A stretch of 64,000 bases of DNA. Source: Siphonodentalium dalli (lineage: Eukaryota; Mollusca; Scaphopoda; Gadilida; Siphonodentaliidae). The position numbers and the translations under genes were made by a program. A model generated the notes under the pieces. The model was not told the origin of the DNA and searched no databases. It saw nothing but the letters and a program-made list of their open reading frames with translations. Shown here one piece after another: positions 1-64,000 of the stretch (position 1 is its first letter; every line of letters starts with the position of its first letter). Where the stretch lies: contig CP136069.1 in NCBI GenBank assembly GCA_032622095.1, positions 154,369,043 through 154,433,042 on the forward strand, written 5' to 3'.

Positions 1-46
1 AGGTGAGGTCGGGGTCACGATTTGAACACTCAGTGGACAAAAGTAA

Positions 47-290
47 CCCGTATCCGAGGCAAGATACATTCACATACCAAATTTCAAGTCCATAGCTCCG
101 CCCGTTTCCGAGATCTCGTCTGCGCATGCGCGAAGCTGGCGTCGCACGGGCTCGGCGACCCGATAAAATTCGTATCCGGGGCAAGGTACATTCACATAGC
201 AAATTTCAAGTCGATAGCTTTACCCGTTTCCGAGATCTCGTCTGCGCATGCGCTGCTCGGGCGTCGCACGGGGTCGCCAATACGACAACG
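47..290. repeat. Tandem duplication, two units of about 120 bp
   Basis: Two adjacent units start near 49 and 169. Each runs through the same landmarks in order: CGTATCCG, GCAAG, TACATTCACATA, AAATTTCAAGT, CCCGTTTCCGAGATCTCGTC, TGCGCATGCGC and GTCGCACGGG. They differ by scattered substitutions. Open frames crossing them are short and differ between units, so I read this as non-coding repeat. Confidence 0.85.
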
Positions 291-359
291 ACCGTGTCCG
301 TGGGATTTTACCCCTAGATAGGAAGTTTGGTCTCGATCGGTGGAGAATCGTAGATTTGT

Positions 360-587
360 ATAAATGACAGACAGACAAACAGATAGATTGTATCAAAATA
401 TGTAAGAGAGATATGTAAATTAGATAGATTGTATCAAAATATATAGGAGAGATATGTAAATTATCTACACACCATTACTGGCATTTGTCAAAGTTTAGTG
501 GGGTATATCAATACTCATTCACGATCATATCTTTGAGGTCCGGAGGATGTGGGTTATCTCTCGAACAGATTGTATCAAAATATATAG

Positions 588-624
<37 letters not shown>

Positions 625-625
625 C
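360..625. repeat. Short direct repeats and (AT)n microsatellite
   Basis: The block TAGATTGTATCAAAATAT followed by AGGAGAGATATGTAAAT occurs at about 383 and 426, with a third partial copy at about 568. The third copy runs into an (AT)n stretch at about 588-622. No gene is seen from 625 to about 795. Confidence 0.8.
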
Positions 626-794
626 ACAGCCCATTAAGAACGCGCGATCTTGAGGAAACATGAGCCTCGTGTCGGCGGTAAGCATTGTTTCACTGTGTGT
701 TTTATACAGCTGTTGACACGTCTCTCGAAACCCTGGAGCACAATGTGAGCTGATCTCACACGGGTATATAAGATCCACGGAAAAACCTAAACAT

Positions 795-2019
795 TCGAGA
801 AGGGAAAAAACAACTCAGCTCCAGGCAACGACAGCATCACATACTCAATACTTCGACAAGCTCCACTAGCCTTCTTCGCCAGACTACTGTTACTCTTCAA
901 CGCATGCCTAACCATTGGATACTTCTCAACAGCATGGAAAACAGCAGTAGGAGTAATGATCCCAAAGCCAGACAAAGACCGATCCACCCCCAGCAACTAC
1001 CGACCCGTCAGCCTCCTTCAATGTACGGGAAAACGCTTCGAGAGAATAATCAGCAGCAGACTCCGAGACCACCTAGATTCATCCAACTTTTTCAATCCAT
1101 GACAGCGCGGTTACCGACAAGGAAAAGAGGGCATAGAACACATCATCAGAATAGCAGAAGACGTCCGACTATCCCTAGGAAAAAACTGGACAACAGCCGC
1201 AGTCTTCCTAGACGTAGAAAAAGCCTTCGACTCAGTATGGCACGACGGCCTCCGATACAAGATCAGCCACCTCAACCTTGCAAGAAAATACACACGCCTC
1301 ATCTATTCATTCCTAAAAGACCGCCAACTCAGCGTCCGCATCAACAACGAAACATCTAACCCAGTCTACGCCAACGACCTACCCATAGACAAGAGAAACA
1401 CCGTTGAAATATCACAGTTCGCAGACGACCTAGAACTCTGGACGACTCATACAAACCCCCGAATCATACAGAAAAGACTACAAAAGTCACATCAACATGG
1501 TGCCCAAAATGGAGAATTAAACTCAACACCAAAAAAACCCAACTCATCATATTCCACAGAAGAAAAACAACACAATCCATCAACAAATGACCTTCATCCA
1601 TAACACCAACAAGATAGCCGATAAAGCCCGAAAAAGAACAAATCTACTACGATGCCTCCTGGGGAACCAACAGCCAAACCCTTATCAACCTCTACAAAAT
1701 CTACGTCCGACCAGTCATGGAGTACGGTGCTGCCATCCTCACAGCAGCCCCAAAGACCTACATTGAAAAACCACAGAAAGTCCAAAACCTAGCCCTCCGC
1801 ATCGCGCTCCGCCAACCACCATGGACACCGATCAACGCCCTCCACGACGCAGCGAACATACCTACAATCAAGCAAAGACTGATGGAACTCAGAAACATGA
1901 CACTTTCCCGACTAGACAACAGCCCACTCCTCCAAGAACTACAAGTTAGAAACCAACTACTCACCACGAAAAAGACAAAGTCCATCCTACAACTAGACGC
2001 AACAGACAGACCCATATAA
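795..2019 (+). pseudogene. Decayed non-LTR retrotransposon reverse transcriptase (Jockey/CR1-like)
   Basis: Conceptual translation in shifting + frames recovers a reverse transcriptase in the right order. There is an IPKPDKDRSTPSNYRPVSLL block (about 957-1020), a LEKAFDS-type motif A reading FLDVEKAFDSVWHDGL (about 1203-1250), a motif C reading FADDLELW (about 1418-1441), and a C-terminal MEYGAAILTAAP block (from 1717) ending at a stop at 2017-2019. An in-frame stop lies near 1098. The PQGxxLSP motif B expected between the FLKDRQLSVRIN block and YANDLPI is missing, so this part was deleted. The endonuclease domain is absent, so the copy is 5' truncated. It is a dead copy; the longest single-frame ORF here (904-1359) is a shadow frame. 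The family placement is only approximate. Confidence 0.8.
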
Positions 2020-2215
2020 CATCGACAGCACTTGACGACTCCATCACGCTTCCGCCGCTTTGCCTCCAACCACAGTAACTACGACAGCCACAAGATCGAT
2101 CCCCATCGAATAACCAAGAAAGGGTGAAGGGACATGCAAACTGCAGTCCGACCATCCTACCCGGCCTTCGGCCGGAAACGACCCAACAACTAAACATTCG
2201 AACCTAGCTTGCTTC

Positions 2216-2240
2216 CTGAAGAAGGTAATTCTACCGAAAC
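2216..2240 (+). other. Hammerhead-ribozyme-like core at the 5' edge of the Penelope-like element
   Basis: CTGAAGA is followed by a small hairpin (GGTA pairing with TACC around ATTC) and then GAAAC, which resembles the hammerhead core CUGANGA - stem II - GAAA. Minimal hammerheads are known from Penelope-like elements. One unpaired A sits at the base of stem II, and I cannot see convincing helices I and III, so an active ribozyme is doubtful. Confidence 0.25.
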
Positions 2241-2376
2241 GTTGAGGCAACTTGGCAGTGCGCTCCTAAGTACTTTTTTAATTTTTTATTTTATATCTTC
2301 GCGTTCCATTCTTTGTGTATTATATGTTACTAATCATTACCTTTATTCACAGCCAAAATTCAAGTCCTGGATCAAA

Positions 2377-3619
2377 ATGACTCAACCAAAACAACCTAAA
2401 AATGGAAAAACTAACCACCCAGAGCGGCAAAAAGACCAGGCTTATTTAGACCATTCAAATCTAGTAAAGTTGCTGTACAAAATTATACAAATTTGGCACC
2501 ATAATAATTTTTTACAGGACCGTTTGGAGAAGAAGGTCCCTCCGAAAGGCTTTACGGCCATCGTAGAGTCAGGGCGAAAGAAGACATTCCGACCAGTGCT
2601 CCCCTGTGAGGATGTCTTCAATTCGCTTAAAGCGGACGCTTTTGAGTGAGGTTTAAACTCCATGAAAACTTTGGTCAAGTATTATCGGAAAACGGAATCA
2701 GAAATTGAAGTCAAGGTTCTTTCGGCTCTTTCTTCTAAAACCCTTGACTTCGACCGAGCACGTGATACGGCATTAAAATGGGGACTGAAGAATTTTGGCA
2801 CCAAATTAACTAATGAGACAAAATCAAAGTTCTTGAGCATCTGTGGTAATCTTCAGTCCTCGATAGGTACACGAGTTGGCGTCCAAACTCATAAAAACAA
2901 ACGTGGTCGGTCACCCTCCCCTCCCCCACCAATCGCTCGCCAGCTTCAATTTCAGGATAGTCCAGCCAGGGATCAGACAACGTCGTCGTCTGTGAGATCC
3001 ACACCAAAACGCGTCAAAGCCACACCACAGCCACAGCGACCTGCACCAAATACATCACTTCAAAATTCACCAGCCAAGAGAACAACACCATCAAAGCACA
3101 TCTCTTCCAGTCCTCCTTCGCCTGTTGGTTCCATTGCTTCGATGACATCGCCAGCGATTTCAACATCATCACCATCGTATGCCGAGGTATTATCAACATC
3201 ACCTAAGGTATCCAAATTTTATAAATTTCGTCAACCTGGCCCTAAGAAGGATTGGTCCTTCCCTAAACAGATCAAAAACCCTGTTGTTATTTTAGGCTCT
3301 TCTGTGTCCCGGATCGATGTCGATCCTCCCAAAAATGTTTGTATTGCTTCTTGCCCAGGTGGCAATTTAGGTCATTTCGGCAACATCGCCCACAAACTGA
3401 AGTCGAAGCCAGAAAAGACACATCGACACGTCATCATCAGCATTGGCATCAACAACAGAGAGGACTGGAAGACAGACAATGACAAAGGCAAAACAGCAGG
3501 CACCACAGCTAAAAGCAGGGTAACTAACATGGTTTGTTATTTCCGAAAAGTTGTTCCTAATGCGACACTTCATTTTCAGGAAATAAATATCTCATCTAGT
3601 TTAGATTCTAGGGACCAGG
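2377..3619 (+). pseudogene. N-terminal coding part of the Penelope-like element with SGNH-like domain
   Basis: The likely start is ATG 2377 (MTQPKQPKNG). One stop at 2647 interrupts an otherwise continuous frame. Residues before about 3000 are basic and helical. A low-complexity Ser/Pro/Thr-rich stretch spans about 2910-3200. From about 3285 the protein reads VVILGSSVSRID, then SCPGGNL, then HVIISIGINNRED. These resemble SGNH/GDSL hydrolase block I (GDS changed to GSS), a glycine block, and block III (GxND changed to GINN). The frame runs to the transposon insertion at 3620 and resumes at 5553. SGNH-like domains are known in ORF1 proteins of several non-LTR elements, so a role in nucleic-acid or membrane handling is conceivable. 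Family membership is inferred from motifs only. Confidence 0.6.
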
Positions 3620-5548
3620 GGCCTGTTTCATGAAGCAATGTCATAAGATTATCTTAAGATGGACTTAATCTAAGATCTAAGGTGGATCTTATGATGTAAC
3701 TTTTCCGTTTCAAGAACGCGTTTCACAAAACAAGATTAAGTCCTACTTAAGTAGTATTTTAATTTCGCGCGCTTTTAGACTGGCTCTCGACAATTTATTA
3801 CAGCTATGCGCAGAAAATGTTGGTTCTGTGTATGTTATATGCCCAGGTACAGTGTCTGGTGACAGACACTAGGGCGTGTCTAAGAATAATTATGATATTG
3901 TAATCCAAGGGCGATAATCAGTATAATGATTTGTGCATACTTAACTACACGAGCGCGCTTTTTAACTGTGTTTTCGCGTCAGACTCCATCCACACATAGC
4001 TGAATGCTTCCAGTGCCTATTTTAAACAAACGTAACGAGCTCAAATATATTATTTCAGTTATTAAAGGGACTTATACATCGTAACTCAGAATGTGAACCT
4101 TCACTCTTATAACATGCCATTAAGGCGACGAGAGACATCTGTTCGCCCCTTTCAATGCAGATATTAGGTTCTAATACATTATACGTCTTTGAAGCATCTA
4201 TAATACCAGGAAACCGAATATGTCGCAACGACGGCATAACCATACAATACACCACGATGGAAGCACTGAGCTAAACGCTCTTTATTAATATTGCTATAAT
4301 GTGAACAGGACTTCATATCGTGCTCCAAATAGACTTATTTCCAATCTGAGACATACTTGTAGAAGCCATATATAAATGATGTTAATGCCATTTGCTCTGG
4401 TTATGTTGACAAATATGCTAAACGCCTGTTACAGTTAACAAACTGCGTATGGACTTCGAAGAAGTTATGTTGAACGACATTTTGCATATATGTTTTAATA
4501 AAAACCAAAGCAACGACTTCTAATAAAGAGCGTTTATTAATTAACAACACACGAACAGACGGCCGGTTTAGGAGCCCCTGGAGAAAATTACTAAAATACC
4601 AATATAGACTATACCACTGGTATAGTCTATATTGGTATTTTAGTAATTCCCCCAGTGGTCCGTGGGCCGGTTCACAGTGATATGTTCTTTCGCGGATCCT
4701 GGTGTGCCCGCGCGGTCCGTATACTATATATAATACATGCTATATATCTTTTTATTTCATAGTTAATAAACATGTGATGCAGATGTAATAAATGTATAAG
4801 ATCTGAGATTCGCGTGGGTGGGTTATGATAATATACATAATAATAATAAAATAACACATAGTATGTATTATCTTGCCGATATATATACGGGGTACATATA
4901 CAATATATTTTACAATCAAATTATAACATAATAATATAGAAAGGCAAGTAAATAATACTAATAATAATAATAGCTGACATAAGCATTTATAAAAAAAAAC
5001 TGAGTATAAATCATTCACTATTATCCTCGATGTGAAAATGTTCGGACTAATTGTCTCAACATGATTATTGTCTACAGTGCGATTGGGTGATTTGAATCGC
5101 AAATGATGTCCAACTCTATGGAAATATATTCTTTTTGTTGCAGCAATTATAAATGTATATATAGTCCGGTCTTGGCAGATAGTAGCGGACACCTGCCAAT
5201 CATGCAACCACTGGCCACGTCACTGCTATAGCTTACCAGTTGGTTATTAATTACAACCATTTCTGAAACACCCCTCCGTGCTAGCAAGATGTTATTTAGT
5301 TAAATGTGTTTATAATAATATATACATGAACTAGATCCCATCCACATTTCGGACCAACTGCGGATCACAACGTAGGTCTTAACTTTAAGATTATCTTATG
5401 ACACCTCACAGCAGTCGTAAAGTTAAGACCAAAGTTAAGACAATCTTAAGTTAAGACCTTGTTCGTGAAACGAACTTATGACTGAAGTTTGAACTTATGA
5501 CCATCTTAAGTCCCAACTATGTCATAAGTTGCCTTCATGAAACAGGCC
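3620..5548. mobile_element. TIR DNA transposon, non-autonomous, copy 1
   Basis: The ends are inverted: GGCCTGTTTCATGAAG at left and its complement CTTCATGAAACAGGCC at right. CAGG lies on both sides (3616-3619 and 5549-5552) as a 4 bp target duplication. The outer 150-170 bp on each side are crowded with short CTTAAG/TTAAGAC subterminal motifs. The interior has no recognisable transposase and no long ORF. The element sits inside the Penelope-like coding region, so it is younger than that element. A second copy lies at 59076-61186. Short target duplication and GGGCC-type ends would fit PIF/Harbinger, but this is not established. Confidence 0.85.
4586..4648. repeat. Perfect palindrome, 31 bp arms
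   Basis: Positions 4586-4616 are the exact reverse complement of 4618-4648 around a single C at 4617. It lies in the interior of the 3620-5548 transposon and may be a nested MITE or a cruciform-forming site. Confidence 0.9.
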
Positions 5549-5552
5549 CAGG

Positions 5553-7818
5553 AAGTTCTGCGTGCCATTAACAGCCAAGCTCGTCAGACACGGAATCTCA
5601 AGGTCATACAGGCATGTGGAAAGAGTCGGTCTCGGCACCGAGATAGTCAATCTTTTCCCGACCTTTCCCTGAGCGCTGGTGAGAAATCATTACTTAGGTA
5701 TGGTCTAACCTTTGTTCCTACCCCACCCGATCTCAAAGAAACACCAAATGTTGTTGAGACGGAGGATGGAATATTGGTTTTACCAGACTCTGTTTATGCC
5801 ATGGAAATGAACGGCGTTCCAGCAAGCATGCAATTTAGGGAAGTAACAGCTATGGCTGATTTCTTTCGTAATTCGACAGGTTTAAAAGATCAATTTAAAG
5901 AACCTTCGATGTGGACCCCCACTGATCGCCAGATTGACAAATCAATTCCCAAGGTCGCTGGATTAGTCAAAACCGACATTACAAATTTACCAAAATTTCA
6001 CAACGAGGATAACCTCACTAAAGTTGAAAGAACTGCACTAAAAACCCATCGCAGCAATAAAAACATTGTAATAAAACCTTGTGACAAAGGCAGCTCGCTC
6101 GTTATCATGTCTAAAGAAAATTACATTCTAGAAGCGACGCGCCAATTAAGCAACACTAAATATTACAAACCATTGGATGAGCCAATTTGGAAATCCAATG
6201 TTTTAAAATTCAATCTCATTCTTAAAAGCTTGCTGGACTAGGACGTTTTAAAGAAAAAACATGTTCAGTATCTAATTGCAAAATCTGAATCCAATAATAG
6301 GACATTTTATTTGCTACCTAAAATACATAAACCTTTGAGCTGTTGGACTAATCCATACACACCACCCGGACGCCCCACCATCAGTGACGTAGCTTCGGAA
6401 TCGTACCACATTTCGGAGTTTATTGATTTATATTTGAAACCAATTGCTACCCGCCATCCGAGCTATCTAAAGACACGGAGGACTTCCTCATTAAATTGTC
6501 AAAAATTGATGTGGAATCTATGTATACAAATATTGGAATAGATGCCGGATTAAAGTCAATTAAGAATGCATTTGATTTCCACCATGATCCTCATAGACCT
6601 GGAGATGAAATACTTCAATTATTAGAACTTTCTCTTAAAGGGAATGACTTTGAATTTAATGGACGATATTATTTACAGGTCTCCGGCTGCAGTATGGGAA
6701 AGAAGTTTAGTCCTAATTTTGCCTCATTTTATGTTGCAGAGTGGGAGAAAGGCGTCCTAGCTAAATCTGATAAACAACCATTAGCCTATTATAGATTCTT
6801 GGACGACATATTTATCATTTGGACTCATGGTCTGGGTGAGTTTAGGGTGTTCTTGGACATCTTGAACAGTCATGATGAAGCAATCAAACTCAAAGAATCA
6901 ATATCGCAAACCAGCATTGATTTCCTGGATTTAACAATATTTAAGGCCCCACAATTTACATCATGCAACATTTTCGATACAAAACTTTTTACGAAACCAA
7001 CGGACTCTCACCAGCTTCTTCATCGTACATCTTTCCATCCGCCAAAAGTTTTCAATGGATTGATTAAATCTCAAATCATTCGATACCACCGGAACTGCAC
7101 GAACAGAAGCGATATCAAGCTTGTTCAGTGCTGTTCCAGGCTTTACAACCGCGCGGCTACTCTAGTAGATTACTGCACCAAGTAAAGTCCGAAACTCTCA
7201 GAGAATTTAAATCGTTACGCCATGACCCAACATCGACTGAGCCAACAAGGATACGGCACAATCGGCCGGTGTTGGGTAATGGTTCAGCCTCATTTTGTCA
7301 CAAAAAACGATGTTACATCAATACAATGGGATATAATACTAGTAACACTTTCACCAGCGAACAAACACGCATATCGTATCAAATGCATTGCGAACTTAAT
7401 TGTGATTCTAAAAATGTAATTTACTTAATCACATGCAAAAGATGCCGCATACAATATGTTGGACAAACAAAAACCTCTCTCAAAGTTAGAATGTCTAATT
7501 ATCTTTCCAGGCAGTGTTCGCAAAAAACTCGACATGCAAATTTCCGATCATTTCAACTCATCTAATCATGACATTAAATCCCATTTCAGCCAATAGAACA
7601 GACACCAATTCTAGCCGACGAAGACCAAACCGATTCAATACGCCTAGAACGCGAAAATCATTGGATGGGCGTACTGAAAACATATCTTCCGTTCGGACTT
7701 AACATTGACAACAAAGGTGTTTCTCGAAATTTCTTGTGCTTTCCTCTGATCTACAATCGTAGAAATGTTGAAATCGCAAACATTTTCAGAAAAAAACTTT
7801 GCATTATTAAACACTAAA
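5553..7818 (+). pseudogene. Penelope-like reverse transcriptase with C-terminal GIY-YIG endonuclease, broken
   Basis: The translation starts in frame with the part before the inserted transposon. It shows the Penelope N-block LSAGEKSLLRYGLTFVPTP, then IVIKPCDKGSSLVIM (about 6064-6110), then LLPKIHKP with PGRPTISD (about 6310-6385). RT motif A reads LSKIDVESMYTNI (about 6496-6535), motif B CSMGKKFSPNFASFY (about 6685-6735) and motif C YYRFLDDIFIIW (FLDD at 6796-6807). A GIY-YIG-type domain follows (VIYLITCKRC then IQYVGQT, about 7415-7465). The C-terminal block (ENHWMGVLKTYLPFGLN, about 7655-7710) ends at a stop near 7816. A stop at 6239, a frameshift near 6480 and shifts near 7190 and 7530-7600 break the frame. 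The family copies itself by target-primed reverse transcription using the GIY-YIG nickase; this copy cannot. Confidence 0.85.
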
Positions 7819-8918
7819 TTCACCAAGACTCTCGACAAACGGGTGATTATTGCCTAGAAGAAAAATCGCAGTTTGAGAGATATGCTCGTTCGATCAAGAC
7901 TCAGACCTTGATTAACACGCAGTTCAATTAGCTTTTTAGCATTTTCAACATCATTATCCTTTGTTTGTGCTCAACACAATATTTTATGTCAATTTCCGAC
8001 ACAACCTAACAAAAATTAGCTAGTTCCATAGAAATAATTACACAAGAAATCGGATAACCGACCTGTGACAGTGCTCTCCACACTTTCCAAATATATATAT
8101 ATATATATGGTTTATGAATTCCAAAAACGCCGAACCATTATCACAACTGTCAAGACCCTCTCATGACACAAGCAACATCACTTTCATAAAAAAAACTATA
8201 TTAAATCAATACAGTGGATACGATCATTGCAATCTGGGCTATATAGACTATATGTATAATATATATTGGCACAGGTTCAAACCCCGACATGGGCGAAAAT
8301 CTGGACATCTCAATGTGCCATTCCGACCGAAACGTAGCAATGACGACAATAAATGAGAAATTTTTCAAGTTCATTGAATTAAGCACATTTGAAACAACAA
8401 ATACTCATACTTCGTCCGTGCCTCCATAAATCTTATATATCTTTGGTGAAGTTTGGCGACACTGTTTGTGTCCATTTTGCCAGCTCCCTTCCCCTAGCTC
8501 CAACATTTCTGAAAAGTACCGCTTTCGAAACTCTGTATACCACGTCATGAGATTCAAGTTCCTCCTGTATACATGTATATGAATATGACAATAGCTGAGA
8601 ACAAACTGTTCTACCAAAGTATTGAATGCCTCTCCCCGATACACAATTCGAATCAAGGACAACACGGACACTTGTAAATATTGTTAGTGGCCTCGTTTTG
8701 TGGGTACCGACAAAGAGGTAGACGCCGATATCATAAATCGTCGTTGATTGCTGTCAGCCAGCCACGACGGAGCACGAGCTAGTCGGCAGCCTGCACAAAA
8801 TGCCAGCTAACAAAACGACCATCGGGCATGGCATTTTTGCAGTTTTCAGTGCAATTTTGCCAGCGTATGAACGTATATCCTAACGCCTTCACACAATGAA
8901 TGATGTTATGTTGGCAAT
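7819..8918. other. Gene-free stretch
   Basis: No coding region is supported. It holds an (AT)n run at about 8090-8110 and AT-rich unique-looking DNA. A B-box-like GGTTCAAACCC near 8274 has no A box or cloverleaf around it. The ORFs at 8114-8356 and 8405-8671 show no recognisable protein. Confidence 0.5.
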
Positions 8919-10084
8919 ATGAACAGATACATTTTGCTATTTACATTAAATTGCGATGACGTTTCCAATATGGCGCCGACTCAAGTTCAAGATGTCGGCG
9001 CCTCAAATTCAAGTCAAGATGGCGGCGCCCATGTTGAAAAGCGTACTGGAATCACTGAACTAAATGGTTTCCCCATAGGCGACAGTGTTAACGTTTCGGC
9101 CAAATTCACTGAATTGAAGCCTGCAGGCCATACCAGTGATGTTTACCCAGCTAGATTGACACCAGTTTATCACGAAAATGCAAGAAACATCATAGGTCAT
9201 GAGTTTACTTTTTAAAATAAATCCCCAAGTCTACGACAAGGCTATCTCACAGCCAAATTTGATCTGGATAAACCCAGAACTACAGCAGCTAGTTAAATAA
9301 ATTTCCCGCTCACAAAATCCATTCCCCCATTCATTCACCAGTTTAAATTATTTAGATATTATGTACAAATCAAATAAACGCGATGTCATCCTTTAATAAC
9401 GTGTCGCATGTATCAGGTGAAGGTCATTCTTCAGTTACCTTCACCTTTAGTATTCCACGGTGTACTCGCTCCCCGACTCTAGAACACATTTAGCTCCCTG
9501 ATTCCTACTTAGTATAAGGACGCGACCAGCGATAAGCAACACATGCGCAGATGGTAGTCCTTATAAAACGGTAGTTATTTGTGCATCACATGCGACTGGT
9601 CCCGGACAACAAACCTTGCCACCGCTCTGCTTCAGGCGTCGTTATTAGGGTTGCTGTTGACTCTACGTCGTTATATTCGGATCGATGACGCAAATGACGC
9701 TGGTGGAGGGGTATAATGTCGTTGGAGCTATAATTTACCTTCACCCCAGAATTGGCAGTCACGTTATATTAACTAATTAACTGATCTATTTTGGCCTTGG
9801 GTGTTTTTTAAAACACCAAAGTGGGTGGAGCATCTTGCAATATAAGTCAAATTGCACACGCGGGATGGATGGAGTCGATTTTAGATTATAGATGCGCGCC
9901 CTACGACTATACCGTTAAACGATGTCAAGGACGAGTATAGCTCTTGTGACATCACCCCTCTACCAATGACGCCATCGACTTAAAGATGGCGGTGGTATTT
10001 TAGGGGAGGGCATATATCAGATCGATAGCGTCGTATAGTGTTTCACTTATGAGTCAGGGACGAGTCTATACATAACGCAAGCGT
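8919..10084. other. Gene-free stretch with ATGGCGGC-type motifs
   Basis: A 98-codon open frame at 8919-9215 contains AAGATGTCGGCGCC and AAGATGGCGGCGCC in tandem. Similar motifs recur in non-coding repeats elsewhere in the window, so I do not call it a gene. The rest shows no coding signal. Confidence 0.45.
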
Positions 10085-10265
10085 TGTTGACGTTATGTCC
10101 GCCATCACTCTTTGGAAACAACGTAAACTGCAAGTAGTTTCGGCTTATAAGTATTCCTCTTGTGGTATGCATGTAACAATGTGTTTCAATGGCTGGTATT
10201 CCATTGAATACATGTGCATGTCTCACGCCAAAGAGTGTATGTGGAATTAAGTATAATATTTAAAA
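10085..10265. repeat. Dispersed repeat, copy related to 42665-42840
   Basis: Both segments share CATCACTCTT, a run of ACAAC, AAGTAGTT followed by CGG, CTTGTGGTAT, CAATG and GATTGAATG-like blocks in the same order, diverged by substitutions and small indels. Confidence 0.65.
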
Positions 10266-10588
10266 CAGTGTTAAATTTTTTCAATATTATGTACTAGTGG
10301 CACCCACTGCGCTATCCGCCGCTCAGTTGTGTAACTAGGGTCATATCGACGCTTTGTTTTGACTGTCACACAGCCAGTTAGGCGATATAATAATTGCGAT
10401 TATTATATTTTCATCAACTTTTTACCTCAAAATATAAATCATATCTCCACTCACAGAACACCAAACGTGTTATCCTGCTCTCATCATGTTATCCTACTCT
10501 CAGCACTGCGTCATGAAGTCAAATGTTGCGTCATTCGGTATCCTTGCGCGTATTATTAACAGAAATGGCTGGTGATGTTGTAGATTTA

Positions 10589-11128
10589 AAGGCACGGGCG
10601 GCGTTCGTTGCAGAAATAGTTATATTTGTTCAAATCGTCATCAACAGAAGGAACTCCAAAATATATACAGTTCCGCTCATATGCCAAACATAATCAGCGC
10701 GTAAATAATATATTGTCGCCAGGACGTACGGTGGTGTACGTAAACAATAGACTGCTCGTGTTACAGAAGTTTTGCTTCTGTTTACATAACATAACGCATT
10801 TCTATTGGTTACTCACACAAAAATGATATAAACGCTCTTTATTATTTCCACATAAGGAAAACAGTAACAAATAACGCTCTTTATGTTCACCATATCCGGA
10901 TCTAAACAAAAGCCAGGAAACGTAACTTTTTTGCTTTTGTTTACATAACAAAGTGGGCAAAACTGACAATAACATACTGTCTATGCCATATTTTTGATTG
11001 CCATATAAGAACAAAGTCTGTCGATATCTTACTATTCCTTCTGTTTATGGCGGAGTTTTTGACGGAGGTGAATATTTTAACAGCATACCCACCGCCAACA
11101 CCCCCCGTATCTTTAAGGACGTGTTAGG
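10589..11128. repeat. Dispersed repeat family A, most complete copy
   Basis: The copy starts near GGCACGGGCGGCGTTCGTTG and runs through CATATGCCAAACATAATCAG, TGCTTCTGTTTACATAAC, AACGCTCTTTAT, CATATCCGGATCTAAACAAA and ATGGCGGAGTTTTTGACGGA to about 11128. Other copies are 12374-14300 (interrupted), 23069-23212 and 27388-27656. It has no ORF with recognisable homology. It is useful as the uninterrupted reference for insertions in the other copies. Confidence 0.8.
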
Positions 11129-12373
11129 TCTAACCGTGCGTTTCATTGTGGTCTGGATCGTAACAACTGGTATAGAAAATATAATAAACACAACAGTCAA
11201 CTGTTCTGAGTAGCGTACGGATTTTTTCCTGTCGTGATAAACGTGAGCGCCTCGTAAAAGATAATCCCCCGCAGTTTCATCCGAGGAGAAAAACCGTACG
11301 CTACTCAGAACAGTTAACAGCGAGAGCGATAAGAGATTTTGACATTTTCTCCTGATCATTTTTCGGAATAAATGTTGGCAGAACATACACGTTATTGCAG
11401 TGGGCTGACGGTAACATTGTGTGATATTGACTTCTTGGAAGCCTATGTTCAATTTCGTCGCTTCGACTCAAAGCTGTCACTGTCACACCTTGTTATCGTC
11501 AATCCGCCACAATAACTTACAATAATCGAGTAAAGGTCTACTCTAGTTGAAACGTGTTACATAACAATATGATTCAGACGACACATATACGTGAATATTC
11601 TCGCTCGATGTCTGACAATCAAAACAAAACGCCGATATAATCATAATCAGGGAATAATAAGCAATTACTTCTACCCTCCTAATTTGGTAGTTGAAGGGAA
11701 GATAGCGTTGCGGATGTAAAAAGTACATACACCTCCAAGTTATCTTGTATGCAGGTGAAAGTTAATAATTAAATGCTCATAAACAGCCGCCGTACCTTTA
11801 CGTGTATTCTCAGATTAAACAGTATATATATGATCGATCACATCCGACGTACATTGTGCAATTATTCAGGATGTGCGTAATACGAAAATCAATTCGCTTT
11901 CAAGCAATCAGGATTTGATCAGACTTTAGATGGTTTCTGTGAGAATCGATTCCTGTGGGAAACTACATACCCCATGTCATATTTTCGATAAATGCAGATT
12001 GCCGAGAAAATTGATTTAAAGCGCCGTTTATATTAGCAATGTGAGACGCCCACATATATATACTATATAAGAGATACCCGAGGTGGGTATTCTGAAACAC
12101 CCTGGACGACGAGATGACGTCTGAGGCTTCTCCCAAGCCGAACATGCACGTGAGTAAAATTATAGTTTCAATGGTAGGGCGTGGCACGAAGGTAGAACTT
12201 CCATGATATATTGCCGATCATATGTCGGGGTATAGAGAATGCGATGTTTTGTATTGTTTGTTTGTTTGTTTGTTTTTTGTTTTTTGTTTGTTTTCTTTTT
12301 CTTTTTATTATATAAACTAGACATACCCGAAAACACTCATTTTGTAATAATACTAATTGTTGATATCATGTTA
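11129..12373. other. Gene-free stretch
   Basis: There is an imperfect inverted repeat at about 11195-11310: the GTCAACTGTTCTGAGTAGCG at 11196 is complementary to CGCTACTCAGAACAGTTAAC near 11300. A T-rich tract with repeated TTTGTTTG lies at about 12250-12300. No coding region is supported. Confidence 0.55.
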
Positions 12374-12667
12374 AAAGCACGGGCGGCGTTTGTTGCAGAA
12401 ATATTCATATTTGTTCAAATCGCCATCAACAGATGGAATATTAAAATATATATAGTTTTGTTCATATGCCAAACACAATCAGCGGGTAAATAGTATATTA
12501 TCGTCAAGACGTACGATGGTGTACGTAAACAAGAGCCTGCTCGTGTTACATATGTTTTGCTTCTGTTTACATAACACAACGCAATTCTATTGGTTAATCA
12601 CACACAAATGATATAAACGCTCTTTATTATTTCCATATCAGGAACAGTAACAAATAACGCTCTTTAT

Positions 12668-13054
12668 GAGGCCCCCACCCCCTACCCCCTGGAGTACGGA
12701 ATACCACATAACACAGAGGGTGGAATACGGAATACCAGTTAACAGCCAAATTTATTTTCCGGATAATTTTTCTATTGCCGTACGAACGCCGGGCATCCCG
12801 CAGTGTCCACGTCTAAAATGATATAAAATGACGATGATCGACGATTTGTATGTCAAACCGTGAATTTATTGTGACAAAAATCGCATTTTTAATATTATGA
12901 TCATTTTTTGGAAGGTCGGCGTACGAATACCGGTATTTTTTGGAATACCGAATACCTCCTAACAGAGGGGCCGGAATACGGCGTACCTCATACCAGGGCA
13001 TGGAATACGGCGTACGAAAGGGTGGGGGGGGGGGGGGGGGGGGGTGGGGGCCTC
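12668..13054. mobile_element. 387 bp TIR element (hAT-like MITE)
   Basis: The ends are perfect 15 bp inverted repeats, GAGGCCCCCACCCCC. CTTTAT lies on both sides (12662-12667 and 13055-13060). The related copy at about 10874 has this CTCTTTATGTT site uninterrupted, which confirms the insertion. A long G run (about 13022-13044) sits just inside the right end. It has no ORF of its own. Confidence 0.85.
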
Positions 13055-13146
13055 CTTTATGTTTGCCATATCCGGATCTAAACAAAAGCCAGGTTCTGTA
13101 ACGTTTTTTTGCTTTTGTTTGCATAACAAAGGAAAACCATTTGACA

Positions 13147-14146
13147 ACTAGAATGCACTCAGGGAGATGCCAACGTGCGCAAAAATGTAATAAACAATAA
13201 TTTCACTGTATTTTACTTAATTTATTTAATTTAATTTAATGTTAGCAAAAAAAGACAATTACCATTTCTCATTTCATCACAGATAAAAGGCAAATTACTA
13301 TATTAATCATTTAAGTAATTAAAACCAATTCCATGTTGCCGAAAGGATGAGACTTTAATATCGATTACATTTTTTTCAGCGGCATATTTTCATTTTCCGA
13401 TAGTCAAAGTTGACCAAAGGAGCAATTATAAGAAATAATTAATACCATTTGTGTAAATATTGATAGCAGCCAATACATGTATGCAACAATAAATATCAAT
13501 AATTAATCAATAATTAATCAATAACGATCATTTATGTAATAATAAACTCTTCAAACGGTGTTTGTGTCAACAAATGCGTTTTGTTTTGTATCACGTCATT
13601 CGTCGTATTTGACCCGGAACTCGGCTGAAGGTTATGCTATTCAATCTATTGTGTCGAATTACGAAATCGCGTTTTGAATGTCTCTCTTTTCCCGCACGAT
13701 AAAAAGAGGTCTTCGCACGAACCAAAATGATAAAACTTCCGAATTATAAGTAAAAATGACGAAATGAAGGAGTCTATGTTGGTCCCGAAGGAGTCTATAG
13801 ACTCTTTGATGTAGAGTTCTGATGGAGAAAATGTAGGTCGATCTATTTTTGTCATAACTCTGACGTATTTTGACCTGGGAGAACAAATCGAAATCGAGGC
13901 TCACTACGAGCATGCCAGTTTTAAATATAGAAACAGGGAATCCCGACAAATGGCGATATCGGCGACAAACAAATAATCGAAAACAACACATAAAATAAAC
14001 ATAGCAAAAACGCGGCACAGTAAAAACGTCAGAACGCCACGAGGTTTTACGTCGTTTTTGGTGACGCCATGGAGTGAAACGGAGTAGGGTGACACGAACG
14101 TACCTACGAATATGTCTGATCGCCATACTGTTGCGCGAGCGCAAGT
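13147..14146. other. About 1 kb non-coding insertion in repeat family A
   Basis: This segment separates parts of the repeat that are adjacent in the 10589-11128 copy (…GACAA and TAACATACTG…). The minus-strand ORFs here have no recognisable product. Terminal repeats are not evident, so its nature is unknown. Confidence 0.5.
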
Positions 14147-14300
14147 AATAACATACTGTGTATACCATATTTCTGATTGATATAAGAACAAAGTACATGT
14201 ATGTATATATTTTACTATTATTTCTGTTAATGGCGGTTTTTGATGGAGGTGAATATTTTAACAGCATAGCTGCCGCCAACGACGCCCGTATCATTAAAGC

Positions 14301-15529
14301 AGCGGAACTAATATGAAATAAATGCATTTGGGAATTCAATATCAAACACAATTTCGTGCTCCAAACATGTAATTTTTTCTATATAAAAAGTAAAATAGGT
14401 ATCGTAACTATTAGCCTGGAATCCTATTTACACATTTAAGAACTTGACGTGACGGCTAATCTCACACGTTGCTTTGTATACTGATTTACGTTGGTGTTAA
14501 TGTGATATATACGCCTGAATATATCCGACGGGATGGACGTGCAACGTCAGATCTGGCCTAAACACAATTCAATGCAGGGTTGTCGGTTTTAACACCACTA
14601 AATATGCCCTTCGAATTCAACATCCTTTGATATAGTTCGATCTTTTATTTTACAAACTGAACGGGCCCCATGACACCGAATTGATACAAATCTTCCTGTG
14701 TCCTTAGCAAGGACAACAACTTAGGGGATAAATATGTTGTCTGATGTGATTTTGGGACGTGTATCGGTTTGTTTTACGATGGAAAATGCAGTTTTACAGG
14801 CGACGCGAGGAGACATCCTTTCTGAACTGTACAGAAATGTATTCTATTTCAAGCGGAAATAATTCGCACCTAAGAATTATGTGATATTTTTAAACAGAAA
14901 TTGTTTTTCTAAAAACTAAATTAAAATGAACAAGGGTTATCCTAAGTTATAATATTTTCCAATAGACTGATGTATTTCACACATTGTCTGATTGTTTGCC
15001 ACTTGGGCGTTGGGACTTTTTATTTTATTTTATAGCGATTTTTAACAAACTACTGATTTGTTGCGATCAAATTCTTACTAGGGGGTAGGGGAAGTATTTC
15101 TCTACAAATTAATACTAAAACGGTATGTATCTTTTCAAACTCAGTTTCAATCAAACGGTATATAATAAGTGTCCGTACAGTGTGTGAACTTAGGCATGAA
15201 TAACGTAATTCCACTATGAACAATGTCGATGTTTTTCCATGATTTTCACGAGAACATAGGTCAGGAGAGTTTTCTATAACAATACACGAGTATTTGGATG
15301 TCTATTGGTTGTCAATGCTCACATGTTTCGAGGCCGATTTTTGTTTACATGTTTTCAATATGGCCGCCAAAATTAAATATCTGACCTGGTAAATTTCAAT
15401 TCGCAAATAATCAGGAAGTTTATGAGTTATTAAGTCGTGTGATATGTCACTCTAATGGTAATTTAGTATTCCTTATTTGTTGCTATGAATCAAATTCATA
15501 TATTTAAAATGGCCGCCAAAATGGTCGCC
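14301..15529. other. Gene-free stretch
   Basis: AT-rich DNA with no coding signal. ATGGCCGCC-type motifs near 15360 and 15508 are similar to those in the palindromes further right. Confidence 0.5.
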
Positions 15530-16440
15530 GAAATCTTATAGTTCAGTTTCTGTTGTTTGGAACTGGTTGAAAATTGTGACTTTATTTTGAATTTGTTATA
15601 TTAAGTGATCTGTGGGGGCAATGAAATAAGCAATTATTGGGGTCCTAGCCCGTTCCGATCCCTCAAAAATTTGATTTTACAGAGAAAAAAATCACAGTTG
15701 GCTTTCTATTCATATTTCAACAAGAAATGAGCAGAACTGTGGAATGTAACTGAGGAATACCACAACTCATGAATATTCTAACATGGGAACAAAAATTGTA
15801 ACTTTGGCTCAAAATGGCCACTAAAATGGCCGCCAAAATGTGGAAAATGATAGATATTGCCCCAGTGTGTCCTGCTGCAATCGCTTACAAGTTGTGGTTG
15901 GTGAATAAAATTGGCTATTCTACCTTCTATATATTGAATATTAACATGTCTGATGCACTTTGGTTACTAGTTACAATTATAACCAAGACATTACCATAAA
16001 TATTGGATTTTTCTATTACTAAAAAATTGGCAAAACAGTATTCAAGATGGCTTCCAAAATGGCAACTTATTTGGGTAAAAAGTAGATTTTTCACATAAAT
16101 CCGGAACATAATTCTCTGCGGTTCCGAAAAGGTAGCAAAATGTGACCCATTTGGTTGTTAGACATGTTAGTTAATCGACTGACACTATATTCTAATATGG
16201 TTGTCCCGGTACATTATGAGGCATGACAAATTTAATTTTAAATTATGCAGTATGCACAGGAATTGTGCCAAAAAAGTCTGTTTGGTTGCTGTTTTTGAAA
16301 GGAAATGAGCAGAATTGTTAAACGGACCTGCGATTGACATAATATATGGCTACTCTAGCATAAAATATATATCAACTGTTGTCAGGGAAATCGTTTAACA
16401 GTTCCTCCTCTGACATGACCTCTCTATGGATTAACATATC
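15530..16440. repeat. Foldback-like element, left arm
   Basis: About 0.9 kb that is the diverged reverse complement of 18120-18578 plus 20079-20550. Anchors include GGGATCGGAA near the outer end, GCGATTGCA, TTTGGCTCAAAATGGC, GACCCA next to a NTTGG block, and ATGAGGCATGACAAATTTAA with its complement near 18230. Arms of equal length around a central tandem array give a foldback architecture. No transposase is seen. Confidence 0.8.
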
Positions 16441-16449
16441 GTTGAGTTA

Positions 16450-18115
16450 CTGTTAAAAGTGATAGCCACCCAAGGTACACATGTACAACCCACCCATGAC
16501 CATACAGTCACTCCATATACACATAAACACCACACAGATGACAATATAGTAGCTCACTGTATACACATACAACTCACCCATGACCGCACATCAAATTTGT
16601 GTATACCCATACACACCACACATGACCATACACCCAATAGTAGCAATGCAGGCACACCAAGTATACTTCTATTGACCTCAACATTGGCCATGCAGTTCCA
16701 CACTATGGCCAAATAGCCACTGAAGATATACATATACACCGCACACACGACCATAGTGATCCAATGTATACATTTGCACCTAACCATCGGTCATATAGAC
16801 ACTCGCTTTATACATTACCCCCTCACCAAGACCATACAGCCACACTCGTGTATACCCGGGAAACCCCACACAGCCATGAGTCACCATACAGGCACACCAT
16901 GTAATCCCCTGCACCCGACCCACGGACATATAGTCACTCCCTGTATAGCTATTTACCACATTCATGATCATACAGTCAATAATTGTATACCCATCCACCT
17001 TACAAGTGGCTATACGGTCCCTCCCTGTATATATATTCACCACGTATGCAAAATAGCCACTCAAGATATACACCCCACCCTTGACCATTGAGTCACTCCA
17101 GGTATACATATGCACCTCATCAATCGTTTTATACCCATGCCCCTCATCCATGACCATACAGCCACACTTGTGTATACCTGTAAACATCACGCATGGCAAC
17201 GCAGCAATGAATCACCATACATGCACACCCGTGTACTCATACACCTGACACATGACCATATTGTCACCCCCTGTAAACCTATTCACCACATTCATCATAA
17301 TAGAGTCACTCCTTGTTCACCTATTCACCTCACCATTGACCACACAGTCACTGCCTGTATACCGACTCACCATACCCATGGCAATATAGCCACTCGATAT
17401 ACATATACACCCACCCAGATGCACCAATACCCCGCACACATGGCCACTCACACCTTATTGACTTGCATATACACACACATGACAATTCAACCACTCGCTG
17501 TATACTCACACACACCATCCGTGATCACAAAGCTACTCTCTGAGTCCATGTATATCTATACACCTACCAATGACAATATACACCCCTGACATATATTAAT
17601 ATGCACCCCACCCATTAACTATATACCCACACGCTCAACAACGACGGCACAGCTATACCCAATGCATACATATACACTTAACGCATTGTCGTAATGTCAT
17701 TACATGTACACTTACTCGTATACACATTAACCATATCCATTTAACCAATCCCTGTTGCACTCACGAAAAAACAGAAAACAGATGGGTGACAATACATCCA
17801 TCCAAGATACACATGTACATCCCACCATGACCGTCACTCCATATATACATAAACAACACACCACATCAATGCCCATACAGCCACATCATGTATACATGTA
17901 CATCCATACATAACCATACAGTCACTCCCAATATAGATATTCACCTCGCACATGATCAAACACCCTCTACTTGTATACATATACATCTCACAATGGACAT
18001 TCCACCATGACCATATAGTAACTCATTGTATACATATTCACATAATTCATGACCACAAAATAACTCCCCTATTCACTGCACTTACACGTGACCATACAGT
18101 ACCTAACAATAGCCA
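16450..18115. repeat. Degenerate minisatellite, about 42-43 bp unit
   Basis: The array is roughly 38 diverged units built on CCATGACCATACAGTCACTC followed by CTGTATACATATACACC. The near-42 bp period leaves frames open for long runs (for example 17110-17589), giving His/Thr-rich repeat peptides such as THDHTVTPCIHIHLT. These are a by-product of the period. It forms the loop between the two foldback arms. Confidence 0.85.
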
Positions 18116-18578
18116 CAGATTATGGTTCATCTCAGTTCCGTTTCAAAGTTCTGCCCATTTGCTTTAAACCATATTTCCAGAATCCCAAAAGAGGTTCTCA
18201 GCAAAATTCCATGTTGCAACTTTAAAATTAATTTGTCATGCCCCATAAGGAACTGATACAACCAGAAAATTACCAGATATAATAATTAGTTGTCAGTTGA
18301 TTACCTAACATATATAATAACCAAGTGGGTCACAATATGCTAACTTATTTGGTACAGCAGAGAATACTGTTTCGGATATATGTTTTTTTCATCCAAGTGG
18401 GTTGCAATTTTGAAAACCGTCTTGAGTCTACAACACATTAAAAATAGATCAAAAACAATAAGCACCTCGCATACCAAAGTTAGTTTCATCTTACTTTAAA
18501 GATGGTCCAAACCTGCTCGAAAAATGAATTTTTACAGATATTTATGTCAAGTTTGTGTTAGCAAAAATCCAATATTTC

Positions 18579-20071
18579 CAGGGGGGGGGGGGGGGGGTCG
18601 GAAAAAATTTCCAGGCACGTATGATCATTTTAATTTTTTCCGGCCTCGGGGGACCCACCCACCCAATTTCTTCCGTTTCAGACCTTTTTTTCCAGGCAAT
18701 TTTGGACACCCACCCTTTTTTTGCGGTCAGTTTTGGACACCCACCCCCCTAAATTTGAGAAAATTTTCAACTGAGCAACCAAATAGCTGATTATCCTGCA
18801 TTATCATAATTTATTGCGCGATATTTGAAAAGAACAGTGCATAATGAGATAACGATACTATTTGAATTTATCATATAAGTGTCATTAATCAAGAGATGTG
18901 TCAACATAATCACATTTCTAGGGATATATAGGCAGAGTGCCAAAGTTTTTATTAACATTCATTTTCATAATATATAGTCACATGATCTAGTCACATAATC
19001 ACATTTGAGTATTCTACAGAATACATGGTACCGGTACAACAAATTTCAGATTATTTGATATTTTGATATTTGCTATGTGATATACAGTAATGTCCTAATT
19101 AATTGTCTCCATAACCACAGCAAAATAATGGGTAATTTTTCAGGATTTAGTTGGAAATATGGCTTGTTGTCATTCATCGGAAAGCTCTCCCCTGAAAAAT
19201 TACCCATTATTCTGCTGTGGTTATGGAGTCGTTTAATTAGGGCATTACTGTATTGCTGGAACCAAATTGTTTATCAAAACATGTGGAAATACAACTGTTC
19301 ATCCCAGTTTATCCCAGTTTGAAGAATAATGCTAATACCAAACACAACCATGATATACCCGCGTGACTCTTCATGGTGCATCTCAGAAACCAGAACTGAG
19401 GAAACATGTTATAGCGTGTAATGGCAGGCTGGTAGCCACTGCCTGAAGTAATAGGCTTCGTAATAATTGGGAATAATATGGATGGATAGCCCAATCTCAC
19501 TTCTTTTTTGCTCACGATATCAGTGACGATAAAATCTTTGTCACTGTGATCAACATTACAAGCTGATCCACATTAACTTGGAAAACAATTTGAAATTGTT
19601 CAAGCTGGCCTTCAATTTATTTGTTAAGATTTTATGTTTTATGTTGTCAAAAGTCTATTTTATTCCATTATTTATTATATCTTTATTTCCATGTCATATA
19701 TGGTCAAATGTGCTTTCATTTTATTGCTTATTTTCAGCTGAGTTCTGCATAGTTATTCTTATTTTGTTGTATCAGTAGATGGAATCCTGATTAAATTTAA
19801 TTTTCCAATAGCGCAGTTTCTAGTTCTGTCAAGTTGAATTTGGGTTATTGTTGGCCATTGTGCAACTGATCCAACTTCTGATAACCTCTATATATAGTAT
19901 AGCATTACTATTAACTATATATAATCTGTTTCTGTTCAAAACACATCAAAATAAGACTCAATAGCAGGAGTGGAAAACAATTTTGGCATATGGAAAAAAC
20001 TGCTTTTTGGACCCGAGAGACGCCCACCCACCCCATCATACGTGCCTGGAATTTTTTCCGACCCCCCCCTG
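18579..20071. mobile_element. hAT-like non-autonomous element, 1.49 kb
   Basis: The left end is CAGGGG with a G run, then TCGGAAAAAATTTCCAGGCA. The right end is the inverse, TGCCTGGAATTTTTTCCGAC with a C run and CCTG. ATATTTC flanks both sides (18572-18578 and 20072-20078). The duplicated segment at 20746-20752 carries ATATTTC without the element, giving an empty-site paralogue. CAG-starting ends and a 7-8 bp duplication fit hAT. No transposase ORF is seen. Relatives with the same G-rich ends occur at 22258-22702, 26586-27020 and 28795-29085. Confidence 0.8.
19085..19250. mobile_element. mariner-type MITE, 166 bp palindrome
   Basis: The ends CAGTAATG and CATTACTG are flanked by TA on both sides (19083-19084 and 19251-19252). 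Arms of about 60 bp are complementary, for example CTCCATAACCACAGCAAAAT with ATTCTGCTGTGGTTATGGAG. A related copy lies at 42100-42207. It is nested in the hAT-like element. Confidence 0.88.
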
Positions 20072-20078
20072 ATATTTC

Positions 20079-21361
20079 TGGTAATTTCAGTGGTTACACT
20101 ACTAACCATTACATAAGGTGAATCAGAATGTTAGTTTTCAATGGATATAAGGCAGAATATCCCATTTTATTCATCAACAACAACGTGTACGCGATTGCAA
20201 GGCACGCTGGGGCAATATCTACAAATTTCCATATTTTGGCGGCCATTTTGAGCCAAAGTAACACGTTTTGTTTCATGAGATGGAATATTCATGGGTAATG
20301 ATCTGGCTCACTTACATAACACATTTCTACTCATTCTTTGTTGAAATATGACTAAAATCACAATTGTGATTTTTTTTTGGTGAACTTTTATACTGCGTTC
20401 TGTAAACTCAATTTTGTTAGGGATCGGAAGGAGCCAGGAACCCGACAATTACGTGTTTTAGTGCCCAATGCTCAGTTAATATAAAATACAAAAAAAAAAT
20501 CTCAACCAGTTCCAAACAGCAGAAACTGATTTAGAAGATCCGCATTGGGGGCGGTCTACATGCAGCGCAAGATCTAATTTCATTTGGAGGGGACTTCAAG
20601 CAGACGACAGACATGCGAAAAAATAATCCAAGAGGAGAATGGTTCATATATATTCATGGGTGGGAACTGTTCAGACAGTAAATATATTGTGATTGAAAGG
20701 TGAATTTTTACCGATCTTTATGTCAGTTTGTGAGCGTAAAATCCAATATTTCTGGTTATTTCAGTGGTTACACTACTAACAATTAAACAAGGTGAATCAG
20801 CATGTTAGTTTTCAGTGGATATAAGGAAGAATATTCCATTTTATTCATCAACGACAACGTGTAAGCGATTGCAGGGCACGCTGAGGCAATATCTACAATT
20901 TTCCTTATTTTGGCATCCATTTTGAGCCAAAGTAACACTTTAGGTTTCATGAGTTGGAATATTCATGGGCATTGGTGTGCCTCACTTAGGCCTACATAAC
21001 ACATTTCTACTCATTCTATGTTGAAATATGACTAAAATCCCAATTTTATACTGCGTTCTTTAAACTCAAATTTGTTGAGGGATCGGAAGGGTCTAGGACC
21101 CCAACAATTACGTGTTTTATTGCATCAATGATCTGTTAATGTAAAAATACAAAATAAATCACAATTATCAACCAGTTCCAAACAGCAGAAACTGATTTAG
21201 AAGATCCGCATGGGGGGTGTTCTACGTGCAGCGCAAGATCTATGTTCATTTCGAGGGGACTTCAAGCAGACGACAGACATGCGAAAAAATAATCCAAGTG
21301 GAGAATGGTTCATATATATTCATGGGTGGGAACTGTTCAGACAGTAACTATATTGTGATTT
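20079..21361. repeat. Tandem duplication of the foldback right arm end
   Basis: Copy 1 (20079-20696) and copy 2 (20753-21361) match through TTCAGTGGTTACACTACTAA, GTTAGTTTTCA, ACTTCAAGCAGACGACAGAC and TTCATATATATTCATGGGTG. Copy 2 is preceded by 20697-20752, which corresponds to the pre-insertion sequence at 18520-18578. The duplication therefore includes the uninterrupted target of the hAT-like element. Confidence 0.85.
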
Positions 21362-22238
21362 GCAATTTGCCGCACACTGGCATCAAAAAATTGCGAATGT
21401 GTTGAAAATGAGCCTACAAAATGTCACACAGTTCTTAATTGATATAATCTCTTCAGGAACACATTGTTTCCTCGAAAAATGATAGGAGTGTTTTAGATAT
21501 CACGGTGGATATCTTCCGTGCAGTAACGCACTATTATTAAATATTACCCGATGCGCGTTCAACTCATCGTCAATACCACAACAAGGCCATTATATAGCGA
21601 ACACATTCGGCAAGAGACGAATTATGAATGAAATTGATTAAACCACAACAGTGATATACTATCAAGACGACAAAATTGGAAACAAAATCCTGCGCAATTT
21701 TCGGTGTAGAATTTTCACGGCGATCATAGTTTGTCATCATCTGCACTATCTTCTTATTAGTATGTATTGTCATTATCATCATTGTCATCATGATGGACGG
21801 GTATATATGTTTCCCGTTTGCACAACTAGGCTGTCGATTAAATTGTTACTTCAACTGTTAATATAGTATATATTCACGCCTATATAAACAACTCGAATGA
21901 CGTTGATTGTACTCTTTGCAGCGTGTGCATGCATGTCCCGTCGATTCTACTAATATCTTTGTTATCAATGTCTCACGAGATTGGGTACGAAAATAGAGGT
22001 ACGATCGATTAGATTATGTCGCAAACGCAATCGTATGTTCTCTCGATAGGTCACGGTGCTCTGGGATAATTACACGGTGTTCAGGCATGTAATTCGTCAT
22101 TCTCAGATAAGAACAGCTCACCTTCCACGTAAGGAAATCTCTAAAACAGATTATGAGAATAATCGGGTTATCTTCTAATGAATGCTGTCACCAATATCGA
22201 ACGTTAGATTATGTGAGCTCAGACGAGATCAGCATGTC
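21362..22238. other. Gene-free stretch
   Basis: No repeat relation or coding signal is recognised. A short ATCATCATTGTCATCATGAT run lies near 21776. Confidence 0.5.
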
Positions 22239-22257
22239 GTTTAGATGTACTGAGGCC

Positions 22258-22702
22258 GGGTGGGGGGGGGGGGGGGGTCGGAAAATTGTTTCAGGCACAT
22301 ATGCTGATTTTTTACTTTCGACCCTTGTTGGGACCCACCCACCCCCTTTTAACACTAAAACAGAGATTTGCGGGGGGGGGGGGGAAATTCACTGTAAAAA
22401 GCTGTATATGAATTTCTGTGCATAAAATTTGCCATGGATGTTACCATTGACATGTAAATAGGAACGAGTCATTTCCAAATTTGCAACAAAATACAACACG
22501 ATAACTGCCTGAAGTCAGTTTAGCAGTTAGAATTACATTATTTCTCTTATTCTAAGGTGTTTTAAGCCAAACTCATTGCAAAAACAGTAAAAAAACGTGC
22601 AGGAAATTGTTTTTTGAGTTGCGAAAAAATTTGCTTGTTGGTCCTATCGACCACCCATCCACCCGGCATACGTGCCCGGAAAAATACCCCCCCCCGGAGG
22701 CG
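22258..22702. mobile_element. hAT-like G-rich-ended element, copy
   Basis: A G run with GTCGGAAAA and CAGGCACATATG at left is inverted against CATACGTGCCCGGAAAAATA with a C run at right. It has no ORF. It lies entirely inside the long direct repeat and was duplicated with it. Confidence 0.6.
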
Positions 22703-23068
22703 ACTAATTTTTTCACCCTGATGAAAATCTCAGTTCCTCGCAGACATTCAATTCACTTCACTTGATGCTACTGATCTACATTCATGGTAAACCAGACATC
22801 TTTCTGAAATATAGGTACTGTCATGGACCATCATACAGGGCGACTTGGGACACATCTTCTCCCTAAAATATGTCCCATCTCCCTATTTTGTCCCATACCA
22901 GGAGAGGTGACCTCTCTCATTTACCAATAGCATCTTTAAAGAATATTTACTGATTATAGTCGTATTCTTACTCAATATATGGTTTTAAAAATGGGCTCTT
23001 GTATCGAATAATACGTATTTGATCATAGAAGAGATGTAATTCATGAGTCAGAACCATTAAGTCATATA

Positions 23069-23212
23069 TTAAAAGCACGGATGGCGTTCGTTGCAGAAAT
23101 GTGCGTATTTGTTCAAATCGCCATCAACAGAAGGAATATTAACATATATAAAGTTTTGTTCATATGCCAAACATAATCAGCGCGTAAATAGTCTATTGTT
23201 GTCAAGACTACG
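23069..23212. repeat. Dispersed repeat family A, fragment
   Basis: It matches the start of the 10589-11128 copy (GCACGG, TGGCGTTCGTTGCAGAAAT, CATATGCCAAACATAATCAG). It is cut at 23212 by the 5' end of the retroelement. The first codons of the long ORF beginning at 23091 therefore come from this repeat, not from the retroelement. Confidence 0.85.
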
Positions 23213-26071
23213 TATTGTTCTTGGAGTATCGTACAGATCTGCACAATTCTGCTCTCAAAATTATTGGGAACACCTGGAATCCTTAATATCAGACGCTCTC
23301 GACATTTCCGAATACGTTGTCATTACAGGAGATTTTAACTCCAATTTCATGGATAGTTCATCGAAGTTGAAAAATATAACGGATGGTTTCAGCATGAAAA
23401 ATTCAATAATGGTCCCCACGAGAGTGACCTCCACCTCAAGCACGTTACTTGACCCAATTATTACTTCAAACTCTCTCCGTGTAATATATGCCGATGTCCT
23501 AGATCTCGGAGTTTCAGACCACTTAGGTGTATATGCTACAATAACATTTGAAAACACGACCGCAGCGTCATTTCTAAGACAAGTGTGGAACTACAGAAAA
23601 GCTAACTTTTCCCATGCAAATAACCTACTTGCTAATGTCAACTGGGATGACCTCATAACACATGCATCGGATGTGAACACAGCTGCCAATAACATTCAAT
23701 TAGAATTTCTGTCCATAATGGCGAAAACAATTCCACAGTCGTACATTACAGTAAGAACTTCTGATAAAATCTGGTTCAACTCGGACATCCGTTTTGAGAT
23801 ACGAAAACGTGACAGAGTTAGGAAAAAAGCCATGAAAAATGAAAACCCTGAAATCTGGAGAAAATACAAAAATATAAGAAACAAAGTCAATAACATGAAG
23901 AAGCACGCAAAAATTAAATTTGAAGAAAACCTAGAAGAACGAATAAGAGAAGCGTCCAACCCGCGAGACTTTTGGCGAATAATGCATTACCTACTAAACA
24001 AGAAACGAACAAAAAATATCCCCCCACTATACAGCTCCTCCGGTACTATCTCTGCTAACAATAAGACATATGCAATAGATGATAATGAAAAAGCCAAAAT
24101 CTTAAACGACAGCTTCATTGCAAATTCTACAATTAATGGTGCTAATAATAACCTGCCTAATTTTCCGAAACGCACCGCAAACACCATGCCTGACTTGATC
24201 TTCACAGAAACCGAGGTTGAAACAGCCATCAAATCTTTTAAACTTAACAAAGCCCACGGGCACGATGGGATTAGCGTTAGAATGCCCCGCGAAACAGCAA
24301 AATCGATAGCTCACCACTGGTCCTTCTATTCAGGAAATCTATCAATACAGAGAAATTCCCAAACTCCAGGAAATCCGCAAACGTGATCCCGATTTTCAAA
24401 AAAGACGATCCAGCTGACGCCAAAAATTATCGACCAATATCCCTTTTACCATGTGTATCTAAAATTTTGGAGAAAGTTGTTCTGAAACAGATTAGTAAGT
24501 TTTTCATCGAAAATGAGCTCTTGTATTTTCATCAATCCGGTTTTCTCCCAGGTCACAGTAAAACATACCAACTATTAGACCTATACCACAACTTGTGCCA
24601 AACCCTCGATAAAGGACTATTTACATGTTCCATATTCTGTGATATATCCAAAGCTTTTGAAAGGGTTTGGCACAGGGGACTGATACATAAATTGAAAGCT
24701 TATGGATTAAAAGGAACGACTTTAAATTGGATAGAAGACTACCTAGATAACCGGACGCAAAGAGTCCTAGTCAATGACATATTTTCAAAATATGAGGTCA
24801 TCCAAGCAGGAGTGCCCCAGGGATCTATCCTGGGACCTTTCTTGTTCCTTGTCTATGTAAATGATCTAGCCGATGGTATTGAATCGGTAACGATAATGTA
24901 CGCTGATGACACTTGCCTCACGAATAGCCACTTTGATATTAATATACTTGAAGGTACTATGAACAGCGACTTAGACAAAATTACAGCGTGGTCCAAAAAC
25001 TGGCTGGTCAGCTTTAATCCAATTAAAACAGTTGGAATGTCCTTCTCATTGGTTGCTCCATCTACAGAGAATCCGAACCTCAAATTCGTGGGAAATTCAA
25101 TCGACTTTGTGGACAAGCATAAACATTTAGGTCTGGAACTCCAATCAAATCTCAAAAGGAACGCCCACATCGAAGGCTCTGTCAAAAAGATTGCATCGCG
25201 CCTATCTCAACTTCGTCGCATCAAATATCAACTAAACAGGAAAACCATCGAAATTATTTACAAAACATACATTTTACCACTATTTGATTATTCAGATGCC
25301 GTTTGGGACAATGCCTCTAACTATATGTTAGAAAAGCTTGACCGGCTTCATATCGATGCTGGCCGGATAGTCAGCGGTATCACCCGTTCTGCCTCGGGTG
25401 ATGCGGTATTACAGGAAGTTGGATGGCCTTCACTCAATAAAAGACGCCAAACACATAAATTGCAGGCACTCTATAAAATCGTCAACAATTTAGCACCAAC
25501 ATATCTATCCACTATACTTCCCCCCAGATCTCATGAAGTTGCAGACTATAATTGGAGACGCCCCAGTAAATTTTATTCATATTACTGCAATACTGAACAC
25601 TTCAAACAGTCATTTTTCCCAAAGATGGCCATGGAATGGAATAAACTTGCCAAATTAATCACTGACGTTGAACAATTTTCTACCTTCAAAACCAACTTGC
25701 AACATATAGATCCAACGCCCAGTCCCCCTCGACATTTCTACGTTGGACTCAGAAAATACAATATTTTTCACTGTCGCCTACGTAACTTGTGTAGTGAACT
25801 CCGATCTGATATGTTCAACAACTATATCGCTGACAGCCCCGCATGTTCGTGTGGAAACCGGTATGAAGACGCATATCATTATTTCTTCATGTGCCCATTG
25901 TACCAAAGAGAGCGCTCAGAATTATCTGAGAAACTAACCCGTGAAAATCTCATAATAAGCAACATTGCAGAACTCATGTGTGGAATACCTAATATCTCGT
26001 CCCAAAAAAATATGAGACTATTTGACATCACACAGCAATATATTGCCGCGACTAAACGTTTCGACCCCTAA
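23213..26071 (+). pseudogene. Endonuclease (C-terminal part) plus reverse transcriptase of the truncated non-LTR element
   Basis: The APE-type endonuclease remnant shows VVITGDFNSNF (about 23318-23350) and VSDHLGVYA (about 23512-23540). The RT follows: KAHGHDGISV (about 24250), NVIPIFKKDD then NYRPISLL (24383-24450), motif A FCDISKAFERVWHRGL (about 24637-24680), motif B GVPQGSILGPFLF (about 24808-24850) and motif C MYADDTCL (about 24896-24920). The C-terminal part carries a Cys/His cluster, CSCGNRYEDAYHYFFMC (about 25846-25896), typical of the tail of Jockey/CR1-group RTs, and ends at a stop at 26069-26071. One frameshift near 24310 separates two long frames that overlap by a few bases. Confidence 0.88.
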
Positions 26072-26566
26072 AAGATTTTATATTATATGTATGTATATGT
26101 GTGTCCACACGGATCCATATATGTGTGCATGTGTATATTTAGGTGTATGTACATACATAAGTATATCACTTCTGAATATACTTAAAGGTGCTTCCGAAAT
26201 TTCAATTTTTATGTGGCAGTTATCTCACAAACGGACCAACCTCCCCCACAAACATGCACGTTCTTATCAATTGTCGGTACTGTCTTCCAGAACGCTACAA
26301 TAATGAAAACCTAGTTCATGACTGTCTACTATTATTATTTTTTCACAATGTAGCCTCATTGTTTTAAACACAAATCTACACAACCTCTGGAAGGCAATAC
26401 AAATTATATATCTCTAAACTGATCATCATGTAAATACGTTTATATACCGTCATCTTGATCACATGTATGTAATATTATTGTATCGGGAGAGGGGCTTCGT
26501 AAGTTGTAAAAACTTGTGCCTCAATCCCTTTTGTATATTATACAAATAAAATATGTTTCAAGTCAA
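23213..26566 (+). mobile_element. 5'-truncated non-LTR retrotransposon between kilobase direct repeats
   Basis: The element is 3354 bp. It begins inside the endonuclease domain and ends 16 bp after an AATAAA (26545-26550) without a long poly(A). The 3' terminal bases are TTTCAAGTCAA. The flanks are the direct repeats 22239-23212 and 26567-27528, which behave as a target-site duplication of roughly 965 bp. The coding region is broken by a single frameshift near 24310, so the copy decayed little after insertion. Confidence 0.85.
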
Positions 26567-27528
26567 GTTTAGATGTACTGAGGCCGGGTGGGGGGGGGGG
26601 GGGGTCGGAAAATTGTTTCAGGCACATATGCTGATTTTTTACTTTCGACCCTTGTTGGGACCCACCCACCCCCTTTTAACACTAAAACAGAGATTTGCGG
26701 GGGGGATTCACTGTAAATAGCTGTATATGAATTTCTGTGCATAAAATTTGCCATGGATGTTAACATTGACATGTAAATAGGAACGAGTCATTTCCAAATT
26801 TGCAACAAAATACAACACGATAACTGCCTGAAGTCAGTTTAGCAGTTAGAATTACATTATTTATCTTATTTTAAGGTGTTTTAATCCAAACTCATTGCAA
26901 AAACAGTAAAAAAACGTGCAGGAAATTGTTTTGTGAGTTGCGAAAAAATTTGCTTGTTGGTCCTATCGACCACCCATCCACCCCGGCATACGTGCCCGGA
27001 AAAATACCCCCCCCCCGGAGGCGACCAATTTTTTCACCCTGATGAAAATCTCAGTTCCTCGCAGACATTCAATTCACTTGATGCTACTGATCTACATTCA
27101 TGGTAAACCAGACATCTTTCTGAAATATAGGTACTGTCATGGACCATCATACAGGGCGACTTGGGACACATCTTCTCCCTAAAATATGTCCCATCTCCCT
27201 ATTTTGTCCCATACCAGGAGAGGTGACCTCTCTCATTTACCAATAGCATCTTTAAAGAATATTTACTGATTATAGTCGTATTCTTACTCAATATATGGTT
27301 TTAAAAATGGACTCTTGTATCGAATAATACGTATTTGATCATAGAAGAGATGTAATTCATGAGTCAGAACCATTAAGTCATATATTAAAGGCACGGATGG
27401 CGTTCGTTGCAGAAATGTGCGTATTTGTTCAAATCGCCATCAACAGAAGGAATATTAACATATATAAAGTTTTGTTCATATGCCAAACATAATCAGCGCG
27501 TAAATAGTCTATTGTTGTCAAGACTACG
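26567..27528. repeat. Long direct repeat, right copy, flanking the 23213-26566 retroelement
   Basis: It matches 22239-23212 over its whole length. Visible differences include one fewer CACTT near 27075, a shorter G run near 26700, and single changes such as TTAACATTG for TTACCATTG. The small divergence dates the insertion as fairly recent but not new. Confidence 0.92.
26586..27020. mobile_element. hAT-like G-rich-ended element, duplicated copy
   Basis: This is the counterpart of 22258-22702 inside the right direct repeat, with the same terminal inverted G/C-run ends. Confidence 0.6.
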
Positions 27529-27656
27529 ATGGTGTACGCAAACAAGAGCCTGCTCGTGTTACATAAGTTTTGCTTCTGTTTACATAACACAGCGCAATTC
27601 TATTGGTTAATCACACACAAATGATATAAACACTCTTTATTTTTTCCATATCAGGA
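27388..27656. repeat. Dispersed repeat family A, copy
   Basis: It matches 10589-10869 through GCACGG, CAAGAGCCTGCTCGTGTTAC, TGCTTCTGTTTACATAAC and CTCTTTAT. It runs unbroken across the position where the left long direct repeat is cut by the retroelement. Confidence 0.85.
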
Positions 27657-28794
27657 AAACATGGCTGCCAGCGGCCATCTTGGATTTCAAAATTTGCAAC
27701 AAAATACAACACGATAACTGCCTGCAGTCAGTTTACCAGTTAGAATTACATTATTTCTCTCATTCAAAGTGGTTTTGAAGCCCAACTCATTGCCAAAACA
27801 CTAAAAAAACAAGCAGGAATTATTTTTTTTAGTTGCGGAAAAAATTGCTTGTTGGTGGCTTTAACCACCCACCCACCCCGGCATATGTGCCGGGGTGAGA
27901 ATAGGTTGTATATGTACATATATGTGGCAGTATCCGCGGGGCGAGAATAGGTTGTATATATGTACATATATATGTGGCAGTATCCGCGGGGCAGAAGCTA
28001 CACGCATTTCTATGTATAGGTGTACACACATGTACATGTCTGTCTATATTTGTACACGATGACACACCAACTTAATGTCAGCCGTATGTAAAGTTTGCTC
28101 TAACGTTGCACATCGATTCTACGAACACAAATGCCATGTTGCCCGTATAAAAACGGAAGAAAACGCTTACAAATCGCCGCATGAATCTCGCTGAAATTTT
28201 TTTCCGGCACATATGCCGGGGTGGGTGGGTGGTTAAAGCCACCAACAAGCAATTTTCAGCGAGATTCATGCGGCGATTTGTAAGCGTTTTCTTCCGTTTT
28301 TATACGGGCAACATGGCATTTGTGTTCGTAGAATCGATGTGCAACGTTAGAGCAAACTTTACATACGGCTGACATTAAGTTGGTGTGTCATCGTGTACAA
28401 ATATAGACAGACATGTACATGTGTGTACACCTATACATAGAAATGCGTGTAGCTTCTGCCCCGCGGATACTGCCACATATATATGTACATATATACAACC
28501 TATTCTCGCCCCGCGGATACTGCCACATATATGTACATATACAACCTATTCTCGCCCGGCACATATGCCGGGGTGGGTGGGTGGTTAAAGCCACCAACAA
28601 GCAATTTTTTCCGCAACTAAAAAAAATAATTCCTGCTTGTTTTTTTAGTGTTTTGGCAATGAGTTGGGCTTCAAAACCACTTTGAATGAGAGAAATAATG
28701 TAATTCTAACTGGTAAACTGACTGCAGGCAGTTATCGTGTTGTATTTTGTTGCAAATTTTGAAATCCAAGATGGCCGCTGGCAGCCATGTTTTT
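27657..28794. repeat. Near-perfect palindrome, about 540 bp arms
   Basis: The left arm 27657-28196 is the reverse complement of 28254-28794 with very few differences, around a 57 bp spacer. The spacer itself repeats a block of the right arm (CCGGCACATATGCCGGGGTG, then the GTGGGTGG run). The arms contain (ATGTAC)-rich stretches and the tail of the G-rich-ended hAT-like family. Confidence 0.92.
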
Positions 28795-29085
28795 TTGGCC
28801 GAATGACCTCAAAATGACTCATTCCTATTTACATGTCCATGTTAACATCCATGATAAATAGTATGCACAGAAATTCATATACAGCTGTTTACAGTGAATT
28901 TCCCCCCGCAAATCTCTGTTTTAGTGTTAAAAGGGGGGTTGGTGTCAAAAAATGGTCGGAAAAAACTGCCGAAAACGGAAAAAAATTTGGCGGTGGGGGT
29001 GGGTGGGTACAAAAAATGATCGAAAGGGAAAAAATGCCATACGCGCCTGAATTTTTTTCCGACCCCCCCCCCCCTGATATACATG
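28795..29085 (-). mobile_element. hAT-like element end, inverted orientation
   Basis: The sequence is the reverse complement of the first part of the 26586-27020 element (TTCATATACAGCTG, CCCGCAAATCTCTGTTTTAG). It ends TTTTTTTCCGAC, a C run and CCTG at about 29085. With the adjacent palindrome it suggests an element that was inverted-duplicated at one side. Confidence 0.65.
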
Positions 29086-29515
29086 CTTTATATGGGTAGA
29101 AGCGTATAAAGTAGCAATCTTTCAGTTGTTTCGATAATAGTGAGACAAACTCTCTTGTGTTTACTGTATAAATATTAGACTAAAATGAACGCTCTTTATT
29201 GTTTCGTGTTTAGGAAAGGTCTGGCGGCTTGGTCTGATTGTTGTCCCCAAAACAAAATATTCGGGGGATTTCGGTGTTTGCCCGTTGAGCCGTCCGTTTT
29301 TCCGTCCACCCGAAACATGTATTGCCCGGATGATAACTTGAATAGTTTTCGACAGCATTTGATGAAACTTTCATGGCCTTCATATAAGAAACTCCCTATC
29401 AAATTCTAAAACACATTTGGAAAAAAATATATATTGTTATCAAGTGCACTAAAGTCATTGGGTAGCAGCTTGAAATGCGGAAGTGTCGTTTTGTAGGAAC
29501 CGTGCCCAAGCAGTA
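29086..29515. other. Gene-free stretch
   Basis: It contains AACGCTCTTTATTGTTTCGT, a short block resembling part of family A. Open frames of 65-74 codons on both strands have no recognisable product. Confidence 0.45.
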
Positions 29516-32500
29516 TAGTCCAGGAGATATTGGTCGACCTCTGCACCCCCCCCCCAGGACTTAACTTCACCCCACTAATTTTCTTCCTTAAGGTCTCCTC
29601 TAATTTTTTTCACTTGTTAACAAGAAAAAAAAGTGGCCGCAGAGACTCCAGACAAGATGGCGTCCATCATGGCAGCCATTTTATTTTAATGCACCAGGTC
29701 TCTTTGATCGCCATTATAGTAAAGATGATAGCACATGCGGTCTTGTTTTCCGCTCGATTCGTTATGCTAATATACAACCCTTACAAATTAGCCAAAAATC
29801 CGACACCAGAATCCAATATGGCGGCCAAGATGGCCGCCGAAATGTGAAAATACGCTATTTTTCTGACATGTTACCACCTTTCGGTTGTCTCTGTGGGAAA
29901 ATGTTAGAATTTTTGCGTCATGTTATACATTTATCATATAGAGGAGTCCTTGGCGAACACACGGAGACCATAATAGGCATTCATTGCTGGATATTTTTGT
30001 CCGATATCACGTTTTCCCAAATGCCGGTATCATAGGTCAAAGCCGAATCTCCGTTAATAACGCGATGTTATGTTTCGAATCAATGAATGTTATTGCTATT
30101 ATAGCAACACACATGCATATATATTTGCAGGAGATACTCGAGCTAGGATTCCTCTTATACCTGAGTTGAGGAATATTTACCCAAATCCAAGATGGCGGCC
30201 AAAATGGCCACCAGAAATAAAAAATCGCCGAAAATCGCTGAGTTTAACATCAATGAGCATTATTGTCATGACAACTCCACACCTGCTTACTATTGTAAGT
30301 TGGGAACACTTAGGCGAAGAACTTTCCTTGTACCATATCCAAATAAAAGTCCCCCAAATTCAAAATGGCGCCCACAATGTTCACATCATTGGGCATTATT
30401 GTCGAGACAACTCTATCCATGCGTACAGTTGAGTTGGAAATACTGAGGTGAAGTAATTATCTTACATCTCATACAAGAAATGGTTTTCCAAATTGAAGAT
30501 GGCGGCCAAAATGGCGACCGAAATTTGAAAACAAGTCTACATTCCTTTACTTTCTTACGATGGGCGTTATTGTTTCGCGATTTCTATCCACCATTACATG
30601 TTGATATGGAATAGTGATATGAAGTATTCATTAGGGTTTGGCAATTGATACTCACAGCCAAGATCGCTGCTAAATTGGCGGCTAGAAATTGAAAAGAAAT
30701 CGATATTTTCACATATTAATTTCAACTTTTTGTCATAATATCGGTATGTATGGACGAAACTGTATATAAACCATCTGCTAGTTCAACTTAAAGGTATAAA
30801 AACGCATAACATAGCTTGTATCCTTCTGGAAAGATGAAAAACCACCATTAATATCGCGATGTGGCATTTCGAAATCCAGTCTCCACTTAGCACCGATAAT
30901 GGCCGTAAGCGAGGTGCGCCGAATAGTTATATCAGAACAATTACCTGATAACATATTCTGATTTGCCACGTCATGTCCATAATTATCTGGACCAGCTTCC
31001 ATTTCTTTGTCTGATAAATCTAGGTCGCTCACACCGACAAATTATTCACCACTTCCTGGGAGTAGGGTCCCTCTAATCATAACGTTTCAAACAATTCATT
31101 TTCCGGTGTCTAGCTTACGATTTTAAATATTTGCTAAATATGATATTTGTGCGTCATCTTGAACTAGGAAGGCATATGGCCGATGGGTATACAAGCTTAC
31201 ATAAGGTCATCTCTATGTATGTGTCTCATACCCCATGGGATAACGACATGTAAACCTGGCGAACCAGTTAGCTAGTCACTTCTCAATAGATGGTTTATCA
31301 ACTCACAAACTCAGCGAACGCAATGGCATATGTGGACAACTTCGACAGTGTTTCGAAGGTTGCTAGCTGTCTCATTCCCTTCGACAGATGTCTATCTGCT
31401 AAGGAGAAGACCCTAGTGTACAGACTACCCACACTTCTTGACCATTATCAGAAGCAAACTGTGTGACGCACCGCAGTTGTCTCGTCGAATATCTCCCAAC
31501 AGAGAAGAACAATGCTCGCGGTGCTAGTTTGTGGACATGCGCCATGATACTGGGAATGAAATGGACCACTGTATACACCACCCCTACACCTGGTGCATGT
31601 TTAAGATATCGAATGGCATGCGTGTCGGTTTTATTTGGTGTGGTAAGATTGTATTTCCACATCCGTTTCGAAGCCTTTCTGATTCAACTACGTACACTTT
31701 TGCCTGAATAATACTATGCTAGCCTCCCTCAAAACAGTCGGATGGACTAAAGGATAATGTCTTAAAAGCATGAATGTATGCGTGTTTTGTTATCCTCTCT
31801 CGGGGTTAGGGTCAGTATGTGGGCGATATTATTCAAGAAAATGTCAGGAACTGTGGTGCATTTATTTCACTAAGTATTTAAAGAACAATTTACAGTCTCG
31901 ATGGCAATGGCTGTGAACGTTGGGGAACGCGACCTTTATGATCATATAGCTTTATATATATAACTTTAGAATATAGTAGTTAATGTCTCATGCAGGAAAC
32001 TGGTCGCATTGGTGATGTTACCAAGAAATCACTTGGTGTACCAACGTTTGTTGAACTGAATGCAAGAGCTCATCAACGTAACATTCCTCTGGATGTTCTT
32101 CGCGTTGAACATTTCACCCTTTTGTTGATGGCATTTGTACATTCTTGAACCATACCACCCAGCGTGAGCATGACATATCAACCAACTATCAAAGGTATCG
32201 CCTTTAAGACTACACCCCAGTATTGGTGGGGCTTATACATCAGTAGCCAATGGCATACTCCTGGTCCAGTTGTTTAAGAACGGCTTCCAAACGGATGGGA
32301 ACATACACTCTTAGCATACAAGGAAGGCAAAGCCACACATGAGATCCTGTCGGAATCTAAATCATAACAAAATGAGGGGCGGTGCAGTCATGGTCCAATT
32401 TCATTTCCACTGTCATGACACATACCCACAAACTAGCACCGTGTGTATTGTTATCATCTACTTGGATATGTTCGGTGAAACGATTGCAGGACGCCAACAA

Positions 32501-34536
32501 GCTTGTTCTTATGATCATGTTCAAGGAGTTTGGGTATATTATGCATTATGGTCTTCTACGGCTACGCCTAAGCAGAAATACATCCGTCAAATGTCGGGCT
32601 TTCAACATTCGAAGCCATATACAGAAGTTGTCCGGGTACGTCAGTGCATTAGATGAGTATGTGAATTGATAAACCATATATTGAGAAGTGGCTTTTTGGG
32701 AAGATCACCAGGTGTACACGTTGTTATCCCCATTAGGTCACCAAAGCTGACAATACGCAGATAGATAGGTCCTTCTGGAAGCTAGTATACGCATCGACCG
32801 AATACCTTTATAGTGTATCACACAAGATGACGCATATACCCCATATGTAGCATCTGAATTATACCATAAGCTATACCACGAATGAAGCTCGCTAAGAATT
32901 CCAAGTTTTCGAAACACACGTGAGCTGGACACCGGCATATGTATTGTTTGAAACATTCCGATTAGTGGCACACTCCTACAAAGAAGAGTAGTGAACCGTT
33001 GTTGTGAGTGAGATAGATTAATCTGACGAAGAGATGGAAACGAGTCTAGATAATACTGAATGTGGCAATTCAGAATAAGCTCAGGTACTGTTGTTTTGAT
33101 TCTTGGAAGTCATAATATGACTATTCGGTGCACCTATATACGGTTACGGCCAGTATGAGCCCTTAGTGGAGAATGGATTTTGAAATGCCACATTGCGATT
33201 GTGGGTTTTCATCCTTCCAAAAGCCTACGACTTACATTGGAACTAATAGATGGCTTATATTATGTACCGTTTCGTTTATACAAATCAATATTATGACAAA
33301 AAGTTGAAATTAGTATGTGATAATATCGGCTTCTTTTCAATTTCTGCCTGCCAGTTTGGCCGCCATATTGAATGTGAGTATCACTTGCCAAACCCTAATG
33401 AATAATTCATACATATCAACATGTAATGGTGGGTAGAAATCGCGTAACAATAACGCCCATCCTAAGAAAGTAAAGGAATGTAAGCGTGTTTTCAAATTTC
33501 GGTCGCCATTTTGGCCGCCATCTTCGATTTGGAAAACCATTTCTTGCATGAGATGTAAGGTAATTACTTCACCTCAGTATTTCCAACTCAACTGTACGCA
33601 TGGATGGAGTTGTCTCGACAATAATGCCCAATGATGTGAATATGAGGAAATTTCGGTGATTTTTCAAAATCTGTCCGTCATTGTGGGCGCCATTTTGGAT
33701 TTGGGGGACTTTTATTTGAATATGGTACAAGGAAAGTTCTTCGCCTAAGTGTTCCCAACTTACAATAGTAAGCAGGTGTGGAGTTGTCATGACAATAATG
33801 CTCACTGATGTTAAAATCAGCGATTTTCGGCGATTTTTTATTTCTGGTGGCCATTTTGGCCGCCATCTTGGATTTGGGTAAATATTCCTCAACTCAGGTA
33901 TAAGAGGAATCCTAGCTCGAGTATCTCCTGCAAATATATATGCATGGGTGTTGTTATAATAGCAATAACATTCATTGATTCGAAACATAACATCGCGTTA
34001 TTAACGGAGATTCGGCTTTGACCTATGATACCGGCATTTGGGAAAACGTGATATCGGACAAAAATATCCAGCAATGAATGCATATTATGGTCCTCGTGTG
34101 TTCGCCAATGACTCCTCTATATGATAAATGTATAAGATGACGCAAAAATTCTAACATTTTCCCACAGAGACAAACGAAAGGTGGTAACATGTCAGAAAAA
34201 TAGCATATTTTCACATTTCGGCGGCCTTCTTGGCCGCCATATTGGATTCTGGTGTCGGATATTTGGCTAATTTGTAAGGGTTGTATATTAGCATAACGAA
34301 TCGAGCGGGAAAAAAGAGCCGCATGTGCTATCATCTTTACTATAATGGCGATCAAAGAGACCTGGTGCATTAAAAAAAATGGCCGCCATGGACGCCATCT
34401 TGTCTGAAGTCTCTGCGGCCACTTTTTTTTCTTGTTAACAAGTGAAAAAAATTAGAGGAGACCTTAAGGAAGAAAATTAGTGGGGTGAAGTTAAGTCCTG
34501 GGGGGGTGCAGAGGTCGACCAATATCTCCTGGACTA
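29516..34536. repeat. 5 kb degenerate palindrome (foldback-like)
   Basis: The left arm (29516 to about 31690) is complementary to the right arm (about 32290 to 34536), with a spacer of about 0.6 kb. The outermost 0.2 kb (TAGTCCAGGAGATATTGG…) is almost identical and similarity falls toward the centre. GTA lies at both outer borders. The outer half of each arm is built from diverged units of about 130-190 bp that carry AAGATGGCGGCCAAAATGGC-type motifs (near 29812, 30190, 30363, 30497 and 30657, mirrored at 33350-34240). No transposase ORF is seen. Short ORFs in both arms are mirror copies of one another. Confidence 0.88.
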
Positions 34537-34809
34537 GTATATTTCCCGAAAAATCACAATAATGCCAGAACTAGTTACCTGGTTCCTCTGGCTAGTTGGA
34601 AGATGCAGTTGCGTTTTGAAAGATTTAGTAAATAAAAACTAAATGCCTTGAAAACGCCATTTCTGAGCAACCCCAAGGTGACTCACATTCCGAGCTACCT
34701 GTCGATAAATTGTCTAGCGGTAACGGTTATAATGAGTTTGACTACTCCGCCCATTATCACTCTGTTGTAACGTGTTGTTACATATAAGTAATGTTCCTTT
34801 CTCTTGCAG

Positions 34810-34849
34810 GTGACGCTGGTGGTAGTTATTGTGCTGGCGTTCGTTGACT
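34810..34849 (+). CDS. Host gene, hydrophobic leader exon (exon a)
   Basis: This 40 bp exon follows a good acceptor (TTTCTCTTGCAG) and precedes a strong donor (GTGAGT at 34850). It reads VTLVVVIVLAFVD plus the first base of a Cys codon, a hydrophobic stretch fitting the core of a signal peptide. The single leftover base joins GC at 42228 to make TGC (Cys), so the phase matches the next exon and the reading continues VLTATYGEVCEN. It starts in phase 0, so an upstream exon with the ATG must exist. I could not identify that exon within the window. The call rests on splice signals, hydrophobicity and phase agreement; no transcript was available. Confidence 0.6.
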
Positions 34850-36030
34850 GTGAGTACACCCATACCTATTTACCTGTCTGTGCGTGGTATTAATTACATA
34901 AAAATTCCCGATTCCCGAACTTGGATGTCATGGCTTATAATGATGGGGCCCAGTAGTGATTCTGGTCGGAGATGTAATCACATATTTGAATGAAAAATAA
35001 TCCGTGATATTTATTAATTTGGACGAGGGATCAAGATATTTTGAATTAAAATCCCCTACTATAGTAGTAGTATTACGTTATGGAAGATGAGATATCTAAG
35101 CTTCATAAATGGATTCCACGATGAGGGTCCCATAATTTGTCAAAGTGTCGGGATGGATTTCAGTTATACACTGAAAAACTTTTTCGTGTTGTAACTGTTT
35201 CAACAAGTCGTTTTAACGTCTTGTTTTTATTTCTACAATTCAATATAATGACTTCAAACAACTCGTTATAACGACTTGCAAGTCATTATAACGAGTTGTA
35301 GGTCGTTATAACGAGTGGTTGCAAGTCATTATAACGACTTACATGTCGTTATAACGAGTTGTATATTTCCTAATGCTATTTCGTGGGTTCACACATCGGG
35401 TAAATTGCCTGTAATTAACTTATACTTTATAATGCCATGTGGTACAGATGGCTATTTATACATACATGGATACTCCACACATTGTAAACATAGAGATTAC
35501 GAAGTATGTGACTATTTGAAAGGGGGAGGCCCAAAACATTGTATTACAAACTCATCCGGTGTAATAAAATGTGAACATGTTGTTTTTGTTGAGATACCAA
35601 CCTGTGTTCTGTTCTCGTTTCTGAATAGAGTCTAATATTTTCAATGGAAGGGCAATGACTCCATATCTTAAATATAGTGAGTTATTCCCCTTCCATTGAA
35701 AATAAATTATAGTTTAAATTATGTTGCATTCTGGGAGCCGCAACGGGGGCAATGTTTCAACTATGTTCTGTTACTCTATATACACTTTCTGAGACACAAA
35801 ACTTCCAAATGGTGATGAATTATAGTATTGTAATCATATGTTGTGGCATAGATTATTATTAAAACCGTACATCAAGGCACTATGAGGAATAATCAGTGAC
35901 TTGAACAAACGGGCCTTTAAGGTTATGTATAGTAAAGGGCGGCGCGTGTACGTTTTATAAACCTATGATAGCCCTCACACTTCATGAACTTTTTGTATAA
36001 AATTGGATACATGGGCCTAAAAATATATAA
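34850..36030. other. Intron 1 start: short TTATAACGA repeats and a dispersed repeat
   Basis: From 35210 to 35360, units of the form CTCGTTATAACGACTTGCAA alternate in both orientations. The segment 35440-35640 is related to 53600-53800 and 53940-54070 (AAAACATTGTATTA, TCCGGTGTAATAAA). It ends in an inverted repeat at 35636-35704 (TTTTCAATGGAAGGG against its complement). No coding region is supported. Confidence 0.6.
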
Positions 36031-36237
36031 GCCAGTGTATTATCTTATATGTCAATGCGAGGCTCCCTATGGGAGACTCGCATATATAAGAAAATGCATT
36101 GGCCTAACAATATTGACCTTGATGTTGTTAGGCCAGTGCATTTTCTTATACATGTATATGCGAGGCTCCCTATATAAGAGCATGTACTGGAACATAATAT
36201 TAAATGCTGCATCACCGCGGTTCCTGTTATGAATGGG
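36031..36237. mobile_element. piggyBac-like MITE, nested-palindrome family, copy 1
   Basis: Two hairpins (36031-36104 and about 36131-36192) are built on GCGAGGCTCCCTATGGGAGA and CATATATAAGA, each with TGCATTGGCC-type arms. The right end is GGG followed by TTAA (36238-36241). The left end is diverged, so the start is approximate. Confidence 0.65.
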
Positions 36238-36241
36238 TTAA

Positions 36242-36989
36242 TACTATTTTTAGTTTGAGAAAACAAGCAGCAGAAGCTTTTGGCACTAGGAAGTAATTTA
36301 GTTTCTATTTGCTATGAACCCGGACATAATGTCACTATTTTTTGGAAGACTACACGTGCAGTAGTTAATAGGATAGAATAGAAAGCATACTTTTATTTAC
36401 AATACACATATGAATAGTGCAATGGAATTAACATATTATATAGATACTGAATGGCTTGGAGTTGACTATGTCAAAATAGTGCCAAAAGAAGAGGAGCGCA
36501 TGCGCGGAAGTGTCAACCACGTAATTGTTTTCTCGTCCGCAAAATGATAAAATAACACACATTACACCATCAACGCATCGTGGATCATTAAACCTGAAGC
36601 AACATACTGATAACTTAGCATACCAACATTTGTTTAAGGACTTTAATATTGTGAAACTGTTTATTTACAATGTATTTCATGCGCCTGTAAACAAGTAAGT
36701 GGGCTGACCCAAATTTGTCAAGGGCGCCGCCATCTTGTTGTCAGTATAAACAATCGACCTGTTCGTGTCTAAATGTCAGAACAAAAACTCAAGAAGATAT
36801 ATATAAAAGACGACACACCAGACATATGAGACTGCAAACAAGGAAAGCCTATATAAGATATGACAGTAAAGGAATCTACCTATAAAATCAGATAGCATCA
36901 TCTACGGAAAAATCGATTGTTTGGAAATCTTCTCCAGGCTACAGAACTGACCACACAACCCTGTGGCTGGAAACTCATCTGAAAACCAT
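36242..36989. other. Gene-free stretch, possibly 5' part of the next retroelement
   Basis: It includes AAGGGCGCCGCCATCTTGTT near 36722. The last few hundred bases may be upstream sequence of the non-LTR element that follows, but no frame is convincing before about 37014. Confidence 0.4.
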
Positions 36990-37013
36990 AGCAAACCTTA
37001 GTTTTACATCTGG

Positions 37014-37740
37014 TTAGGAACTTGTGATCTCACCGACAAGAAGGGAAAGTTCATCGCATTAACCCTTTACCCAACAAACCGGCCAAAACCGGCCGAATAA
37101 AGCTTCAACAGCCTAAAATATCTTCGGTCTGTCTCAATAGAACCATACAAATATGGATATCATTGGAACCGGCTCCTTGACCACATTGTGATAGTTACAG
37201 TTATGCCCTGTGCCAATGCATTCTCTTATATATGCGAGTCGACCATAGGTCGCCTCGCATATATAAGAGAATGCATTGGCCTAAAAAAAAATCTTTTTTT
37301 AACACTTTTTACCATTTTTTCATACATTCTTTAACAATTTTATAATTTTTAATGTGCTAAGCCAATGCATTCTCTTATATATGCGAGGCGACCTATGGTC
37401 GACTCGCATATATAAGAGAATGCATTGGCACAGGGCCCTTCTGTTGGGTAAAGGGTTAAACCCGAAGGCTGAACTATGAATACCAGAGGTACTAGATAAG
37501 CTATCCAGAATCCAAGATCTAATCGATAACTTCACAGAATGCAGAGTATCCATACTAAAGATTCCATCCTACTCCATAAAGCTGTTCAACAAGTCACGAG
37601 GCCACACTCACCCAGACTGGTTTGAGGAATACGACATCGTACTCTGCTCACTGATAAAGGCATTAAATCAAGAGATAAGAAAGATAAACACATTAAACAG
37701 GACCTATTCTCCTAAATTATCCAACAACCTATACGCCTGA
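37014..37740 (+). pseudogene. ORF1 remnant with SGNH-like C-terminal part
   Basis: Before the MITE the frame reads LGTCDLTDKKGKFIA, which resembles the GTND-type block of SGNH hydrolases in CR1 ORF1 proteins. After the MITE (from 37460) it continues through one stop near 37480 into VLDKLSRIQDLIDNF, RGHTHPDWFEEYDIVLC and INTLNRTYSPKL, ending at TGA 37738-37740. The charged, tyrosine-containing tail is typical of the C-terminus of such ORF1 proteins. The part upstream of 37014 is not recognisable. Confidence 0.5.
37063..37455. mobile_element. piggyBac-like MITE, nested-palindrome family, copy 2
   Basis: TTAA flanks both ends (37059-37062 and 37456-37459). The ends are CCCTTTACCCAACA and its complement. 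Two hairpins (about 37213-37283 and 37364-37432) share GCCAATGCATTCTCTTATAT arms. The left portion between the end and the first hairpin is longer than in copy 3 and unrelated to it. It interrupts ORF1 of the host retroelement. Confidence 0.85.
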
Positions 37741-38321
37741 TCAAGCAACAAAAGAAAGAAGGTGAGTCGTCGTTATTACAACTACTCACTATACACAGAC
37801 GGCATCCACCCAACAAGCTGCTTGCAAAAACCTGGCTTCGCCGTATAGCAGACCAAAGCCAAAAGGACTGCTGGGAACTCTAAACCCCAGGTCAGAAACA
37901 TACCGATAGCACATATACACTGATTGACAACCACCCATACAGTATGGACTTGTCACCAAGCTTTTCGGAGAAAAACTCTCCTTCCAAAATCCATCTACTG
38001 CCACTGGGCAGCAATAAAGATCAAATGCCACCCACCAAGTTATTGCGATCATTCGGATAGCATGGGCTTGCTACCAAGCTACGCCGAATGAGACCGAGAA
38101 CTAAAAACACAGATCTGGCACACAGATTGATATTACAACTATTTATCTTAACATCCATAACTACGTACCTCAACTCTGATAACCAGAAGACGTGATATCA
38201 CCAACAACTGGTACATAACCTAACAAACCCTCGACTATCAACAGCACGAATGGGCCCGATAACATGGTCAGATAATACGTACCCATCTAAACCCATCTTC
38301 CTTCTGACTTTGACGCTTGCA

Positions 38322-38348
38322 GGCGATATAGAGTCAAACCCCGGACCA
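38322..38348 (+). other. 2A-like ribosome-skipping peptide
   Basis: The codons read GDIESNPGP, matching the 2A consensus D(V/I)ExNPGP, preceded by a hydrophobic FLLTLTLA stretch. In known 2A sequences the ribosome skips the last Gly-Pro bond, releasing the upstream peptide. Here it would separate a leader of about 32 residues from the PHD-endonuclease-RT protein. The copy is dead downstream, so this is a relic. Confidence 0.88.
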
Positions 38349-40625
38349 AGGCTCGAAGAGAAGTTCCCATGTGGATACTGCCAATGTCTAGTAACGTGGA
38401 ACCAACAAGAAGTCTGTTGTGACGAATGCAGCATCTGGTACCATCAATCATGCATTGAGATGTCAGCGGGAGAATACAGCAACCTGCACAGAAAGAGCGT
38501 TTCTTGGATTTGCTGCAAATGCGAAAGCATAAATCTGAATAGCTTCACCTTCCACTCATATGAAGCTGACTCCAACATATATGAATACCTCAACCTGGAC
38601 TCAACCATCGACTCAGTTTCACCAGAGTATGTCTTCAATCAAATTGAGGCAGGACCACGAAATAGATCGAATAGCACACGGAACACCACTGGATCAACAT
38701 CATCTCGTACTGGACCGTACAAATTACCACCCAAGAGAAATATGAGGATAATGACAGTTAACTGTCGCAGCATACGTGACAAACGTGCCGAACTAGCTGT
38801 ATCACTGGATTACACCAAGCCAGATATTGTAATAGGGACTGAATCATGGCTACAGGGAGTCAAACATGGGAGAAACCCAACACCTGAGCACACCATGTCA
38901 AGCGAAATCTTCCCAGAGAACTACGCGTGCTACCGAAATGACAGAGAATCCACTGGAGTGGGCGTCTTTATCGTTGTCCACAAGAGCTTAGTATCAACAG
39001 AGCAACCACAACTGGTGACAGATAGCGAAATCAACTGGGCCAAGGTCAGATCAACATTCAGCTGATAGGGGCTTACTATATGCCTCACAGAGAAGACCAC
39101 ATCGCAGAGCTGTGAAGTCCATCAACCTAGCGACATCCGGAAAGCAAAAATCATCTGTGGGGACTTCAATTGCCCGGACATAGAGTGGGACATCTCAGTA
39201 GTAAACAGAGGAGCCCAAGACAAAGACGTACAAACTAACCTACTAAAAATCAAGTCAGAAAAATGGCTAAAACAAATCCACTAAGAACCAACGCGGGAAA
39301 AGAATTTTCTAGACATAGTCTTCACGAACAATGCATCATTGTTAAAATAATCAACCAGCATAACAGGCATATCTGACCACTCCATAGTCATTACTGACAT
39401 CGACATGAAGCCCAGATACCAACATTCAAAACCGAGAAAGTGCTATCTATATAAAAAAGCAGACTGGACGCAACTTGGACTGGACCTGCAAATACTGGGC
39501 GAAGGCCTACGAACACTAAATAGTGGAAGATATGTGGAAACATCTGAAGGAGGGGATACACATGGACCAACATATACCATCTAAGCGTATATCAAAAAAG
39601 CAGAACACTCCACGAGTAAACCACAAGATCAAGAAATTGCTACGAAAGAAACAGCGCCTGTTTTCACAGGCAAAGAAGAACAACATCTGAACCAACTATC
39701 GTGCCATGCAGAAAGAGTGTAAAATGGAAATGAGGAAGGCTGAGTGGGATTACATTAATGCTAACATTAAAGAAGGTTTAGAACAAAAGACGACGAAACC
39801 ATTCTGGAGATGCATCAAGAGCAGAAAACAAGATAACATCGGAGTGTCACCATTGAAATCACAAGGCAAGCTGATTGACGACCCAAAAGGCAAAGCAGAA
39901 ATCCTGGTAAAACAGTTCCAGTCAGTATTCACCAAGAACCAACCACCACTACCCGACCATCAACCCAAATGCGGAAACATCGGCAAACTGACAGTGACAG
40001 TCAATGGCATCGAAGCTCTGCTGAAGAGATTAAACTGATCCACAGCCTCGGGCCCAGACGGTATCCCAAACTCTATCCTGAATTACGCAAAACAACTGAC
40101 ACCTGCCTTCATGCTCATATTCAAACTCTCATTAGACAAAGGCACATTGCCAAGGGACTGGCGCAGCGCCAACATAGCCTCAGTCTACAAAAAAAAGACC
40201 GACGTCAAGCGGAAAACTGTCGTCATGTGCCCCTAACACCAGTACAGTGCAAGCTACTAGAACACCGCATATTCCGCCATATACTGGAACACCTGGATAA
40301 GCATAACATATTAACAAAACTAAACCACGGCTTTCGAAGGCGCTATTCCCGCGAAACACAACTAGCAGTGACAACACAAGATATATTACAATCGTTTGAC
40401 AACAAGAAGCAGATCGACGTGGCTATCCTTGACTTCTCTAAAACTTTCGACACTGCACCACACAATAGCCTATTGACCAAACTAAATCACTACGGTATCA
40501 CAAGCCCGACCAACAGGTGGCTATCATCCTCTCTGAAAGAAAGAAAGATGAGAGTTGCACTCGATGGATATTACTCATAATAAGTTGCTGCTATTTCTCT
40601 GTCGCATAAACGACACATTTATTAA

Positions 40626-40852
40626 CCCTTTAATACCCAACAGAAGGGCCCTGTGCCAATGCATTCTCTTATATATGCGAGTCGACCATAGGTCGCCTCG
40701 CATATATAAGAGAATGCATTGGCTTAACACATTAAAAATTATAAAATTGTTAAAGATTGTAAGAAAAAATGGTAAAAAGTGTTAGGCCAATGCATTCTCT
40801 TATATATAAGAGAATGCATTGGCACAGGGCCCTTCTGTTGGGTATTAAAGGG
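40626..40852. mobile_element. piggyBac-like MITE, nested-palindrome family, copy 3 (complete)
   Basis: This 227 bp copy has perfect-looking ends, CCCTTTAATACCCAACAGAA and its complement, with TTAA on both sides (40622-40625 and 40853-40856). A full hairpin and a deletion-shortened one sit inside the outer inverted repeat. TTAA target sites and CCCTTT-type termini fit piggyBac-derived MITEs. It interrupts the RT coding region. Confidence 0.9.
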
Positions 40853-41790
40853 TTAATAAATGTGACACAGTAAAGTCCGTCTATTCACAGATGACTGCCT
40901 CCTGTACCGCCATATAAATATATACAAAACCACGAAATATTGCAACAAGAGCTACGCAAACTGGAGTCATAACTGGAGTCATGGCCACCAAATGGGGGAT
41001 GCGCTTCAATCCATCTAAGTGCTACAATATGAGCCTAAAGCAGAAGACACAAAGATTTTACCAACTAGAAGGGCAGATACTCCAAGAAGTTACAAACAAT
41101 CCGTACCTTGGCGTCCAATTCTCAAATGACATGCAGTGCCAACACCACATCGACGACACCACGAAGAAAGCAAACTGCACCCTATAGGCATCCTTCAGCG
41201 AAATACTGCCAAATGGATCTTAGAAAAACGGCATATATAGCATTAGTCCGCCCCAGCTAGAGTATGCATCGACAATCTTGGATCCACACTATGAAAAGGA
41301 CAAGACAAAACTGGAGATGGTCCAACGCAAAGCAGCAAGATTTATAAAACAGGACTACCGATCGAGAGAGAAAGGCGTAACATCAATGCGCAGTGAATTT
41401 CAACTACCATCCATAGAAGCAAGAAGAAAGGAACAGAGACTGACACTGTTTTATAAAGTGGTTAAGGGATCGGCCCCGGGTATCAACTCCGAGGAAAAAG
41501 AAACCCATAAAATTCAAGGACTTTGTTAGTGACAACATCGTGGAGAAACTAACCACAAACAACGAAAGTGCTTACGAACCAATTAAAACAAACACAGACC
41601 AATACGATATTCCTTCTTTCCGAGGACTGTACTTGACATGAACAAACTGGACAAAAGCACAGTCAATGCCGCCGACCTAGAAACATTCAAGGCGGCTCTG
41701 GGAGAACAAAAATAGCGCGCCTCCCACCGTCCTGTAAAAGCCAGCGTTGGTCACAGGGACGGCTTGTTACTATAAATAGAAAAAGAATAG

Positions 41791-42099
41791 TAGGCATGTA
41801 GGAATCCTACTGGCGCACTATCGTAAAATAGTATAGCAGTGTGCAGCCAATCAGTATGCGCGAAAGTCACGTGAGATATAATATAGCAAGATAATAATGC
41901 AGTATATTGCTGGTAGTAACATAGCCCTGTCAGGCCATCTTTGTATTTCCCCTAGTAGTATATATGTTAACTGTGTGTATGCCTGTCGTATGTCCCTTCA
42001 AATAAACAATAATAGACAATTCCAATGTATTTTATGAATCATGGATGAAGTCATTCGGTCAAGTGTTAAAGCGTGTAATACCACCAAAGCAGACTTCTA
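41791..42099. other. Gene-free stretch
   Basis: The CCAATCAGTATGCGCG and AAAGTCACGTGAGATATAAT blocks recur in similar form near 58660-58720 (AAAGTCACGTGAGATACAAT), pointing to another dispersed repeat. Confidence 0.5.
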
Positions 42100-42207
42100 C
42101 AGTTAATGCCCTAAATAATCGACAACAAGCTATATTTCAGACTAAATCCTGAAAAATTACCCATAATTCTGCTGTGGTTAAGGAGTCGATTATTTAGGGC
42201 ATTATTG
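42100..42207. mobile_element. mariner-type MITE next to a splice acceptor
   Basis: The ends CAGTTAATGCCCTAAAT and ATTTAGGGCATTATTG are flanked by TA (42098-42099 and 42208-42209). It is related to 19085-19250 (shared AAAAATTACCCAT and TTCTGCTGTGGTTA). It ends 20 bp before the exon at 42228. Confidence 0.85.
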
Positions 42208-42227
42208 TATATACTCTTTTTCAACAG

Positions 42228-42395
42228 GCGTGCTGACAGCAACTTACGGTGAGGTTTGCGAAAATGACACAGCGTGTGCGGCAGACAAAGGATTATCATG
42301 TTACAAACCATATCAGGAATGCTCAAAGGGGTACTGTTTGTGCGCAAATGGTCCGCTCAGAAACGACTGGGATAGTAATGACGGAGTATGCAAAA
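42228..42395 (+). CDS. Host gene, EB-like cysteine-rich exon (exon b)
   Basis: The exon lies between the acceptor CTTTTTCAACAG and the donor GTAAGT (42396). It is 168 bp, phase 1 at both ends. The coding reads VLTATYGEVCENDTACAADK and continues with the Cys pattern C-x5-C-x7-C-x6-C-x4-C-x-C-x15-C, like EB modules of secreted invertebrate proteins (YCLCANG resembles the typical C-x-C-x-x-G end). The mature protein probably starts near TYGEVC, after the leader encoded at 34810-34849. The 1-1 phase means the exon can be duplicated or skipped without breaking the frame. The binding partner and function of the product are unknown. Confidence 0.82.
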
Positions 42396-42939
42396 GTAAG
42401 TTGGGGTTTTATTGTTGTTCAACTTCAACAATTCATTTGGTAGATCGTACACAACAAGAATCTTGGTAGATACTTTATCAAATGAGCTGCGGACGGCGAT
42501 ACAAGATTATATATTGTGACGTAAGTTGTGTTCTGTATTTATTCTACACCCTTGTGTCAGATAAGTTTAATCCATGACTGTGACTACCATTGGTACTATA
42601 ACTACCTTTATTGTGATTTAAGTCTAATGCAAAACCGGTAATTATGTGTGCACTACACGAAGGGGGTAGTTAACATTACGTACGTCATCACTCTTGGCAA
42701 CAACACCAACTCGAAGTAGTTCCGGTTGTATTCAACTTGTGGTATACACTATGTTTCCAATGACTGGGATTCGATTGAATGCAATGTACATGGTGCCTCG
42801 CGTCAACGGGTGAGGAATAATATTTATTATACTGATAATTCAGAAATGTTCAAGTCAGTTATGTGAATTATATGTGTGCAATTATAGCATAAATGCGCAC
42901 TTATTTATAGTGGTTAACGGGTAAAGACAAATCTGTATC
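42396..42939. other. Intron stretch with dispersed repeat
   Basis: The segment 42665-42840 is related to 10085-10265. The rest shows no coding signal up to the microsatellite. Confidence 0.6.
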
Positions 42940-43734
42940 ATCATCATCATCACCATAATCATTACCAGAATTATCGTCATCATTGTCAACATCAACATTA
43001 GTTTCAGCATCATCGTCATTCTCATCACCATAAACATCGTCATCACTATCAACATCATAATAATCATTGTCATTATCATCATCGCCGCCGTCGTGGTGAT
43101 CAGCATCATTATCATCATCATCATCTTCATCATCATCATCATCATCATCATAATCATCAGCAGCATCACCATTATCACGATCATCATCTTTATCAGTTTC
43201 AACATCATCGTTGTCATCATCAAACATCTTAATTATCACCATTCTCATCATCTTCGTCACTATCATTATCGTCATCACAATCATTATCAACATTATCGTC
43301 ATTATCATCACCATAATCATCGTTTTCAACATCATCATACATAATCATCATCACCATCATTTATCGTCATTATCATCATCATCATCATCGCCGTCGTCGT
43401 CAGTTTCAACATAGTCGTTTTCATCGTCAAATATCATAATAATCATCATTGTCATCATCATCAATATCATCATCACCATCGTCATTATCATTACCATAAT
43501 CATCGCCATCATTTTCTACATCATCATAATAATCATCATCACCATTATCATAACCATCATCATCGTCATTACCATCACCACCAACATATCTACCAGCATC
43601 ATCATCATAATCATCATCATCTTCATCATCATCATCACCATAATCATCGTCATAATTTTCAGCATCACTATCATAATCAATTTCATCGTCATTATCATTA
43701 GCGTAATCACCGTTATCATTATCATCAACACCAT

Positions 43735-43766
<32 letters not shown>

Positions 43767-45117
43767 TCATCATCACCACCACCACCACCACCACCACCAC
43801 CACCACCACCACCACTACTACCATCATCATCATCATCATCATCATAACATCGTCGTTGTCATCGTCATTATCATCACCATAATCATCGTCATCATTTTCA
43901 ACATCATCATAATCATCATCATCACCATCAGCATCATCGTCTTTATTATCATAATCCTCGTCATCATTTTCAACATCATCATAATCACATCACCACCATC
44001 ATCATCATCATCATTATCATCATCATCATCACCACCACCACCACCACCACCACCACAACCACCACCACCACCACCATCACCATCATAACATCGTCGTTGT
44101 CATCGTCAAATATCATAATCATCATCATTGTCAACATCATCGCCATCACCGTCATAATGAACATCATCGTCATCATCATCACCATTATGATCGTCATCAT
44201 TGTTAACATCATCATCAGCATCGTCATCATCACCACTACCATTATCCTCATAATTAACATCATCACCATCATCATCACCATCACTATCATCATCATCATC
44301 ATCAGTGTCAGCATCATCGTTGTTATCATCGTCAAATATTATAATCATCATCGTCGTCACTATTATCATCATATCCATCGTCACCAACATCATCGTCATT
44401 ATCATCCCCATAAACATCGTCATCACTTTCAACATCATAATAACCATTGTCATAATCATCATCATCGCCGTCGTGGTGATCATCATCATCATCGTCATCG
44501 TCACCACCACCACCTCTACCACCATTATCATCATCATCAACATCATCATCATCATCGTTATCATTATCGCCATCATCATCGTCATCAATTTCAACGTCAT
44601 CGTCACCGTCAAACATCATAATCTGCATCATTATCATCAAGATCATCGTCACTATCATCACGATAAGCATCGCCATCATTTTCAACATCATCATAATCAT
44701 CATCGCCATCGTCGTCGTGATCATCACCACCATCATCATCATCACAGTCATCAACATCATCGTCACTACCATCGCCATCAACATCATCATCAGTAGCATC
44801 ATTATCATCATCATCACAGTCATCAACATCATCATCACAGTCATCAACACCATCGTCACTATCATCACCATAAGCATCGTCATCATTTTCATCACTATCA
44901 TCACCATCGCCGTCGTCGTGTGGTCATCATCATCATCAACACCAACACCAACACCACTACCATCAGCATCGTCATCATCATCATCATCAACACCAACACC
45001 ACCACTACCATCACCATCATCATCATCATCAACAACATCATCATCGTCATCATCATTATCATCACCATCGTCATCTTCATCAGCACCACCATCATCATCA
45101 CGCTGCACTGAGTCTGG
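42940..45117. repeat. ATC/TCA microsatellite, left copy
   Basis: About 2.2 kb of interrupted ATC, ACC and ATA trinucleotides. Stops are rare in several frames, producing long artificial ORFs rich in Ile, His or Ser on + and Met, Asp or Val on -. The part 43490-45117 (1628 bp) recurs at 51168-52801 (1634 bp), differing visibly only in repeat counts. This left copy ends CTGAGTCTGG, exactly where the retroelement 45118-51167 starts. Confidence 0.95.
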
Positions 45118-45598
45118 CCTGAATTAGGTCCCCTTTATGTTAAGTCGTAAACAATGTGTCTCTTCGAATTATCGCATATATGTCGGAATAAATAGATTCT
45201 CTCTCGATTTTGATGGTATGATGTGTTTGCGGAAGTTATTCCGATTCCAATGATGTTACCAATTCGTTTGATCGTCAACCGAATGTTTCAACATGACCGA
45301 ATAAACTCTCGTATGTATACTCCATTCGTCCGAATTTCCGTTATTGTTTTGTAAACGACGCCATGTTTGACGTGTCTTGTGTACCTTGATGAACTGTACT
45401 CACAATATACAAGTGTATACTGGAGTCTTCGCCGTGTGAAAATGTCACGCTTCACTGCTACTACTATAAACACTAAGTTGTAAATGCCGTGCGGGAAATA
45501 TCATTACTCACTGATACTCATGTACGGGTGGACAGTTAGCGAATTCATCTGGTGATTGGCAATTATACCACTTACCTGTTCCAAAAGAAGATATAAAC

Positions 45599-47155
45599 AT
45601 GGGAGTAACTGATCATGACATCAGCGACAACGGTAACGACATTCGCACATTAATTAAATGCTTATCAGCATGGTATGACAGTATCGAATCGCAACAGTAT
45701 ACTCGAAAGAAAGAAGATATGATACAAATAACCGAAAATTTAAACCACGTCCTAAAATTTATAAACTCTACCACGCAGGAGATGTTCGTAGCGGCTATCG
45801 TTGAATTTGTTGCAAACCAAGAAAAACTTCTGGACACACTCAGGGACAATATATTCTCACATGTGAAGGAACTAGAATCTTTTCCGTTTGATAAGTCGTC
45901 ATGTATGAAACAAAGAGTTATCAGAAGTCAAACAGGTGATCATGTGGTGGACAAAAACAATAAGCACAAACGAATGGCATGTGATGTATATAGACTTATG
46001 AAATTCATGGTTGATGGTCAATCGGACTGCATTGGTGACATTATTAGTAAAGGTGGGCGACTCAAAAGTGTTTGTCGACCATCCATATCAGGAATGATCA
46101 ATGATGAAGAAGATGTCGGCATCAACATTAAATGTGCAATCGTGGAAATTCAAAAGGATATATCGTGCATGAAAACTGACAATGAAAACTTTCACCACAC
46201 CTTTAATGACCGTATACCCAAATTCGACTCATCAATCGCCAGCTTAGATGCCAGACTCGAAAAAATTGAAGAAAAACTTAAAATCGTAAACAACATTGAA
46301 CAGATGCAATCGGATGTAAAACAAATAAACACAAAAATCAAAGAAATTGACGAAAGGATACAAAGCGACACACTAACAATTGAGAGAATCCAAGACGACA
46401 AATATTCGGGTGCTAGAAAACTAAAAAGTGAAATTGATGGAATCAAAGGTGACATCGGAAAAATAGTGAACGGGCTAGAAGAATACAATGGGAAACAAAA
46501 AAGACTGGAAAATCAATTCGCAACACTCAGAGACATTGTTAATAAAAAACATGTGCAACCTACCCATTCTTGTGATAAGTTCGTAAACGAAACAATCAAA
46601 CAAAATGTTGAAGTCATGAAAAATGAATTCAGGAACTTCACAACATCAGTTACAAACAATTTACAATTATTTGCTGATTCCGTAAATCAATCAATGGGTG
46701 AAATTTGCAAGACACAGCGTGAATTGGTCGAAACCATAAATAATATTATGCATCAGTCATATGAGGAGGAAGTTTACATGGACGAATCATATACCTCACA
46801 CCCAAATGATGTCAGCGTAGAGTCAGACATTCCGCATACAAATCAGCAGACGAAAAGAACTCCCGACAGACCAGTTCAACCGAAATCAAATGACGATGAC
46901 TACTTTTTTCAACTACACGACAGACCGATTAAAACATCACAAGTGTTCTTAGGTGCATTCGACGATAGTGTGACAATACATGACATTAAGAAATATCTGA
47001 ATAAGTATGAAATCCGGTTTACAGTTATTCGTATGCTCAGAGGAAATACAGCCAGATTGAACATATGCGACAGGGACCTTGACGATGTATTATCTGACAA
47101 CTTCTGGCCGAAAGGCGCTGTATGCAGATTGTGGGTTCATAAGAGCGACATTTAA
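45599..47155 (+). CDS. ORF1 protein: coiled coil plus RRM-like C-terminal domain
   Basis: The protein is 518 residues. Residues about 180-395 are rich in heptad-like Ile/Leu/Lys/Glu patterns (for example SLDARLEKIEEKLKIVNNIE), consistent with a coiled coil that trimerises or multimerises. Residues about 455-515 (SQVFLGAFDDSVTIHDIKKY to WPKGAVCRLWV) resemble the RRM-like or C-terminal domain of ORF1 proteins in L2/CR1-like elements, expected to bind the element RNA as a chaperone. There is no CCHC knuckle. The start ATG at 45599 follows AAGATATAAAC. It is transcribed with ORF2, 44 bp downstream in another frame, so ORF2 needs reinitiation or another bypass. Assignment is by architecture and position. 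Confidence 0.75.
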   Translation: MGVTDHDISDNGNDIRTLIKCLSAWYDSIESQQYTRKKEDMIQITENLNHVLKFINSTTQEMFVAAIVEFVANQEKLLDTLRDNIFSHVKELESFPFDKSSCMKQRVIRSQTGDHVVDKNNKHKRMACDVYRLMKFMVDGQSDCIGDIISKGGRLKSVCRPSISGMINDEEDVGINIKCAIVEIQKDISCMKTDNENFHHTFNDRIPKFDSSIASLDARLEKIEEKLKIVNNIEQMQSDVKQINTKIKEIDERIQSDTLTIERIQDDKYSGARKLKSEIDGIKGDIGKIVNGLEEYNGKQKRLENQFATLRDIVNKKHVQPTHSCDKFVNETIKQNVEVMKNEFRNFTTSVTNNLQLFADSVNQSMGEICKTQRELVETINNIMHQSYEEEVYMDESYTSHPNDVSVESDIPHTNQQTKRTPDRPVQPKSNDDDYFFQLHDRPIKTSQVFLGAFDDSVTIHDIKKYLNKYEIRFTVIRMLRGNTARLNICDRDLDDVLSDNFWPKGAVCRLWVHKSDI

Positions 47156-47199
47156 CCCCAATATACATCTATATTCAGTACTAAAATAGTACCGTTGAT

Positions 47200-50100
47200 A
47201 TGGGCATTCATTACTGCAATGCTCTACTTCTTTTAGTTGTGTGTTTGTTGAGCAATTGTGTATTTTCAGGTCACAAAGCGGATTACAGAATGGATAGTTC
47301 CACTCTTAATCTGTTGACTTGGAACGCTACTGGTATTATGTCATCAGGTTCATATCTCAGTAAGATGCTCGGCACGGGCTTGTATGACATAATTGGTGTT
47401 AGCGAACATTGGTTGTCTGCACACAATGTTGACTTTATCGAATCACTTGACAAATCTTATGAATACCACGCGGCATGTGATTATCGTCAGAGAACACCAA
47501 AACTGCCTAATAAAAGAGGGAGACCATCGGGTGGAGTAGCTCTTTTGTGGAACAAAAGGATCTCCCACTGTGTGTGCCCCTTGCCTATCAACAGTGATCG
47601 TATAATAGGCATTCAGATACATTTATACCAAAATACCTTTATTTATATATTTCAAGTATATCTTCCATCGACGAATTACACACCAGAATTCTATGGAGAA
47701 TGTATTCAAATGTTATACGATGTATGTAATATTTATAAAGCACATGGCAATATAATAGTAATGGGCGACTTTAATGCTCGATTAAATGTCAGTGCTGACC
47801 GCAATATGGCGTTCACAAAATTTGTCAAGCAATTAAACCTATTGTCTACAAATGTTCAAATGTGCGGAAATACCCCGCCCGTAACTTGTGTTCCATTTGG
47901 AACTATTAATCATATGATACAAGGTTCAATCATAGATCACATTCTTGTACCGGAGACACTAAAAACATGTGTCAAAACTGTGAATGTTCTCGATGATGAT
48001 TCTATTGATGTATCAAATCACAAACCGATTTCCGTGGGTATTAACGTTCCTGTGCACGCCAAAGCTAAATCGCTAAACAGTCATCAACCCGTATCAATGA
48101 TAGATTGGAAGCGTGTATCACGTCAGACAAACTTAATTGAAATATATCACAATTCTTTAGATGCAGAATTAAGGTCGATCGCTATATCCTCTAGAAAACT
48201 AAATTCTTCAGAACTATACGATACTATTATGCATGCTATATCCACTGCAACGGATAAAGCGCTACCAAAAAAGAAATTTAAAAAAAATCTGAAGCCCTTT
48301 TGGAACGAAAAACTGAAACAATTGCATGCAAATATGGGAATCTTGCGAAATAACTGGATATATAAAGGGCGCCCAAGAGCAGATTCTAAATCAGATGCCT
48401 ATAATTTATATAAATTAGCCAAACGCGAATTCCGTAGAGAATATAGGAAAGCAGCAGAAAAACACATGACAGATTTAAATGATGAGATTGATGAACGGGC
48501 GCAAGTTGACAGGGACTATTTATTTCGTATTTTACGTAACAAACGCCGGCGTACACATTTGGATCGAAATCCGATCTACTGTCATGAAGGAAAAACACTA
48601 CGCACAGAAGAGGAAGTTTCAGAAGGTTGGGCAACTTATTTCGAAAAGCTATACTCGCCCCTGTACCACTATGAGTTCAATTCTGAACATTTTGATAAAA
48701 TCACTTCATTTGTATCGCGCGAGACTTCTGAACAGTCATGTAGACAAACGAGCGAAATTGACCGTCGCATTCTGTTCCCTGTAACCGGAAAGGAACTTGT
48801 ACCAATTTATCGTTCTCTTAGTCGAAACAAAGCGGCCGGGTGGGATAATATTACAAACGAACATTTAATTCATGGAAGCCCTCTACTAACGAAAACTATC
48901 GCTGAACTACTCACGTCAATCTTTATGACACAAAATGTTCCCAATCAAATGAAACGCGGAATAATCGTAACACTGTACAAAGGAGGATCAAAGCCCAGAA
49001 CAGAATTTGACAGCTATCGAGCAATTACTCTAATGCCTGTATTGTATAAATTATTTGAGAAAGTTATGCAATCTCGACTGGAATCATATGCACCGAACAT
49101 TCTTTCAGTACACCCGTTACAACATGGTTTCCAAAAAAGTGTAAGCGCAACAATGACATCATACCTTTTGAGGGAATGCATTTCTTACACTTCCGATTGC
49201 AATCAGAAATTATACTGCTTCTTTCTAGACGTTTGGAAAGCATTTGACACTGTCTGGATTGATGGTCTATTATACAAACTACATAAACGTGGAATGCAAG
49301 GACATACATTTAAACTGATAAACCAACTACTCAAAACTGTTCAATGTTGTATCCGGTATGATGAAACATATTCGCGTTGGTTCGATGTACAACAGGGCGC
49401 CAGACAGGGAAGCATTCTCTCGCCTCTGTACTACATGATATACGTAGACGAATTGATAAAATTGTTATCAGAGTCACCATATGGTCTTACTATACTCGGC
49501 GTCAACTGTACTTGTCCTACACACGCAGATGACATGGTATTGCTCTCATTGAGTAGTACGGGGTTGTCGGAATTATGTAATATTTGTGAAAAATACAGTA
49601 ACAAATGGCGGTACAGATATAACTCCAATAAATGTTCGGTTCTGGTTTTAAACGAATCCAAAAATGAATTTTCTAATCGAGCAAAAAATTGGACTTTGTG
49701 TGCCAATCGGGTGGAAGAATGCACAGAAACTACTCATCTTGGCATACCCATCGACAAATATGATTTCAATACTGCTTTCGTTGAACGCATTTGTGACAAA
49801 CTAAGAAGTGCACTCATGATGCTAGCAAACGCAGGAGTTTATCCCGGTGGAATAACGCCACAGAGTTGCACGATGCTATATTCATCAGTAGTCTTATCTA
49901 AAGGTCTTTATGGTTCTGAATTACTATGGGATCTCAATAGAAATTGTGTTGATCGACTTGAGAAAACTCATCGATTCTGCATAAAATATTACCAGGGTTT
50001 ACATAGACGAACATCAACAAATATAGCATGCGGTTTGGTCGGTATGTCGCCAATAAATGCAATAATTGAAAAACGTAAAATGTCATTTTTTGGTTCCTTG

Positions 50101-50802
50101 TGCAACTTAAAATCCAACAAAACCGGTAAACAATTATTTTTCACGAGATTACATCAATATCTGACGGGCCTCGTTAAATTTTCAGGGAATTTCATGGCCG
50201 ATATCATTTTTATCTTTGACAAATATAAGTTGACAGGGGAACTGGAAGCGTTTATTCGTCATAGATCCTTTTTAAATCCGACAACATGGAAGCGAAAAGT
50301 CAGACAACGTTGGTCGGAAATAAACGATGCAGAATGGACACAAAACATATTAAGCGATAATAGACTTATTCGGTTCCATGACATACATTCCAGTCGTCAT
50401 ATGTCCCAATTATGGCAAAATTGTCGAAAATTCCCCAAAAACAAAGAGTCATATTTAATTGTTGCGCGACTGTTGTCTATATTACAAACCGAAGAAGCAA
50501 ATTGCTCACTCTGTCGATTAAAATACACAGATATAGTGTCCCATGCATTAGTGGAATGCTCCTCGTTACATCGTGATAGGGATCTTATCGAATATGAACT
50601 ACTAAATGAATTTCACGTGGACGTTTATCTAAAATTTGACTCACTCGATACTGAATCTAAAACACGCATATTTCTATCTAGATGTAATGATCTCGTACAT
50701 GAATCCGCAGAAGTTGAAATTTATCTAATCGACTTTTTTGTGAGGAAATGTGCTTATCTGTGGAAATTATATGTTGACCGAACAGCAGCTGAGAATGTTT
50801 AA
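47200..50802 (+). CDS. ORF2 protein: APE endonuclease and reverse transcriptase
   Basis: The protein is 1200 residues with no interruption. The APE-type endonuclease (about residues 35-280) shows LTWNATGI, DIIGVSEHWL, GGVALLWNK, VMGDFNARLN (Asp190, Asn192) and SNHKP (His274). The RT shows AAGWDNITNEHL, YRAITLMPVLYKLFEKVM, motif A FFLDVWKAFDTVW (Asp677), motif B GARQGSILSPLYY and motif C THADDMVLL (Asp777-778). A C-terminal CCHC-like cluster, CSLCRLKYTDIVSHALVEC (Cys1102, Cys1105, His1115, Cys1120), is typical of this group. It would nick target DNA and copy element RNA by target-primed reverse transcription. The first 30 residues (LLLLVVCLLSNCVFSG) look like a signal peptide. A second Met at residue 31 (47290) gives a start without it. 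Confidence 0.92.
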   Translation: MGIHYCNALLLLVVCLLSNCVFSGHKADYRMDSSTLNLLTWNATGIMSSGSYLSKMLGTGLYDIIGVSEHWLSAHNVDFIESLDKSYEYHAACDYRQRTPKLPNKRGRPSGGVALLWNKRISHCVCPLPINSDRIIGIQIHLYQNTFIYIFQVYLPSTNYTPEFYGECIQMLYDVCNIYKAHGNIIVMGDFNARLNVSADRNMAFTKFVKQLNLLSTNVQMCGNTPPVTCVPFGTINHMIQGSIIDHILVPETLKTCVKTVNVLDDDSIDVSNHKPISVGINVPVHAKAKSLNSHQPVSMIDWKRVSRQTNLIEIYHNSLDAELRSIAISSRKLNSSELYDTIMHAISTATDKALPKKKFKKNLKPFWNEKLKQLHANMGILRNNWIYKGRPRADSKSDAYNLYKLAKREFRREYRKAAEKHMTDLNDEIDERAQVDRDYLFRILRNKRRRTHLDRNPIYCHEGKTLRTEEEVSEGWATYFEKLYSPLYHYEFNSEHFDKITSFVSRETSEQSCRQTSEIDRRILFPVTGKELVPIYRSLSRNKAAGWDNITNEHLIHGSPLLTKTIAELLTSIFMTQNVPNQMKRGIIVTLYKGGSKPRTEFDSYRAITLMPVLYKLFEKVMQSRLESYAPNILSVHPLQHGFQKSVSATMTSYLLRECISYTSDCNQKLYCFFLDVWKAFDTVWIDGLLYKLHKRGMQGHTFKLINQLLKTVQCCIRYDETYSRWFDVQQGARQGSILSPLYYMIYVDELIKLLSESPYGLTILGVNCTCPTHADDMVLLSLSSTGLSELCNICEKYSNKWRYRYNSNKCSVLVLNESKNEFSNRAKNWTLCANRVEECTETTHLGIPIDKYDFNTAFVERICDKLRSALMMLANAGVYPGGITPQSCTMLYSSVVLSKGLYGSELLWDLNRNCVDRLEKTHRFCIKYYQGLHRRTSTNIACGLVGMSPINAIIEKRKMSFFGSLCNLKSNKTGKQLFFTRLHQYLTGLVKFSGNFMADIIFIFDKYKLTGELEAFIRHRSFLNPTTWKRKVRQRWSEINDAEWTQNILSDNRLIRFHDIHSSRHMSQLWQNCRKFPKNKESYLIVARLLSILQTEEANCSLCRLKYTDIVSHALVECSSLHRDRDLIEYELLNEFHVDVYLKFDSLDTESKTRIFLSRCNDLVHESAEVEIYLIDFFVRKCAYLWKLYVDRTAAENV

Positions 50803-51167
50803 GTGTAAGTGTATACGCGTCACCAGTATAAAACTTTCGCAAATATACATGGCATATACAATATGAGCAGCGCTGACATGAGAGGAATATATCGTAATAT
50901 CAGCCACAACAACAACAACAACAAAAATTAAATAATGTCAGCAGCAAAGGTCAATTGAATTTCATGCTACCTATGCCTTTATCGATATCTTGCATATTTA
51001 TGTTACTATAATGATTGTATGCTGAATGTTTATGGATACTTGTCATGTTGTATAATTATGTAAAATATGATAAAAATTCAATGTGTTGTGTGTAAATGTT
51101 GAGACGACAGTCTCTATTATTGTTATATATTTTGATATCTTCGGAAACGGAGGAAATAAAGATATAT

Positions 51168-51413
51168 ATTACCATAATCATCGCCATCATTTTCTACATC
51201 ATCATAATAATCATCATCACCATTATCATAACCATCATCATCGTCATTACCATCACCACCAACATATCTACCAGCATCATCATCATAATCATCATCATCT
51301 TCATCATCATCATCACCATAATCATCGTCATAATTTTCAGCATCACTATCATAATCAATTTCATCGTCATTATCATTAGCGTAATCACCGTTATCATTAT
51401 CATCAACACCATC

Positions 51414-51447
<34 letters not shown>

Positions 51448-52801
51448 TCATCACCACCACCACCACCACCACCACCACCACCACCACCACCACCACCACT
51501 ACTACCATCATCATCATCATCATCATCATAACATCGTCGTTGTCATCGTCATTATCATCACCATAATCATCGTCATCATTTTCAACATCATCATAATCAT
51601 CATCATCACCATCAGCATCATCGTCTTTATTATCATAATCCTCGTCATCATTTTCAACATCATCATAATCACATCACCACCATCATCATCATCATCATTA
51701 TCATCATCATCATCACCACCACCACCACCACCACCACCACAACCACCACCACCACCACCATCACCATCATAACATCGTCGTTGTCATCGTCAAATATCAT
51801 AATCATCATCATTGTCAACATCATCGCCATCACCGTCATAATGAACATCATCGTCATCATCATCACCATTATGATCGTCATCATTGTTAACATCATCATC
51901 AGCATCGTCATCATCACCACTACCATTATCCTCATAATTAACATCATCACCATCATCATCACCATCACTATCATCATCATCATCATCAGTGTCAGCATCA
52001 TCGTTGTTATCATCGTCAAATATTATAATCATCATCGTCGTCACTATTATCATCATATCCATCGTCACCAACATCATCGTCATTATCATCCCCATAAACA
52101 TCGTCATCACTTTCAACATCATAATAACCATTGTCATAATCATCATCATCGCCGTCGTGGTGATCATCATCATCATCGTCATCGTCACCACCACCACCTC
52201 TACCACCATTATCATCATCATCAACATCATCATCATCATCGTTATCATTATCGCCATCATCATCGTCATCAATTTCAACGTCATCGTCACCGTCAAACAT
52301 CATAATCTGCATCATTATCATCAAGATCATCGTCACTATCATCACGATAAGCATCGCCATCATTTTCAACATCATCATAATCATCATCGCCATCGTCGTC
52401 GTGATCATCACCACCATCATCATCATCACAGTCATCAACATCATCGTCACTACCATCGCCATCAACATCATCATCAGTAGCATCATTATCATCATCATCA
52501 CAGTCATCAACATCATCATCACAGTCATCAACACCATCGTCACTATCATCACCATAAGCATCGTCATCATTTTCATCACTATCATCACCATCGCCGTCGT
52601 CGTGTGGTCATCATCATCATCAACACCAACACCAACACCACTACCATCAGCATCGTCATCATCATCATCATCAACACCAACACCACCACTACCATCACCA
52701 TCATCATCATCATCAACAACATCATCATCGTCATCATCATTATCATCACCATCGTCATCTTCATCAGCACCACCATCATCATCACGCTGCACTGAGTCTG
52801 G
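51168..52801. repeat. ATC/TCA microsatellite, right copy
   Basis: A 1634 bp copy of 43490-45117 following the 3' end of the intact retroelement. Interruption patterns and even rare landmarks (ATATCTACCAGC, TAATCTGCATCA, GTCGTGTGGTCATC) are shared. The six-base length difference lies in the ACC/ATC runs. It ends CTGAGTCTGG, then continues into AATATGTGGGGGGATCAC, the presumed original right flank. Confidence 0.95.
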
Positions 52802-53376
52802 AATATGTGGGGGGATCACTATTACCACAAGCAAGCATTACATCAGTCGCATCCAATCACAAATTAGTATCAACAAAGCGATGTAGCCATCCAGGCGAGT
52901 GTTGGAATCTCTATACAGTCGCAGATTTCCACATAACTAAAACTAGCGCCAGTTTGAAGCATCGGATAATAATCATAGAGGCGATATCTTTCATTGGTAA
53001 AGCTATATATATGTGATGTGGTGTCATAATGCATGGGTCGCATGAGAAGTTATTTATATCGACACAGTTCTATTTGGTAATAGGAGACACGGGCATTTTC
53101 TCTAGACCAACTATTGCCTTGCTATTCGAGTCGGGTTTACCCAGAGTTGCATCAAAATCGTCATCATTGTGTATATCCAGACTCGAACATACATGTAATT
53201 GTTTTTTTACTCTCATAGTTTATGCATTTTATATTATATGTTATATATTTATTTTTTTTATTATAAAATCTTCATAGTTTTTGGGGAAATCAATATATAA
53301 TATTTTACTGAGAAGGATAGCGTACAAATAACTGGACGTGTTAAGCTATCAAGATACCAACTCGATTCAATTTCAG
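52802..53376. other. Intron stretch, nothing recognised
   Basis: AT-rich intron DNA ending in an acceptor (TCAATTTCAG) at 53376. No repeat or coding signal is recognised. Confidence 0.5.
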
Positions 53377-53571
53377 ACTACATAGCGTATGATGCAGCTT
53401 GCTCAGCTAACGCACAGTGCAACCAGAACTCGGGACAGGAATGTGCTAGCTTCCTCTGTGCCTGTGCCGCTGAGACTTGGAACAGCACAGCCATGGTCTG
53501 CAAAGGAACATCAAGGATCGCAGCAGCAACAACACCCCCTGTGTGCACGGACGTCAATTATAAATGCGTGG
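53377..53571 (+). CDS. Host gene, cysteine-rich exon (exon c)
   Basis: The exon lies between TTCAATTTCAG and the donor GTGAGT at 53572. It is 195 bp, phase 1 at both ends. The leftover A of exon b plus AC gives Asn, then YIAYDAACSANAQCNQNSGQ. The Cys spacing C-x5-C-x7-C-x4-C-x-C-x11-C matches the EB-like pattern of exon b, followed by a Thr/Pro linker and two more Cys (PPVCTDVNYKC). WNST offers an N-glycosylation site. It repeats the module of exon b and implies a secreted multi-module protein. Confidence 0.82.
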
Positions 53572-54480
53572 GTGAGTTCGGCTTATTGTCTAAAGGCCCA
53601 CTTAATGTTCGAACACCCAGATTACATTATATAAAATATATGCCATATTATATACCATGAACCCCCAGATTACATTATATAAAATATATGCCATAGTATA
53701 TACCAAGAGGAAGCTCCAAAACATTGTATTATCAATATGGCCGGTGTAATTAACTGTGGGCATGTTTTTTTGTTGAGGTATACCGACGTGTTTTCTGTGT
53801 AAATATTGTTAAGCCAATGCATTCTCTTATATATGCGAGGCGGCCTATGGTTCGACTCGCATATATAAGAGAATGTATTGGCACAGGGTTTCGTAAAAAT
53901 TCAGGACGCTCCAGTCATCAAAGGTTTAAAGGCTCACTTAGTTTTCGAACACCCAGATTACATTATATAAAATATATGCCATATTATATACCATTTGAAA
54001 GAAAAAGCTCCAAAACATTGTATTATCAACTTATCCGGTCTAATAAACTATGGACATTGAGTAGCCAACGCGTTTTGTCATCAAGATTGGAGTAAAAATC
54101 AGCATTATTTCCAATGCAATGGGAATACCTCTATATATTAAAGATAGAGTTCTTCCCCTTCCATTAAAAGGTTTGAAGACACAAGATTACTTCCATATAT
54201 AATGATAATAATCTACAGGAATACAATGCACTATATATCATATCCCTTAGTAAAAGCCATATATAGTATCTATCAAGCTATACCTATACCCTATACCCAT
54301 TATGATTCATCCATATTCTACACATTTCACTTCCACTCATTTATTTATCAACACGGTGACAACACCAACCACCAATTACTAATTATATATGAAACTCACA
54401 GGACAATACATACTCTTAGAACAAATGTGTACAAATTCTACACAAAATGTGTTACATTTTATCTTAAACAAAATTGTGCA
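53572..54480. repeat. Intron stretch with repeated ACCCAGATTACATTATAT blocks
   Basis: The block CACCCAGATTACATTATATA with AAAATATATGCCATATTATA occurs at about 53618, 53664 and 53949. The following AAAACATTGTATTATCAA segment is also related to 35540. The segment around 54105-54170 resembles the 35636-35704 hairpin. The ORF at 54202-54627 crosses into the next element and is not coding. Confidence 0.7.
53811..53882. mobile_element. piggyBac-like MITE family, single-hairpin remnant (copy 4)
   Basis: GCCAATGCATTCTCTTATAT faces ATATAAGAGAATGTATTGGC around GGCGGCCTATGG. Outer ends are degenerate (GTTAAGCC at left, AGGTTTAAAGG at right). Confidence 0.75.
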
Positions 54481-54485
54481 GAAAT

Positions 54486-57374
54486 CACCCTATGTGTGCC
54501 GATCGGTGTATTGCTGTGGGTCGGTGTAGAGCTGCTAACCACGGGAATTCCCGTACGAGGGGTAGATTGGAAAACGTGGTTTATCAAAGCACAGATTGAA
54601 ATTTTCTTAACTGTTTTTTTGCTTTAACATCGAACAAAGGAACCAACAAACAGTAAGTATGATTGCCTAGTTAATAATATCGCATAATCGTGTCCCTTCA
54701 ATACTTTTATCACAGCTTTTGCCTCGAAAAAGTTAAAATTCCTGTTTAAATCTCCATAACTTTTGCAAACCAAGACCTTTACTTCGGGAAACCAATTGAA
54801 ATTATAGGCAAATATATTGAGAATCAATTTGGGTGCATAAACCCAACCATCAAAGCTATATTTCTTGGTGAAAATTTAGTTTGACGGAGGGCACTACCGA
54901 GAAAAAATGGCACGAATATAGCACGATAAGATCATCTGATAGTTACGATTTTACCGCAAATGTCCGGGAAATAGCAAATTATTGACATTCCAGTTTCATT
55001 GAGATTTTAATGGAATTTGAACTAAATGCAGCCGTTTCCTTATTCGATGATCTGTTGGAATATGCAATTGATCTAATATCGATATGACATGCCTGTAATA
55101 ACCCACAACATTGTATTTATTACCTATCTAGCATATATGTGTGATTTATACAGATTTCCCAGTTAATTATCAGGTAGGCCTATATATGTATATTGTCACT
55201 ACCGAAATTGACGTCATTTTCCCTTTGACGTTTAATTTCTGTTTGTGAAATTTCGTGCATAAATTGTCTTTTAAAAGTTGTTCCGAACAATTTAAACCAC
55301 ACCATCAAGCTGCCAAATTTCTAGCTTGGATATGTAATAAACAGAATAACCAACATGTTGTGGTGATTACGTGATATAACGCACTCAATATAGATTTACT
55401 AACTTGTAAACTCTTTTATTCGGGTTTCTGTCAGGTCCATCCACCTTGTGACGCATATCACGTAATCATTGAATTCAGTTGATTGATCTCAATATAAGTA
55501 ATTTCCATAGTATTCATTCACATGGTGATTTCTCTCATCATTTCTGGGATGGTGCAGGCGTTTAAATGTTTTCACTGTGGATCAAAGTGGACGAACCTGA
55601 GTGATATTGCAGATCACAATGTCACAGATCACGGACATGTGAGTTGCGCTATTTGGAAAAGTTTTTGGACCATGCGACATGTCGCAGGGACAGAGAGATA
55701 CGCGCTGAAAGTTCATCATGGTGTCATTCCAACATACCTAGTCTCAGAGGGGAGAATGGTCGATGTTAACGACGAGTCAATATACATTGTCAATGTGAAA
55801 TCGAAAGTAAAAAAACTCAACACACCTGCCAAGCGAAAACTAAACTATGAATCAGAACTAGTTGATGGACAAGAAGACAGTTCAATGGATGATACCAGTG
55901 GCAGTAGTATCCCAATAGACGAAACGGAATTTGAAGTTGAGATTGAGAAACTAACAGACCTGCTGCCAAAAGTGCTACAACAGTCAGAAGGTGAGGGGCC
56001 TGTCGATCTGTATGTGGAGATGAATAGACTGATCGCTCATGGCTCACTGCCCTTAGACAATATATGTTATTTCAAGGAAAATTTCTTCGTTTCATGCGGG
56101 GTCCTCAACACATTGGCGACTTAACTCAAGGATTAACAGAGAAAAACTATAATATGACCCTCTAACAGCTAAGCTGAATTTTGCCGTACCTCATAGACTC
56201 AACCTTATGACAAAGGACCAAGAATCTAAAAAAGTCCAATTGTTCTTAAGAATCTAAGGGTTATCTTCCTGGTATTCGCCAAGACATTATCCAGCAAGTA
56301 GCACATGTGTTTGGAAAAAATAGTTAAGATAGCAGTCGACGGAAAAAAGATATGCAGAGGAAAAGGCAAAGTTCTTGGTGATGTTGATTGTTGGGGAAGA
56401 TAGACCGATATTAGATATCTAATATCGATATGGCATGCCTGTAATAACGATCAAAGTGGACGAACCTTTGTGACCGAGCCAATTCTGGAAGACAGGCGGA
56501 AAACACTGGAGAAGGACAAAGAAGCAGTATCAAGATGTTTGGAAATTATAGAAGATTGTGAGGCCTTTGGAATCGATGACTTGGAGTCAGTCTTATCTTC
56601 TGCATCTTTGGAATTAGTCGAGATAATACAACACATCATCACAAGACTCGTTGAGACCAACATGATTCTAAAAGCTAATGCCAACAGTTTCTCTGCGACG
56701 CAATTAATACAATACGAAACAGCGATGGCTAAGTCATAATAAAATGATATTTGCACCTGACGTAAATGTTTATACGAAACGATTAGTCACGATCAATCAG
56801 TCCCATATATGTTCGAAGAATGTCCTGAGAATAACACCGCCTAAACCTGTTAAAATACCAGCATATATGAAGGTTTAATTTCAGCTATCATCCGTTCCAT
56901 GAAAGCTTTTTCCCGATCATACCATGTTTTCTCATTGCTATATTCGTGCCATGTTTTCTCGGTTGTGCGCTCCGTCAAACTAAATTTTCACCAAGAAATA
57001 TAGCTTTGATGGTTGGGTTTACGCACCCAAATCGATTCTCAATATATTTGCCTATAATTTCAATTGGTTTCCCGAAGTAAAGGTCTTGTTTTGCAAAAGT
57101 TATGGAGATTTAAACAGGAATTTTTCCTTTTTCGAGGCAAAAGCTGTGATAAAAGTATTGAAGGGACGCGATTATGCGACATTATTAACTAGGCAATCAT
57201 ACTTGCTGTTTGTTGGGTCCTTTGTTCGATGATTAAAGCAAAAAAAACAGTTTAAAAAATTTCATTCATGCTTTGACAAACCACGTTTTCCAATCTACCC
57301 CTCGTACGGGAATTCCCGCGGTTAACAGCTCTACACTGACCCACAGCAATACACCGATCGGCACACATAGGGTG
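54486..57374. mobile_element. Long-TIR DNA transposon with 5 bp target duplication
   Basis: The 2889 bp element has terminal inverted repeats of about 438 bp (54486-54923 and 56936-57374), only a few percent diverged, starting CACCCTATGTGTGCCGATCG. GAAAT lies directly outside both ends (54481-54485 and 57375-57379). Between the TIRs is a decayed gene for a zinc-finger protein on the + strand. An internal rearrangement reuses two pieces: CATGCCTGTAATAAC at 55087 and 56432, and ATCAAAGTGGACGAACCT at 55581 and 56451. A CAC start and 5 bp duplication recall Transib/RAG-type elements, but no DDE transposase is seen, so the superfamily is open. Confidence 0.9.
55549..56739 (+). pseudogene. Decayed C2H2 zinc-finger protein carried by the long-TIR element
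   Basis: The best start is ATG 55549 (MVQAFKCFHCGSKW); the open frame upstream to 55522 adds a short hydrophobic stretch. Residues 7-29 form a C2H2-like finger (CFHC … DHNVTDHGH). The frame runs to 56124 with an acidic linker. After a frameshift the continuation reads GKFLRFMRGPQHIGDL (about 56066-56125), and further relics read KIAVDGKKICRGKGK (about 56325) and VTEPILEDRRKTLEKDKEAV (56467-56739, a probable coiled coil). Several stops show it is dead. I do not recognise the family with confidence. Position between long TIRs suggests a transposon protein rather than a host gene. Confidence 0.6.
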
Positions 57375-57379
57375 GAAAT

Positions 57380-58269
57380 GACTCATGATATATACGCGTC
57401 GGTGGAATTTCCTCAACGTTCAATATGAGTGAATATGTCAAATGATATATGTCAAATGTAAATTAATAAACACCGAATAAAAGTCAATAAGTCAATTGCA
57501 ACTTACCAGAAGTCATTTTAAAATCAAATTACAATATTTTCCAAATAAATGGACTTGTCAAAAGTTAACAGACATCGCTGTCAATATCAATAGATGGGGA
57601 AGAACTCTATAGCTTTTTTTTTCATTTGACGACAAATACGAACCAATAAACCTTCCCACAGCTGTCAATCAAATATTTATTAGCGGATATTTTCGACTAA
57701 TCAGCGATTGAGCCGGCCAATGGCTGCCATCTTTGTTCGCCCTAATGTTGATATCCATGCATAGAAATATATAGCTTTTCAATTCAACAAGGAATAAATA
57801 TAATTTTATAGGGAAGCATATAATAAATCAAGATATTTTACATCACACCATAATATATTGCAGCGACTGAGCTTTTTGACTCATTAGTTATTTTACATAT
57901 GAATGCACGTTGCATCCCTATTATTCCAATCTATTCTATTATGTAGTATAGCTACCTCACAAATGGATAAACTTCTCATCTAAACATATAATTTCAATTA
58001 AAAGTGAATTCATGGCCAGTTGTAACAACAACAACAACATAATTTATTTTAATATCATTTTCCGATTTTTTTATGTGGAAAAAAAAATGAAAGCAAATGT
58101 AACATAGAGACTAGATATATAAATGCAATTCTCCTTCCAAACATGTTTTTTTTTATATTAAGCACTAGAATATAAATAAAACCAAAATAAATGTAGGAAG
58201 CGCAAACATTATCCCGGAACTGTGAATACATCTTTAACTACGTGTATCGGTATTGACTATTTAATAAAT
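57380..58269. other. Intron stretch, nothing recognised
   Basis: AT-rich DNA with an ACAACAACAACAAC run near 58025 and poly(A)/poly(T) tracts. No coding region is seen. Confidence 0.5.
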
Positions 58270-58400
58270 AGAGCATGGCTTGGAGTGAAATACGCCGATA
58301 TAGTGCATAGTGAGGTTGTGTAGTTCACGACGCGAAGCGGAGTGAACTACACAACCGCACTATGCACTATATCGGCGTATTTCACGACAAGTCATGCTCT
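58270..58400. repeat. Hairpin, about 59 bp arms
   Basis: 58270-58328 is nearly complementary to 58342-58400 (TACGCCGATATAGTGCATAG, GTTGTGTAGTTCAC) around GACGCGAAGCGGA. It is probably a MITE or part of one. Confidence 0.85.
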
Positions 58401-59075
58401 AATTATTATATTGTATCGAACAAATATTTTGATTTAGCAGTAGGAAACTACTATTTTCAACTTTTACTAAGTTCAGACAATTGATGTTCGCCTTACTGAA
58501 GCTTTAATTTGGATCAGCGGCGAAATAACAAGTAGTTTCAGAACAAAGTTTGATGTAGTGTTCGTTACTATTTTTAGTAGTCAAAACTACATATGCATAG
58601 TGCACGATGGGAGAGACTTGAAGGCGTAGTATACAACTACGACTAATAGAGTCGAGTAGCCAACCAATCGGAAAGCTTGATTTCAATAACAAAGTCACGT
58701 GAGATACAATATATATATTATACAGCATGCGTATCCGTACACATGTACATGATTTGTAACCTCTTAATCTCTGACACGCATGGCATTAACAATTCACAAC
58801 ATATATCTACCTTTATACCGACTTCTTGTTGTCTTGTAAACAATATGTATTTCATTTTATGCATGGTGTCGGGAGATGGACCTCCATAACACATGTGCCA
58901 CATCGATTTGTATTTATAAACGACCGAGTAACATGTAAATTCCCGAACGTGCAACCACAAACTTCCAATTGCGGTGGGTAAATGGCAAGACACTGAGAGA
59001 GATATCATTTATTTTCGTGACGTGCGTGCATAGTCATATACAAAATAATGCAAACAAATACAACAAACACCCGGG
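58401..59075. other. Intron stretch with a dispersed repeat
   Basis: AAAGTCACGTGAGATACAAT near 58692 recurs near 41866. Otherwise nothing is recognised. Confidence 0.5.
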
Positions 59076-61186
59076 GGCCTGTTTCATGAAGCAAGGTCAT
59101 AAGATTATCTTAAGATGGACTTAATCTAAGATCTAAGGTGGATCTTATGATGTAACTTTTCCGTTTCAAGAACGCGTTTCACAAAACAAGATTAAGTCCT
59201 ACTTAAGTAGTAAGTTAAGTTCCCGCTCATTTAGACTGGTAATCGACAATTTTCTACAGTCCGGAACGAAAAAATGTGGGCTTATGCAATCTTTATGTAC
59301 GGCATTGAGAGGTTATCGAGAAAGAGCCGAGTCCGAGTTGACATTATTGTGTGACAGGGATGCTGGATAGCGGCTGGGGTGGGGTGGGCGAATCAGCGCA
59401 TGTATCTTAGTGTCTATAGTCAATGCATGGCCTTATATTCGCATATGGATCTTAGACTTGTATGAGTTCCACGATGTGAATTCGAACATGAGTACATCAC
59501 AGGCTTTGCGTTTACTGACGAGTGGCGGTGTCAGAAATAAGACAATATAATTATATGGATCGATGCATGACTGCGACCATGCATTCACGCCGAGTTAATC
59601 AACTGAGAGCAATGATCAGGCGGCGATTTTATTATGTGAGCCGACATAACTCGTATATTATCGACCACCGCTCTCTACGTGTAGCAATAATCAAAATAAA
59701 TCGGCGATGTCATCAGGACACACATAGGTCATTTTTCGATTCAAAGGGAAATGAAAACTATTTGTTAGAGTAACTTTTTTATTATTTTTATGCAGATGTT
59801 TTATGCGGTTGTCATACCATGGATATATATATAAAACTACGTTTTCGTTAGCACACTCGTATTAAGGGGTGTCATCGTTACGGGTGTGTATATCATATAT
59901 ACAGTATGATGTACAACGGTCATCCCACCCCTGCAAAAAAAAAAACATGACCAAAATTGGGACAGCCTTGAAAATCACGACATATTCTCTATAGAAAATT
60001 TCTAAAACATATTTTGATAAAGAGCGTTTGTGTTACCTTTCCTATATGACATATCTGCTTTGTAAACAGCCGACGGAAATTTGGAAAGAGGAAAGAATCA
60101 ATACATTAATTGATCGCATTTTACCCCATCTCCCACACACACATGGAATAACATAGAGGAGATTGTGAGCTTTGAGTTAGGCCATAATTCTTATCAAAAG
60201 TTTAATTCGTGGGTAATACAATTTATAATATATATTATCTATAGGTCACATACACAGCTGATAATTGACTATATCCTACATTCGACGAGGCTCGGGGTGG
60301 CTAGTTGGTCTCTGTGTGGGGGGGGGGTACATCGTGCAATTTCCAACTGCGCCCGCCCCTTAATTGAACCGGGCCAAACTTCCATGTTCGCGAAATGACA
60401 TGTCCACCCCACCCGTTGGATTTAAACTTTCCAATTGGTATCTCAAATATTCCAACTGTTTCTAACCTGACGCCCCTAAAGTTTGTGATTTTCGGTCGCT
60501 GCTGTTTATCTAAAACAACACATTCCTTTACTAGTTAGAAATTCAAACAATTGAAACCTATATATAGTGTACGATTAATGTTCTTGTCAGGCATGAAATT
60601 TCCAATTGCTAAACATTTTGACCAAAGTGTGTGTGTGTGGTGGGGGGGGGGGGTGGGGTAGACAACACACAAACCCCATTCGCCACGTCCCTGATGATAA
60701 GTCTGTACTCTGAATTGTTTTTACCAAATTAACCCTATGGTTATACGGTGGGGGGGGGGGGGGGTTGCCCTCTCCAAACTTTGGTTTTGAAATGTTTGAG
60801 GTACCAGTTGGAATGTTTAAACCCAAAGAGAATTTGGTGTTGTTTAATGGGGTGTAGTTGGACATTTCGAGGCGAACACCCCCTCTAACTCTGTAGCCAC
60901 GACCCTGTATACCGACGACGAATTGCCCACCCAGACAATGTACAGATATCTCCGTAATTGCAAAATATCATAGGCCGCCATACTTGTGATCGATATGCCA
61001 CTTATCACGTGGGTCTTAACTTTAAGATTATCTTATGACACCTCACAGCAGTCTTAAAGTTAAGACCAAAGTTAAGACCATCTTAAGTTAAGACCTTGTT
61101 CGTGAAACGCACTTATGACTGACGTTTGAACTTATGACCATCTTAAGTCCCAACTATGTCATAAGTTGCTTTCCTGAAACATGGCC
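59076..61186. mobile_element. TIR DNA transposon, non-autonomous, copy 2
   Basis: The ends match the 3620-5548 copy (GGCCTGTTTCATGAAGC at left, GAAACATGGCC at right). The outer 150 bp at left and 170 bp at right are almost the same as in copy 1. The flanks are CGGG and CGGA (3 of 4 bases match). The 1.8 kb interior is unrelated to copy 1. It holds G runs (60320, 60642, 60751) and no recognisable transposase; the 83-codon ORF at 59522-59773 is unrecognised. Confidence 0.85.
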
Positions 61187-61190
61187 CGGA

Positions 61191-61894
61191 CCAGTACAGC
61201 CTATATGTCACGCTTAATATCAAACGGTTTGCATACATGTAAGGAATATTTTGCGTATCAAATCCTGCAAAAATATATATAGTTAAATGAAAATTAAACT
61301 TTCATTCTAATTCATTGCATACATGTGTTAACCACTAAGATAATCGAGAGCTTTTCTATTTACATAGATAATTCTTTCTTTTGCCGAAAGCGTCGGAGAG
61401 ATACTTAGATAATTGTCGTGGATAAGATATTATTTCTGCTAATGCCTCATCATATTTTCCTTCCGATATCATACCAATTCAGAGATTATTTTATTGGGTA
61501 GAGATTTTAACAGTAATACCCCGATGTCACGATAATGAGGGCAATACAAGAGAAAGTGAGTTTAATCTTCAACCTCCTTCAAGTTACATATGACGCAAAT
61601 ACGTTAATGGAGTTTCTCATTGGTATCGAAGATCGTATTTGCACCGCTATTTTGTTCTTCATTAAGCGTTGGCGATGAATTCCACTACTTATTTCAGTGT
61701 GACAAAAATAATTTACTTAGAAACCGCCTAGTGCCGAAAGAATTGACATAGATGAGCCATGTTGACCACATGTATCTACGTATATACTGTATACATATCA
61801 CTAACTCAATACCTAATACTAAGGTAGTCAGACACACATGAATTGAATCGAATCTTATGGATATGAAATAGTTTTCAAATCATTCAAATTCCAG
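61191..61894. other. Intron stretch, nothing recognised
   Basis: AT-rich, no coding signal, ending in the acceptor CATTCAAATTCCAG. Confidence 0.5.
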
Positions 61895-62008
61895 CATCCA
61901 GCGGACCGACCACTCCAGACTTTGAAACGGCATGCGCTAGCAGCCCGGGAACTTGCTCATGTGCAGATGATACATACGACGGTGCTGCAGGGTGTGCCAG
62001 CAGACTGG
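61895..62008 (+). CDS. Host gene, cysteine-rich exon (exon d)
   Basis: The exon lies between TTCAAATTCCAG and the donor GTAAGC (62009). It is 114 bp, phase 1 at both ends. The junction codon is Ala, then SSGPTTPDFETACASSPGTC, with pattern C-x6-C-x-C-x10-C (CSCADDTYDG). This is the C-terminal half of the EB-like module seen in exons b, c and e, preceded by a short Pro/Thr linker. A MITE begins 16 bp downstream of the donor. Confidence 0.78.
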
Positions 62009-62028
62009 GTAAGCTGTAGACATATTAA

Positions 62029-62284
62029 CCTTTTCATGATGGGAGCTGGGCTGGTGCAGCATTAAAGAACCGGTGCGTCCTTACTCTTATATATGCGAGT
62101 TTCCCATAGGGAGCCTCGCATATATAAGAGAATGCACTTACAAGGTCAAGGTAAATACTGTTAGGCCAATTAATTCATTATCTTATATATGAGAGGCTCA
62201 ATATGGGCGACTCGCATATATAAGAGAATGTATTGGCACAGGGTTTTCGCAAATTTTCAGGAAACTCCTGCAGTCATGGAAGGG
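62029..62284. mobile_element. piggyBac-like MITE, nested-palindrome family, copy 5
   Basis: TTAA lies at 62025-62028 and 62285-62288. The ends are CCTTTTCATGATGGGAGC and its diverged complement. Two hairpins (about 62088-62140 and 62163-62236) share CTTATATATGCGAG and GCATATATAAGAGAATG. Its left TTAA starts 16 bp after the exon d donor. Confidence 0.82.
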
Positions 62285-63628
62285 TTAACCGTGGTCGCGG
62301 TAACCTACAGTATATGTCGTAATATATATGCTTTTCGCGCGTTTACAACTTTTCGACCATATATGTCAAATGCACCCCAAATTTAGACAACGGCCCATGA
62401 TCCCATCAATTAGTTCAAAATTCCATATTTTATACTGATGGTACTCGAAACTTCCCAATTCTACGAATTAGATCAAAATATAGATTTTAAACCAACATGG
62501 CTAATTCGAACGCCAAAGTTATATACACATAATGTGGTAAAAGGTATCTCAAAACGTACTTTCTCTACTCGAAAGATTTCTAAACAAATTGTGGACATAT
62601 ATCGCTAAAAACATATGCTTAGTTCCGTATATATGTAGATGTATGTTTTGATCAATGTGAGATCATGTTGTTTGTGCATGTTCATTTAGTAGTCGCGTAA
62701 ACATTGCAATTGTAGACCATGGAAAACTAGATATTCGTCGCTCTGAAATGTTTATGATACCTGATGATGCCACATAATATTGATGATTAAAAGGAAGAGA
62801 GCGTGGATTTTTTCAAGGTACTCAATCCGATCAGACGCTCCTAAATTACTATTTCTTTGGCTTGGGGGGGGGGGGGGGTGAAAAATATTTGATTCGAGTC
62901 GAGAAACCCACCCATCAAAGCTCAGAGTGATCAGATATCGAATTTTGAATTTGTTATTTCTCGAGATGTGTAATAATATGTGGCCCAGAAAAACGATGTC
63001 AAACGGAGGATCTCGGACAAAATTGCGGATGAAGATGGATAACCCTAAAATCAAGTGGTAATACGGTCAAATTTCGTGATACTTTAGTGATAATACGGCC
63101 ATATATTCTTGAACAAAATGTTGATAAATAACAAGGTTTGGGAAAATTGATACCATAGTTGACAGTGGTGAGCATTATTTTGTTGCAATAAATCGCTTCT
63201 GATAACTAAAGCGTATTTAGAAGAAATGTTTTTGTTGTATCTTGATGGTATGGGGACCGTCTGATCGGATTGAGTACCTTTAAGTAATGTATGTTAACTT
63301 AAAATATCGCATTATAACTTTTCTGGACGGTCACGCATTATTCCGTTTGCATTTCCAGAAATCCAATCACTCAAGTGTTGCTTTAAGTCCGATTTTTGTG
63401 TTCGAAATTGTATTTATTTATTACTTGAATTCGTCTGTATGTGAAAGTCTCGTAGAAAGGTGGTTCAGATATTAAAATGTTATCGACTTATTTTTATATC
63501 CGAATAAGTCAAAAGCGAACACTATCATGTGCATTTTGGACCACAAACCGCCATGTGGCTTTAAGAGTAGAATTATTTACCTCCTTATTTCAGTGTAAAT
63601 GTGTTCATACCATAATTTTGTCCTACAG
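62285..63628. other. Last visible intron
   Basis: AT-rich intron. It holds the TIR element at 62815-63280 and a G run near 62863. It ends in the acceptor TTTTGTCCTACAG. Confidence 0.55.
62815..63280. mobile_element. Small TIR element, 466 bp
   Basis: The ends are 27 bp inverted repeats with one mismatch (AAGGTACTCAATCCGATCAG…). No target duplication is evident and there is no ORF with a recognisable product. The superfamily is unknown. Confidence 0.7.
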
Positions 63629-63841
63629 TTTACGCCAAGGCAATGACGTGTGGAGATATCCAAGCCGAAGCATCAGCTGGAACTACGAATCTCTGCGCCA
63701 CGGATATCAAATTCACAGTCGACAGCGGCACCATCTCAAACATTACGTCAAATATGGTGTGCACAAGTTTGGCATGCGCATGTCCAACCGAAGGATCAAC
63801 GTCATACGTCAAACTCTCCACAACTTTAGGATTCTGCAAAG
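63629..63841 (+). CDS. Host gene, cysteine-rich exon (exon e)
   Basis: The exon lies between the acceptor TTGTCCTACAG and a weaker donor GTTCGT (63842). It is 213 bp, phase 1 at both ends. The leftover G plus TT gives Val, then YAKAMTCGDIQAEASAGTTN. Cys pattern C-x14-C-x21-C-x4-C-x-C-x17-C, with the CACPTEG core matching the C-x-C cores of the other exons. NIT offers an N-glycosylation site. The open phase at the end means at least one more exon lies beyond the window. Confidence 0.78.
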
Positions 63842-64000
63842 GTTCGTTTAAAGCACAGGTCCTTGAGAAAAGTTTGCTCCAATACCTAATGTTTACTGCA
63901 GTATACATGTATATATATATAAAATTTTAATATACTTGCATGTTTACATTATATATACTCGTCACGATGCTTGAAAATAATGGCGTAGAAGAATTGTAGG

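What the first reader, a model, noticed from the sequence alone, without database searches (positions are those of the whole stretch)
43490..52801. Intact non-LTR retrotransposon bounded by a 1.63 kb direct repeat acting as a target-site duplication
The element 45118-51167 begins immediately after CTGAGTCTGG (end of the left repeat, 45117) and ends immediately before ATTACCATAATC (start of the right repeat, 51168). The repeats (1628 and 1634 bp) are almost identical. The left copy is continuous with more microsatellite on its left, and the right copy with AATATGTGG on its right, so removing one copy plus the element restores a plausible single target. Target-primed reverse transcription normally gives target duplications of up to tens of bases. 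A kilobase duplication implies widely spaced nicks, extensive strand displacement in a repetitive target, or another integration route.
Basis: partly seen in the sequence, partly recalled or inferred. Interest (0 to 1): 0.88.

Follow-up and report, generated by a model that had tools for sequence, protein, structure and literature searches.

The report
Jumping elements that duplicate kilobase targets
Two unrelated copy-and-paste jumping elements in this stretch of animal-like DNA are each bracketed by a duplicated block of about 1 to 1.6 kilobases of the DNA they landed in, far more than is usual, which suggests that the last step of their insertion was loosely controlled.

Summary
A non-LTR retrotransposon (E1, 45118-51167; ORF1 plus an APE-endonuclease/reverse-transcriptase ORF2, both open) lies between 43490-45117 and 51168-52801. 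These flanks differ by one substitution and one 6-bp indel. The left copy runs on into more array and the right copy into other DNA, as in a target-site duplication.

E2 (23213-26566), from a different clade, is 5'-truncated. It lies between 22239-23212 and 26567-27528 (974/962 bp; 9 substitutions, 5 gap events). Two paralogous repeats run uninterrupted across its 5' junction and so show the empty state there. E2 is not in a microsatellite, so array recombination cannot explain both.

[quoted passage not shown] Kilobase duplications are documented: human L1 in repair-deficient cells (18 of 47 long ones above 1 kb) and 1 of 25 zebrafish L2 insertions in chicken cells (1228 bp). So this is a new variant, not a new kind. 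Two cases in 64 kb suggest a host-wide tendency, but other copies could not be counted: the genome search did not complete (14 tries).

The parts
42937..45117 (.). Degenerate ATC array, the target of E1; 42937-43489 is the part not duplicated
   Evidence: Tandem Repeats Finder 42937-45100; sequence
43490..45117 (+). E1 target duplication, left copy, 1628 bp
45118..51167 (+). E1, apparently full-length non-LTR retrotransposon
   Evidence: The 5' end has no independent check
45599..47155 (+). E1 ORF1, 518 aa, open; Pfam matches only below cut-off (coiled-coil-like)
   Evidence: no homologue found
47200..50802 (+). E1 ORF2, 1200 aa, APE-type endonuclease and reverse transcriptase, open
51155..51160 (+). 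AATAAA, 7 bp before the E1 3' junction; no poly(A)
51168..52801 (+). E1 target duplication, right copy, 1634 bp
22239..23212 (+). E2 target duplication, left copy, 974 bp
23213..26566 (+). E2, 5'-truncated non-LTR retrotransposon of another clade; coding frame split over two overlapping ORFs (23091-24386 and 24383-26071, the first beginning by chance inside the left copy)
26545..26550 (+). AATAAA, 16 bp before the E2 3' junction
26567..27528 (+). E2 target duplication, right copy, 962 bp
27382..27661 (+). Interspersed repeat in the target of E2, continuous across the end of the right copy; its left-copy counterpart is cut off by E2 at 23212
10586..10885 (+). Paralogue of that repeat, uninterrupted where E2 begins (empty state of the E2 5' junction)
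12368..12668 (+). Second such paralogue, uninterrupted

Best explanation
Both blocks are true target-site duplications made by the insertion itself. (1) The element's endonuclease nicks the bottom strand (E1 between 43489 and 43490, E2 between 22238 and 22239), and reverse transcription starts there from the 3' end of the element RNA, just downstream of its AATAAA. (2) No second nick is used close by. (3) The cDNA, apparently complete in E1 and incomplete in E2, is joined to a top-strand 3' end 1628 bp (E1) or about 970 bp (E2) downstream. That end came either from a distant nick reached by strand displacement or from a replication-associated or broken end, possibly on the sister chromatid. 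(4) Fill-in leaves one copy of the interval on each side. Shown by the sequence: junctions, copies, polarity, the empty state of the E2 5' junction in two paralogues, conserved EN and RT motifs in E1. Inferred: the nicks, their order, and where the distant 3' end came from.
For: Exact abutment of repeats and elements at two independent loci. Left copies continue into the DNA to the left and right copies into the DNA to the right at both loci. Two paralogues run uninterrupted over the E2 5' junction. AATAAA lies 7 and 16 bp before the two 3' junctions; only 1.7% of window positions have one starting 6-25 bp upstream. E2 is 5'-truncated within its endonuclease, a usual product of target-primed reverse transcription. 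Unrelated targets: 5.9% against 19.6% G. In print: 18 of 47 long duplications over 1 kb in NER-deficient human cells (PMC5223499); 1228 bp in 1 of 25 ZfL2-2 insertions in wild-type DT40 cells (PMC2666801).
Against: No reads, no unoccupied allele, no other copies of either family were available (genome search did not complete). No paralogue covers E2's 3' junction or either junction of E1. E1's 5' end has no independent check. The old element near 38.3-41.5 kb shows no long flanking repeat. A weak blastx extension of P0018 runs about 45 residues left of the E2 5' junction. Two loci may be two rare accidents: in NER-proficient HeLa cells duplications over 100 bp do not exceed 10% of events (PMC5223499).
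Confidence: 0.8

Rival explanations
1. Ordinary insertion first; later an unequal exchange or repair event between homologues or sister chromatids duplicated the neighbouring block to the other side of the element.
For: E1 lies in a long repetitive array, where unequal exchange is expected. An exchange between an occupied and an empty chromosome, broken exactly at one element end, would give the same product (inference).
Against: The break would have to fall exactly on an element end at both loci, although E2 is not in an array. Repair-mediated proximal duplications in the human survey PMC2671141 reach only 619 bp (passages).
Confidence: 0.1
2. Assembly artefact, for example a chimera of haplotypes with an element at two neighbouring sites.
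For: E1's copies are almost identical and lie in a microsatellite. The sequence source and read type are unknown.
Against: Each locus shows an element 5' junction and an element 3' junction about 1-1.6 kb apart in target coordinates; false joins at the flanks alone cannot create these, so two insertions of the same element close together would be needed, at both loci. E2's copies differ by 9 substitutions and 5 gap events, although in a very heterozygous animal this much could also be allelic.
Confidence: 0.06
3. A tandem duplication of the block existed beforehand and the element inserted exactly at its internal junction.
For: Gives the same arrangement.
Against: Needs insertion at one exact base out of about 1600 and about 970 at two loci. 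No tandem copy of either block without an element is in the window (the array region).
Confidence: 0.02
4. The repeats are terminal repeats that belong to the elements and travel with them.
For: Direct repeats of 1-1.6 kb around a retroelement resemble LTRs at first sight.
Against: EN and RT are of non-LTR type. E1's repeat is part of a longer target array. E2's repeat continues into an interspersed repeat that also occurs without E2.
Confidence: 0.01

Closest known systems
Human L1 insertions in nucleotide-excision-repair-deficient cells (XPA-, XPC-, XPD-; PMC5223499, abstract and passages read)
   Same: LINE insertion flanked by duplications of hundreds of bases to kilobases: 47 of 58 inserts over 100 bp, 18 of those over 1 kb. 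A distant second nick is proposed there.
   Different: Engineered L1 in mutant human cell lines; here resident insertions of two other LINE clades in a genome of unknown repair status. The partly rescued XPD+ cells still had 3 of 9 over 100 bp.
ZfL2-2 insertions in chicken DT40 cells (PMC2666801, passages and Discussion read)
   Same: One duplication of 1228 bp in wild-type cells.
   Different: 1 of 25; the other 24 alterations were 20 bp or less. Cell culture.
L1-mediated tandem duplications in tumours (PMC7058536, passages read)
   Same: Same topology; the model there is cDNA invading a 3' overhang on the sister chromatid downstream of the first nick.
   Different: The example is 22.6 Mb and somatic; here 1-1.6 kb in an assembled genome.
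Rotifer rDNA-specific R9 elements with an exceptionally long target duplication (only the title seen, in the reference list of PMC2861651)
   Same: Long duplication by a resident invertebrate non-LTR element.
   Different: Site-specific; the length, 126 bp, is recalled and comes from no call.

Membership tests
APE-type non-LTR retrotransposon (LINE), E1 | APE-like endonuclease and reverse transcriptase in one ORF | tested here: met
   PF03372 44.3 bits (cut-off 24.5) and PF00078 100.9 bits (29.6); matches LINE-1 ORF2p and R2 chains of the PDB
APE-type non-LTR retrotransposon (LINE), E1 | Conserved catalytic motifs of endonuclease and reverse transcriptase | tested here: met
   8 of 8 motifs looked for are present and fall in conserved columns of E1 plus nine relatives; activity not tested. 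The catalytic roles are recalled
APE-type non-LTR retrotransposon (LINE), E1 | No element-borne long terminal repeats | tested here: met
   The flanking repeat belongs to the target array, which runs on to the left
APE-type non-LTR retrotransposon (LINE), E1 | Short, variable target-site duplication (usually up to tens of bases) | tested here: not met
   1628/1634 bp. The defining point is variability; lengths above 1 kb are in print for LINEs
APE-type non-LTR retrotransposon (LINE), E2 | Reverse transcriptase of non-LTR type, 5' truncation, 3' end with polyadenylation signal | tested here: met
   Homologues with PF00078, truncation inside the endonuclease, AATAAA 16 bp from the end
Named LINE clade (CR1, L2, Jockey and so on) | Grouping with named reference elements in a tree | not tested
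   The tree holds no named clade references; it shows only that E1 and E2 fall in different groups
LINE insertion with long duplication owing to loss of NER function | Host deficient in XPA, XPC or XPD | not testable with these tools
   Own genome search unanswered (14 calls)
LTR retrotransposon | Terminal repeats that travel with the element, LTR-type RT, RNase H and integrase | tested here: not met
   Pfam shows EN and non-LTR RT only; repeats are target DNA

The most novel reading that the evidence does not exclude
In this animal kilobase target duplication is a frequent or default outcome of LINE insertion whatever the LINE clade, because the host does not place the second nick near the first (for instance through altered recruitment of nucleotide-excision-repair nucleases) or because insertion is completed on replicating sister chromatids. 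LINEs there would act as engines of kilobase tandem duplication, and recombination between the long copies could excise them precisely, which is not known of ordinary LINEs (recalled).
Probability: 0.33. Interest if true: 0.82.

Novelty: new variant of a known kind. Interest (0 to 1): 0.58.

Why it matters
How the second strand is cut and joined is the least understood step of LINE insertion. The kilobase duplications that I found in print come from cultured or tumour cells. Two resident insertions of different clades in 64 kb with this product point to a genome in which it may be natural, and make the question countable: tabulate duplication length at all young LINE copies of this species. 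If long duplications are common, LINEs are also a source of tandem duplications, and their copies might be removed without a scar.

Tried and rejected
Genome-wide count of other copies: the genome search 'own' did not complete. E1 relatives in viral contigs: none confirmed (protein; alignment A2). E2 relatives in viral contigs: none confirmed. E2 relatives in genome contigs: six loci, five of them from assemblies named as Bathymodiolus symbionts. None of the six has a long direct repeat on both sides of the match; L004 has a tandem array beside it. The contigs are 4-18 kb and the element ends are not defined, so this says little either way. Other copies of E1 in the window: none by blastn. Rfam at gathering thresholds: no match. 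ORF1 homologues: none. Long repeat around the old element with hits at 38.3-41.5 kb: none, only a 22-bp chance match between its flanks. Ideas rejected: terminal repeats of the element; insertion at a ready-made tandem junction; unequal exchange within the array as a cause common to both loci. The careful tree did not finish; the quick tree is reported. PMC13174521 (passages) had nothing to the point.

Full report
OBSERVATION. The direct repeat is real. The left copy, 43490-45117 (1628 bp), and the right copy, 51168-52801 (1634 bp), differ by one substitution and one 6-bp indel in a CAC run. The array is made of degenerate ATC units, so I checked that the match is not mere periodicity. The next best blastn pairing of the two flanks is 73.7% identical. 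In an ungapped scan of offsets the in-register match reaches 1.0 over 200 bp, shifts of 3 bases 0.82-0.84, and the best distant offset 0.805. Both copies share 16 non-array bases at their right end. The array continues to the left of the left copy (42937-43489), and non-array DNA follows the right copy.

THE ELEMENT E1. 45118-51167 holds a 518-aa ORF and a 1200-aa ORF, both open. ORF2 has an APE-type endonuclease and a reverse transcriptase above Pfam cut-offs and matches LINE-1 ORF2p and R2 chains in the PDB. Eight of eight short motifs that I looked for are present, and they fall in conserved columns of an alignment of E1 with nine relatives. The 3' end lies 7 bp after AATAAA, with no poly(A). 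The nine best relatives are 25-36% identical. ORF1 found no relatives. E1's 5' end is defined only by the repeat.

A SECOND CASE, E2. A comparison of the window with itself, with 42901-52802 masked and simple sequence filtered, showed one other long direct repeat of high identity: 22239-23212 against 26567-27528, 97.4%. Between its copies lies a non-LTR reverse transcriptase, 23213-26566. Base-level boundaries are: 9 substitutions and 5 gap events in 974/962 bp. E2 is 5'-truncated: homology to the endonuclease of P0018 is clear from GVSYRS onward, within about ten bases of the left junction. A weak extension of that alignment runs about 45 residues further left, into sequence that is also present in the right copy; I take it as chance. 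The coding frame is split over two overlapping ORFs in different frames (blastx frames). AATAAA lies 16 bp before the 3' junction. The last 145 or so bases of the duplicated block belong to an interspersed repeat. Two other copies of that repeat, at 10586 and 12368, run on without interruption where E2 begins and match the continuation of the right copy to 27661 and 27657. They therefore show the empty state of that junction. I have no such paralogue for E2's 3' junction nor for E1.

WHY THE DUPLICATIONS BELONG TO THE INSERTION. (1) The repeats abut the element ends at both loci. (2) The 3' ends are recognised independently: 1.7% of window positions have an AATAAA starting 6-25 bp upstream, and both 3' junctions do. 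(3) The polarity is that of a target duplication at both loci. (4) The ages agree loosely: E1, open, 0.06% substitutions between copies; E2, frame-shifted, 0.94%. (5) Apart from these two pairs, searches show no direct repeat of at least 500 bp and 95% identity; the next longest is 637 bp at 86.7%. Simple sequence outside the array was filtered in that search. (6) The targets differ: one is a G-poor array (5.9% G), the other ordinary sequence (19.6% G). Array recombination might explain E1 alone, but not E2.

DIFFERENT CLADES. E1 and E2 are 23% identical over 430 residues. In a quick maximum-likelihood tree of 41 rows, E1 groups with P0003-P0011 and E2 with P0026-P0040 and P0078, on opposite sides of branches with support 99. 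The careful search did not finish, nine rows are long, and no named reference clade is included, so I give no clade names. Among the 120 listed relatives of E2 (of 4541 that scored), a few carry source names: Pinctada imbricata and Candidatus Thiodiazotropha assemblies. Five of six genome-contig loci come from Bathymodiolus symbiont assemblies. The bacterial records are presumably carried-over host DNA; that Thiodiazotropha live in lucinid clams is recalled. This suggests, weakly, a mollusc-like host for the window.

WHAT COUNTS AGAINST A GENERAL RULE. With E1 itself, tblastn finds four non-LTR pieces in the window. Two (E1, E2) have definable ends, and both have long duplications. The old piece with hits at 38.3-41.5 kb has no detectable long flanking repeat, and none is seen around the piece with hits at 0.7-2.0 kb; the ends of both are undefined. 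Two loci in one window can be an accident. The own genome could not be searched.

MECHANISM. The product needs a bottom-strand nick (E1 43489/43490, E2 22238/22239) that primes the cDNA, and a top-strand 3' end about 1.63 and 0.97 kb downstream that is joined to the other end of the cDNA. Servant et al. (PMC5223499; abstract and passages read) found duplications over 100 bp in 4 of 7, 21 of 23 and 22 of 28 L1 inserts in XPA-, XPC- and XPD-deficient cells, 18 of those 47 over 1 kb; their complemented XPD+ cells had 3 of 9 over 100 bp, and in HeLa such events did not exceed 10%. They propose a distant second nick, reached by strand displacement or supplied by replication or repair. PMC5717806 (one passage) gives duplications up to 29,902 bp and 3450 bp in CSA-deficient and complemented cells, with medians of 12 and 13 bp. 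Suzuki et al. (PMC2666801; passages and Discussion) found 1228 bp in 1 of 25 ZfL2-2 insertions in wild-type DT40 cells. Kojima (PMC2912911, passages) cites 'extremely long' duplications among 5'-truncated L1 insertions in HeLa. Rodriguez-Martin et al. (PMC7058536, passages) explain an L1-bridged tandem duplication by cDNA invading a 3' overhang on the sister chromatid downstream of the first nick. At kilobase scale this gives exactly the present arrangement. The sequence cannot separate a displaced strand from a sister chromatid.

NOVELTY. The kind of product is known, so I call this a new variant: resident, in two clades, side by side, in a genome not known to be a repair mutant. The listings of my ten paper searches showed no title or shown abstract opening on kilobase duplications as a property of resident invertebrate LINEs; the library lacks most subscription papers, so that is not proof of absence.

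CONSEQUENCE. If frequent, such insertions duplicate a kilobase or more of target each time, and the long near-identical flanks could recombine and remove the element cleanly. PMC5223499 draws the parallel to solo LTRs. For the present genome this is inference.

Noticed in passing
22239-27528: Second non-LTR element (E2) flanked by a direct repeat of about 970 bp, not in the finding given; it became central to the verdict.
   Followed up: yes
27656-28793: Near-perfect palindrome of 1138 bp (96.4% self-complementary), right beside the E2 right copy; pieces of it also match the E2 target block.
   Followed up: no
29516-34536: Long inverted repeats: 29516-30379 against 33679-34536 (96.9%) and 30380-30769 against 33260-33640 (89.8%), as in a foldback or long-TIR element.
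   Followed up: no
54486-57374: Inverted repeat arms of about 440 bp, 94.8% identical, 2 kb apart; an open frame of 200 aa lies between them at 55522-56124.
   Followed up: no
37205-37459 and 40614-40864: Related palindromic insertions (up to 98.8% identical), also present near 53.8 kb; the copy at 40614-40864 interrupts the reverse-transcriptase region of the old non-LTR element (hits 38.3-41.5 kb).
   Followed up: partly
42231-42395 and 53379-53571: Cysteine-rich open stretches, by eye exon-like with splice-like edges, on either side of the array and E1; E1 may sit in an intron of a host gene. No family search was made.
   Followed up: partly
3615-3803 / 59071-59259 and 5370-5553 / 61007-61190: Two pairs of 93-95% matches in the same order and nearly the same spacing, 55 kb apart: probably two copies of one longer repeat. 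Reverse-transcriptase-like ORFs at 5537-7185 (by eye, not searched) lie next to one of them.
   Followed up: no
L001-L005: Contigs in assemblies named as Bathymodiolus symbionts encode LINE reverse transcriptases of animal type, presumably host DNA in bacterial assemblies.
   Followed up: no
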